Positions 1-64,000 of a stretch of 64,000 bases of DNA are shown here, piece by piece (positions within the stretch are counted from its first letter, which is position 1; every line of letters starts with the position of its first letter). The position numbers were made by a program, and so were the translations under genes. The stretch comes from Ulva prolifera (taxonomy: Eukaryota; Chlorophyta; Ulvophyceae; Ulvales; Ulvaceae), in assembly GCA_023078555.1 (NCBI GenBank), contig CM041204.1, forward strand, positions 1,460,923-1,524,922, given 5' to 3'. A model generated the notes under the pieces. It was not told where the DNA came from. It saw nothing but the letters and a program-made list of their open reading frames with translations, and made no database searches.

Positions 1-350
1 ACCACCGCGAAACCAGGACGCAGCGCAAGAACACAACCACGAACCCTGGCTGCCTTTGCGTGCTATGCACTCCCGGCCCTGGCTGCCGGCAAATACATCA
101 TAGGATCCATCTACTTGCTTCTAGCCGTAGGAGACTGACATGCATTGTTGTGGTGATCATCATCACCAAAATGAGCTTCAGAAGCGGTGTTGATGGCCTT
201 CCACTTGGCCATAGCTGTGGCTGGCTGCTGCTGGGGCCCAGTGTCAGAAGGACAAGATCAGTGAGATACTGGCCCTCGTGTCCGCTGGATGAAGGAATGA
301 CGAAGTGATCACGTGCTTGCAATCATGAGCATTGGCCCAATCACACATCA

Positions 351-512
351 CCAGAGCGTGTGTTTGAAGCAGCCACGCGGGTGCTGCAGGGTGCTGCTCA
401 TGACGTTGCGTGGGTGTGCTGATGTGTGCTGCGTGTGGCTGCTTGTGCAGGTGTGCGGTTCCTCTGGTTGTTGCTCGCGGTGCTACTTGCCTCGCCTGCT
501 TCGTCCTTGTAA
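351..512 (+). mobile_element. SINE-like retroposon copy (full-length type)
   Basis: A 162-bp insertion flanked by a perfect 9-bp direct repeat CACACATCA (342-350 and 513-521), read as a target-site duplication. Its body is GT-rich and its last 40 bases run GCGGTGCTACTTGCCTCGCC and then end in CGTCCTTGTAA. The same body occurs inverted at 18243-18396, and the same 3' end recurs at 4831, 10984, 11590 and 15447. A conserved 3' end with variable 5' truncation is the signature of target-primed reverse transcription (LINE-driven). I see no poly(A) tail and no clear tRNA-type A and B boxes, so it could be a SINE or the 3' end of a LINE. Confidence 0.7.
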
Positions 513-519
513 CACACAT

Positions 520-568
520 CATAAGCGCTCAAGCTTGAGCGCTTATGGCCCAAGCTAGCTTGGGCCAT
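520..568. repeat. two abutting perfect palindromes
   Basis: A 28-bp perfect palindrome (520-547, arms CATAAGCGCTCAAG and its complement) overlaps by three bases a second 24-bp perfect palindrome (545-568, arms ATGGCCCAAGCT and its complement). Neither has a loop. They lie immediately 3' of the retroposon target duplication. Either could extrude as a cruciform. Function unknown. Confidence 0.85.
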
Positions 569-683
569 TGCTTGGCACAGCATGAAAGCAGACTACCAGG
601 CTCTGCAAGCACCCAACATGTGATCCAGATTTTCTTTGGTTTTTTTTTTTTAATTTATAATTACTATATTATTCGAGACATGC

Positions 684-749
684 ACATGCTCCACATGCTC
701 CACATGCTCCATGCTCCTCTTCCATGCATGGCCATGCTCCACATGCTCC
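684..749 (+). repeat. ACATGCTCC minisatellite
   Basis: A 9-bp motif ACATGCTCC is repeated three times in tandem (684-710), followed by a degenerate copy, and twice more near 732-749 after an interruption. It is short and imperfect, and the open frames that cross it (Met-Leu-His repeats) are by-products. Confidence 0.7.
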
Positions 750-3735
750 ACGTACGTGTTACAGAGAGGCATTCCCCCACAAACGTGCAGGCCACAAACA
801 TGCTGGTGCCAGTGATCAGACACGCACCCTGCTACCATGGTGGCACACCACCTGGGATTTCGAAACCCCAGCCTCGCAGCGCAGACATATACCGGCGGCC
901 TGTGGTTTTCCCCTGCAGCCACAATATTTGCCACCCAGCTTCCGCATCAGATTATGTAATACATACATCATCCGCAACTGCTCAGGCTTCCACACCTAAT
1001 TCTTATGAAGATCGAAACAGCTGTGGTCCAGAGATCGCAGTGCGCGCCGCACACCTTCCCAACTGTTGCCCATGCTGTGGCGTTCTTCGGGAAACCTATC
1101 CGCACCGCCGGGAATCAAACACAGCAGCGTAAGAGCCTGAAGTCGGTACGACGTATATATGTACATATACACAGTAGCTAATTAGCGTACTCACGCGTAC
1201 GCACAGTGCGGCCTGCCGGTGCAGACCTGCAGAATGAGTGGACAGGTACCTGCTCGCCGTGCTGCACCTGCCGCCGTGCTGCGGTCTCCGCCTGCAGCTG
1301 CCCGAATCGATGAGCCCTGACTTATGCACCGCGGTCGAGCCATCGCATAAACATGCGCCTGAAGCATGCATGCGAAGCCATGCGCAGATCCTCCACACAG
1401 GCTGGAACTGTTGTGATATCTACGCTGCCTGTGATCAAAGGTGATTCCTCAGATTATTTTTTGCCGCGCGCAGGACACGACCTGGCATGCCGCGGATTAT
1501 TGATTCGGATGAGATTCGTTTTCAGTGTTTGTTTTTTCCCACGGATTATTTGGTACGGCCGTACCGGCGATGCCCTGCGGGGGTGGATCCGGACGTCACG
1601 GGCTGCGCTGCGCCGATGACCCCCGATCACATCTGAAGTTAGAGTTGCACGCGCATCGCAGACTGCTGCGGCAGGTTTGCCCAGTGCACGTCATGAGCAA
1701 GTTTTGCACACGATTTGCGTTGGAACCTCTTCCAGAACTTGGCTGGTGTTTGCAGTGTCTGCGTGCGGATTTCGGTCGGAGGACAGGCCACAGGCCGATA
1801 TCGATGCTCGCGCGGCCGGTGCGCAAGAGGCGCACGTGAATGCCGGCTGTTTGTGCGACCGGATGCTGCAGCGTCATATGACGCATGCTTCCTGCAGGAG
1901 AGACCTTTGCACTGTATCTGTCGGTGCCCCTGCACTCTTCTAAGATCTGTAGACATATATCTACATACATTTAGGAGGCGTTTCCTTTCAGATCGGCTAG
2001 CTTGACGTGCTTGATCGGCCTTGTGAGGCGCCTCGACCGTATCAAATCTGCGCACGTGATCGAAGCCTTGCCCTAGAACGTGCACGTGCCCCAGTTCACT
2101 ATGCATGGCCCAGAGCAGACTTGGCCCGGTCCGGCACTGTTCCGGTAAACTTCAAAGTGGGGTTGCTTGCGGGCGATTTCCGTGCGGCCAGCACCGGATG
2201 ACTGCGCGTGATATCATAGTCGCGAGGGCACTCATGATGCCACTGCAATATTAATTGCCGGCCTCGACGCGCCGAGTTGCGCTATCGACTCGTAGCACCA
2301 CGCGCGCCGGGCCAAGCATAGTTATAACTAGCGCAGGCGGCATCATGATCAGCTGTTCATGCGCCGTATCTCGAGATAGCCGTGCACGCGCGCAAGCAGG
2401 CCGACTGCAACACAGGCATGCATATGCCCACGTGCAAACGATATTGATGTGTGTCACAGAGCAGTAAACGGGTGCAGACAAATACAGCCGACGCATCTCT
2501 TCCGTATCTCTTCCGACATTGATATCGGCGCCAAGGCATGCACAGTGACGTACGCGTGGGCACTGGTCATGGGCAGGCCCGAACGAGAGGTGCATTAATG
2601 AGGCACGATGCTCACAGCGAGCGTGCGATAGGTGGAGGTGGAGGTGTTCGTGTCTAAGCGGTCTTGACCAAACAGCGCTTCAGCGCGGCCTGTGTAGCTG
2701 TGGTGTACGTGCGCTGCGCATGCTGGGTGCGACAAGGAAGTAGCCACGCCAAACAGTCGCGCAATTGCGCGAATCGCATGCAATCTCGTTTGCCATAGGC
2801 TGCGTCGGCCATTCCAACGGCAAGCACCCAGCTGCAGCCTGAGGCAGAGCACTGGCGTAGCTGCTACAGATCGCGATGGCTGCAGCCATGGCATGACCTG
2901 CTGCCGCTGGTTCCAGCGTTACCGAGCTTTGACCGAGCTGGTCATGGCTAGCTGTAGCCAGGCCCCGCCAGGCGCGCAGGGTAGTCCTCATGTACATGGA
3001 GGTGGAGGATGAACATTGATATTTTCACAAGGAGCATGGCCACTCATGCATGGCTCTCTTTGCAGCGCGCGGCACGTCAAGTACTCTTGAAACCCGCCGT
3101 CCGAGTTGAATGGAACGCTCTGCTCACCCGTGGAGATCACGCTCGCAGCGATGCCCTGAGTGCTGATTCATCCTGTAGCTGTATATGCTGGGCCACACCC
3201 GCTAGGCCTCCGCTGTCGAGGCCCCACGTTGTCTTGAAGCCTCGGACGCTGCGCACAGCCTCTGGCCTCGATGCACGGCGCCAAGACGCGGTCTGACACC
3301 AAACTTTGAACAGCAAGACATTAATGTCGAAGCTTTGCTGATATTCTGGCCTGTGTCGTGGTACAGTCTCGGATGTGATTGAAAAGGTGTGTGCTTGTTG
3401 CTACGATCACCTGCGCCTGAGTTTTCGCCGCCGTGCTCTCTATATGGCCTGTACCGCGGAAATTTAAATTTGCAGTTGCATTTGGATTGCGCTTGCTTGC
3501 AGGTCATGCTAGAATAGTGGGCCTTATGTCGGAACGCGCAACCTGTATCGGCTGATCTGGTTCGCGCTCTTGGTACGGTCGCATCAGTGCCGGAACATGA
3601 CAAATCCCCGGGGGAAACTAATGCATCAGAGAACTCAGTGGAACTCGTCTGTGCAGATTTACGTGCTGATCCGTGCGCGATCGTAACGGCCTTGACGCCG
3701 GTGTATGGGCACTTCTCCAAGCAAATAGCGCGACC

Positions 3736-6700
3736 ATGTATATAGTCAGTCAGGCCTCGGATGCTGAGACCAGAAGCCACGAGTACCAAGAAAGCATTGG
3801 CTGGGGACATGGAGGAGATTTAGTGATGTGTCTGCTGCCGCTGGTATGTGTGCTGTGCGTGGGCGTAGGCCTAACGGCGTTTGCTCGGGCGCAGCTACGT
3901 CCACGGTACAACACGACGCTGGCCTTGGGGGCAGCTCTGATGTGGTTCGTTAGGCTGGCATATCTGAAGGCAGACTCGCAGTACACGAGCGCCATCGTCG
4001 TGTACGGCCTCCTGAATTCTCTGAAGCCACTGAGTGTGGTCTTTGGTGCGGCCAGCCTAGTCCAAGCAATGCAAGAGACAAAGGTGAACTTTCTTCTCAA
4101 ATGCTTTCGCTCAACTATCTCCCTGCTGATGTGGTTTCGGCCGTGCGCTCGGGTCGCGCTACAGAATTCACCAGCGGGACACGTGCAGTGTTTGCCGCGA
4201 ATCGCGGCGACCGTTCATTCCACGTGCGGTGGAGACGCAGTTGCGGAAGTGTTTCTGATGGGATGGGCGCTGATGTACTTCCTTGAAGGCCTGTCGGGCT
4301 TCGGGCTGCCTGTTGCGGTGTCTGCGCCGATGCTGGTGGCCTTTGGCCACTCTCGCCTGGAGAGCGTCTGCTGCTGCCTCATCATGAACGCGCTTGCTTC
4401 CCTGTACGTTCTCACTTCGTCTTGTCAGGTTCTTCAGACATTGATGTGATCCTGCTATGTGGCAGCGCGTGAATTACATCAGCCGGGCACGCCTGGCCGC
4501 CCTCTGTCCTGCCTAGCGCGATGCGTGCAGCTGTTCGTCCGCGACGACCCCAGTTCCGCACTCTGTGCGGAGCACTGAGCTGCATAGAACCGCCATGACA
4601 CGTCCTTTAAGTCAGCTGGGTCAGCTGAGAGGCAGCACGAACACTTGCACAGGCCAACATGCCGTCTGAGCTGGTGTCTGCTTGATCACTCCAGCTCACA
4701 TCCTTTGCATCCAGGCCAGTGTGCTCCATGCCAGTGGCCCCGGTGTCATCGCACACATGGCATGGCATACATACTGCATAGAAACAATTGAGGAGATGTG
4801 CGCATGGCCTACACATGAACAGCTCAGCTGCTCGCTGTGCTACCTGCCTTGCTTGCTTTGTCCTTGTCCCACATGAACAGCTTAGCTGAAGGCCTCTGGC
4901 CAGCAGGGCTTGCCCAGCTCCCCACGTAACTAGTTACAGAGCTCTGCCGATCTGGTTGGCAGTTCTATAGAATGTTCTGCGATCGAAATTCCTTAGCCTG
5001 GAGAGGAATTTCTGCGATGGACTCTCACAGAATTCCAGGCGCCTGCAGATGGAGCTGCTGTGCAAACTTCTGTGGCACCTGAGCATCCTGCCGCTTAGGT
5101 GTGCTTATGTGCTTTCAAAGCACACACCCATGAAGCACACACCCATGCACACGGCGCCGCCGGCCATGACTGGATTACTGTGCATGTAAACATACGATTA
5201 CATGCACCGTCCTCATGCAGTTATTGTATGCATGCATGGCCCTGGGAGTGCCGATGTGGCAATGTGCAGCAATCATAAACTCTGTCACCATTATGCTCAA
5301 TATGCTTGCTGCCCACACTGCAAACCTCTTGACACTGTGCTGCACATGCAAATGGCGCAAATGGCTCAGCAGCGGCTGCCATCAGATACAGAATATAGTG
5401 ACAAAGGACAGAGGCCGGGCAGCGAGCTGTTGCAAGGAATACACACGCAAATCCACTCAGATACAGAATGTATGTATGCATCAGTACACAGCCTTGACCT
5501 TTGGAGTCAACGCTCCATACCGGGGGACCAGACTAGACTAGCTGTCCGTCCCCTCATGCATCATGCCACCTCGCCGTACATGTCCACTGTAGTCTATGCC
5601 AGTCACGTGGTCGCGGCGCGGCTGTGTGCCACTGCCACTGCGCTGAAAACACCCCGTGCATGCCCGCCGGTGACAGGTAGCATCCGGCTGCAAACTCATC
5701 ATCGCACCCTGTGCATGCCGGTCGGTGACTCTCCGCGTCGTTGGCCCAAGAATGAGCACCGGCGCCCGTGCCATGAGAATCTCATTTGAAACGCCATCGC
5801 ATTTGCAGCCATGGAGGTGTCGGGATTCCAGTCTGGCTTGGGCTCTCCACAGCCTCGCCCTTGCTCTCCGCCGGCGAACTTCGCGCCGTGAGCTTCCGCG
5901 CGCACATCCTCGTCCTCGCGGCCGCACACATTGCAGTCCCGATGGCCGCCGCGCAGCTCCTCTCCTGGCGCACCCTCCGCCACTCTTGGCTCTTCGTACT
6001 CCTCTCGATCTGGTCGGCCTGCCTCCCGGCCCTCGCAGTGTCATACATGTCCTCTGACTTTCCGTCAATCGCCGGGGGCGCGTTTGCAATCCCGGCGATC
6101 TTGGCTCTCGTGAGGTTCCGCATCGGCTTGCCTGCGCACCCGGCGTGGCCACGGCCGCAGCTGCCGCCACGGCTCCTGCAGCCGCACAAAGCGCTCAGCA
6201 CAACCAGCGGCAGCGCCAGCGGCGGGGGCGCGTCCCCGGCCACGGCGACCGCCCACATCCGCAGTATGGCTAGCAGCGCCCCCACCGCTGACGGCGGCAG
6301 CGGCCCCGATTCCAGCGGCGGCAGCGCCCGCTCGACAGCCTCCCAGTCCACCCCCGCTGACCCAAACATCCCCAGCATACACTCCGGCACGCACAGCATG
6401 CACAGCGTGCGGGTCGCGTCGTGGTCCCGCTTCTCGTCCATGTCTGGCGTCTCCCCCCCGCCCGGCCGCAACTCATTCGCGCACTCCACGCTGTCCGAGA
6501 TAGACGCGCAGGGCCCCACCGCAGTGTCCTGCACCGACGAGCCGCCTCTGGTGGCCCCAGACGGCCCCCTGCCGCCGCCCCCGGCCCCCGCCGATGAACC
6601 TGGCCTCGTCCGCTCGTACTCCGCATCCCACGTCGTGACTCTCGACTCCCCGTCTGCGTCGATGTTCGCGTCCCGCCGCGCCCGCCGCTCCGGCGTGCCG

Positions 6701-8232
6701 CAGCACGCCCCCGCCGAGTCGTCCATCATGACATCCCACTCGTCCACCACGTTCGGCGGCACCACCGTCAGTGACGCGGCTGCGACCCCCCCGCTCGTGC
6801 AGCAGGTGTTTGCGAGCCTCGCGCAGGCCGGGGCGGCTCACAGCAGCAGCCCGGCAAGCGTGAGCATGCCGCTCGCAATCCCCCGCACAAAGGCGGCCGC
6901 GGCGATGATGCGTGGCACGGTGCTGCAGTCGTGGGAGTCCGGGGATGGGCTCAGCGGGTCCGGCCCCGGCGGCACCGGCGGAGGCTCGCCGCTGGAACGG
7001 TCGGTGAGCCCGCCAAGCGCCGGGATGCTCGTGCCGGGCGCCGGCGGCGGCGGCCGCAGCGGCGGCATGGGCTCTCCGATGCGCTGGCCCGGCGCTCTGA
7101 ACACGTGGAGCGGCGGGCGTAGTTTCCGCGTCTCTGAGCCTCTCACGCCGCACAAGGAAGAGGAGGACGAGGAGCTGATGAAGCTGCAGGACGCGATGTC
7201 CGAGGTCGGCCTGGACCCGGAGTCCGAAGCCGGGTCACTGTCCGTCACGAGCCGTGCCGCACACGCTGTGATGGAAGGCCGGGAGCCATCAGGGTGCGCC
7301 TGCGGCGGCCAGGGCGGGCGCCATCCACAGCGCTGGAGATGTGATGTGGGCGGCGCGGGCTGCCACTGCAAGGGATTCGAGCAGTCCGGGTCTGCTGGGC
7401 CGGTGGCTGAGGCAATTGAGGACTGGGAGGAGGGTGGCAGCAGCGGCCACGCAGGCACGTGTTCGCCGCCATGCTCGCCCTGCCGTGGCTCGCATTGCTA
7501 TGGTTCCGCATTACCTTGCCTGCGACGCCTGCTAGTCTGTGCGCTCGAGAATACTGAATGAATCTAGCGATCTGTTTCAAGTGTGTCCAATACTGTTTGA
7601 CCCTGGCACCCCCTGTCATCACTGGTATGCTCTCGTAGTGATAGCGATTCTCGTGTTTGCAGAGCCGAGGGCGGCTTTGAGCATCAAGGCCCCCCACACC
7701 CTCTCCCTGCATCTCCGCACCCACTCCGTGGCCCTCACAAACACCTCTAGCCACTCTTCCGCCGCCCCTAGCCATGCGCTCGATGACAGCGGCCACCTCC
7801 GGCCACTTGAGCACTGCGCCAGCGCCGCCACCTCCACCGACACCGCCACCCCCGTCTTCTTCAACCGTCGGCCCACACCGGCCTTCGCCGCTGCCGCAGC
7901 GCCTGCCGGCGGTGCCACATGGACTGCCGTCGACACCACCTCCCTCCACCCGGGCAGGGTGTTTGGCATTCCGCCACCGGCTGAGACAAAGATTGAGACC
8001 AGGGCCGGGGCTGGGGCGGAAGTTGCGGCAGCCAACACCGAAGCCTCAAAGCCAGACAACCTGGGGGTGCACGGCACCGTCCGCTCCGGGACGGAGGGCA
8101 GGGCCGCAGCACGCAGCACGCACGAAGCGCACAGCACGCGCAGCACCGGCTCATGCGGCGAGGCGGACGATCAGAGTATACGTGGGGCTGCCGGGGCGGG
8201 GGGCCTGCAGGGGGAGCACTCGATCTCGGTGC

Positions 8233-8281
<49 letters not shown>

Positions 8282-10042
8282 GCATGGGGGGGGCGTCGGC
8301 AAGGACCTGTCGCTGCTGAGTGATGTGGAGGACAGTGGAGAGGTGCGGGCCCTGCCCTCCGGCCACTGGGACACCGTCACAGCGCCTCAGGTCCATATAT
8401 AAAAGTACTCTGCCTCGACTCGAATGCACACCGCTACCAGCAGAGTTCTCTGTTTGTTGCGATGGGCTCGGATGCCATATTGTGCTTCTCATCTTGAGAT
8501 ATCACATCACTTGTAGCAAAGACGCCGAACTCCAGAGTTGTCACCTCGACGACGACACTGGACTGTCACAGCAGCTAGGTCGTCTGAGCTCGGGGTTGTC
8601 CAAACCCTGCTCCTCCGGTCCGTGTTGGCAGTACCAAATGTGACAACTGCCAGTGCTCAGGGTGCGAGCCTCCACCATTGGAGGCCTGGTGTGTGGCCAT
8701 TGTGATGGCCGCCGCAGCCACTGGGGTGGCAAACACATACAGGCAACGGCGTTTGCAGGGGTGGCATGCGTTGCGGGCAGCTGCCGCGGCTGCGCTGCCG
8801 CTGGCGCTTGCGCTTGCGGTCCTCCTGCTGACCCGCGTCGAAGCCCTCGGGCTGCGTGAACACCTTGTTGATGACCCTGCCGGCACTGGCGCGTACCTCG
8901 GCCACCTGGCGCGCATCCGGGTCTCACTGGCGCTCGTCCTCAGGGTTTCGGAGATCCTCGACGTGCCGGCAGGGTTCCTGGAGTGGCGCTTCAGGGTACT
9001 GCACCTGCCGTGGCTGCTCCCGTTTCTCGTGCCCGCCGTGCTGACGACTCTGGCGCTGCGGCGACAGCTTCCGGAAGGTTCTTCCATCGCCGCGCCTTTC
9101 GTCGCAGCTGCGCGCTGGTGCGCCGCCTCGCTGCCGTGCGCATGTGGAGGACGCGGGTTGATGCATGGGGGCGAACTGGGGAGGGAAGACTGTGCCGTTA
9201 CATGCACTGCCTCTGGCTCTACAAGCGGCTGTGCGTACATGACACATATATGCATGGCATCGAAATGTTGTTGGGGCCACAGGTGGCGACTGCGTGCAGG
9301 ACAGCGGGCGTTGCTCCCTGCATCATCTCCGCAGTCGTCTTTGCGGCACTGTTTGCCGAGGGCGCAACTCCAGAGGAAACCCCTGCAGCCGCCGTCGGCA
9401 TGAGCCTGGCGCGGTGGATGGGGGACCGAGCGATCCTGGCCGCGGGGGCCCTGGGCGCGGCCGGAGGCGCAGCAATGGGCGCCCCGATGCCCGCCAACCT
9501 CATGCTTGCCGGCCTGCAGCAGGTGCGCAGCGCATCATCTCACCGGCAGGCCTCCACGCTGACCTGTTTGTTGCGTCGTCTTGCGAACGTGACAAGTGCT
9601 GCTATTCTTATGCACTACCATCGGCGACTGTGCAACGCGCTCACTCACATGCCCCTCCTCTGCCTCAACACGGGCGGGTTTTGAGCAGCTGCGAGGGCTC
9701 CTCGTGGCTTCAAACTTGGCACAGATCAGACCTAGGCACCAGATGGGATCGGATGGCACCACTAGAGCATGCCGTGCACGCAGTGATCAAATGGCACCCT
9801 TTTCTGCATGCATGCAGGCAGCCGCCGGCGGTGGCAGCGGGGCGTGGCACCTCGCGCTGCACTGCGCCGGCGCCGCAGCAGGCAGCATGGCCAGCGTGCC
9901 GAGCATCGGTGTGGCGTCCGCCGCCCTCTGCGCCGCCGGTGCCGGCGCTGTGTCTCCGGGGGCCGTCCTCCGCCGATGCATGCCGGCGGTGGCAGCCGCG
10001 GTGGCCGTCACAACCGTCGTCGCGGCGCTGGCGGCGCTTTGA
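3736..10042 (+). CDS. lactate/glycolate permease, LctP family, seven exons
   Basis: Membrane transporter, expected to co-transport L-lactate, D-lactate or glycolate with protons. Exons: 3736-4083, 4189-4403, 5809 to about 7530, about 7665-8390, about 8660-9080, 9283-9522 and 9818-10042. Introns 1, 2 and 6 join in phase with GT-AG ends (donors GTGAAC, GTACGT, GTGCGC); the exon 3/4/5 edges are approximate. Family landmarks appear in order: SLKPLSVVFGA, EGLSGFGLPVAVSAP, GGVGIPVWLGL, SSDFPSIAGGAFAI, GAPMPANLMLAGLQQ and GSMASVPSIGVASA. The ATG at 3736 precedes the first membrane segment by about 30 residues and has A at -3. The product is roughly 1,250-1,300 residues against about 550 in bacterial LldP/GlcA. 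The excess is a Ser/Pro/Gly-rich hydrophilic loop (about 6180-8390) between membrane blocks. Intron 2 carries a retroposon scrap. The substrate cannot be told from sequence. Confidence 0.85.
4831..4869 (+). mobile_element. 5'-truncated retroposon scrap in permease intron 2
   Basis: Only 39 bases of the family's 3' end are present (CTCGCTGTGCTACCTGCC, then GCTTGCTTTGTCCTTGTCC). It is flanked by a 19-bp direct repeat with one mismatch, CACATGAACAGCTYAGCTG (4812-4830 and 4870-4888). The terminal TAA seen in other copies is replaced by CC. Confidence 0.75.
4985..5012. repeat. intronic hairpin
   Basis: A 9-bp inverted repeat GAAATTCCT / AGGAATTTC closes a 10-base loop inside permease intron 2. 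It may be no more than a chance stem, and I see no conserved partner. Confidence 0.5.
8233..8282 (+). repeat. GGC trinucleotide tract (poly-glycine)
   Basis: About 16 uninterrupted GGC triplets lie in the permease's hydrophilic loop. In the reading frame that continues to the exon end at 8390 it encodes a run of glycines followed by HGGGVGKDLSLLSDVEDSG. Such tracts expand and contract easily, so the length may vary between alleles. Confidence 0.8.
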
Positions 10043-10196
10043 GTCAGCCGAGCTGGCGGCGCTTTGAGTCAGCCAAGCTGGCGGCGCTGTGAGTGAGCCG
10101 AGCTGGCGGCGCTGTGAGTGAGCCGAGCTGGCGGCGCTGTGAGTGAGCCGAGCTGGCGGCGCTGTGAGCCGAGCTGGCGGCGCTGTGAGTCAGCCG
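10026..10196 (+). repeat. 25-bp tandem repeat across the permease stop codon
   Basis: The unit AGCTGGCGGCGCTGTGAGTG plus five bases recurs with starts at 10051, 10076, 10101, 10126 and 10151, then a shortened step to 10172. The first half-unit encodes the permease C-terminus AALAAL and its TGA stop (10040-10042), so the array grew from the end of the coding region into the 3' untranslated region. Confidence 0.85.
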
Positions 10197-10983
10197 AGAA
10201 CGAGCTGTGGACATCCTGGAGCTCAGCACGGCGTGCTGCAATGCGCTCGGACGAGGGGGCATGCTGGCACCTGTAGGCCGTGTCCGCAGGTGCATGGTCA
10301 GCCGGCTATGCATGCAGTTGTCGTAGGTATGGTCGAGGATGATCCAGCGTCGGGGGCACTGTGCCGGCCTGACCTGGATTCATGTATGCGGACGTGAACT
10401 CAGGGGCACGGCCCACGGTGCCGCAGCAAGCGCGGGCAACACACCTGAGGCCTGTGCAAGGCTCGCCACCCTGCCTCGTGGCCGTACAGGATGCATTGAG
10501 GTGCATCCACGGGCGCAGTATGTGCCGTGCCGATCTGAAAGGTGGAACTGGCTGTGCCAATGCGTTGTGGCACGCGCAGGGCACGTGGTGCCGTGGCCAG
10601 ATTCTGTGGGAGTGATGTTGAGGCTATTTACTAGTAGAGTAGTAAAGAGTGAAGTAGAGCAGTGGATGGATGGTTTGGGGAGGTATGTAGGGGGGTGGCC
10701 TGCGGCTGCGGGCGCTGGCGATGCTGTGCCTGGCAGAGAGTACATGTGGTGTGGGGCTGAGCTTGAGGAAATTATGCGAAATGCGGTGTTGCGGTGTTGC
10801 ACGTCGATTGTGTGTTGACAACTTAATTCCGAAGGCCTACGCTATCAACAGGCACATACCCATCAACCGCTGGTCAAAGTAAGACAGACGACTGCACAGG
10901 CCCAGCCATCCTTGCATGCATGTGTGACCGCGAGTTTGCATGTGTCTCGCTGCGGAGGGAGCACTGTGACTCGCCTGGGGCTC

Positions 10984-11015
10984 GCGGTGCTACCTGCCTC
11001 GCTTTGTCCTTGTAA
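10984..11015 (+). mobile_element. 32-bp retroposon scrap with 22-bp target duplication
   Basis: Only the last 32 bases of the family are present (GCGGTGCTACCTGCCTCGCT then TTGTCCTTGTAA). The flanks 10962-10983 and 11016-11037 are identical at 21 of 22 bases. This shows that the family's 3' end is the part recognised for priming and that reverse transcription can stop after about 30 bases. Confidence 0.8.
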
Positions 11016-11440
11016 CACAGTGACTCGCCTGGGGCTCTGCGGCGGCTGAATCAGGGTGTGGCCACATGTGGGGGCGCCTGCGGCAGCGCGGCCGCTCGTA
11101 TCAGGCTGGTGCCGGCCGGTGGGTTCACATGCATTCATCTGGCATCTGCCACCGGGTGTCCGCAGGCGCCCCTGCACGCCCGTACCCACCTGGCGCCACC
11201 ACCACGCACATGCGCACGTGCGCTGGTCCTCAATCTGGTTCTTCACTGTTGCGTGTCTAGCTCAGGCGAAGCGTTGCGAATGCAGTTCATGGTGCTTCGA
11301 TGAACACATATGCACCCGGCCCGTCGCGGACGCGCGGGCGGCGGGGTTGTCGTGTGCGTGGGCTCAGGGCTGCGTGTGATGGGGGGGGGTGTTGGTGCGG
11401 GGGTGCATGGGTGAGTGTGGGTGCGTGTGGGTGCGTGCGG

Positions 11441-11462
11441 ATGTGCACATGCATGTGCACAT
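11441..11462. repeat. 22-bp perfect palindrome after a GT-rich tract
   Basis: Arms ATGTGCACATG and its exact complement meet without a loop, directly downstream of about 60 bases of GGGTGCGTGTG-type repeats. The alternating purine-pyrimidine composition would favour Z-DNA or cruciform forms. Function unknown. Confidence 0.8.
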
Positions 11463-11589
11463 GCGCGCGCTGGCGTTGGTGCGGGGCCATCTTGCTGTGC
11501 TCGGACGCCGTGGTAGGATTCGGCGTGGGTCCGCGTCCGCTGTGAATGGTGGCGTTGGTGATCTTGGTGTGCTCGTGCGTTGCCCTGCA

Positions 11590-11625
11590 GCGGTGCTACC
11601 GGCCTCTCTGACGTTGTCCTTGTAA
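11590..11625 (+). mobile_element. retroposon 3'-end scrap
   Basis: GCGGTGCTACCGGCCTCTCT followed by GACGTTGTCCTTGTAA matches the 3' end of the family. The GT-rich DNA upstream could belong to the same copy. No target duplication is evident, so the 5' boundary is unknown. Confidence 0.55.
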
Positions 11626-12203
11626 CGCATATCTCCTGAGCTATGCACCCTGGATGCTGTCGCAGTGCTGTGCTTGTGCCTTGCCTCCGATCACGCTGCT
11701 GGAGAGCTGCTCAGCAGCACTGCTCGCCGCCCTTGCCTGCGCCAGTTTCAGGGTCTCCGTGTCGTATGCGCATGCACACGGCCGATTCTTCACTGTGGCC
11801 GCCAGCATATCGGGCCCACGCGGCAGTCGGGACCTGTGCGGCGCCAGCTGTGTGCACAACGTCATAATCCTGAAGCATGGCATTTGAACGCTGCCTACGG
11901 CCACGTCATGCAGCCGGCCATATGGCGTGCATGCATGTGGCGGCACGCGTCGGGTCGGAATTCACTACTTCTCGAGATGCATGCTGCAGCCCTTCGAGGT
12001 TCAACACGCTGGAACACGGCGTTGATGTATGAAATCAGCCGTACCGGATCCACTGCACACATTTCTTTGCGTGAGATTGTGAATCATTACGCCCAGCCAC
12101 GCTGCATCGATGCACAGGGGCATCATGGTTTGAAATCTCGCAGAGCTATGCACAGTTTGCGCTCGTTGAACTTGGACGCCTAGGCCTGTCTAAACTGAAT
12201 GCA

Positions 12204-14552
12204 ATGCCAGGCTTCGACTACCCGGTGCACTTGTCACGCTCGGCACCTTTTGAGATTCAACCCGGCCAAATAGTTTTCTATGATGTAGTTGATACCAATG
12301 CCATGTCTCGGAGCAGCGTTCTATCCTGTATCGCCGAAGGTGGCGGGGAAGCCGAGCTGCCGGACTCGATCACAGTCTCTGATTTCCGGAAGTGGCTGAC
12401 TGCTACTACAGACAGTGATGCGATATTTGGGAGCAGATCGTTCGTGTCCATGTGCACTGTTATCAAGGTCGCGCCCACTCCTGCTCGTCATGACAGCCGA
12501 CAGTTGTCTGAAAACTGCTGACCACGTTCCTTTGTTGTGGCCATTTGCCTGCATCCTCTTGCGTCTGACGTCATCAGATGTTGACAGTACTTGGATGTGC
12601 TGTGATCACAGAGCAGTGTGCTGCAGGTCGCAGATGCTGTGGACGACATGCTCATCGATGGCTGGGTCCAAATTGCCGCGGAACACCTGGGGGAGATTGC
12701 GCTGTCTTCGTGCTCAAATAAAATCAAAGATGACGTACTAGAAGGTTTATCCTTGCTGTCAGACCAGCTACGGCACCGACTCCTGAAGGCAGCTGCTTTC
12801 GATCCGGCGCAGCTTGACTGCTTGCTAGACGTCTTGCCGGTGGGCCTCCAGCCTGCGATACTTGCGGCCATGACCACGAGAGAAAAGGTGTTTCAGCTGC
12901 CTCTCACATCCGCGTCGTGTCCTGCTCTCAAGGCCCTGACGTCCCTGCCAGCGTCTCCCCCATCTGTGCTGGCGCTCCACGTTGATATTCAAAGCGCCAG
13001 TCCGCACGAAGAGAATGTCGCAGAGAAGGTGTGGTCGTGTTTGAAGCAAGCTATGCATCATCACTCTGGCCTCACCAGACTTCTTTTGTCTTCATCGCCA
13101 CGCCCCGCCACCATCTCACAGGAACACCTTCTCCACGACATTGCCATGCTCACGTCCCTCCGCTGCCTCGATCTGAAAGGGTGCATGATCCATGAGGACA
13201 GCTCATCGATGCTGAGAGCAACCCTCCAAGCGCTACCGCGGCTGCATGACTTGGCGCTGAGACTGTCAGAGAAGCGAAACACCTCCTCCCAGAAGCGCCC
13301 AAGAGATGCGGACGCACTGCCGCACCACTGCCTGACTAATATCCTCTCTGCAGCAACAGGCCTCACATCCCTATACATCCGTGTTTATCAATCCATTTCT
13401 TCCGGACATCAATGCTGCTTCACGGCAGCAGCTCCTCTGTCCATGCCACAGCTTGTCAAACTGGCCGCAATATTTGACAGCGATGTCCAGCGTTCCTGGT
13501 CGTTCGGTCCAGAGGAGAGCTTCTGCGTTGACGTCGACCTCGCCGCACGCTTCTTCAGCAGTCTCACCGCTCCCCTCACCCGTCTCACGCTCAGCGAGGA
13601 GGGTCTGCATTGCCCACAGCCGATAAGAAGTGCCGCTGCTGCTGGTGCTGGCCGCCTCCTCCGCAGCATAGCAGCCTTCACACAGCTGCGGTGCCTCGGC
13701 GCCGTGCTCCCAGCAGATAAGCACGGTCGTAGCAACGTCTGCGACGCGCTGATCCCGGCCCTGCCTGGCCTGGTCGCAGCTCTCCATGAGCCCCAGAGCA
13801 TCTCCATCTCTGCAGCCCCTGCACTCATGCAGCGCATCATGCCTCTGCTGACGACCACCACGGTGACCAAGCTGCACTTGTGCGGGATGCACTCGAATCC
13901 CGCAACGGACGAGTTCATACAACGCGTAGGGCGGTGGAAGCTGCGAGATCTCAGCCTACACTTTCACGGAGAGCCCACCGGGGCGTCGAGCCTCGCCGCG
14001 CTGAGCTCCCTCACGCAGCTCACGGCGCTGTGCCTTACTCGCTGGGGCTGCCTCCGCCGCCCCGCGGACTGGCAGGCGCTCGCGGCCATGACGGGCCTGA
14101 AGATGCTGCGACTGGGTGGGGAAGACGAGTTTGACACCCTGACGGTGCCGGAAGAATGCATCGCATCGCTGCATGCGCTGAGCGCCCTCACGTCCCTGAC
14201 CGTCGTGACGCCTGAAAAAGACGGGCCCCACCGCGGGGAAGCAGTGGTGAGGTGCCTCACGACACAGACACTGCCGGCACTGCAGGAGCTGAAGGTGGCT
14301 CTGTATGAACCGTTTGAGTATTTGCACGAGCTTGCCTCATACATAACCAAGCTTCCTGCGCTGAGACGGCTGACTGTGGACCTACATCGTTCCGCAGACG
14401 TCGAGGATGCGCCCAGCTGGGTTGACATCGACAGTGAAGACCACCCAGAGAACATCGCCATGGCGGAACTTGGCGATGCTCAAGAGTGCCTCTCCGAAGC
14501 CGCTGCCCGTGCCGGTGTCGAGCTTGAAATGGAGCAGCATGGCTTCTATTGA
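12204..14552 (+). CDS. BTB/POZ-like plus leucine-rich-repeat protein, two exons
   Basis: Predicted 729 residues from exons 12204-12467 and 12627-14552, joined in phase 0 across a 159-bp GT-AG intron (AAG|GTCGCG to CTGCAG). Exon 1 and the start of exon 2 read like a BTB/POZ or SKP1 fold: SRSSVLSCIAEGGGEAELPD, SDFRKWL, then VADAVDDMLIDGWVQIAAEHL-type helices. From about residue 240 onward come roughly a dozen irregular leucine-rich repeats, for example LTSLRCLDLKGC, LTQLTALCLTRW, MTGLKMLRLGG, LPALQELKVAL and LPALRRLTVDL. BTB and SKP1-type modules commonly link substrates to cullin ubiquitin ligases, so a substrate-receptor role is possible but inferred. The ATG at 12204 is the first in frame. 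No membrane segment or signal peptide is seen. The BTB call is weaker than the LRR call. Confidence 0.75.
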
Positions 14553-15446
14553 CGTCGTGTGTGCGACATGCCACAGCAATTCCCGTATCAGGTGCACTTC
14601 TCCGGTCGTCTGCCAGCCGTGGCGCGGTGCTGTGCTGTGGCCGTCTTGTCCTCTCAGCTGTGTGCACCGGAAGCCACTGCTCCGCCGACTTTGTAGGAGC
14701 TGTGTGTGGTCCACGTCCACAGTGCTATTGCTCGTGCGACCCCCGCCACTGTCCCTGGTCGGTGTGTGGACTGTCCGCTGCCTTTGAGTCTGTAGCGTCG
14801 ATTTTGAAGTAAGTGATCTGAAGAAGGTCCTCTCCATGCATGCGATCCCCGGTCGATGCGGCAGGGTCGCGTGCCGCACCCACACATGTTGCCCTCGCGC
14901 TGCAGTGCCCCTCTGAGTGCAGGCTGCTGACTTGGCGTGTGCACACCTTGGCCTCCCCTCAAGCAGGGACTGGCTTCTTGACAATGCTGCTGGAGGCACG
15001 GCCAGCAGAGGGCGTTGGCAGGCGATGGGCAACGTGAAGCTGGCGTGACTGCCGGAGTTGAACAGGGGGGTGTTGAGTGGTGCGGGGGCTGTTCATCGGG
15101 TGGGAACCACGCGCGGTGGAGGTGCTCCTGTTCGGAAGCTGGTGGCGATTCGAATCGACATATGTGGTGGCAGCGGTGGTGAGGAAGTCCGTATGGCTCC
15201 CAACACAGTGGGAGCTGGCGGTGGTATGCAAGGGCGTTTGGTCGGGAAATTCCAGACTTGACCTGCAGGCGGCAGGGCTTGTATGGAGGAACATGTAGGC
15301 GGGGTGAGATTTGTTACTGGATGGGTTCCGCTTGTGTCAGGGCCACATCTGTGATCATGTCTGTCGGGCCAATCTTTCAATAAAGAACAGCATGCGGCGT
15401 TATCACTTGTGCAGAGCTTGATTGTGATGCGTCGTTGCCAGTGAGG

Positions 15447-15475
15447 ACACTTGCCTCCCTGACTTTGTCCTTGTA
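15447..15475 (+). mobile_element. possible retroposon 3'-end scrap
   Basis: ACACTTGCCTCCCTGACTTT followed by GTCCTTGTA resembles the family's 3' end but lacks the final A. I could not find a target duplication. A still weaker match lies near 15830-15880. Confidence 0.4.
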
Positions 15476-16328
15476 CCAGACCATGCAGTGCAATGAACGC
15501 AACTGCCTCCGGGATATTTGTTTTGCGTGGCCTACTGAACAAGCCACGGGTCTCGCCTGCGCACCAATCGCTCTTCGTGCATGGAAGCCAAGGTGTTGCA
15601 CAGATAGGTCTGCAATCAATCGGGTGGTGTACAGCTCTACATGGACAATTCGCCAGCACCCCTTGCTCCCGTGTGAAGCTGAGGGTCGTTGCGCACGACT
15701 TCGGAAGGGAATACGATAGCGATGCAGGCGAGTGTACGCGATCAGGGCGTCCGTGTGTGCCGATGCTGCCCGCCGCAGCACAATGAGTCATTGGCGCCGC
15801 CATGTTGCGGCTCTCACACATCATGCCTGCCTCCTCGCCTTTGTGTGCATGCATAGCCATCTCCTTTGTGCTTGTAGCACACCTGCCAACAGTGCCTCCA
15901 GCGGCACTCCCGCCTGCTAGCAACGGAACGGCACCCGGTGACGCCCTCCCAGCGGTCCCCACTGCATCGACATAAGAAAATGGTCTCCGTGAAATAGACC
16001 ATAATACATACCCAGTAAGCCCGTTGCAATTGTATTTTAGTATTTTAAAATACTCAGAGCGTCAAGGACCACGGCGGTCGTTGGCAAAGCGCCAGCCGGT
16101 GACCTGGTAGGCGTTGGGCAAGTGACCACACACGCATGCTTGCACATGAAACTGTCCACTGGATGCCTGCACGCCTTTTGAACAGACACTACACTACAGA
16201 GACAGCCCCAGGTGAGCTCTGGGAAGCAGCCTGGACACATGCGTTGCCATAAGTCTTGGCTTGCTTGTTTGTGCTCCCGCAAAGCCACCATTCCAGGCGC
16301 TGCGGTCGTTGAGGATTCGCAATTGTCC

Positions 16329-16352
16329 GGGAGTGTTTTGCAAAACACTCCC
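16329..16352. repeat. 24-bp perfect palindrome
   Basis: Arms GGGAGTGTTTTG and its exact complement meet without a loop. It stands in DNA without a gene, about 150 bases upstream of the C34 run. Function unknown. Confidence 0.85.
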
Positions 16353-16500
16353 AGACCACAGTGGCCGCCGCAGACGACAGAACCCCGCGCAATCTTCCTT
16401 CCGCCTGAGCCTCAGCATTGGGACTTCACTTCTACCAGCCAGGAAAAAAGACATCGTCTTGCACATTGTCGAAGTTTATCATCGACTCTGCACTGCGTCC

Positions 16501-16501
<1 letters not shown>

Positions 16502-16535
<34 letters not shown>
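16502..16535 (+). repeat. homopolymer run of 34 C
   Basis: An uninterrupted C run. Its exact length is likely to be unreliable in any read technology. The poly-proline open frames that cross it are spurious. Confidence 0.85.
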
Positions 16536-17269
16536 TATCACAATGCATGAGCCTGCGGGCAGCAGTGTGGTGACAGGTGCACTCATGCACGGGCGATCCG
16601 CGGATCCAGTGCAGGGGTAAACCGCCAGCCGGGATTGTCTTGATGTAGTGAGGGAGATCCCGCGAGGGTTTCCCGCCGTAACCTTGAGTGTTCAGTGTGC
16701 ATATAAGGATGTGCACACTGTGATCTGTAACCTTTCTTCTTCCTGTTTCACGGTATTAGCATCTTCCCATCAGTGTTTCCTCGGTTCTACCTCTGTGCGC
16801 AGAAGGTATGGAACACTGGCCTCCTGACCTGGCCTGACGTAAGACTGCGCGTCTGACCTGAGCGAATGAAGCGTTTCTGACACCCCCCCCCCCCCCCAGC
16901 CCCCCACTGGCATCCGCAATCAAAACATCCGCAATCAAAACACACCATCGTAGAGCGTGCACGCTGCACGCAGCATGAAGTGTGGCAGGGGTGCGCCATG
17001 CTTTGTGCTGTGCTATGCGAAGGGCAGCGCGACGAGCGTGGCGATGATGTGCATCGCGGCGACGGCGCCGGCGGACCGCTGCAGCCCGCTGCACACGGCA
17101 ATGTCATCGTTGCGTACATGCACGACGGCGACGAATCTGCAGGTGCCTTGCCACGAACGGTGCACAACGGTTCGCCTGGCACTCGCCGACGACCGCACCG
17201 GGTGGAGGCGCCTCCGCCGACGCGGCTGTTTTTACATTTGTTAGGGTAGTGCCGGCCAGTTGACGCTTG

Positions 17270-18190
17270 CATGCATGTATCACCCTGCGGCTGCAGCTGT
17301 CACTACGGACCCGCCCATGGGCCCATGGCGCCATGCCCGATGTCAGCACGATGCCGACACATGCGTGTTCTGTGAATCAGTTTCTTTCTTCTTCACCGTT
17401 GTATATCTGGCCTGCGCCAAGCGTTGTGTGCACGATGCAATTGCAACTCGCGGTGTGCCGACGCAAATGCATGCAGCGCACATGCATGCACCCCGGCAGT
17501 GCCCGCGCAACAATGCGCCGCAGTGCTGGTCAAGTGTTTGACATTATGCTCTGGGCCCCCCATCGACGCGAAGGCCGCCGTCGCGAGGGGTGCCAATTCG
17601 CACAATTGTTCTCTGACGCACAATGCCCTCGATGCATCGCTCTAATTATGTGTGTAGCAAGTGCCTCGCTTGCCCACCATGCCAGCTGGTGCTTCGCCTC
17701 TTCCTCCCGGCCGCTGCTGGAGTGCTACTCAGCAGCAGTCCCCGCAGCCCTTGCCCGCGCAAAAGTCACCGGACATGGACTTGCAGCACCGGTCGCCAGA
17801 TCCGGTCCCAGGAACACTACCAGCGGTTACTGGCGGCAGCTCAAGGAGCGATCGCCAGATCCACTACTGTGGCCGTCAGCCTGGGACCGATCGCCAGATC
17901 CATCACTGTGGCCGTCAGCACACCGGGTGTGTGCGCCAGAACAGCCTTAAGCAATTGCGGAACAACTGCGTGCGCAGCACTGCATAGCTTTCCAGCATTC
18001 CATATATATATGACGCCTCTCAAACCTGCAGCCACATCATACAGCCGAAGCTCATGTGGCATGCATGCATGTGGCAGCACGCAGGCTGGCGTCCACCTGA
18101 CACCGCGGCCGTGTCCAGATCTACATTCGAGATGAACTCTGCGTTGCCGTGCGCGGCACCACACGATGGAACACGGCGTTCGCGATATTG
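17270..18190 (+). repeat. diverged duplicated block, copy 2
   Basis: Second copy of the block at 11060-12030 (see that entry for the matching landmarks). This copy also contains a local tandem duplication at about 17790-17925. Confidence 0.55.
17790..17925 (+). repeat. short tandem duplication with GATCGCCAGATCC
   Basis: CGATCGCCAGATCCACTACT plus GTGGCCGTCAGC (about 17850-17880) is followed by a second copy at about 17889-17920 that differs at a few bases. A partial third copy, GGTCGCCAGATCC, lies upstream near 17791. Confidence 0.65.
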
Positions 18191-18242
18191 TGTCAGACAT
18201 GATAGATAAGCAGGCTGGGTAGGCACAGCGGCCCGCAATGTG

Positions 18243-18396
18243 TTACACGGACAAACTTTGAAGCAAGCAAGGCAGGTAGCACCGCGGGCAGCAACCAGGG
18301 GAACCGCACGCCCACGCAACAAGCCACACGCAGCACACACCAACACACCCACGCAACGCCAGCACCCGCGCCGGCCACAGCCACACAGTCACATAT
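18243..18396 (-). mobile_element. SINE-like retroposon copy, inverted, with 13-bp target duplication
   Basis: A 154-bp insertion between perfect direct repeats GGCCCGCAATGTG (18230-18242 and 18397-18409). Read on the - strand it is homologous to the copy at 351-512 along its length: GCGTTGCGTGGGTGTGTTGG, TGCTGCGTGTGGCT, then the conserved GCGGTGCTACCTGCC tail ending TTGTCCGTGTAA. It lacks an internal 17-base stretch found in the other copy. The clean target duplication makes this the best-defined member of the family. Confidence 0.8.
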
Positions 18397-19318
18397 GGCC
18401 CGCAATGTGCGCCACCCGTACCACTCACCGCTAATATTTTCCAACATCCATGTGGCTAATACATGTGTGCCATGAAGGATTCTGGCACCGGGAATCGAAC
18501 ACATCAGACAAGGCAACAGGGACGACAGACGCCTGCTTTAACACATCGACCAGCCTTCCCGTCGATGTGCGAATCTTTCCACAGCTGTCCATATCTCACC
18601 GAGATATCACACCGGAACCAGGGAAATTCATATCTAAGAATGCGGGGAATCACAGGCGTTCACTTCAAACGCATTCAGTTGTTTGTCTCACGTACAGCGA
18701 AAACAGCGAATCGCGCGGCAATGTCCGGATTTTCGCGCTCTGCCTTGCTCGGTAACATATGTATCTCAGTATGCCTAGGCTGCAGCAGGGTGATGTGTGC
18801 GCACAGCGCCGCACACGCACAGCGCCGCACAGAGCCGCACACGCTGCGCGCTGACCGTTCACTTGAACATGATGTGTGCGCGCACGAAAATGCCCACCGA
18901 CGTGACTTGTTCGTAAACGTTGCAACGCGCGCGTTGCCTAACCTTCTCAATGCTTCATCAGCGTGATGTGTCCGTGCACGAGGGCGCCACGTATCTCGAG
19001 ATATCGATTGCGCGTGAGTTCAGGATCCACAGGTGTGAGACCTTGCTTTCAATAACTCCTTCATTTTCGCCGCGATCTTTAAAGAACGTTTTTCTCTAGA
19101 GATAAGGACCGTGCGTGGGTGGCGATTGCCTCAAACTCGACATTTCACCTTGACGTCCACACTGCGTCAGACCACCTATGCACGTGCTATGGTCGGCTCT
19201 GGTCTGTTGCTGGTCGTGTCGAATGACCTCGTCCACGGCATGGCAGTCGAGCCCCCGGAGGCTCGGCGCTTGGCATTTGATAATACTTGTTAGGCCATAT
19301 CTGCAATGCTAGGGTCCC

Positions 19319-19591
19319 ATGGGCAAGCCGAAGCGGAAGGAGCCGTCAAAGGCAAAGCTGAGCGACCTGAACCGCCAGCACGCTTCGCAGTCGCCCGTGC
19401 GACCTAGCCTATTGATTACAGACCAATGTAGCATCCTAGATACTAATGAAGTTGTTAACTGCAACAATGGACAGCTCGCAGTCGTGCAGCGCGAGTCACC
19501 GCGCGGGTCTCCACAGCCCAAGCGCCGGCGCGCAGCACCTGCCAGCGGGACAGCTACCGAGGCTCATCTCTCTGCAGATACAAGCAAACAG
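19319..19591 (+). CDS. orphan first exon of an unknown basic protein
   Basis: The ATG in CCCATGG context opens a 91-codon exon that ends in phase 0 at a strong donor (CAAACAG|GTAAAA). The product begins MGKPKRKEPSKAKLSDLNRQ and later has PQPKRRRAAPAS, two basic clusters of nuclear-localisation type. No domain is recognised. The open frame runs on for about 65 codons past the donor, into the CACTA element that starts at 19719. No further exon is found on the left side of the transposon, and the right side is pure satellite. The remainder of the gene is therefore lost, lies beyond the window, or was never there. Confidence 0.5.
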
Positions 19592-19718
19592 GTAAAATCG
19601 GCGCTGAATGTGGTGCCTGGTGAGACTCAGCTCGCCACGGCTGCCCCTCAGCAGCCGCCAGCCACCAGCAACGACCAGCACGACAGGGCTCACGGCACTG
19701 CACAGTGCCACCACCCAC

Positions 19719-19737
19719 CACTAGGAGAATGGCGACA
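19719..19737 (+). repeat. left terminal inverted repeat
   Basis: The first 19 bases are CACTAGGAGAATGGCGACA. They differ from the inverted right end only at position 7 (G versus A). Beyond base 19 the similarity becomes patchy, with CGGATCCG, TTCGGAT and TCCGATGTCACCGGA motifs that resemble subterminal motifs of the right end. Confidence 0.9.
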
Positions 19738-20190
19738 TTGCGAGACGGATCCGGGTGTCGTCCGACAGATTCGGATAGGCCGTTGACTCTCCGTCACTTC
19801 TCGGCAGCGTTCCGATGTCACCGGATCCGAGGTGCTTGGACTTTGGCGCCGTATTATCCGTTGACACGCCCATTATCTGCCGGACCGTGCTCGTATACAT
19901 TGCATCTGCTGGTCAGGGCGGGCGATGCTGTCATGCTACGAGGCCACGTTGGACCACGCTATTGCGCACAGTGGATGGGCAGATACAATATTACTACGAT
20001 TCGTTTTGCATCTTAGATTGCTAGTACCAACGACAGTGCTATAGCATGTTCGAGTTGGACGGCATGAACCAGACTTTGGGCAGGTGACGTTGTGGCCAGA
20101 ACTTGGAGGCGGCGGGCACTGTATTCTTGGATGTTTTTTTTGACCAGGACGAGTGGTCTGCAGTTTTGGCGCGGCAGCAGGTAAAACAGT

Positions 20191-20480
20191 GTTATGCGAG
20201 GGTCGTCGCGCTGCGAATGCCATGCGAGTGGTGCTGAGGAGGTTCCAATCTTTTTCCAATAACGCATGCATGCGCTGGTCCAGAGTGGCCATTCGCCGAA
20301 TGGCCACTCTGGTGGAATGACGTCATCCGGTCCGTGACGCAGTGTTGTGCGAGGGTCGTCGCGCTGCGAATGCCAGGCCAGTGATGATGGGGAGATTGTA
20401 CTTTTGCTCGAGTCCACGCATGCATGCGCTGGACCAGAGTGGCCATTCGGCGAATGGCCACTCTGGTGTAATGACGTCAG
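20191..20480. repeat. left subterminal duplication, each unit with a large palindrome
   Basis: Two copies offset by 153-154 bp (starts 20191 and 20344) share GCGAGGGTCGTCGCGCTGCG and other segments. Each copy ends in a palindrome. The first (20280-20312) has 16-bp arms around one C, and the second (20433-20467) has 17-bp arms around one G. The arm core is AGTGGCCATTCG / CGAATGGCCACT. The core GCCATTCG-N-CGAATGGC recurs five times near the right end of the element. By analogy with the subterminal repeats of other CACTA elements these may bind an element protein. That is inference. Confidence 0.8.
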
Positions 20481-20729
20481 CCACCCATCCGAGAGAGCAC
20501 GATGCAGCTGCTTTGGTGCCCTCGAACGTGACTCTTGCAGAAGGACAGGATAGATCTATCTAGAGCCTGTTGAGGCAGGATTGTATTGATCGCGTGCGTT
20601 CTTAGCAGACCTGGTGTTGCAGTTTGAGGCAGTCGGAAGGACGTTGAGTTTAAACGCATATCTGCGCAGCTTGTGTGTAGTTACCGCTGATGCGAAAAAG
20701 CGTTTGATCTCCTACTGTGGCCTTTAGTC

Positions 20730-23700
20730 ATGGATCCGCGCCATTCTGCAGCTGTGGCAGGCCTGCCAAGTACCCAACATGGTGTGACTTCCGCGCGCAG
20801 CGCAGACTTACTGGTCGGCCGCATGCGCACTAGGAGAATCCCAGTAGTGGGATCGTTTATTACTAGAGACGGGCGTTTTACGGACCGTGCCCGCGTCGGT
20901 GGCTCAAGTGGTCCAGCATCCGGGCCTGGGGTTGAGGTGTGGTGGGGCCTGGGGTTGGTCTTGCGGGACGCCGTGGTCGTCAGTTGGGACCAGGAGCTGG
21001 GTACGGCCAAGGAGGTGATCATTACAGCCTGTCTCCTGTTCGCCGGCTGGCTCCACGAGCAGACTCTGCTCGTGTCCTCGTGGGAGGGACATGGGAAGAC
21101 CCAAGTTGGGTGTACGGAGCCCCGGAGGTGGAAGCCTCTGAAGGGAACGACGGAGGTGTGGGCCTGTTGGGCACGTGGGCGGTATCACATGTTCATGACC
21201 TGCACCCTCGCTCTGCTGCGACCGCCTGTTTGACTGACACCGCCTGTTTGACTGACAAGGGGCCCAGCCGACGTGCGGAGTGGGTGAGGAGTTAGTGCCA
21301 CCACCTGTGCAGGTTAGGGTGACCGGCCTGGTAACCGATTCAGGCGTCCGGACAACAGCAATCACCGAGGCAAGAGATCCGGAGCTGGCCCAGCGCTATG
21401 AGATTCCACATGCCAACGTGGGGGATAAGCGCAAAGGCCCGGACCCCCCGCCTCCTGACGGTGTGCTCACGTTCCATCTGCGGCAGTCAGTCCCTTTGGC
21501 ACCCCGCGTGCGCGCCAACACCACCGCGTTTGTACATAGTTGAAGTACCTGTAGTTCATTGGCGTGTCCCAGAGGTCCCGGGTAAGGCACTTAATCGGAG
21601 TCGTCGGTGCAGTTTTCTGGTGCTCAACACCCCGACACATTGTGTGGGCATGGGCTTCGTACGTCTCCGGCCTGTCCCCACATGCCACAAAACTGTGGAC
21701 CGCCGGGAAGCAGAGTGCCGCGGAGGGGGGGGCCGAGGCAGGCCGGAGCAGGGAGAGACCCACCTCCAACCTTCCAGAGGGACTCAACCCTCTGGTAGCG
21801 TGGGTCCTGTATGAAAACGCACACTGCAGCCGTTTCCGCAGCGTGAATGAAAAGCTGCTCCAGCCGGCCGATTCGGTAGCCCGGCACATTGGGGACCGGT
21901 GTCACGCGATGCTGGCCAACACAAATGGGGTCCCTGCCACCCCGGTGTACGAGCTGACCTCGGGCGCTCCGGTCTTAGCGGACATGGACGCCTTCCACTC
22001 TGACCTCATCCACGCGCTCGTGCGCTCCTGCGACTCTACACTTTTGCGGTGTTGTTTGGCAGCATTGCATGTATGCGTGCGGGTTGTTCACAGGGCTTGC
22101 ATGCACCCGCGCATGCATGGTAGTGGCTGTGGTGTCACCGTTACGGGTGATACCTCGGTCCTGCCCTGTCACAGGGCTGCGCTCGAGTTGTCCAACAGGC
22201 CTCCTTGCGTGCAGGATGTGAAATGCCTCGGCGACTTCGTCGCCGCTGTATCCACTCTAACACCCTGGGTGTTGGCTTATGCGGCGGAGCACCCGCTGTT
22301 CGATAGGTCAGGGGTGCGATGCGCCAATGTTCTGTAAGTGTCAGCTTGACCTGCGTGACTGCGTTCTGCTATGGCTTCCACCAGTTTGTCCATCCCCCCG
22401 GGCTGGTTAACACCTTGTTCCAACCGTGCAGGGAGACCGAGTTGCCCGAGCCCTCCGCCCCAAGTGGAGCTCTGTCCACAACTTCTACTCCCACATTATG
22501 GGAGCATGTGTAGGGCTGCGGCGAACCACCGAGGACCTGGCGGCATTCGCCGAAAGTGGTGTCCACCTGTTCATGCATGCCTACCGGCGCCTCGTCGCTG
22601 CGGCAGTGACCGGCCACCCTGGGGCGCCTGTCCTGGAAACGCGGGGCCAAGAGGACATTCCAGCGATGGAGCCCACCCTCCTGGATCCTGCCTTTGCCGC
22701 CATCCTGGTGTGCGTGGTGAATACCAGCTGTGCGCAGTCTCCTTTTCGTTTGCCATTGTGCCTGTGCACTGTACAGTGCTGCCTTGTAGTAGCCCCTCGT
22801 GTGGGGCAAGCCAATACTGAGCAGGCGTTGCGGACACCTGAAGCACACGGCGCGTGCAGCCGTGGTGAAGTCGGGGTACGGTCTTCCCGTCAAGAAGTTG
22901 GTGGGCGAGCTGCTGCCCTTGTGCCCTTCCCACACGCTGTGGCACTGGGCGCTCCGGAGCTGGCGGCACCTGAGTGTGGCGCATAAAGTCTCCGCGGGGA
23001 GCAGTTCGGGCAGGCCGGTCTCCACGACCGCCGTTCGCCTAAGGCCAGGGACGTTCCCTGAGATCAAGGACTGGGGATACGCCGGCGCTGTGGAACTGGC
23101 AAAGCTGTCAATCGCCAAAGGAATGCAGAGTCCAAGCTGCTACAAGTGCGCACACTCCGTAATCCGTGTGTTTCCGTGCCAGCGGGTCTCTGCTTACTAA
23201 ATTGCTGTGTCTATTGCCTGTACCATGTGTCCCAACTTGTTATGAAATACCCTGTGGCCACTTCAGTGTATCTTTCTTTGGGTGCAAATCTGGTACTTGT
23301 GCAGTGCCGAGCTCGTCCACATACCCGCGGGCATCCTCGCCGCTCTCCCGGAGGACAGCCGCCACCCCCCTGTCATACCACCAAGTGCGGGCACGGGGGG
23401 GGTCGGCGTCGGGCGCAGTGCAGCAGAGAAGGCTGCTGCTGACAAGCGCGATCGTGTAGCCGGTGGGAAGTCTGGAGTGGGGAGGGTTACCGGCGCGGGA
23501 CGCACCGGTGCACGCAGTAAGGCTTTGTTGCTGCGCAAACTGGGCGCCCGGAAAGCCGAAAAGGGAGCCACGGCTGCCAGTGCCCCCACGGACAGCGACA
23601 GCGACACAGAGGAGTCCGTTGGGCGGGGGGGGGCCCTGGGCCGTCCAACCGGGGGGTCAGCGGCTCCTAAGCCGCTCGGTAGCGCTGATGCAGTTGTGTC

Positions 23701-24979
23701 CGGGCAGGGAGGACCAGCTCCGCAGCCGAGGGGGGGCGGGGGGGCAGCGGCTCCCAAGCCGCTGGGCAGCGCTGACGTAGCTATGTCCGGGCAGGGAGGA
23801 CCAGCTCCGCAGCCGAGGGAGGGCGGGGGGGCAGCGGCTCCCAAGCCGCTGGGCAGCGCTGACGTAGCTATGTCCGGGCAGGGAGGACCAGGTCCGCAGC
23901 CGAGGGAGGGCGGGGGGGCAGCGGCTCCCAAGCCGCTGGGCAGCGTTGACGCAGCTATGTCCGGGCAGGGAGGACCAGGTCCGCAGCCGAGGGAGGGCGG
24001 GGGGGCAGCGGCTCCCAAGCCGCTGGGCAGCGTTGACGCAGCTATGTCCGGGCAGGGAGGACCAGGTCCGCAGCCGAGGGAGGGTGGGGGGGGTGAGGAT
24101 GGCCTGGTGCCTGATCCAGCAGAACCCGGAGAGTTGCAGTCCACAGTGGCAGCAGCCGGCGGGCCGCCCGAGTCGCTGGCTCCTGTCAAGCCGCCGGGCC
24201 TTGCAGCGCCATCTGCTGTACCTGCAGCACTTCCGTTGGATGGGGCATGTGCCCCAGACGACCTGGGATGGGGTCTCATGATGCCGGTCCGCCCGAGCGA
24301 GGTGAGTGCCGTGCCTACTGCTGCACAGCCGGGTGGGGCCCCAAGCCGAGTTGCATCGGCAGGGCCGGGTCTGGCCAACCCATCTTCCCCTCAGGCGGGC
24401 CCTGGTGACTTCCCCTACCCCGTGCAAGCGGCGGGGGTGACACTCGGACCGGCTGCATTAGGGGCAAGGGAAGCTGTCGGTGGCCATGGCGATGGTGTTG
24501 ATACTGCTGGTGCCATCACCGACTATGCATCAGCCATCGCCTTCGCTGTTCGTCTTACAGATGATGCGTCGGACGGTCTTTCCGGTATGGGCCTTGAAGG
24601 TGATTCGGATGATGATCAGGCGGGTGAGGAATTCACACCTGGGCCCCCGCCATCCCAGGGCATCCACCTGCAGGATGACGAGGGCAGCCTGCAGCTGACT
24701 GTGGACCAGTGTCCCGCAGCGCGGCAAACCCACCTGCGGGTGGACGCCTACTTAGACATCTCGCAGGCACATGGAATAGGGCGCCCTGCTCAACTGCGGC
24801 TCATCGTGGTAGCCTGCCAAATCATGATGTTGAGTAATCCCAGGCTGCAGTGGGATCCGGAAGCGCTGACTGCCAGCCTGCGGTCGGTGATTCAACTGTA
24901 TGGGCTTCTGCCTGACGATGCCACTGTCAGTGAGATCATCCAGCTTTTCCAACTAGTATGCTCCGTCATTTTCTATTAA
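20730..24979 (+). CDS. unknown transposon-borne protein A, multi-exon, repeat-rich
   Basis: Not recognised. The model starts at the ATG at 20730 (MDPRHSAAVAGL). Well-supported phase-0 exons are 20730-21155, 21313-21531, 21714-22019, 22215-22313 and 22431 to about 22708; later coding blocks lie at about 22830-23135 and 23300-24955. Donors include GTGCGC and GTATGC. The encoded segments include VAWVLYENAHCSRFRSVNEK, WSSVHNFYSHIMGACVGLRR and FPEIKDWGYAGAVELAKLSI. The last exon begins CSAELVHIPAGILAALPED, has five tandem 29-residue repeats, an acidic stretch (GDSDDDQAGEEF) and a C-terminal helical part (AQLRLIVVACQIMMLSNP). More exons past the donor near 24956 are possible. It is transcribed toward the protease gene. 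It could be an accessory DNA-binding protein of the element, but no motif shows it. Confidence 0.55.
23657..24091 (+). repeat. 5 x 87-bp coding minisatellite
   Basis: Five in-frame copies of a 29-residue unit, consensus AAAPKPLGSADVAMSGQGGP followed by APQPREGGG, in protein A. Copies 2-3 and 4-5 form closer pairs (SADVAMS versus SVDAAMS), which suggests stepwise duplication. The length is a multiple of three in each copy, so the frame is kept, and this supports translation. Confidence 0.85.
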
Positions 24980-25243
24980 CTTGCCCTGAACGTGACAGCT
25001 GTTTGCCCTAGCCCCCCACTGTTGCAATTGCTCCCCCAACCCATAACCTGTACCGCCGCTCCGCCCTGCCCCTTGTCCTCTATCGGTAGTTGCTACGGCG
25101 TTACACGCTTCTCCAAGTGCAGGGACGCCAGACTACCTAGGGGAGGACTGTAAGGGAGTGCCCGGCGGTCGATGACGCACTACAGGGGGTATGTGGGCTT
25201 GCGGTAGGGTTCCGTGACTGGGTTCGGGGAGCGGTGTTTGGGC

Positions 25244-25254
25244 GGGGGGGGGGG

Positions 25255-25302
<48 letters not shown>
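25244..25302 (+). repeat. G homopolymer of about 59 bases
   Basis: G run broken by a single C at 25255. It lies between convergent genes of the transposon and can form G-quadruplex or R-loop structures. The exact length is uncertain in an assembly. Confidence 0.8.
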
Positions 25303-26101
25303 CTGTGTGATTGCAATCTCGTTTCCCTGACGTGCGGTTGAGCCTTGATTTGTTGGGCGTATGGATGCAGTCATTCTGTGCTGTCGATGCTGGTTTCCCA
25401 GTGTCTGATGATGGTCCTTGGGGTATTAACGAAGGCCACCTGTTGGCATGCTGTACCTCAGTACATATGTGACAGATCGGCTGCGTGAGCCTGGGTATCA
25501 AATGTGGAGCTTTTCTTATGCCTCTACAGATGTACTCAATAGACTGCGAACCCGCTACCCTTCGTCCTGCATATTATAGCCGATGCGTATCGTTTCTGTA
25601 TTGTCGAGTGTACAAACTGTCCAAAATGTGACATGGTACAAGTAATCCTATCGCAAATAGACAGGTTCAGCACTCAGTGTACAACTTCCGGTGTATCCGT
25701 TGTAACGGTAGGCAGTCAACCACCCTAGGTCGAGATTTGACAGGTCTACCTCTACAGTAGCCCCTTCGCCAAAGGGACCCTGTGGCCACCTGCCCCATGG
25801 TCTCCGCGTTCCTACGACCTACATTAGCAGTGGCACATACAGGACCCCTGCCACCTGACTGGCGAGCTCACCACCTGCTGCTTGGCTATGACAGTTATCC
25901 TACCGGCGATGATGTCCACGTCTACATGACTCAGCGACGCAGTTGCAGGTTCTTGGCCATTAACTGGTTGTATTGCCTGCAGATTGTTTTGACGTGCGGC
26001 TTTGCTTCCTCCATGAAGTCGTCAAAACTCGCTTGGAGATACCACAGCCTGCAGTCAGGTAGTTCCTAGTGTGAGACTTATTTGATATTGCGGCGTTGCG
26101 G

Positions 26102-26102
<1 letters not shown>

Positions 26103-26137
<35 letters not shown>
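26103..26137 (+). repeat. G homopolymer of 35 bases
   Basis: An uninterrupted G run just downstream of the stop of the protease gene, which reads the other strand, where the run is C. It is the same type of tract as the one 860 bases to the left. Confidence 0.8.
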
Positions 26138-26138
<1 letters not shown>

Positions 26139-26188
26139 GCTCTCCCGAGGTTCTGAATACGTAATGGGACTGCTACCCCTGTGGAACC

Positions 26189-28477
26189 CTACTGCGCCGA
26201 GATGCATCGAGGGAAACAGGTAGCCCTGCTCATCACAGTTGGGTGTGGAGGTGCATACCTCAACTCTTCTTCGGACTTGTCTGAAAAGGGCGGAGACTGG
26301 AGGTGGCGGTCCCATCTCGCGTCGGCTAGAATGCTGGTGGCATCTTCCGCGGATAGGTGGCCCAGCACATCGCCACCTCTCCCACCCCGGTGCCACTCTT
26401 GTATGAGTGCCCGGGTTAGGAGGATACGGTACAAAACCGCGTGTTGCACGCTGATGCGCTTTGTGCGAACAATGACCCTTCGAGTCACTTCCACGCCGTG
26501 CTCATCACTGCGCACCATGTTCCCCCCCTCCTGTCGCATCTCGCTCATAGCCTGGCATACCGCGTCGGCCATTACAGCTGTGTAGACCCCGCAGTCGTGG
26601 CCGTTCCGTTGCTGCGGGACTCCGGCGACCTGTACTCCACAGTGGGGTCTGGTGGGGGACTGAGGTGACATCGGGTAACCGATGCAACGTACGGTCCAGA
26701 ACGATGGTACGGCCCAGTGGGGTGCTGTCAGGGGTGGGGCCGGGATGCGGGTTGTTAACAGGGCTACAAGGTAATTTGATGCTTCATCCGACTCGCTGTA
26801 CGCATATTTCAGGGACTGCTAGGCCTCGTTCTAAGCAGCGTGTATAACAGTGAGATTCGAACCTTCGTCAACTTCAGCATTATCCTCGCCGTAGCTTTTG
26901 TCGGTCGGGTGACCAATCTCAGGTTGTGTCGCCGGCTCTGTCCTGCCGGCAGTGACTGGGGCTTTGGGGGGGGGGTTGGCATGAGCGGGGGCCCTGCCCT
27001 CCGCCTTGTCGAGAGCCCTGCAGAGGGCCTCGCTTAGGGCGTCCTGCACCCGCTCAGCTGTGCCCGGCCCGGCTTCCGTAAAGCTGTCAAAAAATAACAT
27101 ACTCGGGGTCTTGTCTTGTAGCATGAGCCCTGCATCAAGCCGACACAATGCGCGTTGACAGTCAGGGGCCTCCCCGCCGGGTGAGAGGACGATATGCCCA
27201 CCTAACACTCTGCACAGGCATGGTCAGGTGAGGGAGCGTACATGGATGCCATACGACAGCCAGCGCCCAGTGGCCGTTCCGCGGGACTGGGACGAGGATA
27301 CAATCGTGTTCGAATGCATGAGCTCCGTGCAGCCAGCTCCCCAAGGCGACGGTGCGGCTATCAGTCCATTCTGCTCCCGAATCCCCAATGCACACCCTAG
27401 CCATGTTCTGGCTGGGCACGGCGATGACACCCCCACCTGCCAGCTGCACACATCTAGCGCACGCATAATCTACGTGGGACGACTCCAGCCACTCCTCGGG
27501 CCACCCTCTGCCGAGGGTTTCCAAGCTCACTACCACAAATACCCTAGCTTCCCCGAAGTGACCCAGCTGCACCGACACTCCCCCCGTCGGTGGAGATGGC
27601 TCGTCGTCTTCGCCGGAGGAAATCTCCGTCGCAGGTTCCCCCTCATGCAACTGTACGGCGCCAGCTCCTGGAGCAATGGGCGACCACAGCTGCTTCAGTT
27701 TCGCCCGAGGCTTGGCTGGCAGGTTTGAAACCCACGCCGGAGGATCAGGCGAAGGCGGGGCCAGATGTGCGACGGACAACATTCCTTCAGCCACACCTTC
27801 AGCCATGGTAGCAGCATCTCGGCCGGCCGCACCCGGGTGGGGGGCAGGCAACCTCGGTCCCACCAGTCCGGGGGTAGCCCCAGACGGGTCGGCGTGTGGC
27901 TGCGCCGTGGGGTCTGCGCCGCCTGGGATGGGGGTGGCCGCGCTGTACCCGGCCGCATTGGGGGGAATGGGGCCAGGCCCGGCAGACGGGCCCGCGCCCG
28001 CTACCACCCTACCACCAGGGTGGTGGGGGGCGTCGCTGTGACTGTCGTCCTCTCCTGCTGCTGGGAGAGGCTCTGTGTTGGACGCACCTGGCAGCACAGA
28101 CTCCTTGGGCGCGGGCGGGGCGGCCTGTGATGGAGCGAGGCCCTCTATCGGTGGGGGCAGACATCCGGTGGTCCTGGAGGGTGGGGAGGCAGGGGCCTCT
28201 AGGGTGCCGGGCTGTAGTTGCTCAGGCGGCTCTGTTGTCTGGGGCCCCCCATCGGCCCGGGGGTTCGCGTGCTCCCCCCCTTCGGCTGGCTGACTTCCCA
28301 AGGCCCGCTCTACTGCGGCAGCACCCCCTCGCCTGCCACGATGGGCCCCCCTTCGCAGCTGTGCTGGCTGTTGTAGGCTCTGCCCACGGCTAAGGAGTCG
28401 CGCGGCAGAAATGAAAGTAAGAATTGAACCGGTGACCTCTAGAGTACACACGACATGCTCTAACCACTAGGGCTCAC
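26189..28477 (-). CDS. Ulp1-like cysteine protease (C48) of the CACTA element
   Basis: SUMO-protease-fold cysteine peptidase. All catalytic landmarks are present in order: His in VPVPRNGHWALAVVW (exon ending at 27242), Asp in MLFFDSF (exon starting at 27201) and Gln/Cys in VPQQRNGHDCGVY (last exon, about 26189-26633). The first junction is clean: donor GTACGC, acceptor TTAG, phase 1, giving WHP-C-GHIVLSPGG. A proline/alanine-rich, poorly conserved N-terminal region of about 300 residues precedes the protease domain. The first in-frame ATG after the upstream stop lies well inside it, so the true start may be in an upstream exon, perhaps the coding segment at 28859-29812. Ulp1 domains are known companions of CACTA and Mutator-like transposases in plants and fungi. 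Their role in transposition is unsettled. Stop at 26189-26191. Confidence 0.8.
28410..28477 (-). other. tRNA-like sequence (A-box and B-box only)
   Basis: Read on the - strand it runs GTGAGCCCTAGTGGTTAGAG, then GAGGTCACCGGTTCAATTC. CTAGTGGTTAGAGC resembles a tRNA A box and GGTTCAATTC a B box, at plausible spacing. However, acceptor, anticodon and T stems do not pair, so it is not a working tRNA. A tRNA-derived SINE head or chance are both possible, and it overlaps the open frame of the protease gene. Confidence 0.25.
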
Positions 28478-28858
28478 CTGAAGCAACGAGTCCTTTGTTA
28501 GATGACTCCTCCCTTGATTATGTCATCTATATTCTTGGATCCCCAGATATGGATATCCCACAACACTTCCCCCCTTAACGAGGATCGAGCGTAGGGAGAT
28601 CCAGATCTGATAACTGTGGGATATCTTCGATGCTCCTGATGGAATGTTGGAACCTTCTCTTCGCGTCCCGAGTCCACGGGGGCCCAACCCGCTATAACCG
28701 AACTCATATAATTGGGACTCCCTTAAGCTCGAGAGCTATGCTGACTGGGATGCGATCGCTCGGGAGGAGCTCACACAGCGGAAGGTGTAATGAAGATGGA
28801 AGATGTAAGGCAGATTACGAAGTCTGCTCACCGATACCTGTCAAGACGCGTGTTAGTC
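28478..28858. other. AT-richer gap between two - strand coding segments
   Basis: Base composition is visibly lower in GC than the neighbouring exons, and there is no coding frame. It holds an 11-bp inverted repeat GATATCCCACA / TGTGGGATATC (28552-28562 and 28615-28625) enclosing 52 bases. It could be an intron of the protease gene, or a small nested insertion. I found no target duplication. Confidence 0.45.
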
Positions 28859-29812
28859 TCATCGAGTGTGCACAGGGGTTAATGCGCGTGCCTGATGCCC
28901 CCCCCGAACCGGCCTCCCCCCGTGCCGCCAGAGCCGCTGCCCACGCCGGCCCCTGGCCCCGCCCTCCGATGCACTGCCGACGCTGGAATCAGCCTGCACC
29001 GAAGCACGGTCCTCCTCGGGTTCCGGGGATATGGCGTGCCTCGGAACTCCCACCGGACTCGAGCGAGTGGCGTCCCCCAGATCGATCTGCAATGCCATCA
29101 GCGGTGCCTGTAGCGGGGACTCCGTTACCGCAGCCGCTGGCCACTTCGGTACCGGATTCCGCGGAGCCGTGGACTCCCGCTCTACCCATTCCTTTATCCT
29201 CTCTGTCCCGCCTGTGAGCAGCACACGCTCGCGGGCGCCGCCGACATCCTCCGCCACTCCCACCGTGTCCAGGCACGATCTATACAACACAACCTCAGGG
29301 GGCTCGCACGGGGCCTCGGTACGGACTGCGCGCTCGAACGCGAGTGCTCGAAGGTCATGCCACAAGGACACCATCTTCCATTCTACGTAGGAGTCGTTGT
29401 CCGTCGGGGTCACTGCGTCTGCCGCTTCTTTCATCGCCTGTATCGAATCAAGGTACGTCTCCAGCCCATCCCCTCCGGCAGCTACCACACAACCCACCAT
29501 GGTAATGTCTACTGCTGTAAGAACGTAGCCAAGACCCATGAGATCGACGGGGAATCCCGGGTCCCGGCCGCATAGCGATATCTCAGGGATGGGTTGCCCA
29601 GGCGTCCACTTCCCTCTCTCTGCGGCCTCCACGAATCGATAGAAAGACTTCTCATACGACTCATGACTGTTCAAGTTAGCTAGCAATGTCCGTAAGGCCC
29701 CATCCGATATCATACTTGCACACGACAACAGTACTCTGATATTCACCGCGAATTGAAACCTCACTCCTTCGTCAATTTCAACATAGACTGGCAAAGACGA
29801 TTGCACAATCAT
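28859..29812 (-). CDS. unknown - strand coding segment between transposase and protease
   Basis: An ATG at 29812 (MIVQSSLPVYVEIDEGVRF) opens 318 codons with balanced, protein-like composition: LLANLNSHESYEKSFYRFVE, GFPVDLMGLGYVLTAVDITM, DNDSYVEWKMVSLWHDLRAL. It ends in a hydrophilic arginine/glycine-rich tail. No domain is recognised. It begins about 230 bases after the transposase stop, on the same strand. It may be a separate gene or the N-terminal exon of the Ulp1-like protein, spliced near 28875 (CCCT|GTGCAC). The tail may be intronic read-through. Confidence 0.55.
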   Translation of the reverse strand: MIVQSSLPVYVEIDEGVRFQFAVNIRVLLSCASMISDGALRTLLANLNSHESYEKSFYRFVEAAERGKWTPGQPIPEISLCGRDPGFPVDLMGLGYVLTAVDITMVGCVVAAGGDGLETYLDSIQAMKEAADAVTPTDNDSYVEWKMVSLWHDLRALAFERAVRTEAPCEPPEVVLYRSCLDTVGVAEDVGGARERVLLTGGTERIKEWVERESTAPRNPVPKWPAAAVTESPLQAPLMALQIDLGDATRSSPVGVPRHAISPEPEEDRASVQADSSVGSASEGGARGRRGQRLWRHGGRPVRGGHQARALTPVHTR

Positions 29813-30041
29813 CAGGTAGTATACTGTGCAATGGAGACGACATGCGCTAGCGATTGCGACGCCGGTGGTCGAAGAAGGCCACATGTGGCTACACGCGCAC
29901 TGAGTACAGGGACTGGATGAGGCAGGTGACCACCGGTGTACATATGTTGACGCTGAACACGACCCGACTTGGTCCAACTTGGCCCCAAATGACCCGTCCC
30001 CCAGGGACAGAAGGGATAGCTTACATGACAGCAAGGGTCCT

Positions 30042-33000
30042 TCACACGGTGCGGCCTGATGCCTTGTTGGCAGTCGCCCAATACTGCACACATTGTACAC
30101 TACTTCTGACGGGGACTAGTTGGCAGGGCACAGCATCCACGTCTATCACGTATCTGCCTTCATACGCCCTGGACCCAGGGTGTGCACCCGCCACACAAAA
30201 AAACTCGGGGGGCCGCCCCAACACGGGGTCCGGCGCGCGGGCTCCGGGTGTGACTGGCTCCGTACTCCTATACAGGTCGGCAACCCCCAGATACAAGGGG
30301 TCGGGCTTGTGCACACATGACACGCAGGTGACCCCGTCCCGGGGCTGCAACGTCGCCCGCATCAAGTACTGCAGCTCCCCTACGTAGTACGTCACTGTCG
30401 CTCCGCCCTCTCCCCGACCCCCCTCAATGAGGTACTTCACTAGGCACCACTTATTATCCTTCTTTCCTTGTGTCGACTGCTGTGCACTGCTGAAGACGTC
30501 CCCCACGCGGGACTGTACCCGTTGGAATTTGCACAGGGTCACTGTGCCCTCCTTGCGACATTCATCTACAGAACCTGACACTGGCAACCCAATAGCCCGG
30601 GTGATAGCCACCCGGCGGGCATGGCCCGCCCCCAGGCGACAGTGCGTAGGCCAGCCCTCTTCCTGGAGGGAGTCCTGGTGGAGGAGGAGGTACGGCAGCC
30701 CGGAATTGGCCCCTCCGTTGAAGTCCGGAGGGAGCACCTCGGCTGACTCCGACAGAGACAGCTCCCTGCCAGCACCATGCACCCGGCCGGTAACCCGGTC
30801 AATATCAAGTGATTGCTCGGGTGCTGACCTGCCACTGCGCGTTCGCGCCCTCCGGCGTTTTTCGGTGGCAATGGCATCCGACAGAGTTGTCATGGCTGCA
30901 TTCACTGTGCCAGCATCGTGCAATAACCGCATGCAAGTCCGACGAAGCAGTTCATCGTTCACATACACCTGTTCTGGACAACGAGTGGAACGGTACTTGA
31001 TCAGCCTCTTCAGCAGCTGGACCATCCGCTCTATCCAGAATTCGAGACTGAAGTAGGCTGCACCGCAACACCTCACCTGATCTGGGAGGTGACAAGCCGC
31101 CAGATGCAGCTTGTAGGTACTGATAGCAGCTCCCTCGAATGTCTCCTCCGCGAGTTTGGCGTACTGCAGCAGCGTCCCCTGGGCCTGTGTGATCCGGGCT
31201 GGTGTGTGCTGCCCCGGTTCATATCTGAGGAAATACAGGGCCCCTGCTCGCAGGAGCCCCCACATCTGCTCAAACACTTTCCGAATTGGCAACTCGGACG
31301 GCTTCCACGGGAGATTGTGTAGGAGGTACAGGGAGAATGTCTCAGTAAAGGCCAGCCAGTCCTCCATGAGCCACCGACTGCGGTGCCTGCAGCAAACGAT
31401 TCCGTTGAGCTACCCGTGCGGATGGGGTACCGCGGCGATGACCTGCTACAAGCGGGCCCCTCGTGGGCAGGGGGAGTATCAGCCCATCCAAGGAACCGAC
31501 AACTATGGTGACGCACTTGGTGATGTCAGTGTACACTTTCCTGAAAAGGGACGTCTGCATGATATGCGGAGCTCTGGCTGCGATCGCATTGACCACATCA
31601 GCAGGCAACCGGTACAGGGCGCAGGGTCCCATCGGGGGGGCCTTCTTAGATTTCTTCCTGCCTAGCGGAGGGAGCCACTGGTTCCAAAAGTCCATCAGAA
31701 CACCAAGAAGGAAGACGTGCGCCACTCCAAGCCGGAAAAAATGACAGGGGCTGCACGCGACGCATGATGGGGTGCACAAAATTGACTCGAAGGCAAGGCA
31801 GGGAGCAGCATGCGGCAGAGGGTGCAGGGCGAACTTGAAGTAGGAGAGGATGCTGAACAGCGGGGACCCTTTCACACCCAATAGCTTGTACTCGTCCTTG
31901 GCGAGCTTAGCCCTTAACTCCGGCGTGTCTTTTTTGCAGAATCGATCCCAGGTCGGAGTGTGCACCTGAACGCCCACCCATGCATTGGGAATTCCTGCGG
32001 GGGTGCAATGGCACTCCTTCTGCGCCACCTGCTAGTTGCATTGGTCAGACGGCTTTTAGGTCGTGTTGGCGACAGTACGCTGAACATCGAGAAGGAGTGG
32101 CCACAAAGCGATCAATGCAGTAGTCCGGGAATGGGGAATAGGGGCCGAGCACACGAAGCTGCACCTGGGCGGTGATCTTGTCGCCCTTTCTGCCCCTGGC
32201 CATGATCTCCGCCGCCGAATACTTCAGTCGGTTGTCTGACATCCAAGAACTCGGTGGCACCGGCTGCGGTTCGGTCCACGCAGTCCGCGGGGGGATGCCC
32301 CCTGAGTCGGGTTGCACACTCCCGGCCACCATCCGCGGGGTTGCCGTCGATGCTGCAGCTTCCTCCTCTGGAGTGAGAGTTTTCCCCTTCAGAGGCCCGT
32401 TGACATAGCAAGGGGCGGGCTGCTGCAGAGGGCGATGGTGTCCCAGCCACCTGCACGCAGGTGAGGAGTGGTTGGAAGGTAACGTTTGGGCCAAGACAGG
32501 CAGGTGTAGGATGTGACTGGACGCTGACACTACGCACCTCACAGTGTTGGCGGAGAACACCCACACGCCGTTCTGTGCGCATCTGAAACATGCCCTCTTG
32601 GCCGTATGACCGATGCTGTTAGTAAGCTTCTCCAGCCAGGGGATATCCCCCTCCACACAGCAGAGCACCGGCCAAACGGACAGTACCTCGCCCCCTGGCA
32701 GTGTGATTTTGAGTGCCTCACCCCCAGCTCCTGCATTCAAGCCCTCACCTGGTGCGGGGGCCAGACACTACGTGATCGGGAACTGTACAAATCACGCGAC
32801 AGTGACCAGGTAGGCAAGGTGAGTGCGCGCCCCGATCATGCTTCTTGAAGAACGCCATCACGGACTCCAGAATGCTGGCCATGCATGTCGGCTCGGATGG
32901 ACCCTCCACCACACCAAGGGGAATCCAGGCCTCATTAGTACATGCGAGATGGGGCGGGAGATCAAGCAGGCGGATCCCCCAGATCGTGACGCCGTGCTGT

Positions 33001-34551
33001 TTGTTGACATACAGTTGTGCAGCATCCCCCCCTGCAAGTGAGTGGTGAGGCAACCAAGGGACACAATTCACTGCGTTTTCCAGTAAGCAGAGCGACAGAG
33101 ATGGGGAGGGCTGGACACACCGAGACCGAAAAGCAGAACGACTTCCCCGGCAGCTGGGTTCGTAATCTTGTTCCCATATGCTTCGTCCAGGGCCTTTCCT
33201 GCAGGGGAGTTGATGAAGCTGGTCTTGTCCTCGATCGCTGCTGCCCTGGCTTCTTGGATGCTCATCAGCAGCCCCGGTTGCAGCAGGAGGTCCTTCAGTG
33301 ACGCCTCTTCACCAAAGTAGAAGACAGAGCGGACTGGGACACCCTTTCCCGTGAGGTCGACGTCGAACCGTGGCTGTGTACATCCAGGTGTGCCACAGGT
33401 GTCCTCCAAGTGATGCTGATGGTCACTTGGATCAAGCTCAGGAAACAGTTCCCAGCACTGGGGACAAACGTGCCGCGTCACAGACGACACATCCGGGACA
33501 TCCAACACTGCCTTGACGAGGTGGAACGAGGGTGGGAAAAAGTTGCCATCAGGTAGCAGGAGGTAATGTATGAACCTGCACCACGTATCGACGACCACGT
33601 CTTGTATGCGAAAGAGGCTCTTCAACTGGGCAATCCACATGCACACCGTAAGTACGGTGAGGGCGCTCCCGGTGTATATGTGTTTCTTTCGTTGCTCATG
33701 CCACCAGGCTCCTGTGCCCTTCCGGGCCCCGGAGGTGGGGGGGGGGCTGTCGACGTCATCGTCCTGCAAGAGGGAGACACATGCCACATGGGAAATCAGC
33801 ACGCCAGGGGAGACACGACGTAACAGACCGATGTTGAAGTTGCCACACCTCGGACCCGTCCGTGCTGTATTCAGATTCGGACGAGGAGGGGATGGAGGAA
33901 GCGTCTGAGAAGTAGGAGTCCGAGTCTGAATCCCGGGCGGGGTACTCGGCCTCGTCGATGTCGGAGGGTGGGGGAAGCTGTAAAATCACGCGAATTAGTG
34001 CAGTAGCTGCAGATGCAGGTATGGGCAGCCGCACCGCCCGTCCTGGAACCACAGCGGGCCCACACATGGCCCACATCAGTCACTGGCAGACCAAACAACA
34101 GCAGGCAAGGCACGCGGGCATCGAGCAACAGCATGCATGGAGGGGTTCGCACAGCGAAGAGGTCGTCAGAGTTGACGGGATGGTTGGGGTGGCAAGCCAG
34201 CGCAGGGGGTATGGGCTGTGGCGAAGAGGGGCCGGCCCCATCGGGAACCCCGCTGACGTCAGCCCCAAGGGTAGCGGAGGAGAATGGCGTAGGTGGCCGC
34301 GAGGATGGACCTGCCCCATCGTGGCCACCAGCGGCTCCCGGGGCACGGGCCGCGGCGGCCTTCCTCAGGCGCTTTTGGCAAGGCTCATAGTGGTTTTGAG
34401 CGGTGGTATGTCTGACGAACTTCTCACCACAGGCTTGGCACTGGAATTTAAGTGTATCCTTCCCCACACGCTCTGGACAGAGTAGACGCTTACAGTTAAC
34501 CTCTCCCATCAAGGCATCGACCTCATCCCTCGTCCTTCTGGATCCGGCCAT
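30042..34551 (-). CDS. Tnp2-type transposase of the CACTA element, multi-exon
   Basis: Transposase of the CACTA/EnSpm type (Transposase_21-like), about 1,200 residues. Exons, 5' to 3' on the - strand: 34551-34153, 33977-33849, 33763-33121, 33031 to about 32810, about 32732-32538, 32450 to about 32115, about 31960-31517 and 31386-30042. Most junctions are phase-consistent GT-AG (donors GTGCGA, GTGTGG, GTGTGT, GTGCGT). The N-terminus has a C-x2-C-x12-H-x3-C zinc finger (FQCQACGEKF...), then an acidic serine stretch, then the Tnp2 landmarks: HVCPQCWELFPEL, GDAAQLYVNKQHG, LDLPPHLACTNEAWIPLGVV, CCVEGDIPWLEKL with GHTAKRACFRC, GVKGSPLFSI, GVAHVFLLGVLMDFWNQWL, RWLMEDWLAFT and ISTYKLHLAACHLPDQVRCC with SLEFWIERM. 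Stop at 30042-30044. All exons are open, consistent with a functional gene. The zinc-finger exon suits recognition of the element's ends. Confidence 0.88.
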
Positions 34552-34765
34552 CTTCTGCGGCCGGCATAAAAGGGTGGAAAGGCTACCTGAGTCTCTGGCA
34601 CCTGCTGTGCGGACAACCGCATTCAGGTCGAAAGAGTACAGCGACACGTACACAGAACCACGGCGACGGGACGTGCGCCGGGATATCGAGGCAGACCGGT
34701 ATTCGAAAGCAGACACCGCTACGACGCTTGACTGCCTTACCAGTGAAAGCGCGGCACAGCACAGC
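34552..34765. promoter_or_regulatory. divergent promoter region between transposase and protein D
   Basis: The 214 bases between two head-to-head starts (transposase ATG at 34551 on -, protein D ATG at 34766 on +) must hold both promoters, unless upstream exons exist. CATAAAAGGG at 34565-34574 is a TATA-like box for the + strand, 190 bases from the ATG. No motif matching the palindromic repeats of the element was seen here. Confidence 0.45.
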
Positions 34766-37278
34766 ATGTCAGGACAAATATGTGTGATACTGATTCACAA
34801 TAACACCTACTGCCGTTGCGTATCTTACTGTCTAAACATCTACGTCGATTACCGCAGTTTGACCAACCTGCAGTTTAAATTTCTTCGCGCCTCGCCGGTC
34901 GTGATCGAGCAAGAAGTTGTAGATGATGTAGAGGTCGGAGGAGGGATGCTCGATGTGCTGGTGAGCAACGTATGGAGCAGAGGCGCCGGCGTCGACGGTT
35001 TAACTCTGGCGTCGACCGTTGACAAGGACAGCACCGTAGACATCGACAGTCAAGATAAACTGAAGACTTGCGTGTTGTACTTCTTCAAGAAAGGCACCAT
35101 AGCCGGTGTGCTTGTGTCGCCCGTGCTCGTGAAGCCGCTGGGGAAAGGGAGAGGGGGCTTGGCAGCAGCGCCGACAGCGCAGGGCACTGCCTGTTCCACC
35201 GCCACGGCTGCGTGCGGCGAGGATCACGAGAAGTGGGAGCGGATGAAGGATGGGGTACTGATGTGGACGGCAGGGATGGAGAAAGTAGTCGCTGGCATGG
35301 CGGAGGCTGACACAGAAGGAAAGCTGGTGAATGCACTCGTCAACGAGGAGGCCCCAGCATACGAGAGGATGTTCCCAGGCAGCTTTCAAACGAAATTTTT
35401 CGCGGACGCGCTGAGGAATGCAGCAGCAGGGGTGCGACAGCCATGTCAGAATAACAACGTGCTTGGAACATGTCGTCCGCGGTCAGCCCTCCAGCACCTG
35501 TGGCTGCCGACCTATCGTGTGAGCTCCTCACTCCGGTCCGTGATAATATATGCGTGCAGTAATTACTGACAGATGTTGTGTACAGGACGGAAAAACTGGC
35601 GCAGCTTACGTCGCTGCGAGGAATATCAGCAGCGCTTTCTACAGTCAGATTGGCTGTCTGAGCAACAAGAACAAACAGTGCGCTGCGCAGGATGCTTAAG
35701 TTTCCAGCTTGTTTTGATGCAGCTGTGGTGTTGCGTCCCGGGCCCGATATGGGCAGCCTGAGGGGCGTTTGCCGAGTGTGCAGGAAGTTTCCGGGACGGG
35801 CGTATGACCACAACATAGCGATGCGAAGGAAGGAATCGTATCGTGAAGCTCCCCATCTGCTTGCGGCACTGCACAAGTCTGCAAACTCCAAGGCACGTCC
35901 TTCTCCTTGGTAGGGGCTGGAGTAGCCATTCGCCGAATGGCCACTCTGTGCGGTGTCATGCATTGTCTTGCACTGCACGCGGCTGGAGTAGCCATTCGCC
36001 GAGTGGCCACTCTGTGTGGTGTCATGCATTGTCTTGCACTGCACGCGGCTGGAGTAGCCATTCGCCGAATGGCCACTCTGTGTGGTGTCATGCATTGTCT
36101 TGCACTGCACGCGGCTGGAGTAGCCATTCGCCGAATGGCCACTCTGTGCGGTGTCATGCATTGTCTTGCACTGCACGCGGCTGGAGTAGCCATTCGCCGA
36201 ATGGCCACAACATAGCGGTGTCATGCATTGTCTTGCACTGCACGCGACGTACCAAGAGCCTGTGCAGTTCACCATTAGAGGAGACCGGACCCCAATAGAC
36301 CACGAACCCTTGAAAACGCCCGAGGCATGGGCAATGGAGGACGGCGTGTATGTGTGCGAAAATCTCGTGGCAATCACTGGGGCCCGACGCGCTATAGAAG
36401 GGACCGCAGACTCGCCCATGAAGCCTGGCAAGAGACCACGAAAGAGCGGGAAGGTACTTCCACCTGACACCCTGTACTGACTACGCCACTGATGTGTTCT
36501 ACCTGTGACATCGACCGTGACAAGCAGGCGCTCCTGCAGGCACATACCGCAAACAAGGCATCGAGACAGGGAGGTCATCCCAACACACGACGGCGCAAGG
36601 TGCTCGACGATCTGCCATCCCCACCACGAGCGCTGGCGCGACGATCAAGGGCAGACCAATCAGTTCATGATAACAGTGTACAGCAGCCGGCAACGGACGA
36701 GGCAGATACCGCCGAGTTGGATGAAGAGGCCGAACCTGATCAGCCTGCGGACGCACGCAGCCCCTCACCGGAGATGGAAGTGCAAGCAATGGCACCGGTA
36801 CGGCTTCTCCAGCTAACTGCTTGTGTCTGAGATCTCTGTCCGTGGGTAATTGCCCCGTCCAATGCCCTGCCAGCTGGAAGAGCTCTTGCGCGATGCAGAA
36901 GTCTCAAGACGCGATCGCGAGGCGAAAGGCCAAGGCCGACAAGAAGGCTGACGAAGAAGCACGTGACGAGTTGAAGAAAAAGATTGAGGAGTACGAGACT
37001 CGGCTGGCGAAATATCGGCCCACGAGCAAGAAACCGGAAGTGCAGAAGCTCAAAGCTGATATTGCGCTATTCACGGTACGTCAATCTTCGATACAGTTGA
37101 TACTACATTTAACACCAAAGTCTGTATTAAAATCAATGTTTGCATATGATTAACCCATGCGACGAATGGATCCCAGGTGGTCTGGGAGACACGGAATAAT
37201 GCCGCAGACTCATGCATCTGGTCATGCCTGCAGGCGGAGTTGGTTAAGATTCAAGACTCCTTATTGCTTCACAAGTAG
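34766..37278 (+). CDS. unknown transposon-borne protein D with C-terminal coiled coil
   Basis: Not recognised by family. A phase-0 chain of exons with GT-AG ends is supported: 34766-35518 (donor GTGAGC), 36268-36453 (GTACTT), about 36528-36797 (GTACGG), 36899-37075 (GTACGT) and 37234-37278 ending in TAG, about 476 residues. The N-terminal 250 residues include YRSLTNLQFKFLRASPVVIE, LKTCVLYFFKKGTIAGVLVS and EAPAYERMFPGSFQTKFFAD. Exon 2 encodes GDRTPIDHEPLKTPEAWAME and a basic end (KPGKRPRKSGK). Exon 3 is charged and acidic. Exons 4-5 form a lysine/glutamate coiled coil (KADKKADEEARDELKKKIEE ... AELVKIQDSLLLHK). Divergent from the transposase, it occupies the place of an accessory TnpA/TNP1-like protein. 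That role is inference. Its first intron holds the 5 x 66 bp palindrome array. Confidence 0.6.
35915..36246. repeat. 5 x 66-bp array of palindromes in protein D intron 1
   Basis: Units start at 35915, 35981, 36047, 36113 and 36179. Each contains AGCCATTCGCCGAATGGC, an 8-bp-arm palindrome around one C, then CACTCTGTG and GTGTCATGCATTGTCTTGCA. Unit 5 replaces CTCTGTG by AACATAGC, matching CCACAACATAGCG found upstream at 35808, so the array grew beside that sequence. The same palindrome core appears in longer form near the left end (20280 and 20433). Open frames across the array on both strands (VAIRRMATP-type repeats) are by-products. Confidence 0.88.
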
Positions 37279-38046
37279 CGAAGGCGCTTCGGTCAATATT
37301 GATTAATCGTCCAACATAGGTCCTCTGCCCGGTCGGGTTCATATCATGTTACGAGATGTTGAGTGTCCCTGTAGCAGTGAATGCTTGCTCTGACTCGAGG
37401 TGAATGTGGGAAGTGCAGGCAATGTAAGCACACACATCACACTGACTCAGGCAAGCTGCCAATTCCAGACCCGTGTTCACGTTCCCCAAATGGTCAACAC
37501 TAGATTCCCAATCAAAGCACGTACGTGCACGCCGAACACCACTCCATGTACACGTCAGTTGATGCAACTCACGCCCAGCAAGCTCTTGGCGACTCATTGA
37601 TCGGTGTCTACAAGTGCACTTGTCGAGTCACGAATGTATCAGCGTCCACGATTAACGAACCATTCGTGACATGCCTCGCGAGATGTCACAAGCCGCACGT
37701 CATAAATCACCATGGACTACGGCCCAGCCTACGCTGTCCGTCGCCCCCTGTCGGACGCCATACGTATGCGCTCCGGATCAGGCAGTTTATGCAAATCTCC
37801 GTTCTCCGTCCGTCGGACGGCCAACGGATCCGTGATTTCCTCCGCTCATTGTCCGATGCGGCTCCTAAGTGAGGCTGAAGGCAACCAGCGTTGCCTTGTG
37901 ACTCACCGGACGGGAAACGGAACATCCTGCCTACCTCTGTGACGTCGCCCCGATAGTCCGTGCAACATACGTCTGGCCTCCACCGATTCTCCGAAGGCTC
38001 TCCAACTGCCCCTCCGTACACACTACGTCAGCTCTCCGATTCACCG
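37279..38046. other. right subterminal region of the CACTA element
   Basis: No gene is seen. Short motifs related to TCCGAT, CCGTCGGACGG and CACCGGA recur (about 37735-38045), resembling those just inside the left end (for example TCACCGGA on both sides). This is what subterminal transposase-binding repeats look like, but the motifs are short and degenerate. Confidence 0.5.
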
Positions 38047-38065
38047 TGTCGCCATTCTTCTAGTG
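38047..38065 (-). repeat. right terminal inverted repeat
   Basis: Read inward on the - strand it is CACTAGAAGAATGGCGACA, one mismatch from the left end. The base after it begins CAC, the 3-bp target duplication, which is also the start of the satellite. Confidence 0.9.
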
Positions 38066-41000
38066 CACGGAGGCAAGTCCGTGGAGTCAAGTCCGCGGAG
38101 TCAAGTCAGCGGAGTAGAGTTAAGTCTAAGGAGTTGAGTGAAGTCCGTGGAGTGAAGTCAGCGGAGTGGAGTCAAGTCCTTCGATTCAAGTCCGTGGAGT
38201 GGAGTCAAGTCCACGGAGGCAAGTCAACAGAGTGGAGTGCAGTGCGTGGAGTCAAGTCAGCGGAGTGGAGTGAAGTCCGTGGATTCAAGTCCGTGGAGTG
38301 GAGTCAAGTCCACGGAGGCAAGTCAACAGAGTGGAGTGAAGTCCGTGGAGTGAAGTCAGCGGAGTGGAGTCAAGTCCGTGGAGTCAAGTCCATGGAGTGG
38401 AGTCAAGTCCACGGAGTCAAGTCCACGGAGGCAAGTCCGTGGAGTCAAGTCCGCGGAGTCAAGTCAGCGGAGTAGAGTTAAGTCTAAGGAGTTGAGTGAA
38501 GTCCGTGGAGTGAAGTCAGCGGAGTGGAGTCAAGTCCGTGGAGTCAAGTCAGCGGAGTGGAGTGAAGTGCGTGGAGTCAAGTCCGTGGAGTGGAGTCAAG
38601 TCCACGGAGGCAAGTCCGTGGAGTCAAGTCCGCGGAGTCAAGTCAGCGGAGTAGAGTTAAGTCTAAGGAGTTGAGTGAAGTCCGTGGAGTGAAGTCAGCG
38701 GAGTGGAGTCAAGTCCTTGGATTCAAGTCCGTGGAGTGGAGTCAAGTCCACGGAGGCAAGTCAGCAGAGTGGAGTGCAGTGCGTGGAGTCAAGTCAGCGG
38801 AGTGGAGTCAAGTCCTTCGATTCAAGTCCGTGGAGTGGAGTCAAGTCCACGGAGGCAAGTCAACAGAGTGGAGTGCAGTGCGTGGAGTCAAGTCAGCGGA
38901 GTGGAGTGAAGTCCGTGGATTCAAGTCCGTGGAGTGGAGTCAAGTCCACGGAGGCAAGTCAACAGAGTGGAGTGAAGTCCGTGGAGTGAAGTCAGCGGAG
39001 TGGAGTCAAGTCCGTGGAGTCAAGTCCATGGAGTAGAGTCAAGTCCACGGAGTCAAGTCCACGGAGGCAAGTCCGTGGAGTCAAGTCCGCGGAGTCAAGT
39101 CAGCGGAGTAGAGTTAAGTCTAAGGAGTTGAGTGAAGTCCGTGGAGTGAAGTCAGCGGAGTGGAGTCAAGTCCGTGGAGTCAAGTCAGCGGAGTGGAGTG
39201 AAGTGCGTGGAGTCAAGTCCGTGGAGTGGAGTCAAGTCCACGGAGGCAAGTCCGTGGAGTCAAGTCCGCGGAGTCAAGTCAGCGGAGTAGAGTTAAGTCT
39301 AAGGAGTTGAGTGAAGTCCGTGGAGTGAAGTCAGCGGAGTGGAGTCAAGTCCTTGGATTCAAGTCCGTGGAGTGGAGTCAAGTCCACGGAGGCAAGTCAG
39401 CAGAGTGGAGTGCAGTGCGTGGAGTCAAGTCAGCGGAGTGGAGTCAAGTCCGTGGATTCAAGTCCGTGGAGTAGAGTCAAGTCCACGGAGGCAAGTCAAC
39501 AGAGTGGAGTGCAGTGCGTGGAGTCAAGTCAGCGGAGTGGAGTCAAGTCCGTGGAGTCAAGTCCGTGGAGTGGAGTCAAGTCTGTGGAGTAAAGTCTGTG
39601 GAGTAAAGTCCGTGGAGTCAAGTCAGCGGAGTGGAGTGGAGTCCGTGGAGTCAAGTCCGTGGAGTGGAGTCAAGTCCGTGGAGTCAAGTCAGCGGAGTGG
39701 AGTGAAGTCCGTGGATTCAAGTCCGTGGAGTGGAGTCAAGTCCACGGAGGCAAGTCCGTGGAGTCAAGTCCGCGGAGTCAAGTCAGCGGAGTAGAGTTAA
39801 GTCTAAGGAGTTGAGTGAAGTCCGTGGAGTGAAGTCAGCGGAGTGGAGTCAAGTCCGTGGATTCAAATCCGTGGAGTGGAGTGAAGTGCGTGGAGTCAAG
39901 TCCGTGGAGTGGATTCAAGGGCGTGGAGTCAAGTCAGCGGAATGGAGTGAAGTGCGTGGAGTCAAGTCCGTGGAGTGGAGTCAAGTCCTCGGAGGCAAGT
40001 CTGTGGAGTGGAGTGAAGTCCGTGGATTCAAGTCCACGGAGGCAAGTCAACAGAGTGGAGTGCAGTGCGTGGAGTCAAGTCAGCGGAGTGGAGTCAAGTC
40101 CGTGGAGTCAAGTCCGTGGAGTGGAGTCAAGTCCACGGAGTCAAGTCTGTGGAGTAAAGTCCGTGGAGTCAAGTCAGCGGAGTGGAGTGGAGTCCGTGGA
40201 GTCAAGTCCGTGGAGTGGAGTCAAGTCCACGGAGGCAAGTCAACAGAGTGGAGTGCAGTGCGTGGAGTCAAGTCAGCGGAGTGGAGTCAAGTCCGTGGAG
40301 TCAAGTCCGTGGAGTGGAGTCAAGTCCACGGAGTCAAGTCTGTGGAGTAAAGTCCGTGGAGTCAAGTCAGCGGAGTGGAGTGGAGTCCGTGGAGTCAAGT
40401 CCGTGGAGTGGAGTCAAGTCCGTGGAGTCAAGTCAGCGGTGTGGAGTGAAGTCCGTGGATTCAAGTCCGTGGAGTGGAGTCAAGTCCACGGAGGCAAGTC
40501 CGTGGAGTCAAGTCCGCGGAGTCAAGTCAGCGGAGTAAAGTCTAAGGAGTGGAGTGAGGTCCGTGGAGGGAAGTCAGCGGAGTGGAGTCAAGTCCTTGGA
40601 GTCAAGGTAGCGGAGTGGAGTGAAGTGCGTGGAGTCAAGTCCGTGGAGTGGAGTCAAGTCCACGGAGGCAAGTACGTGGAGTCAAGTCCGCAGAGTCAAG
40701 TCAGTGGAGTAGAGTTAAGTCTACGGAGTGGAGTGAAGTCCGTGGAGTCAAGTCCGTGGATTGGAGTCAAATCCACGGAGTCAAGTCGGTGGAGTCAAGT
40801 CAGCGGATTGGAGTCAAATCCGTGGAGTCAAGTCCTTGGAGTCAAGTCCGTGGAGTGGAGTCAAGTCCGTGGAGTCAAGTCAGCAGAGTGGAGTGCAGTG
40901 CGTGGAGTCAAGTCCGTGGAGTGGAGTCAAGTCCGTGGAGTCAAGTCAGCGGAGTGGAGTGAAGTCCGTGGAGTCAAGTCCGTGGAGTCAAGTCAGCGGA

Positions 41001-41796
41001 GTGGAGTCAAATCCGTGGAGTCAAGTCCTTGGAGTCAAGTCCGTGGAGTAGATTCAAGTCCGTGGAGTCAAGTCAGCAGAGTGGAGTGCAGTGCGTGGAG
41101 TCAAGTCCGTGGAGTGGAGTCAAGTCCACGGAGGCAAGTCAACAGAGTGGAGTGCAGTGCGTGGAGTCAAGTCAGCGGAGTGGAGTCAAATCCGTGGAGT
41201 CAAGTCAGCAGAGTGGAGTGCAGTGCGTGGAGTCAAGTCAGCAGAGTGGAGTGCAGTGCGTGGAGTCAAGTCAGCAGAGTGGAGTGCAGTGCGTGGAGTC
41301 AAGTCCGTGGAGTGGAGTCAAGTCCACGGAGGCAAGTCCGCGGAGTCAAGTCAGCGGAGTAGAGTTAAGTGTAAGGAATGGAGTGAAGTCCATGGAGTCA
41401 AGGCCGTGGAGTGGATTCAAGTCCGTGGAGTCAAGTCAGCGGAGTGGAGTGAAGTGCGTGGAGTCAAGTCCGTGGAGTGGAGTCAAGTCCGTGGAGTCAA
41501 GTCAGCGGAGTGGAGTGAAGTCCGTGGATTCAAGTCCGTGGAGTGGAGTCAAGTCCACGGAGGCAAGTCCGTGGAGTCAAGTCCGCGGAGTCAAGTCAGC
41601 AGAGTAGAGTTAAGTCTACGGAGTGGAGTGAAGACCGTGGAGTCAAGTCCGTGGAGTGGAGTCAAGTCCGTGGAGTCAAGTCAGCAGAGTGGAGTGCAGT
41701 GCGTGGAGTCAAGTCCGTGGACTGGAGTCAAATCCACGGAGTCAAGTCTGTGGAGTCAATTCAGCGGAGTGGAGTCAAATCCGTTGAGTCAAGTCC

Positions 41797-44472
41797 TTGG
41801 AGTCAAGTCAGCGGAGTAGAGTCAAGTCTAAGGAGTGGAGTGAAGTCCGTGGAGTCAAGTCCGTGGATTGGAGTCAAATCCACGGAGTCAGGTCTGTGGA
41901 GTCAAGTCAGCGGAATGGAGTCAAATCCGTGGAGTCAAGTCAGCGGAGTGGAGTGAAGTGCGTGGAGTCAAGTCCGTGGAGTGGAGTCAAGTCCACGGAG
42001 GCAAGTCCGTGGAGTTAAGTCTGCGGACTCAAGTCAGCGGAGTAGAGTTAAGTTTGAGGAGTTGAGTGAAGTGCGTGGAGGGAAGTCAGCGGAGTGGAGT
42101 CAAGTCCGTGGAGTCAAGTCAGCGGAGTGGAGTGAAGTGCGTGGAGTCAAGTCCGTGGAGTGGAGTCAAGTCCACGGAGGCAAGTCCGTGGAGTCAAGTC
42201 CGCGGAGTCAAGTCAGCGGAGTAGAGTTAAGTCTAAGGAGTTGAGTGAAGTCCGTGGAGTGAAGTCAGCGGAGTGGAGTCAAGTCCTTGGATTCAAGTCC
42301 GTGGAGTGGAGTCAAGTCCACGGAGGCAAGTCAACAGAGTGGAGTGCAGTGCGTGGAGTCAAGTCAGCGGAGTGGAGTGAAGTCCGTGGATTCAAGTCCG
42401 TGGAGTGGAGTCAAGTCCACGGAGGCAAGTCAACAGAGTGGAGTGCAGTGCGTGGAGTCAAGTCAGCGGAGTGGAGTCAAGTCCGTGGAGTCAAGTCCGT
42501 GGAGTGGAGTCAAGTCCACGGAGTCAAGTCTGTGGAGTAAAGTCCGTGGAGTCAAGTCAGCGGAGTGGAGTGGAGTCCGTGGAGTCAAGTCCGTGGAGTG
42601 GAGTCAAGTCCACGGAGGCAAGTCAGCAGAGTGGAGTGCAGTGCGTGGAGTCAAGTCAGCGGAGTGGAGTCAAGTCCGTGGATTCAAGTCCGTGGAGTAG
42701 AGTCAAGTCCACGGAGGCAAGTCAACAGAGTGGAGTGCAGTGCGTGGAGTCAAGTCAGCGGAGTGGAGTCAAGTCCGTGGAGTCAAGTCCGTGGAGTGGA
42801 GTCAAGTCCACGGAGGCAAGTCAACAGAGTGGAGTGCAGTGCGTGGAGTCAAGTCAGCGGAGTGGAGTGAAGTCCGTGGATTCAAGTCCGTGGAGTGGAG
42901 TCAAGTCCACGGAGGCAAGTCAACAGAGTGGAGTGCAGTGCGTGGAGTCAAGTCAGCGGAGTGGAGTGAAGACCGTGGAGTCAAGTCCGTGGAGTGGAGT
43001 CAAGTCCGTGGAGTCAAGTCAGCAGAGTGGAGTGCAGTGCGTGGAGTCAAGTCCGTGGACTGGAGTCAAATCCACGGAGTCAAGTCTGTGGAGTCAATTC
43101 AGCGGAGTGGAGTCAAATCCGTTGAGTCAAGTCCTTGGAGTCAAGTCAGCGGAGTAGAGTCAAGTCTAAGGAGTGGAGTGAAGTCCGTGGAGTCAAGTCC
43201 GTGGATTGGAGTCAAATCCACGGAGTCAGGTCTGTGGAGTCAAGTCAGCGGAATGGAGTCAAATCCGTGGAGTCAAGTCAGCGGAGTGGAGTGAAGTGCG
43301 TGGAGTCAAGTCCGTGGAGTGGAGTCAAGTCCACGGAGGCAAGTCCGTGGAGTTAAGTCTGCGGACTCAAGTCAGCGGAGTAGAGTTAAGTTTGAGGAGT
43401 TGAGTGAAGTGCGTGGAGGGAAGTCAGCGGAGTGGAGTCAAGTCCGTGGAGTCAAGTCAGCGGAGTGGAGTGAAGTGCGTGGAGTCAAGTCCGTGGAGTG
43501 GAGTCAAGTCCACGGAGGCAAGTCCGTGGAGTCAAGTCCGCGGAGTCAAGTCAGCGGAGTAGAGTTAAGTCTAAGGAGTTGAGTGAAGTCCGTGGAGTGA
43601 AGTCAGCGGAGTGGAGTCAAGTCCTTGGATTCAAGTCCGTGGAGTGGAGTCAAGTCCACGGAGGCAAGTCAACAGAGTGGAGTGCAGTGCGTGGAGTCAA
43701 GTCAGCGGAGTGGAGTGAAGTCCGTGGATTCAAGTCCGTGGAGTGGAGTCAAGTCCACGGAGGCAAGTCAACAGAGTGGAGTGCAGTGCGTGGAGTCAAG
43801 TCAGCGGAGTGGAGTCAAGTCCGTGGAGTCAAGTCCGTGGAGTGGAGTCAAGTCCACGGAGTCAAGTCTGTGGAGTAAAGTCCGTGGAGTCAAGTCAGCG
43901 GAGTGGAGTGGAGTCCGTGGAGTCAAGTCCGTGGAGTGGAGTCAAGTCCACGGAGGCAAGTCAGCAGAGTGGAGTGCAGTGCGTGGAGTCAAGTCAGCGG
44001 AGTGGAGTCAAGTCCGTGGATTCAAGTCCGTGGAGTAGAGTCAAGTCCACGGAGGCAAGTCAACAGAGTGGAGTGCAGTGCGTGGAGTCAAGTCAGCGGA
44101 GTGGAGTCAAGTCCGTGGAGTCAAGTCCGTGGAGTGGAGTCAAGTCTGTGGAGTAAAGTCTGTGGAGTAAAGTCCGTGGAGTCAAGTCAGCGGAGTGGAG
44201 TGGAGTCCGTGGAGTCAAGTCCGTGGAGTGGAGTCAAGTCCACGGAGTCAAGTCTGTGGAGTAAAGTCCGTGGAGTCAAGTCAGCGGAGTGGAGTCGAGT
44301 CCGTGGAGTCAAGTCAGCGGAGTGGAGTCAAGTCCGTGGAGTCAAGTCAGCGGAGTGGAGTCAAGTCCGTGGAGTCAAGTCAGCGGAGTGGAGTGCAGTG
44401 CGTGGAGTCAAGTCAGCAGAGTGGAGTGCAGTGCGTGGAGTCAAGTCCGTGGAGTGGAGTCAAGTCCACGGA
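41797..44472 (+). repeat. satellite higher-order repeat, 2 x 1,338 bp
   Basis: The unit-variant order from 41797 is repeated with an exact offset of 1,338 bp (for example 41797/43135, 41981/43319, 42160/43498, 42287/43625), for at least 900 bp. This is a recent block duplication. Confidence 0.85.
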
Positions 44473-44712
44473 GGCAAGTCTGTGGAGTCAATTCAGCGGA
44501 GTGGAGTCAAATCCGTTGAGTCAAGTCTTTGGAGTCAAGTCAGCGGAGTAGAGTCAAGTCTAAGGAGTGGAGTGAAGTCCGTGGAGTCAAGTCCGTGGAT
44601 TGGAGTCAAATCCACGGAGTCAGGTCTGTGGAGTCAAGTCAGCGGAATGGAGTCAAATCCGTGGAGTCAAGTCAGCGGAGTGGAGTGAAGTGCGTGCAGT
44701 CAAGTCCGTGGA

Positions 44713-47700
44713 GTGGAGTCAAGTCCACGGAGGCAAGTCCGTGGAGTCAAGTCTGCGGAGTCAAGTCAGCGGAGTAGAGTTAAGTTTGAGGAGTTGAGTG
44801 AAGTGCGTGGAGGGAAGTCAGCGGAGTGGAGTCAAGTCCGTGGAGTCAAGTCAGCGGAGTGGAGTGAAGTGCGTGGAGTCAAGTCCGTGGAGTGGAGTCA
44901 AGTCCACGGAGGCAAGTACGTGGAGTCAAGTCCGCAGAGTCAAGTCAGTGGAGTAGAGTTAAGTCTACGGAGTGGAGTGAAGTCCGTGGAGTCAAGTCCG
45001 TGGATTGGAGTCAAATCCACGGAGTCAAGTCGGTGGAGTCAAGTCAGCGGATTGGAGTCAAATCCGTGGAGTCAAGTCCTTGGAGTCAAGTCCGTGGAGT
45101 GGAGTCAAGTCCGTGGAGTCAAGTCAGCAGAGTGGAGTGCAGTGCGTGGAGTCAAGTCCGTGGAGTGGAGTCAAGTCCGTGGAGTCAAGTCAGCGGAGTG
45201 GAGTGAAGTCCGTGGAGTCAAGTCCGTGGAGTCAAGTCAGCGGAGTGGAGTCAAATCCGTGGAGTCAAGTCCTTGGAGTCAAGTCCGTGGAGTAGATTCA
45301 AGTCCGTGGAGTCAAGTCAGCAGAGTGGAGTGCAGTGCGTGGAGTCAAGTCCGTGGAGTGGAGTCAAGTCCACGGAGGCAAGTCAACAGAGTGGAGTGCA
45401 GTGCGTGGAGTCAAGTCAGCGGAGTGGAGTCAAATCCGTGGAGTCAAGTCCTTGGAGTCAAGTCCGTGGAGTAGAGTCAAGTCCGTGGAGTCAAGTGAGC
45501 AGAGTGGAGTGCAGTGCGTGGAGTCAAGTCAGCAGAGTGGAGTGCAGTGCGTGGAGTCAAGTCCGTGGAGTGGAGTCAAGTCCACGGAGGCAAGTCTGTG
45601 GAGTCAATTCAGCGGAGTGGAGTCAAATCCGTTGAGTCAAGTCCTTGGAGTCAAGTCAGCGGAGTAGAGTCAAGTCTAAGGAGTGGAGTGAAGTCCGTGG
45701 AGTCAAGTCCGTGGATTGGAGTCAAATCCACGGAGTCAGGTCTGTGGAGTCAAGTCAGCGGAATGGAGTCAAATCCGTGGAGTCAAGTCAGCGGAGTGGA
45801 GTGAAGTGCGTGCAGTCAAGTCCGTGGAGTGGAGTCAAGTCCACGGAGGCAAGTCTGTGGAGTCAAGTCTGCGGAGTCAAGTCAGCGGATTGGAGTCAAA
45901 TCCGTGGAGTCAAGTCCTTGGAGTCAAGTCCGTGGAGTGGAGTCAAGTCCGTGGAGTCAAGTCAGCAGAGTGGAGTGCAGTGCGTGGTGTCAAGTTCGTG
46001 GAGTGGAGTCAAGTCCGTGGAGTCAAGTCCTTGGAGTCAAGTCCGTGGAGTAGATTCAAGTCCGTGGAGTCAAGTCAGGAGAGTGGAGTGCAGTGCGTGG
46101 AGTCAAGTCCGTGGAGTGGAGTCAAGTCCACGGAGGCAAGTCAACAGAGTGGAGTGCAGTGCGTGGAGTCAAGTCAGCGGAGTGGAGTCAAATCCGTGGA
46201 GTCAAGTCCTTGGAGTCAAGTCCGTGGAGTAGAGTCAAGTCCGTGGAGTCAAGTCAGCAGAGTGGAGTGCAGTGCGTGGAGTCAAGTCAGCAGAGTGGAG
46301 TGCAGTGCGTGGAGTCAAGTCAGCAGAGTGGAGTGCAGTGCGTGGAGTCAAGTCCGTGGAGTGGAGTCAAGTCCACGGAGGCAAGTCAGCAGAGTCAAGT
46401 CAGCGGAGTAGAGTTAAGTGTAAGGAATGGAGTGAAGTCCATGGAGTCAAGTCCGTGGAGTGGATTCAAGTCCGTGGAGTCAAGTCAGCGGAGTGGAGTG
46501 AAGTGCGTGGAGTTAAGTCCGTGGAGTGGAGTCAAGTCCACGGAGGCAAGTCCGTGGAGTCAAGTCCGCAGAGTCAAGTCAGTGGAGTAGAGTTAAGTCT
46601 ACGGAGTGGAGTGAAGTCCGTGGAGTCAAGTCCGTAGATTGGAGTCAAATCCACGGAGTCAAGTCGGTGGAGTCAAGTCAGCGGATTGGAGTCAAATCCG
46701 TGGAGTCAAGTCCTTGGAGTCAAGTCCGTGGAGTGGAGTCAAGTCCGTGGAGTCAAGTCAGCAGAGTGGAGTGCAGTGCGTGGAGCCAAGTCCGTGGAGT
46801 GGAGTCAAGTCCGTGGAGTCAAGTCAGCGGAGTGGAGTGAAGTCCGTGGAGTCAAGTCCGTGGAGTCAAGTCAGCGGAGTGGAGTCAAATCCGTGGAGTC
46901 AAGTCCTTGGAGTCAAGTCCGTGGAGTAGATTCAAGTCCGTGGAGTCAAGTCAGCAGAGTGGAGTGCAGTGCGTGGAGTCAAGTCAGCAGAGTGGAGTGC
47001 AGTGCGTGGAGTCAAGTCCGTGGAGTGGAGTCAAGTCCACGGAGGCAAGTCCGCGGAGTCAAGTCAGCGGAGTAGAGTTAAGTGTAAGGAATGGAGTGAA
47101 GTCCATGGAGTCAAGGCCGTGGAGTGGATTCAAGTCCGTGGAGTCAAGTCAGCGGAGTGGAGTGAAGTGCGTGGAGTCAAGTCCGTGGAGTGGAGTCAAG
47201 TCCGTGGAGTCAAGTCAGCGGAGTGGAGTGAAGTCCGTGGATTCAAGTCCGTGGAGTGGAGTCAAGTCCACGGAGGCAAGTCCGTGGAGTCAAGTCCGCG
47301 GAGTCAAGTCAGCAGAGTAAAGTCTACGGAGTGGAGTGAAGACCGTGGAGTCAAGTCCGTGGAGTGGAGTCAAGTCCGTGGAGTCAAGTCAGCAGAGTGG
47401 AGTGCAGTGCGTGGAGTCAAGTCCGTGGACTGGAGTCAAATCCGTTGAGTCAAGTCCTTGGAGTCAAGTCAGCGGAGTAGAGTCAAGTATAAGGAGTGGA
47501 GTGAAGTCCGTGGAGTCAAGTCCGTGGATTGGAGTCAAATCCACGGAGTCAGGTCTGTGGAGTCAAGTCAGCGGAACGGAGTCAAATCCGTGGAGTCAAG
47601 TCAGCGGAGTGGAGTGAAGTGCGTGGAGTCAAGTCCGTGGAGTGGAGTCAAGTCCACGGAGGCAAGTCCGCGGAGTCAAGTCAGCGGAGTAGAGTTAAGT

Positions 47701-50700
47701 GTAAGGAATGGAGTGAAGTCCATGGAGTCAAGGCCGTGGAGTGGATTCAAGTCCGTGGAGTCAAGTCAGCGGAGTGGAGTGAAGTGCGTGGAGTCAAGTC
47801 CGTGGAGTGGAGTCAAGTCCGTGGAGTCAAGTCAGCGGAGTGGAGTGAAGTCCGTGGATTCAAGTCCGTGGAGTGGAGTCAAGTCCACGGAGGCAAGTCC
47901 GTGGAGTCAAGTCCGCGGAGTCAAGTCAGCAGAGTAGAGTTAAGTCTACGGAGTGGAGTGAAGACCGTGGAGTCAAGTCCGTGGAGTGGAGTCAAGTCCG
48001 TGGAGTCAAGTCAGCAGAGTGGAGTGCAGTGCGTGGAGTCAAGTCCGTGGACTGGAGTCAAATCCGTTGAGTCAAGTCCTTGGAGTCAAGTCAGCGGAGT
48101 AGAGTCAAGTCTAAGGAGTGGAGTGAAGTCCGTGGAGTCAAGTCCGTGGATTGGAGTCAAATCCACGGAGTCAGGTCTGTGGAGTCAAGTCAGCGGAATG
48201 GAGTCAAATCCGTGGAGTCAAGTCAGCGGAGTGGAGTGAAGTGCGTGGAGTCAAGTCCGTGGAGTGGAGTCAAGTTCACGGAGGCAAGTCCGTGGAGTCA
48301 AGTCTGCGGAGTCAAGTCAGCGGAGTAGAGTTAAGTTTGAGGAGTTGAGTGAAGTGCGTGGAGGGAAGTCAGCGGAGTGGAGTCAAGTCCGTGGAGTCAA
48401 GTCAGCGGAGTGGAGTGAAGTGCGTGGAGTCAAGTCCGTGGAGTGGAGTCAAGTCCACGGAGTCAAATCCGTTGAGTCAAGTCCTTGGAGTCAAGTCAGC
48501 GGAGTAGAGTCAAGTATAAGGAGTGGAGTGAAGTCCGTGGAGTCAAGTCCGTGGATTGGAGTCAAATCCACGGAGTCAGGTCTGTGGAGTCAAGTCAGCG
48601 GAACGGAGTCAAATCCGTGGAGTCAAGTCAGCGGAGTGGAGTGAAGTGCGTGGAGTCAAGTCCGTGGAGTGGAGTCAAGTCCACGGAGGCAAGTCCGTGG
48701 AGTCAAGTCTGCGGAGTCAAGTCAGCGGAGTAGAGTTAAGTTTGAGGAGTTGAGTGAAGTGCGTGGAGGGAAGTCAGCGGAATGGAGTCAAATCCGTGGA
48801 GTCAAGTCAGCGGAGTGGAGTGAAGTGCGTGGAGTCAAGTCCGTGGAGTGGAGTCAAGTCCACGGAGGCAAGTCCGTGGAGTCAAGTCTGCGGAGTCAAG
48901 TCAGCGGAGTAGAGTTAAGTTTGAGGAGTTGAGTGAAGTGCGTGGAGGGAAGTCAGCGGAGTGGAGTCAAGTCCGTGGAGTCAAGTCAGCGGAGTGGAGT
49001 GAAGTGCGTGGAGTCAAGTCCGTGGAGTGGAGTCAAGTCCACGGAGGCAAGTACGTGGAGTCAAGTCCGCAGAGTCAAGTCAGTGGAGTAGAGTTAAGTC
49101 TACGGAGTGGAGTGAAGTCCGTGGAGTCAAGTCTGTGGATTGGAGTCAAATCCACGGAGTCAAGTCGGTGGAGTCAAGTCAGCGGATTGGAGTCAAATCC
49201 GTGGAGTCAAGTCCTTGGAGTCAAGTCCGTGGAGTGGAGTCAAGTCCGTGGAGTCAAGTCAGCAGAGTGGAGTGCAGTGCGTGGAGTCAAGTCCGTGGAG
49301 TGGAGTCAAGTCCGTGGAGTCAAGTCAGCGGAGTGGAGTGAAGTCCGTGGAGTCAAGTCCGTGGAGTCAAGTCAGCGGAGTGGAGTCAAATCCGTGGAGT
49401 CAAGTCCTTGGAGTCAAGTCCGTGGAGTAGATTCAAGTCCGTGGAGTCAAGCCAGCAGAGTGGAGTGCAGTGCGTGGAGTCAAGTCCGTGGAGTGGAGTC
49501 AAGTCCACGGAGGCAAGTCAACAGAGTGGAGTGCAGTGCGTGGAGTCAAGTCAGCGGAGTGGAGTCAAATCCGTGGAGTCAAGTCCTTGGAGTCAAGTCC
49601 GTGGAGTAGAGTCAAGTCCGTGGAGTCAAGTCAGCAGAGTGGAGTGCAGTGCGTGGAGTCAAGTCAGCAGAGTGGAGTGCAGTGCGTGGAGTCAAGTCCG
49701 TGGAGTGGAGTCAAGTCCACGGAGGCAAGTCTGTGGAGTCAATTCAGCGGAGTGGAGTCAAATCCGTTGAGTCAAGTCCTTGGAGTCAAGTCAGCGGAGT
49801 AGAGTCAAGTCTAAGGAGTGGAGTGAAGTCCGTGGAGTCAAGTCCGTGGATTGGAGTCAAATCCACGGAGTCAGGTCTGTGGAGTCAAGTCAGCGGAATG
49901 GAGTCAAATCCGTGGAGTCAAGTCAGCGGAGTGGAGTGAAGTGCGTGGAGTCAAGTCCGTGGAGTGGAGTCAAGTCCACGGAGGCAAGTCCGTGGAGTCA
50001 AGTCTGCGGAGTCAAGTCAGCGGATTGGAGTCAAATCCGTGGAGTCAAGTCCTTGGAGTCAAGTCCGTGGAGTGGAGTCAAGTCCGTGGAGTCAAGTCAG
50101 CAGAGTGGAGTGCAGTGCGTGGTGTCAAGTTCGTGGAGTGGAGTCAAGTCCGTGGAGTCAAGTCCTTGGAGTCAAGTCCGTGGAGTAGATTCAAGTCCGT
50201 GGAGTCAAGTCAGCAGAGTGGAGTGCAGTGCGTGGAGTCAAGTCCGTGGAGTGGAGTCAAGTCCACGGAGGCAAGTCAACAGAGTGGAGTGCAGTGCGTG
50301 GAGTCAAGTCAGCGGAGTGGAGTCAAATCCGTGGAGTCAAGTCCTTGGAGTCAAGTCCGTGGAGTAGAGTCAAGTCCGTGGAGTCAAGTCAGCAGAGTGG
50401 AGTGCAGTGCGTGGAGTCAAGTCAGCAGAGTGGAGTGCAGTGCGTGGAGTCAAGTCAGCAGAGTGGAGTGCAGTGCGTGGAGTCAAGTCCGTGGAGTGGA
50501 GTCAAGTCCACGGAGGCAAGTCAGCAGAGTCAAGTCAGCGGAGTAGAGTTAAGTGTAAGGAATGGAGTGAAGTCCATGGAGTCAAGTCCGTGGAGTGGAT
50601 TCAAGTCCGTGGAGTCAAGTCAGCGGAGTGGAGTGAAGTGCGTGGAGTCAAGTCCGTGGAGTGGAGTCAAGTCCACGGAGGCAAGTCCGTGGAGTCAAGT

Positions 50701-51064
50701 CCGCAGAGTCAAGTCAGTGGAGTAGAGTTAAGTCTACGGAGTGGAGTGAAGTCCGTGGAGTCAAGTCCGTGGATTGGAGTCAAATCCACGGAGTCAAGTC
50801 GGTGGAGTCAAGTCAGCGGATTGGAGTCAAATCCGTGGAGTCAAGTCCTTGGAGTCAAGTCCGTGGAGTGGAGTCAAGTCCGTGGAGTCAAGTCAGCAGA
50901 GTGGAGTGCAGTGCGTGGAGCCAAGTCCGTGGAGTGGAGTCAAGTCCGTGGAGTCAAGTCAGCGGAGTGGAGTGAAGTCCGTGGAGTCAAGTCCGTGGAG
51001 TCAAGTCAGCGGAGTGGAGTCAAATCCGTGGAGTCAAGTCCTTGGAGTCAAGTCCGTGGAGTAG
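44713..51064 (+). repeat. satellite higher-order repeat, offset 4,135 bp
   Basis: Variant order at 44713-46929 recurs at 48848-51064 with a constant 4,135-bp offset at many points (44892/49027, 45273/49408, 45716/49851, 46526/50661). A related step of 4,244 bp links 40648 to 44892, and one of 4,130 bp links 56096 to 60226. A 697-bp tandem step (50661/51358) lies inside. Confidence 0.85.
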
Positions 51065-52308
51065 AGTCAAGTCCGTGGAGTCAAGTCAGCAGAGTGGAGT
51101 GCAGTGCGTGGAGTCAAGTCAGCAGAGTGGAGTGCAGTGCGTGGAGTCAAGTCAGCAGAGTGGAGTGCAGTGCGTGGAGTCAAGTCCGTGGAGTGGAGTC
51201 AAGTCCACGGAGGCAAGTCAGCAGAGTCAAGTCAGCGGAGTAGAGTTAAGTGTAAGGAATGGAGTGAAGTCCATGGAGTCAAGTCCGTGGAGTGGATTCA
51301 AGTCCGTGGAGTCAAGTCAGCGGAGTGGAGTGAAGTGCGTGGAGTTAAGTCCGTGGAGTGGAGTCAAGTCCACGGAGGCAAGTCCGTGGAGTCAAGTCCG
51401 CAGAGTCAAGTCAGTGGAGTAGAGTTAAGTCTACGGAGTGGAGTGAAGTCCGTGGAGTCAAGTCCGTGGATTGGAGTCAAATCCACGGAGTCAAGTCGGT
51501 GGAGTCAAGTCAGCGGATTGGAGTCAAATCCGTGGAGTCAAGTCCTTGGAGTCAAGTCCTTGGAGTGGAGTCAAGTCCGTGGAGTCAAGTCAGCAGAGTG
51601 GAGTGCAGTGCGTGGAGCCAAGTCCGTGGAGTGGAGTCAAGTCCGTGGAGTCAAGTCAGCGGAGTGGAGTGAAGTCCGTGGAGTCAAGTCCGTGGAGTCA
51701 AGTCAGCGGAGTGGAGTCAAATCCGTGGAGTCAAGTCCTTGGAGTCAAGTCCGTGGAGTAGATTCAAGTCCGTGGAGTCAAGTCAGCAGAGTGGAGTGCA
51801 GTGCGTGGAGTCAAGTCAGCAGAGTGGAGTGCAGTGCGTGGAGTCAAGTCCGTGGAGTGGAGTCAAGTCCACGGAGGCAAGTCCGCGGAGTCAAGTCAGC
51901 GGAGTAGAGTTAAGTGTAAGGAATGGAGTGAAGTCCATGGAGTCAAGGCCGTGGAGTGGATTCAAGTCCGTGGAGTCAAGTCAGCGGAGTGGAGTGAAGT
52001 GCGTGGAGTCAAGTCCGTGGAGTCGAGTCAAGTCCGTGGAGTCAAGTCAGCGGAGTGGAGTGAAGTCCGTGGATTCAAGTCCGTGGAGTGGAGTCAAGTC
52101 CACGGAGGCAAGTCCGTGGAGTCAAGTCCGCGGAGTCAAGTCAGCAGAGTAGAGTTAAGTTTGAGGAGTTGAGTGAAGTGCGTGGAGGGAAGTCAGCGGA
52201 GTGGAGTCAAGTCCGTGGAGTCAAGTCAGCGGAGTGGAGTGAAGTGCGTGGAGTCAAGTCCGTGGAGTGGAGTCAAGTCCACGGAGTCAAATCCGTTGAG
52301 TCAAGTCC

Positions 52309-55300
52309 TTGGAGTCAAGTCAGCGGAGTAGAGTCAAGTCTAAGGAGTGGAGTGAAGTCCGTGGAGTCAAGTCCGTGGATTGGAGTCAAATCCACGGAGT
52401 CAGGTCTGTGGAGTCAAGTCAGCGGAATGGAGTCAAATCCGTGGAGTCAAGTCAGCGGAGTGGAGTGAAGTGCGTGGAGTCAAGTCCGTGGAGTGGAGTC
52501 AAGTCCAAGGAGGCAAGTCCGTGGAGTCAAGTCTGCGGAGTCAAGTCAGCGGAGTAGAGTTAAGTTTGAGGAGTTGAGTGAAGTGCGTGGAGGGAAGTCA
52601 GCGGAGTGGAGTCAAGTCCGTGGAGTCAAGTCAGCGGAGTGGAGTGAAGTGCGTGGAGTCAAGTCCGTGGAGTGGAGTCAAGTCCACGGAGTCAAATCCG
52701 TTGAGTCAAGTCCTTGGAGTCAAGTCAGCGGAGTAGAGTCAAGTCTAAGGAGTGGAGTGAAGTCCGTGGAGTCAAGTCCGTGGATTGGAGTCAAATCCAC
52801 GGAGTCAGGTCTGTGGAGTCAAGTCAGCGGAATGGAGTCAAATCCGTGGAGTCAAGTCAGCGGAGTGGAGTGAAGTGCGTGGAGTCAAGTCCGTGGAGTG
52901 GAGTCAAGTCCACGGAGGCAAGTCCGTGGAGTCAAGTCTGCGGAGTCAAGTCAGCGGAGTAGAGTTAAGTTTGAGGAGTTGAGTGAAGTGCGTGGAGGGA
53001 AGTCAGCGGAATGGAGTCAAATCCGTGGAGTCAAGTCAGCGGAGTGGAGTGAAGTGCGTGGAGTCAAGTCCGTGGAGTGGAGTCAAGTCCACGGAGGCAA
53101 GTCCGTGGAGTCAAGTCTGCGGAGTCAAGTCAGCGGAGTAGAGTTAAGTTTGAGGAGTTGAGTGAAGTGCGTGGAGGGAAGTGAGCGGAGTGGAGTCAAG
53201 TCCGTGGAGTCAAGTCAGCGGAGTGGAGTGAAGTGCGTGGAGTCAAGTCCGTGGAGTGGAGTCAAGTCCACGGAGGCAAGTACGTGGAGTCAAGTCCGCA
53301 GAGTCAAGTCAGTGGAGTAGAGTTAAGTCTACGGAGTGGAGTGAAGTCCGTGGAGTCAAGTCCGTAGATTGGAGTCAAATCCACGGAGTCAAGTCGGTGG
53401 AGTCAAGTCAGCGGATTGGAGTCAAATCCGTGGAGTCAAGTCCTTGGAGTCAAGTCCGTGGAGCGGAGTCAAGTCCGTAGAGTCAAGTTAGCAGAGTGGA
53501 GTGCAGTGCGTGGAGTCAAGTCCGTGGAGTGGAGTCAAGTCCGTGGAGTCAAGTCAGCGGAGTGGAGTGAAGTCCGTGGAGTCAAGTCCGTGGAGTGGAG
53601 TCAAGTCCACGGAGGCAAGTCCGTGGAGTCAAGTCCGCGGAGTCAAGTCAGCAGAGTAGAGTTAAGTTTGAGGAGTTGAGTGAAGTGCGTGGAGGGAAGT
53701 CAGCGGAGTGGAGTCAAGTCCGTGGAGTCAAGTCAGCGGAGTGGAGTGAAGTGCGTGGAGTCAAGTCCGTGGAGTGGAGTCAAGTCCACGGAGTCAAATC
53801 CGTTGAGTCAAGTCCTTGGAGTCAAGTCAGCGGAGTAGAGTCAAGTCTAAGGAGTGGAGTGAAGTCCGTGGAGTCAAGTCCGTGGATTGGAGTCAAATCC
53901 ACGGAGTCAGGTCTGTGGAGTCAAGTCAGCGGAATGGAGTCAAATCCGTGGAGTCAAGTCAGCGGAGTGGAGTGAAGTGCGTGGAGTCAAGTCCGTGGAG
54001 TGGAGTCAAGTCCAAGGAGGCAAGTCCGTGGAGTCAAGTCTGCGGAGTCAAGTCAGCGGAGTAGAGTTTAGTTTGAGGAGTTGAGTGAAGTGCGTGGAGG
54101 GAAGTCAGCGGAGTGGAGTCAAGTCCGTGGAGTCAAGTCAGCGGAGTGGAGTGAAGTGCGTGGAGTCAAGTCCGTGGAGTGGAGTCAAGTCCACGGAGTC
54201 AAATCCGTTGAGTCAAGTCCTTGGAGTCAAGTCAGCGGAGTAGAGTCAAGTCTAAGGAGTGGAGTGAAGTCCGTGGAGTCAAGTCCGTGGATTGGAGTCA
54301 AATCCACGGAGTCAGGTCTGTGGAGTCAAGTCAGCGGAATGGAGTCAAATCCGTGGAGTCAAGTCAGCGGAGTGGAGTGAAGTGCGTGGAGTCAAGTCCG
54401 TGGAGTGGAGTCAAGTCCACGGAGGCAAGTCCGTGGAGTCAAGTCTGCGGAGTCAAGTCAGCGGAGTAGAGTTAAGTTTGAGGAGTTGAGTGAAGTGCGT
54501 GGAGGGAAGTCAGCGGAATGGAGTCAAATCCGTGGAGTCAAGTCAACGGAGTGGAGTGAAGTGCGTGGAGTCAAGTCCGTGGAGTGGAGTCAAGTCCACG
54601 GAGGCAAGTCCGTGGAGTCAAGTCTGCGGAGTCAAGTCAGCGAAGTAGAGTTAAGTTTGAGGAGTTGAGTGAAGTGCGTGGAGGGAAGTGAGCGGAGTGG
54701 AGTCAAGTCCGTGGAGTCAAGTCAGCGGAGTGGAGTGAAGTGCGTGGAGTCAAGTCCGTGGAGTGGAGTCAAGTCCACGGAGGCAAGTACGTGGAGTCAA
54801 GTCCGCAGAGTCAAGTCAGTGGAGTAGAGTTAAGTCTACGGAGTGGAGTGAAGTCCGTGGAGTCAAGTCCGTAGATTGGAGTCAAATCCACGGAGTCAAG
54901 TCGGTGGAGTCAAGTCAGCGGATTGGAGTCAAATCCGTGGAGTCAAGTCCTTGGAGTCAAGTCCGTGGAGTGGAGTCAAGTCCGTAGAGTCAAGTTAGCA
55001 GAGTGGAGTGCAGTGCGTGGAGTCAAGTCCGTGGAGTGGAGTCAAGTCCGTGGAGTCAAGTCAGCGGAGTGGAGTGAAGTCCGTGGAGTCAAGTCCGTGG
55101 AGTCAAGTCAGCGGAGTGGAGTCAAATCCGTGGAGTCAAGTCCTTGGAGTCAAGTCCGTGGAGTAGATTCAAGTCCGTGGAGTCAAGTCAGCAGAGTGGA
55201 GTGCAGTGCGTGGAGTCAAGTCCGTGGAGTGGAGTCAAGTCCACGGAGGCAAGTCAACAGAGTGGAGTGCAGTGCGTGGAGTCAAGTCAGCGGAGTGGAG

Positions 55301-55322
55301 TCAAATCCGTGGAGTCAAGTCG
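52309..55322 (+). repeat. satellite higher-order repeat, 2 x 1,507 bp with nested 405-bp repeats
   Basis: 52309/53816, 52380/53887 and 52785/54292 are offset by 1,507 bp. Inside each block 405-bp tandem copies occur (52309/52714, 53816/54221; also 48080/48485 further left) and 179-bp copies (48669/48848). Confidence 0.8.
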
Positions 55323-57776
55323 TTGGAGTCAAGTCCGTGGAGTAGAGTCAAGTCCGTGGAGTCAAGTCAGCAGAGTGGAGTGCAGTGCGTGGAGTCAAGT
55401 CAGCAGAGTGGAGTGCAGTGCGTGGAGTCAAGTCCGTGGAGTGGAGTCAAGTCCACGGAGGCAAGTCTGTGGAGTCAATTCAGCGGAGTGGAGTCAAATC
55501 CGTTGAGTCAAGTCCTTGGAGTCAAGTCAGCGGAGTAGAGTCAAGTCTAAGGAGTGGAGTGAAGTCCGTGGAGTCAAGTCCGTGGATTGGAGTCAAATCC
55601 ACGGAGTCAGGTCTGTGGAGTCAAGTCAGCGGAATGGAGTCAAATCCGTGGAGTCAAGTCAGCGGAGTGGAGTGAAGTGCGTGGAGTCAAGTCCGTGGAG
55701 TGGAGTCAAGTCCACGGAGGCAAGTCCGTGGAGTCAAGTCAGCGGAGTAGAGTTAAGTGTAAGGAATGGAGTGAAGTCCATGGAGTCAAGTCCGTGGAGT
55801 GGATTCAAGTCCGTGGAGTCAAGTCAGCGGAGTGGAGTGAAGTGCGTGGAGTCAAGTCCGTGGAGTGGAGTCAAGTCCGTGGAGTCAAGTCAGCGGAGTG
55901 GAGTGAAGTCCGTGGATTCAAGTTCGTGGAGTGGAGTCAAGTCCACGGAGGCAAGTCCGCGGAGTCAAGTCAGCGGAGTAGAGTTAAGTGTAAGGAATGG
56001 AGTGAAGTCCATGGAGTCAAGTCCGTGGAGTGGATTCAAGTCCGTGGAGTCAAGTCAGCGGAGTGGAGTGAAGTGCGTGGAGTCAAGTCCGTGGAGTGGA
56101 GTCAAGTCCACGGAGGCAAGTCCGTGGAGTCAAGTCTGCGGAGTCAAGTCAGCGGAGTAGAGTTAAGTTTGAGGAGTTGAGTGAAGTGCGTGGAGGGAAG
56201 TCAGCGGAGTGGAGTCAAGTCCGTGGAGTCAAGTCAGCGGAGTGGAGTGAAGTGCGTGGAGTCAAGTCCGTGGAGTGGAGTCAAGTCCACAGAGGCAAGT
56301 CCGTGGAGTCAAGTCCGCAGAGTCAAGTCAGTGGAGTAGAGTTAAGTCTACGGAGTGGAGTGAAGTCCGTGGAGTCAAGTCCGTGGATTGGAGTCAATTC
56401 GACGGAGTCAAGTCGGTGGAGTCAAGTCAGCGGATTGGAGTCAAATCCGTGGAGTCAAGTCCTTGGAGTCAAGTCCGTGGAGTGGAGTCAAGTCCGTGGA
56501 GTCAAGTCAGCAGAGTGGAGTGCAGTGCGTGGAGTCAAGTCCGTGGAGTGGAGTGAAGTCCGTGGAGTCAAGTCCGTGGAGAGGAGTCAAGTCCGTGGAG
56601 TCAAGTCAGCGGAGTGGAGTCAAATCCGTGGAGTCAAGTCCGTGGAGTCAAGTCCGTGGATTGGAGTCAAGTCGGTGGAGTCAAGTCGGTGGAGTCAAGT
56701 CAGCGGATTGGAGTCAAATCCGTGGAGTCAAGTCCTTGGAGTCAAGTCCGTGGAGTGGAGTCAAGTCCGTGGAGTCAAGTCAGCGGAGTGGAGTGAAGTC
56801 CGTGGATTCAAGTTCGTGGAGTGGAGTCAAGTCCACGGAGGCAAGTCCGCGGAGTCAAGTCAGCGGAGTAGAGTTAAGTGTAAGGAATGGAGTGAAGTCC
56901 ATGGAGTCAAGTCCGTGGAGTGGATTCAAGTCCGTGGAGTCAAGTCAGCGGAGTGGAGTGAAGTGCGTGGAGTCAAGTCCGTGGAGTGGAGTCAAGTCCA
57001 CGGAGGCAAGTCCGTGGAGTCAAGTCTGCGGAGTCAAGTCAGCGGAGTAGAGTTAAGTTTGAGGAGTTGAGTGAAGTGCGTGGAGGGAAGTCAGCGGAGT
57101 GGAGTCAAGTCCGTGGAGTCAAGTCAGCGGAGTGGAGTGAAGTGCGTGGAGTCAAGTCCGTGGAGTGGAGTCAAGTCCACAGAGGCAAGTCCGTGGAGTC
57201 AAGTCCGCAGAGTCAAGTCAGTGGAGTAGAGTTAAGTCTACGGAGTGGAGTGAAGTCCGTGGAGTCAAGTCCGTGGATTGGAGTCAATTCCACGGAGTCA
57301 AGTCGGTGGAGTCAAGTCAGCGGATTGGAGACAAATCCATGGAGTCAAGTCCTTGGAGTCAAGTCCGTGGAGTGGAGTCAAGTCCGTGGAGTCAAGTCAG
57401 CAGAGTGGAGTGCAGTGCGTGGAGTCAAGTCCGTGGAGTGGAGTCAAGTCCGTGGAGTCAAGTCAGCGGAGTGGAGTGAAGTCCGTGGAGTCAAGTCCGT
57501 GGAGTGGAGTCAAGTCCGTGGAGTCAAGTCAGCGGAGTGGAGTCAAATCCACGGAGTCAAGTCGGTGGAGTCAAGTCAGCGGATTGGAGTCAAATCCGTG
57601 GAGTCAAGTCCTTGGAGTCAAGTCCGTGGAGTGGAGTCAAGTCCGTGGAGTCAAGTCAGCAGAGTGGAGTGCAGTGCGTGGAGTCAAGTCTGTGGACTGG
57701 AGTCAAATCCACGGAGTCAAGTCTGTGGAGTCAATTCAGCGGAGTGGAGTGAAGTCCGTGGAGTCAAGTCCGTGGA

Positions 57777-59754
57777 TTGGAGTCAAATCCACGGAGTCAA
57801 GTCGGTGGAGTCAAGTTAGCGGATTGGAGTCAAATCCGTGGAGTCAAGTCCTTGGAGTCAAGTCCGTGGAGTGGAGTCAAGTCCGTGGAGTCAAGTCAGC
57901 AGAGTGGAGTGCAGTGCGTGGAGTCAAGTCCGTGGAGTGGAGTCAAGTCCGTGGAGTCAAGTCAGCGGAGTGGAGTGAAGTCCGTGGAGTCAAGTCCGTG
58001 GAGTGGAGTCAAGTCCGTGGAGTCAAGTCAGCGGAGTGGAGTCAAATCCGTGGAGTCAAGTCCTTGGAGTCAAGTCCGTGGAGTGGAGTCAAGTCCGTGG
58101 AGTCAAGTCAGCAGAGTGGAGTGCAGTGCGTGGAGTCAAGTCCGTGGAGTGGAGTCAAGTCCGTGGAGTCAAGTCAGCGGAGTGGAGTGAAGTCCGTGGA
58201 GTCAAGTCCGTGGAGTGGAGTCAAGTCCGTGGAGTCAAGTCCGTGGAGTGGAGTCAAGTCCGTGGAGTCAAGTCAGCGGAGTGGAGTCAAATCCGTGGAG
58301 TCAAGTCCTTGGAGTCAAGTCCGTGGAGTAGATTCAAGTCCGTGGAGTCAAGTCAGCAGAGTGGAGTGCAGTGCGTAGAGTCAAGTCCGTGGAATGGAGT
58401 CAAATCCGTGGAGTCAAGTCCTTGGAGTCAAGTCCGTGGAGTAGAGTCAAGTCCGCGGAGTCAAGTCAGCAGAGTAGAGTAAAGTCTACGGAGTGGAGTG
58501 AAGTCCGTGGAGTCAAGTCCGTGGATTGGAGTCAAATCCACGGAGTCAAGTCGGTGGAGTCAAGTCAGCGGATTGGAGTCAAATCCGTGGAGTCAAGTCC
58601 TTGGAGTCAAGTCCGTGGAGTGGAGTCAAGTCCGTGGAGTCAAGTCAGCAGAGTGGAGTGCAGTGCGTGGAGTCAAGTCTGTGGACTGGAGTCAAATCCA
58701 CGGAGTCAAGTCTGTGGAGTCAATTCAGCGGAGTGGAGTGAAGTCCGTGGAGTCAAGTCCGTGGATTGGAGTCAAATCCACGGAGTCAAGTCGGTGGAGT
58801 CAAGTCAGCGGATTGGAGTCAAATCCGTGGAGTCAAGTCCTTGGAGTCAAGTCCGTGGAGTGGAGTCAAGTCCGTGGAGTCAAGTCAGCAGAGTGGAGTG
58901 CAGTGCGTGGAGTCAAGTCCGTGGAGTGGAGTCAAGTCCGTGGAGTCAAGTCAGCGGAGTGGAGTGAAGTCCGTGGAGTCAAGTCCGTGGAGTGGAGTCA
59001 AGTCCGTGGAGTCAAGTCAGCGGAGTGGAGTCAAATCCGTGGAGTCAAGTCCTTGGAGTCAAGTCCGTGGAGTGGAGTCAAGTCCGTGGAGTCAAGTCAG
59101 CAGAGTGGAGTGCAGTGCGTGGAGTCAAGTCCGTGGAGTGGAGTCAAGTCCGTGGAGTCAAGTCAGCGGAGTGGAGTGAAGTCCGTGGAGTCAAGTCCGT
59201 GGAGTGGAGTCAAGTCCGTGGAGTCAAGTCCGTGGAGTGGAGTCAAGTCCGTGGAGTCAAGTCAGCGGAGTGGAGTCAAATCCGTGGAGTCAAGTCCTTG
59301 GAGTCAAGTCCGTGGAGTAGATTCAAGTCCGTGGAGTCAAGTCAGCAGAGTGGAGTGCAGTGCGTAGAGTCAAGTCCGTGGAATGGAGTCAAATCCGTGG
59401 AGTCAAGTCCTTGGAGTCAAGTCCGTGGAGTAGAGTCAAGTCCGCGGAGTCAAGTCAGCAGAGTAGAGTAAAGTCTACGGAGTGGAGTGAAGTCCGTGGA
59501 GTCAAGTCCGTGGATTGGAGTCAAATCCACGGAGTCAAGTCGGTGGAGTCAAGTCAGCGGATTGGAGTCAAATCCGTGGAGTCAAGTCCTTGGAGTCAAG
59601 TCCGTGGAGTGGAGTCAAGTCCGTGGAGTCAAGTCAGCAGAGTGGAGTGCAGTGCGTGGAGTCAAGTCTGTGGACTGGAGTCAAATCCACGGAGTCAAGT
59701 CTGTGGAGTCAATTCAGCGGAGTGGAGTGAAGTCCGTGGAGTCAAGTCCGTGGA
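57777..59754 (+). repeat. satellite higher-order repeat, 2 x 989 bp or more
   Basis: Constant 989-bp offsets at 57777/58766/59755, 58371/59360 and 58498/59487 show two full tandem copies and part of a third, nearly identical over their length. Confidence 0.85.
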
Positions 59755-62052
59755 TTGGAGTCAAATCCACGGAGTCAAGTCGGTGGAGTCAAGTCAGCGG
59801 ATTGGAGTCAAATCCGTGGAGTCAAGTCCTTGGAGTCAAGTCCGTGGAGTGGAGTCAAGTCCGTGGAGTCAAGTCAGCAGAGTGGAGTGCAGTGCGTGGA
59901 GTCAAGTCCGTGGAGTGGAGTCAAGTCCGTGGAGTCAAGTCAGCGGAGTGGAGTCAAATCCGTGGAGTCAAGTCCTTGGAGTCAAGTCCGTGGAGTGGAG
60001 TCAAGTCCGTGGAGTCAAGTCAGCGGAGTGGAGTGAAGTCCGTGGATTCAAGTTCGTGGAGTGGAGTCAAGTCCACGGAGGCAAGTCCGCGGAGTCAAGT
60101 CAGCGGAGTAGAGTTAAGTGTAAGGAATGGAGTGAAGTCCATGGAGTCAAGTCCGTGGAGTGGATTCAAGTCCGTGGAGTCAAGTCAGCGGAGTGGAGTG
60201 AAGTGCGTGGAGTCAAGTCCGTGGAGTGGAGTCAAGTCCACGGAGGCAAGTCCGTGGAGTCAAGTCTGCGGAGTCAAGTCAGCGGAGTAGAGTTAAGTTT
60301 GAGGAGTTGAGTGAAGTGCGTGGAGGGAAGTCAGCGGAGTGGAGTCAAGTCCGTGGAGTCAAGTCAGCGGAGTGGAGTGAAGTGCGTGGAGTCAAGTCCG
60401 TGGAGTGGAGTCAAGTCCACAGAGGCAAGTCCGTGGAGTCAAGTCCGCAGAGTCAAGTCAGTGGAGTAGAGTTAAGTCTACGGAGTGGAGTGAAGTCCGT
60501 GGAGTCAAGTCCGTGGATTGGAGTCAATTCGACGGAGTCAAGTCGGTGGAGTCAAGTCAGCGGATTGGAGTCAAATCCGTGGAGTCAAGTCCTTGGAGTC
60601 AAGTCCGTGGAGTGGAGTCAAGTCCGTGGAGTCAAGTCAGCAGAGTGGAGTGCAGTGCGTGGAGTCAAGTCCGTGGAGTGGAGTGAAGTCCGTGGAGTCA
60701 AGTCCGTGGAGTGGAGTCAAGTCCGTGGAGTCAAGTCAGCGGAGTGGAGTGAAGTGCGTGGAGTCAAGTCCGTGGAGTGGAGTCAAGTCCACGGAGGCAA
60801 GTCCGTGGAGTCAAGTCTGCGGAGTCAAGTCAGCGGAGTAGAGTTAAGTTTGAGGAGTTGAGTGAAGTGCGTGGAGGGAAGTCAGCGGAGTGGAGTCAAG
60901 TCCGTGGAGTCAAGTCAGCGGAGTGGAGTGAAGTGCGTGGAGTCAAGTCCGTGGAGTGGAGTCAAGTCCACAGAGGCAAGTCCGTGGAGTCAAGTCCGCA
61001 GAGTCAAGTCAGTGGAGTAGAGTTAAGTCTACGGAGTGGAGTGAAGTCCGTGGAGTCAAGTCAGCAGAGTGGAGTGCAGTGCGTGGAGTCAAGTCCGTGG
61101 AGTGGAGTCAAGTCCGTGGAGTCAAGTCAGCGGAGTGGAGTGAAGTCCGTGGAGTCAAGTCCGTGGAGTGGAGTCAAGTCCGTGGAGTCAAGTCAGCGGA
61201 GTGGAGTCAAATCCGTGGAGTCAAGTCCTTGGAGTCAAGTCCGTGGAGAAGATTCAAGTCCGTGGAGTCAAGTCAGCAGAGTGGAGTGCAGTGCGTAGAG
61301 TCAAGTCCGTGGAGTGGAGTCAAATCCGTGGAGTCAAGTCCTTGGAGTCAAGTCCGTGGAGTAGAGTCAAGTCCGCGGAGTCAAGTCAGCAGAGTAGAGT
61401 AAAGTCTACGGAGTGGAGTGAAGTCCGTGGAGTCAAGTCCGTGGATTGGAGTCAAATCCACGGAGTCAAGTCGGTGGAGTCAAGTCAGCGGATTGGAGTC
61501 AAATCCGTGGAGTCAAGTCCTTGGAGTCAAGTCCGTGGAGTGGAGTCAAGTCCGTGGAGTCAAGTCAGCAGAGTGGAGTGCAGTGCGTGGAGTCAAGTCT
61601 GTGGACTGGAGTCAAATCCACGGAGTCAAGTCTGTGGAGTCAATTCAGCGGAGTGGAGTGAAGTCCGTGGAGTCAAGTCCGTGGATTGGAGTCAAATCCA
61701 CGGAGTCAAGTCGGTGGAGTCAAGTCAGCGGATTGGAGTCAAATCCGTGGAGTCAAGTCCTTGGAGTCAAGTCCGTGGAGTGGAGTCAAGTCCGTGGAGT
61801 CAAGTCAGCAGAGTGGAGTGCAGTGCGTGGAGTCAAGTCCGTGGAGTGGAGTCAAGTCCGTGGAGTCAAGTCAGCGGAGTGGAGTGAAGTCCGTGGAGTC
61901 AAGTCCGTGGAGTGGAGTCAAGTCCGTGGAGTCAAGTCCGTGGAGTGGAGTCAAGTCCGTGGAGTCAAGTCAGCGGAGTGGAGTCAAATCCGTGGAGTCA
62001 AGTCCTTGGAGTCAAGTCCGTGGAGTAGATTCAAGTCCGTGGAGTCAAGTCC

Positions 62053-63982
62053 GTGGAGTGGAGTCAAGTCCGTGGAGTCAAGTCCGTGGAGTGGAGTCAA
62101 GTCCGTGGAGTCAAGTCAGCGGAGTGGAGTCAAATCCGTGGAGTCAAGTCCTTGGAGTCAAGTCCGTGGAGTAGATTCAAGTCCGTGGAGTCAAGTCAGC
62201 AGAGTGGAGTGCAGTGCGTAGAGTCAAGTCCGTGGAGTGGAGTCAAATCCGTGGAGTCAAGTCCTTGGAGTCAAGTCCGTGGAGTAGAGTCAAGTCCGTG
62301 GAGTCAAGTCAGCGGAGTGGAGTGAAGTACGTGGAGTCAAGTCCTTGGAGTCAAGTCCGTGGAGTAGAGTCAAGTCCGTGGAGTCAAGTCAGCGGAGTGG
62401 AGTGAAGTACGTGGAGTCAAGTCCGTGGAGTGGAGTCAAGTCCACGGAGGCAAGTCACTGGAGTCAAGTCCGCGGAGTCAAGTCAGCGGAGTAAAGTCTA
62501 AGGAGTGGAGTGAAGTCCGTGGAGGGAAGTCAGCGGAGTGGAGTCAAGTCCTTGGAGTCAAGTTAGCGGAGTGGAGTGAAGTGCGTGGAGTCAAGTCCGT
62601 GGAGTGGAGTCAAGTCCACGGAGGCAAGTCAGCGGAGTGGAGTGAAGTCCGTGGATTCAAGTCCGTGGAGTGGAGTCAAGTCCACGGAGGCAAGTCCTTG
62701 GAGTCAAGTCCGCGGAGTCAAGTCAGCAGAGTAGAGTAAAGTCTACGGAGTGGAGTGAAGTCCGTGGAGTCAAGTCCGTGGATTGGAGTCAAATCCACGG
62801 AGTCAAGTCGGTGGAGTCAAGTCAGCGGATTGGAGTCAAATCCGTGGAGTCAAGTCCGTGGAGTCAAGTCCGTGGAGTGGAGTCAAGTCCGTGGAGTCAA
62901 GTCCGTGGAGTGGAGTCAAGTCCGTGGAGTCAAGTCAGCGGAGTGGAGTCAAATCCGTGGAGTCAAGTCCTTGGAGTCAAGTCCGTGGAGTAGATTCAAG
63001 TCCGTGGAGTCAAGTCCGTGGAGTGGAGTCAAGTCCGTGGAGTCAAGTCCGTGGAGTGGAGTCAAGTCCGTGGAGTCAAGTCAGCGGAGTGGAGTCAAAT
63101 CCGTGGAGTCAAGTCCTTGGAGTCAAGTCCGTGGAGTAGATTCAAGTCCGTGGAGTCAAGTCAGCAGAGTGGAGTGCAGTGCGTAGAGTCAAGTCCGTGG
63201 AGTGGAGTCAAATCCGTGGAGTCAAGTCCTTGGAGTCAAGTCCGTGGAGTAGAGTCAAGTCCGTGGAGTCAAGTCAGCGGAGTGGAGTGAAGTACGTGGA
63301 GTCAAGTCCTTGGAGTCAAGTCCGTGGAGTAGAGTCAAGTCCGTGGAGTCAAGTCAGCGGAGTGGAGTGAAGTACGTGGAGTCAAGTCCGTGGAGTGGAG
63401 TCAAGTCCACGGAGGCAAGTCACTGGAGTCAAGTCCGCGGAGTCAAGTCAGCGGAGTAAAGTCTAAGGAGTGGAGTGAAGTCCGTGGAGGGAAGTCAGCG
63501 GAGTGGAGTCAAGTCCTTGGAGTCAAGTTAGCGGAGTGGAGTGAAGTGCGTGGAGTCAAGTCCGTGGAGTGGAGTCAAGTCCACGGAGGCAAGTCAGCGG
63601 AGTGGAGTGAAGTCCGTGGATTCAAGTCCGTGGAGTGGAGTCAAGTCCACGGAGGCAAGTCCTTGGAGTCAAGTCCGCGGAGTCAAGTCAGCAGAGTAGA
63701 GTAAAGTCTACGGAGTGGAGTGAAGTCCGTGGAGTCAAGTCCGTGGATTGGAGTCAAATCCACGGAGTCAAGTCGGTGGAGTCAAGTCAGCGGATTGGAG
63801 TCAAATCCGTGGAGTCAAGTCCTTGGAGTCAAGTCCGTGGAGTGGAGTCAAGTCCGTGGAGTCAAGTCAGCGGAGTGGAGTGAAGTGCGTGGAGTCAAGT
63901 CCGTGGAGTGGAGTCAAGTCCACGGAGTCAAGTCAGCGGAGTGGAGTGAAGTACGTGGAGTCAAGTCCGTGGAGTGGAGTCA
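62053..63982 (+). repeat. satellite higher-order repeat, 2 x 965 bp
   Basis: Offsets of 965 bp (62053/63018, 62214/63179, 62425/63390, 62670/63635) mark two near-identical tandem blocks that reach the window end. Confidence 0.85.
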
Positions 63983-64000
63983 AGTCCACGGAGGCAAGTC

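Follow-up and report, generated by a model that had tools for sequence, protein, structure and literature searches.

The window, that is, the whole stretch of 64,000 nucleotides analysed here, contains a full-length CACTA/EnSpm element of 18,347 bp at positions 19719 to 38065, which correspond to C9:1480641 and C9:1498987 in genome coordinates. It begins with 5′-CACTA, and its terminal inverted repeats of 19 bases each, CACTAGGAGAATGGCGACA on the left (19719-19737, plus strand) and CACTAGAAGAATGGCGACA on the right (38047-38065, minus strand, reverse complement), match at 18 of 19 positions, as the original prediction had stated. Both boundaries are secure, as the same two ends recur in other copies: the end pattern CACTAGNAGAATGGCGACA occurs 122 times in the genome (58 and 64), and not once when read backwards. 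The element end pairs were chosen by eye among the first 100 of these 122 matches. A perfect 3-bp duplication (TSD) flanks 25 of the 31 other insertions examined, and the remaining six have none. The genome search for copies with both ends and for empty sites, which had been proposed as a check, yielded many copies and an exact empty site for each of two nested insertions. Some family copies are 98.6-99.6% identical, and by sequence some of them appear to be young. A 3.4-kb derivative at C3:1549937 represents a non-autonomous form. All genome copy numbers are lower bounds, because the searches score best candidates only. No tRNA or Rfam feature was found in the first 38-40 kb of the window.

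Several genes had been expected within the element and four are present, in the order G1 (plus strand), an Ulp1-type protease gene (minus), the transposase gene TNP (minus) and G4 (plus). We count four because the domain at 29713-28896, a candidate for a fifth gene, is continuous with the protease frame in C4_2925 and C3_4848, and because many matches of this domain fall within open frames that are 600-816 codons long. Gene comparisons were made with 10 of 11 elements, C1_3931 being left out. Captured host genes were considered for the foreign stretch in this copy and rejected, since it contains a copia-like frame of 1852 aa (recognised by eye).

TNP (30042-34551, minus strand) comprises 9-10 exons at 34551-34153, 33977-33849, 33763-33121, 33031-about 32807, about 32730-32543, 32419-32165, 31965-about 31831, about 31755-31517 and 31386/31377-30042. 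Its exons are open, as predicted: an 8-exon model of 1215 codons and a set of nine exon segments are both free of internal stops. The best splice sites are common to all ten alignable copies, the window copy included, at five of the seven junctions tested. A frameshift near 32770 was considered and rejected; the region aligns gap-free in the ten alignable copies and is therefore taken as a short intron with approximate borders. The second catalytic D (EGDIPW, 32653-32636) and the C(2)C motif CFRC (32590-32579), together spanning 32579-32653 on the minus strand, are found in 10 of 10 copies. HLAACH (31106-31089), the H(4)H motif, and the last catalytic E (IERM, 31034-31023), spanning 31023-31106 on the same strand, are found in nine of ten; in the exception, C1_4665, the exon concerned carries an indel. 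For fungal EnSpm and Plavaka elements, PMC12730594 places a C(2)C and an H(3-4)H motif between the second D and the last E, and gives a 3-bp TSD for EnSpm. Judged by motif and position against this definition, with catalytic residues assigned by eye, 9-10 of 10 copies show the EnSpm/CACTA pattern D, C(2)C, H(4)H, E in TNP. Pfam Transposase_21 gave no match in TNP, and in one of the searches control genomes gave none either. DUF4218 stayed under the cut-off both in TNP (E 0.015 and 0.056) and in a homologue in the genome (9.7e-4; 25 bits vs a cut-off of 27). One scan of viral contigs with a single TNP exon as query returned no relatives.

The protease gene (ULP, 26229-29713, minus strand) consists of an N-terminal domain (29713-28896) and Ulp1/C48 exons at 28391-27242, 27129-about 27060 and 26629-26229, the donor of the last intron being approximate. 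Pfam Peptidase_C48 matches the spliced exons at 5e-9 in the window and at 5.2e-11 in copy C5_8637, and one window exon alone at 0.0033. The active-site His, Asp, Gln and Cys are present in NGHW, FFDS and QQ(P/R)NGHDCG, with the last splice junction guessed, and the protease of C5_8637 was aligned to SENP2, which it matches. On these sequence grounds the gene is assigned to the Ulp1/C48 type and its product is predicted to be SUMO-protease-like.

G1 (20730-24979, plus strand) has seven exons (20730-21155, 21313-21460, 21613-22019, 22215-22313, 22432-22729, 22860-23145 and 23305-24979), whose best splice sites are common to 10 of 10 copies at all six junctions; an array of 87-bp repeats (23650-24092) lies within the seventh exon. 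G4 (34859-35690, plus strand) has exons at 34859-35431 and 35586-about 35690, the second end being approximate, and its AlphaFold model, at a mean pLDDT of 31, is too poor to be of use. Domain and profile searches with G1, G4 and the N domain of the protease gave no match to anything known, including PDB profiles up to E 1 for G4 and the N domain, so that any role named for these three is a guess.

The window copy had been described as apparently intact, which does not hold. Its protease gene is interrupted at 28396-28895 by a 500-bp piece of a small retrotransposon (LTR-type repeat), which is missing from the sister copies C2_7139 and C1_4665; the repeat has at least 103 matches in the genome, with 28 full-length ones, the window included, that are 96-100% identical. 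The start codon of G4 is lost, while two sister copies retain it, and among the ten copies read even the nearest sisters differ from this one by about 5%. Since its protease and G4 genes are damaged, this copy could at best provide the transposase and perhaps G1.

A CAC is found on both sides of the window copy (19716-19718 and 38066-38068), as the original prediction said, but its reading as a target duplication is doubtful here, because the left flank is a dispersed repeat (25 of the 40 matches listed, window included, at ≥95% over most of the query) and the single unoccupied copy of it that was read continues as CCCCGCCC, not into the right-hand satellite. This satellite is a tandem array that adjoins the right end at 38069, extends to 64000 and continues past the window edge. 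Its units carry CACGGAGGCAAGTC with AAGTC directly before, so that the right-hand CAC occurs at the same place in satellite units. The duplication may thus be a coincidence, and the two flanks do not seem to come from one target. Both flanks would fit a window copy that is a rearrangement product, from recombination between two elements or from atypical transposition, set between dispersed repeat and satellite. The reverse-complement flanks of the neighbouring elements at C9:323136 and C9:360494 point the same way, whereas the CAC on both sides and the reliance on a single unoccupied left-repeat copy count against it; we give this origin slightly less than an even chance. It concerns the window copy only and is compatible with the explanation preferred below for the family. 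A general association of the family with the satellite was rejected, the motif AGTCAAGTC being present in the 300-bp flanks of 0 of 21 end-sampled insertions.

All four genes show purifying selection in the comparison between subfamilies. Outside TNP, dN/dS against X copies is 0.29-0.50, with 0.36-0.40 for the N-terminal part of G1 and 0.39-0.50 for its C-terminal part. Close copies show little or no constraint: G4 gives 1.00, 1.06 and 1.14 in three close pairs, the N part of the protease 1.44 in one, and several other pairs 0.5-0.8. Such values would also fit an ordinary autonomous CACTA in which G1, the protease and G4 were transduplicated host gene fragments with no role in transposition. 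CACTAs do capture gene fragments, and the low-complexity parts of G1 and the protease differ strongly between copies. For the grapevine Cactavine elements, which resemble ours in size and in their ULP1-like domain, PMC2528002 regards the ULP domains as products of transduplication and describes most elements as old, defective ones. In our family, by contrast, conservation extends to all four genes, and the copies include young ones. This set of four is found side by side in three transposase lineages whose identity to the window, measured in a TNP exon, is only 54-67% to about 80%, and most of the single-exon matches listed for these genes are stop-free. Together with the dN/dS values against X copies, this makes an origin of the three genes as passenger fragments unlikely.

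G1 and the protease act as a cassette (20450-30050, approximate limits from identity drops and block identities) that is swapped and inverted, whereas TNP and G4 hardly change. TNP is about 95-99% and G4 with the right end 91-99% identical between copies whose cassettes are only 65-78% identical. A faster evolution of the cassette than of the core, instead of exchange, could be considered, given that the protease and the C-terminal part of G1 are under less constraint than TNP. But synonymous divergence jumps as well, with a dS of 0.06 in TNP and 0.59-0.98 in G1 and the protease of the same pair. Between C1_3844 and C4_2925 identity falls at about 20.35-20.5 kb and recovers within a switch confined to 30001-30100, beyond which non-coding DNA, too, is 97-100% identical, and C1_3844 changes partners between block trees with a support of 1.0. 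No difference in rate can produce an inversion, and in one lineage the gene-order count found 7 loci with an inverted cassette next to 12 with the standard order. This count took in 79 of 102 TNP, 90 of 99 G4, 87 of 105 protease and 91 of 95 G1 rows, those left out by eye being mostly short or weak matches; one inverted arrangement lies at C1:10269245-10287642. Unequal rates are accordingly a very improbable explanation. For the left end, the link with the transposase is less clear. In C1_3844 it is 97-98% identical to same-cassette copies vs 95-96% to same-transposase copies, in a poorly supported left-end tree, and because it is slightly closer to the former, C1_3844 may be a single-crossover hybrid.

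Subterminal repeats, a characteristic of the superfamily, are present near both ends. On the left (20187-20479) they contain the palindrome GAGTGGCCATTCG(S)CGAATGGCCACTC, and on the right (35915-36246) 66-bp tandem repeats have the same palindrome core, GAATGGC, which also occurs within the terminal repeat. The counted core was not found inside A and X elements, and hence none is seen at the cassette border that these have close to the stop codon of TNP. In the Z copy with standard order, the palindrome near the left end is a related but different one. Both observations count against a palindrome-mediated exchange.

Taken as a whole, we regard the window element, with a probability of roughly 0.8, as a member of an abundant CACTA/EnSpm family whose elements, of about 18 kb, are built from a core (TNP, G4 and the ends) and a cassette (G1 and the Ulp1-type gene), move in an En/Spm-like manner and exchange the cassette by recombination. 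The maize En/Spm element, with TnpA and TnpD, has CACTA ends, subterminal repeats and a DDE transposase, and encodes two gene products in one transcript unit of about 8 kb. By analogy, transposition would most likely proceed as in En/Spm: TNP as the DDE enzyme would cut the 5′-CACTA ends, a second element protein would gather the palindromic subterminal sites, and insertion would follow a 3-bp staggered cut. Because a cassette of only about 65-78% identity, or an inverted one, is tolerated while TNP and G4 are nearly constant, we infer that the products of the cassette probably have a host-side role, such as deSUMOylating silencing or repair proteins. Exchange and inversion most likely result from recombination between copies, which in lineage Z may be aided by palindromic arrays at the cassette border, as suggested by their position only.

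The element shares CACTA ends, 3-bp TSDs, subterminal repeats and a DDE transposase with maize En/Spm, for which PMC4158355 describes a 3-bp TSD and a helper protein beside the transposase; it differs in carrying four genes, including a protease, instead of two products. In fungal EnSpm and Plavaka elements the extra enzyme gene codes for a TET/JBP dioxygenase and not for a protease (PMC12730594), and the word Ulp1 is absent from the text of that paper. The size and gene number had been placed at the upper end of what is known, which was not borne out, and the size is not new, since large multi-gene CACTAs are in print. Grapevine Cactavine elements measure 10-25 kb, with a ULP1-like domain in five families (PMC2528002), and En/Spm families of the red alga Chondrus crispus have 16-20 kb with 4-5 ORFs (Kojima et al. 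2013, cited in PMC6431247). The latter are similar in size, ORF number, superfamily and algal host; the likeness is one of description only, and the host here looks like a green one, since a light-harvesting search suggests the green lineage. What was unexpected, among the relatives of this member of the CACTA/EnSpm superfamily, is the swapping and inversion of the cassette. In the accessible parts of the open-licence literature we found precedents for size and ULP1, and none for cassette exchange or inversion.

Large multi-gene CACTAs are thus known, and the accessible text of these sources says little on what their extra genes do. In the present genome, dozens of copies, among them some with one half near-identical and the other divergent, form a natural experiment on gene matching, in which the transposase and G4 are the genes that need to match and G1 and the protease those free not to. 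The role of a transposon-borne SUMO-protease-like gene thereby becomes directly testable. We tentatively suggest, while considering it less likely than not, that these are two-part transposons evolving like modular phages, in which the core of transposase, G4 and ends would remain constant and the cassette would be repeatedly replaced and inverted, bordered by palindromes in one lineage, in two or more transposase lineages (X and Z). If this is true, the element may be able to alter how it interacts with host silencing and yet keep its transposase matched to its ends.

Both ends of the element at 19719-38065, together with the CAC on each side that the original prediction had read as a target duplication, are confirmed in the sequence. 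In the genome searched (88.9 Mb in 44 contigs, with the window at C9:1460923-1524922), the end pattern CACTAGNAGAATGGCGACA occurs 58 times in forward and 64 times in reverse orientation, and the same pattern read backwards as a control never occurs. A related pattern, CACTAGNAGAATGGTGAC, gave 61 + 59 occurrences and none for its control; it forms the end of both lineage Z elements that were read. Ten complete copies of 17.6-18.5 kb were retrieved for comparison. A perfect 3-bp duplication flanks nine of them as well as 16 of 21 additional insertions for which only the ends were sampled, 25/31 in total; shuffling the same flanks 100,000 times gave 1.48 on average and never more than 8. The comparison with empty sites that had been suggested was carried out on two insertions nested within other copies of the family: their joined flanks, minus one duplication, align without gaps to insertion-free copies over 498 and 500 bases. 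The most conspicuous 10-mers are CGAATGGCCA and its neighbours: in 11 elements they occur 163 times within the outer 1,500 bases on the left and 2,800 bases on the right, and never in the interiors. They make up the palindrome GAGTGGCCATTCG(S)CGAATGGCCACTC, whose core GAATGGC is also present in the terminal repeat.

For one exon of the transposase gene (TNP) the genome search gave at least 102 matches, scoring having covered 95 of 293 candidates. By identity to the window copy in this exon, lineages A (at least 94%), X (70-82%), Z (54-67%) and Y (40%) were distinguished. Among the matches listed, 57 of the 65 covering the whole exon are free of stops (counted by hand). Pairs within the set of ten copies are up to 99.6% (C5_8637/C6_1775), 99.0% (C2_4039/C4_2925) and 98.6% (C1_4665/C2_7139) identical, and the window copy reaches 94.7-94.9% with its nearest sisters. 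Two shortened elements, one of 3.4 kb (C3:1549637-1553667) and one of 6.1 kb (C2:7364421-7371071), have matching ends and 3-bp duplications and are likely non-autonomous. In the copy at C1:3930797-3949080, a stretch with a copia-like open frame of 1852 aa takes the place of most of the transposase half.

Alignment to five diverged copies, common splice sites and codon substitution predict four genes in the element: G1 on the plus strand, extending to 24979, with seven exons and a protein starting MDPRH; a protease gene on the minus strand, which couples a Ulp1/C48 domain to an N-terminal domain of unknown type; TNP, also on the minus strand, with about 1,200 codons spread over nine or ten exons; and the short G4 on the plus strand. 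With the last splice junction guessed in each case, the Ulp1/C48 domain is matched in Pfam with an E value of 5e-9 for the window and 5.2e-11 for copy C5_8637, and an alignment to SENP2 places His, Asp, Gln and Cys all in position. For the window copy against the lineage X copies C3_4848 and C4_2925, dN/dS is 0.16-0.17 in TNP, 0.36-0.40 and 0.39-0.50 in the N- and C-terminal parts of G1, 0.29-0.34 in the protease gene and 0.36-0.38 in G4; in the other two reading frames it is at least 0.86. Six of the ten copies have an open frame in each of the nine TNP exon segments. Recent copies may be drifting, since close pairs show high values (G4 1.00, 1.06 and 1.14 in three pairs, the N part of the protease 1.44 in one pair, 0.5-0.8 in several others).

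TNP has no Transposase_21 match in Pfam and a weak match to DUF4218; a genome search for Transposase_21 returned nothing, but the control genomes gave no match either. A related frame at C2:11892188, 39% identical to TNP over 170 residues, matches DUF4218 with an E value of 9.7e-4. By position, all ten copies have the second D (GDIP) and C(2)C (CFRC), and nine also have H(4)H, as HLAACH or HLAASH, and E, as IER or FER; the first catalytic D was assigned by eye. The excerpted text of Kojima 2025 (PMC12730594) names C(2)C and H(3-4)H, lying in the interval from the second D to the last E, as features common to EnSpm and its relatives.

TNP and G4 stay paired and the ends for the most part go with them, and the cassette of G1 and protease gene need not match them. 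Lineage X has two cassette types. Between C3_4848 and C4_2925, one of each type, the left end is 94%, TNP 95% and G4 with the right end 91% identical, compared to 69% for G1 and 65% for the protease block; synonymous divergence in this pair is 0.06 in TNP and 0.05 in G4 versus 0.59-0.69 in G1 and 0.94-0.98 in the protease gene. Copy C1_3844 combines the cassette of C3_4848 and C1_10025 (identity 0.92 and 0.91 in G1, 0.87 in the protease) with a core that has 0.99 identity to C2_4039 and C4_2925 across TNP, G4 and the right end. In steps of 500 bases, its identity to C4_2925 is 48-79% from about 20.5 to 30.0 kb and 97-100% beyond; the switch coincides with the TNP stop codon, within 30001-30100. 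Accordingly, the cassette tree groups it with C3_4848 and C1_10025 and the core tree with the four copies of the other cassette type, each with support 1.0. Support in the left-end tree is poor, and at its left end C1_3844 shows 97-98% identity to copies sharing its cassette and 95-96% to those sharing its transposase, which counts against a clean core of both ends and TNP. C1_3844 may therefore be a single-crossover hybrid, over an older cassette replacement dividing the two types.

Gene order was surveyed by placing protein matches for TNP, the protease N domain, G1 and G4 together, using 79 of the 102 TNP matches. In lineage A, 9 of 17 loci share the order of the window copy, as do 21 of 31 in X and 12 of 28 in Z. 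Seven Z loci have G1 and the protease gene flipped as a block, giving ULP(+) G1(-) TNP(-) G4(+); one more inverted Z locus has no G4 match, and two with G1 inverted have no protease match. G1 in opposite direction at one A locus is possibly a neighbour's gene, and the other loci surveyed are without one or more of the genes. The inverted element C1:10269245-10287642 (ends matching at 18/19, duplication GTT) is 98.9% identical to a standard-order Z copy in the TNP exon and G4 and 98.5% in the first 201 bases, versus 68% in the protease N domain and 78% in one G1 exon. For the standard-order copy the left end was located; its right end is absent from the stretch read, and the end pattern occurs further out at C1:9287868. 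In both elements, the TNP stop codon is followed by three 67-bp palindromic units. Near the left end the inverted element has 12 such units in opposite orientation, and the standard-order copy has related palindromes and none of the exact unit.

The window copy, originally described as apparently intact, proved to be damaged: its protease gene is broken by a 500-bp piece (28396-28895) and its G4 start codon is lost, and the sisters C2_7139 and C1_4665 lack the piece and retain the codon. The piece belongs to a small repeat with 103 matches, among them 28 full-length ones (window included) of 96-100% identity. We read this repeat from its sequence as a putative miniature LTR element, because two other places show terminal direct repeats TG...CA and a purine tract; such elements are named TRIM. 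Relative to these two copies, the piece is circularly permuted and lacks a 62-bp part. The left flank (19200-19718) lies within a young dispersed repeat (40 matches, of which 25, counting the window, reach at least 95% along most of the query), one unoccupied copy of which runs on as ...CCACCCCCGCCC. A large tandem satellite (38069-64000, from C9:1498991 onward) starts exactly at the right end of the element and fills the rest of the window. Since the left repeat thus continues differently and the right flank is satellite, the CAC duplication may be due to chance and the copy may be located at a rearrangement. A second satellite array, on the other strand, occupies C4 between 9454 kb and 9486 kb at the least, and the satellite is absent at the single point checked, C9:1600000. 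Elsewhere on this contig, the facing flanks of the elements C9:323136-341395 and C9:360494-378281 are reverse complements of each other (GGGGTGGGGTTGGG), which suggests an inversion or inverted duplication between them.

CACTA elements are known from algae to animals (PMC4158355, excerpted text). The excerpts of further sources describe grapevine CACTAs of 10-25 kb with ULP1 domains in five families (PMC2528002) and, citing another report, En/Spm families of 16-20 kb with 4-5 ORFs in Chondrus (PMC6431247); that of a comparative Chlamydomonas paper names Zisupton and Kyakuja elements and does not contain the word EnSpm (PMC8226300). Literature searches among open-licence papers turned up no CACTA element described as exchanging or inverting a cassette. 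Recombination between copies could account for both exchange and flip, and in lineage Z recombination between the inverted palindromic arrays would provide an alternative route. Because G1 and protease are not bound to a particular TNP and G4, we propose that TNP, probably with G4, would recognise and join the ends, while the cassette would act on the host, where the protease might strip SUMO or a similar modifier.
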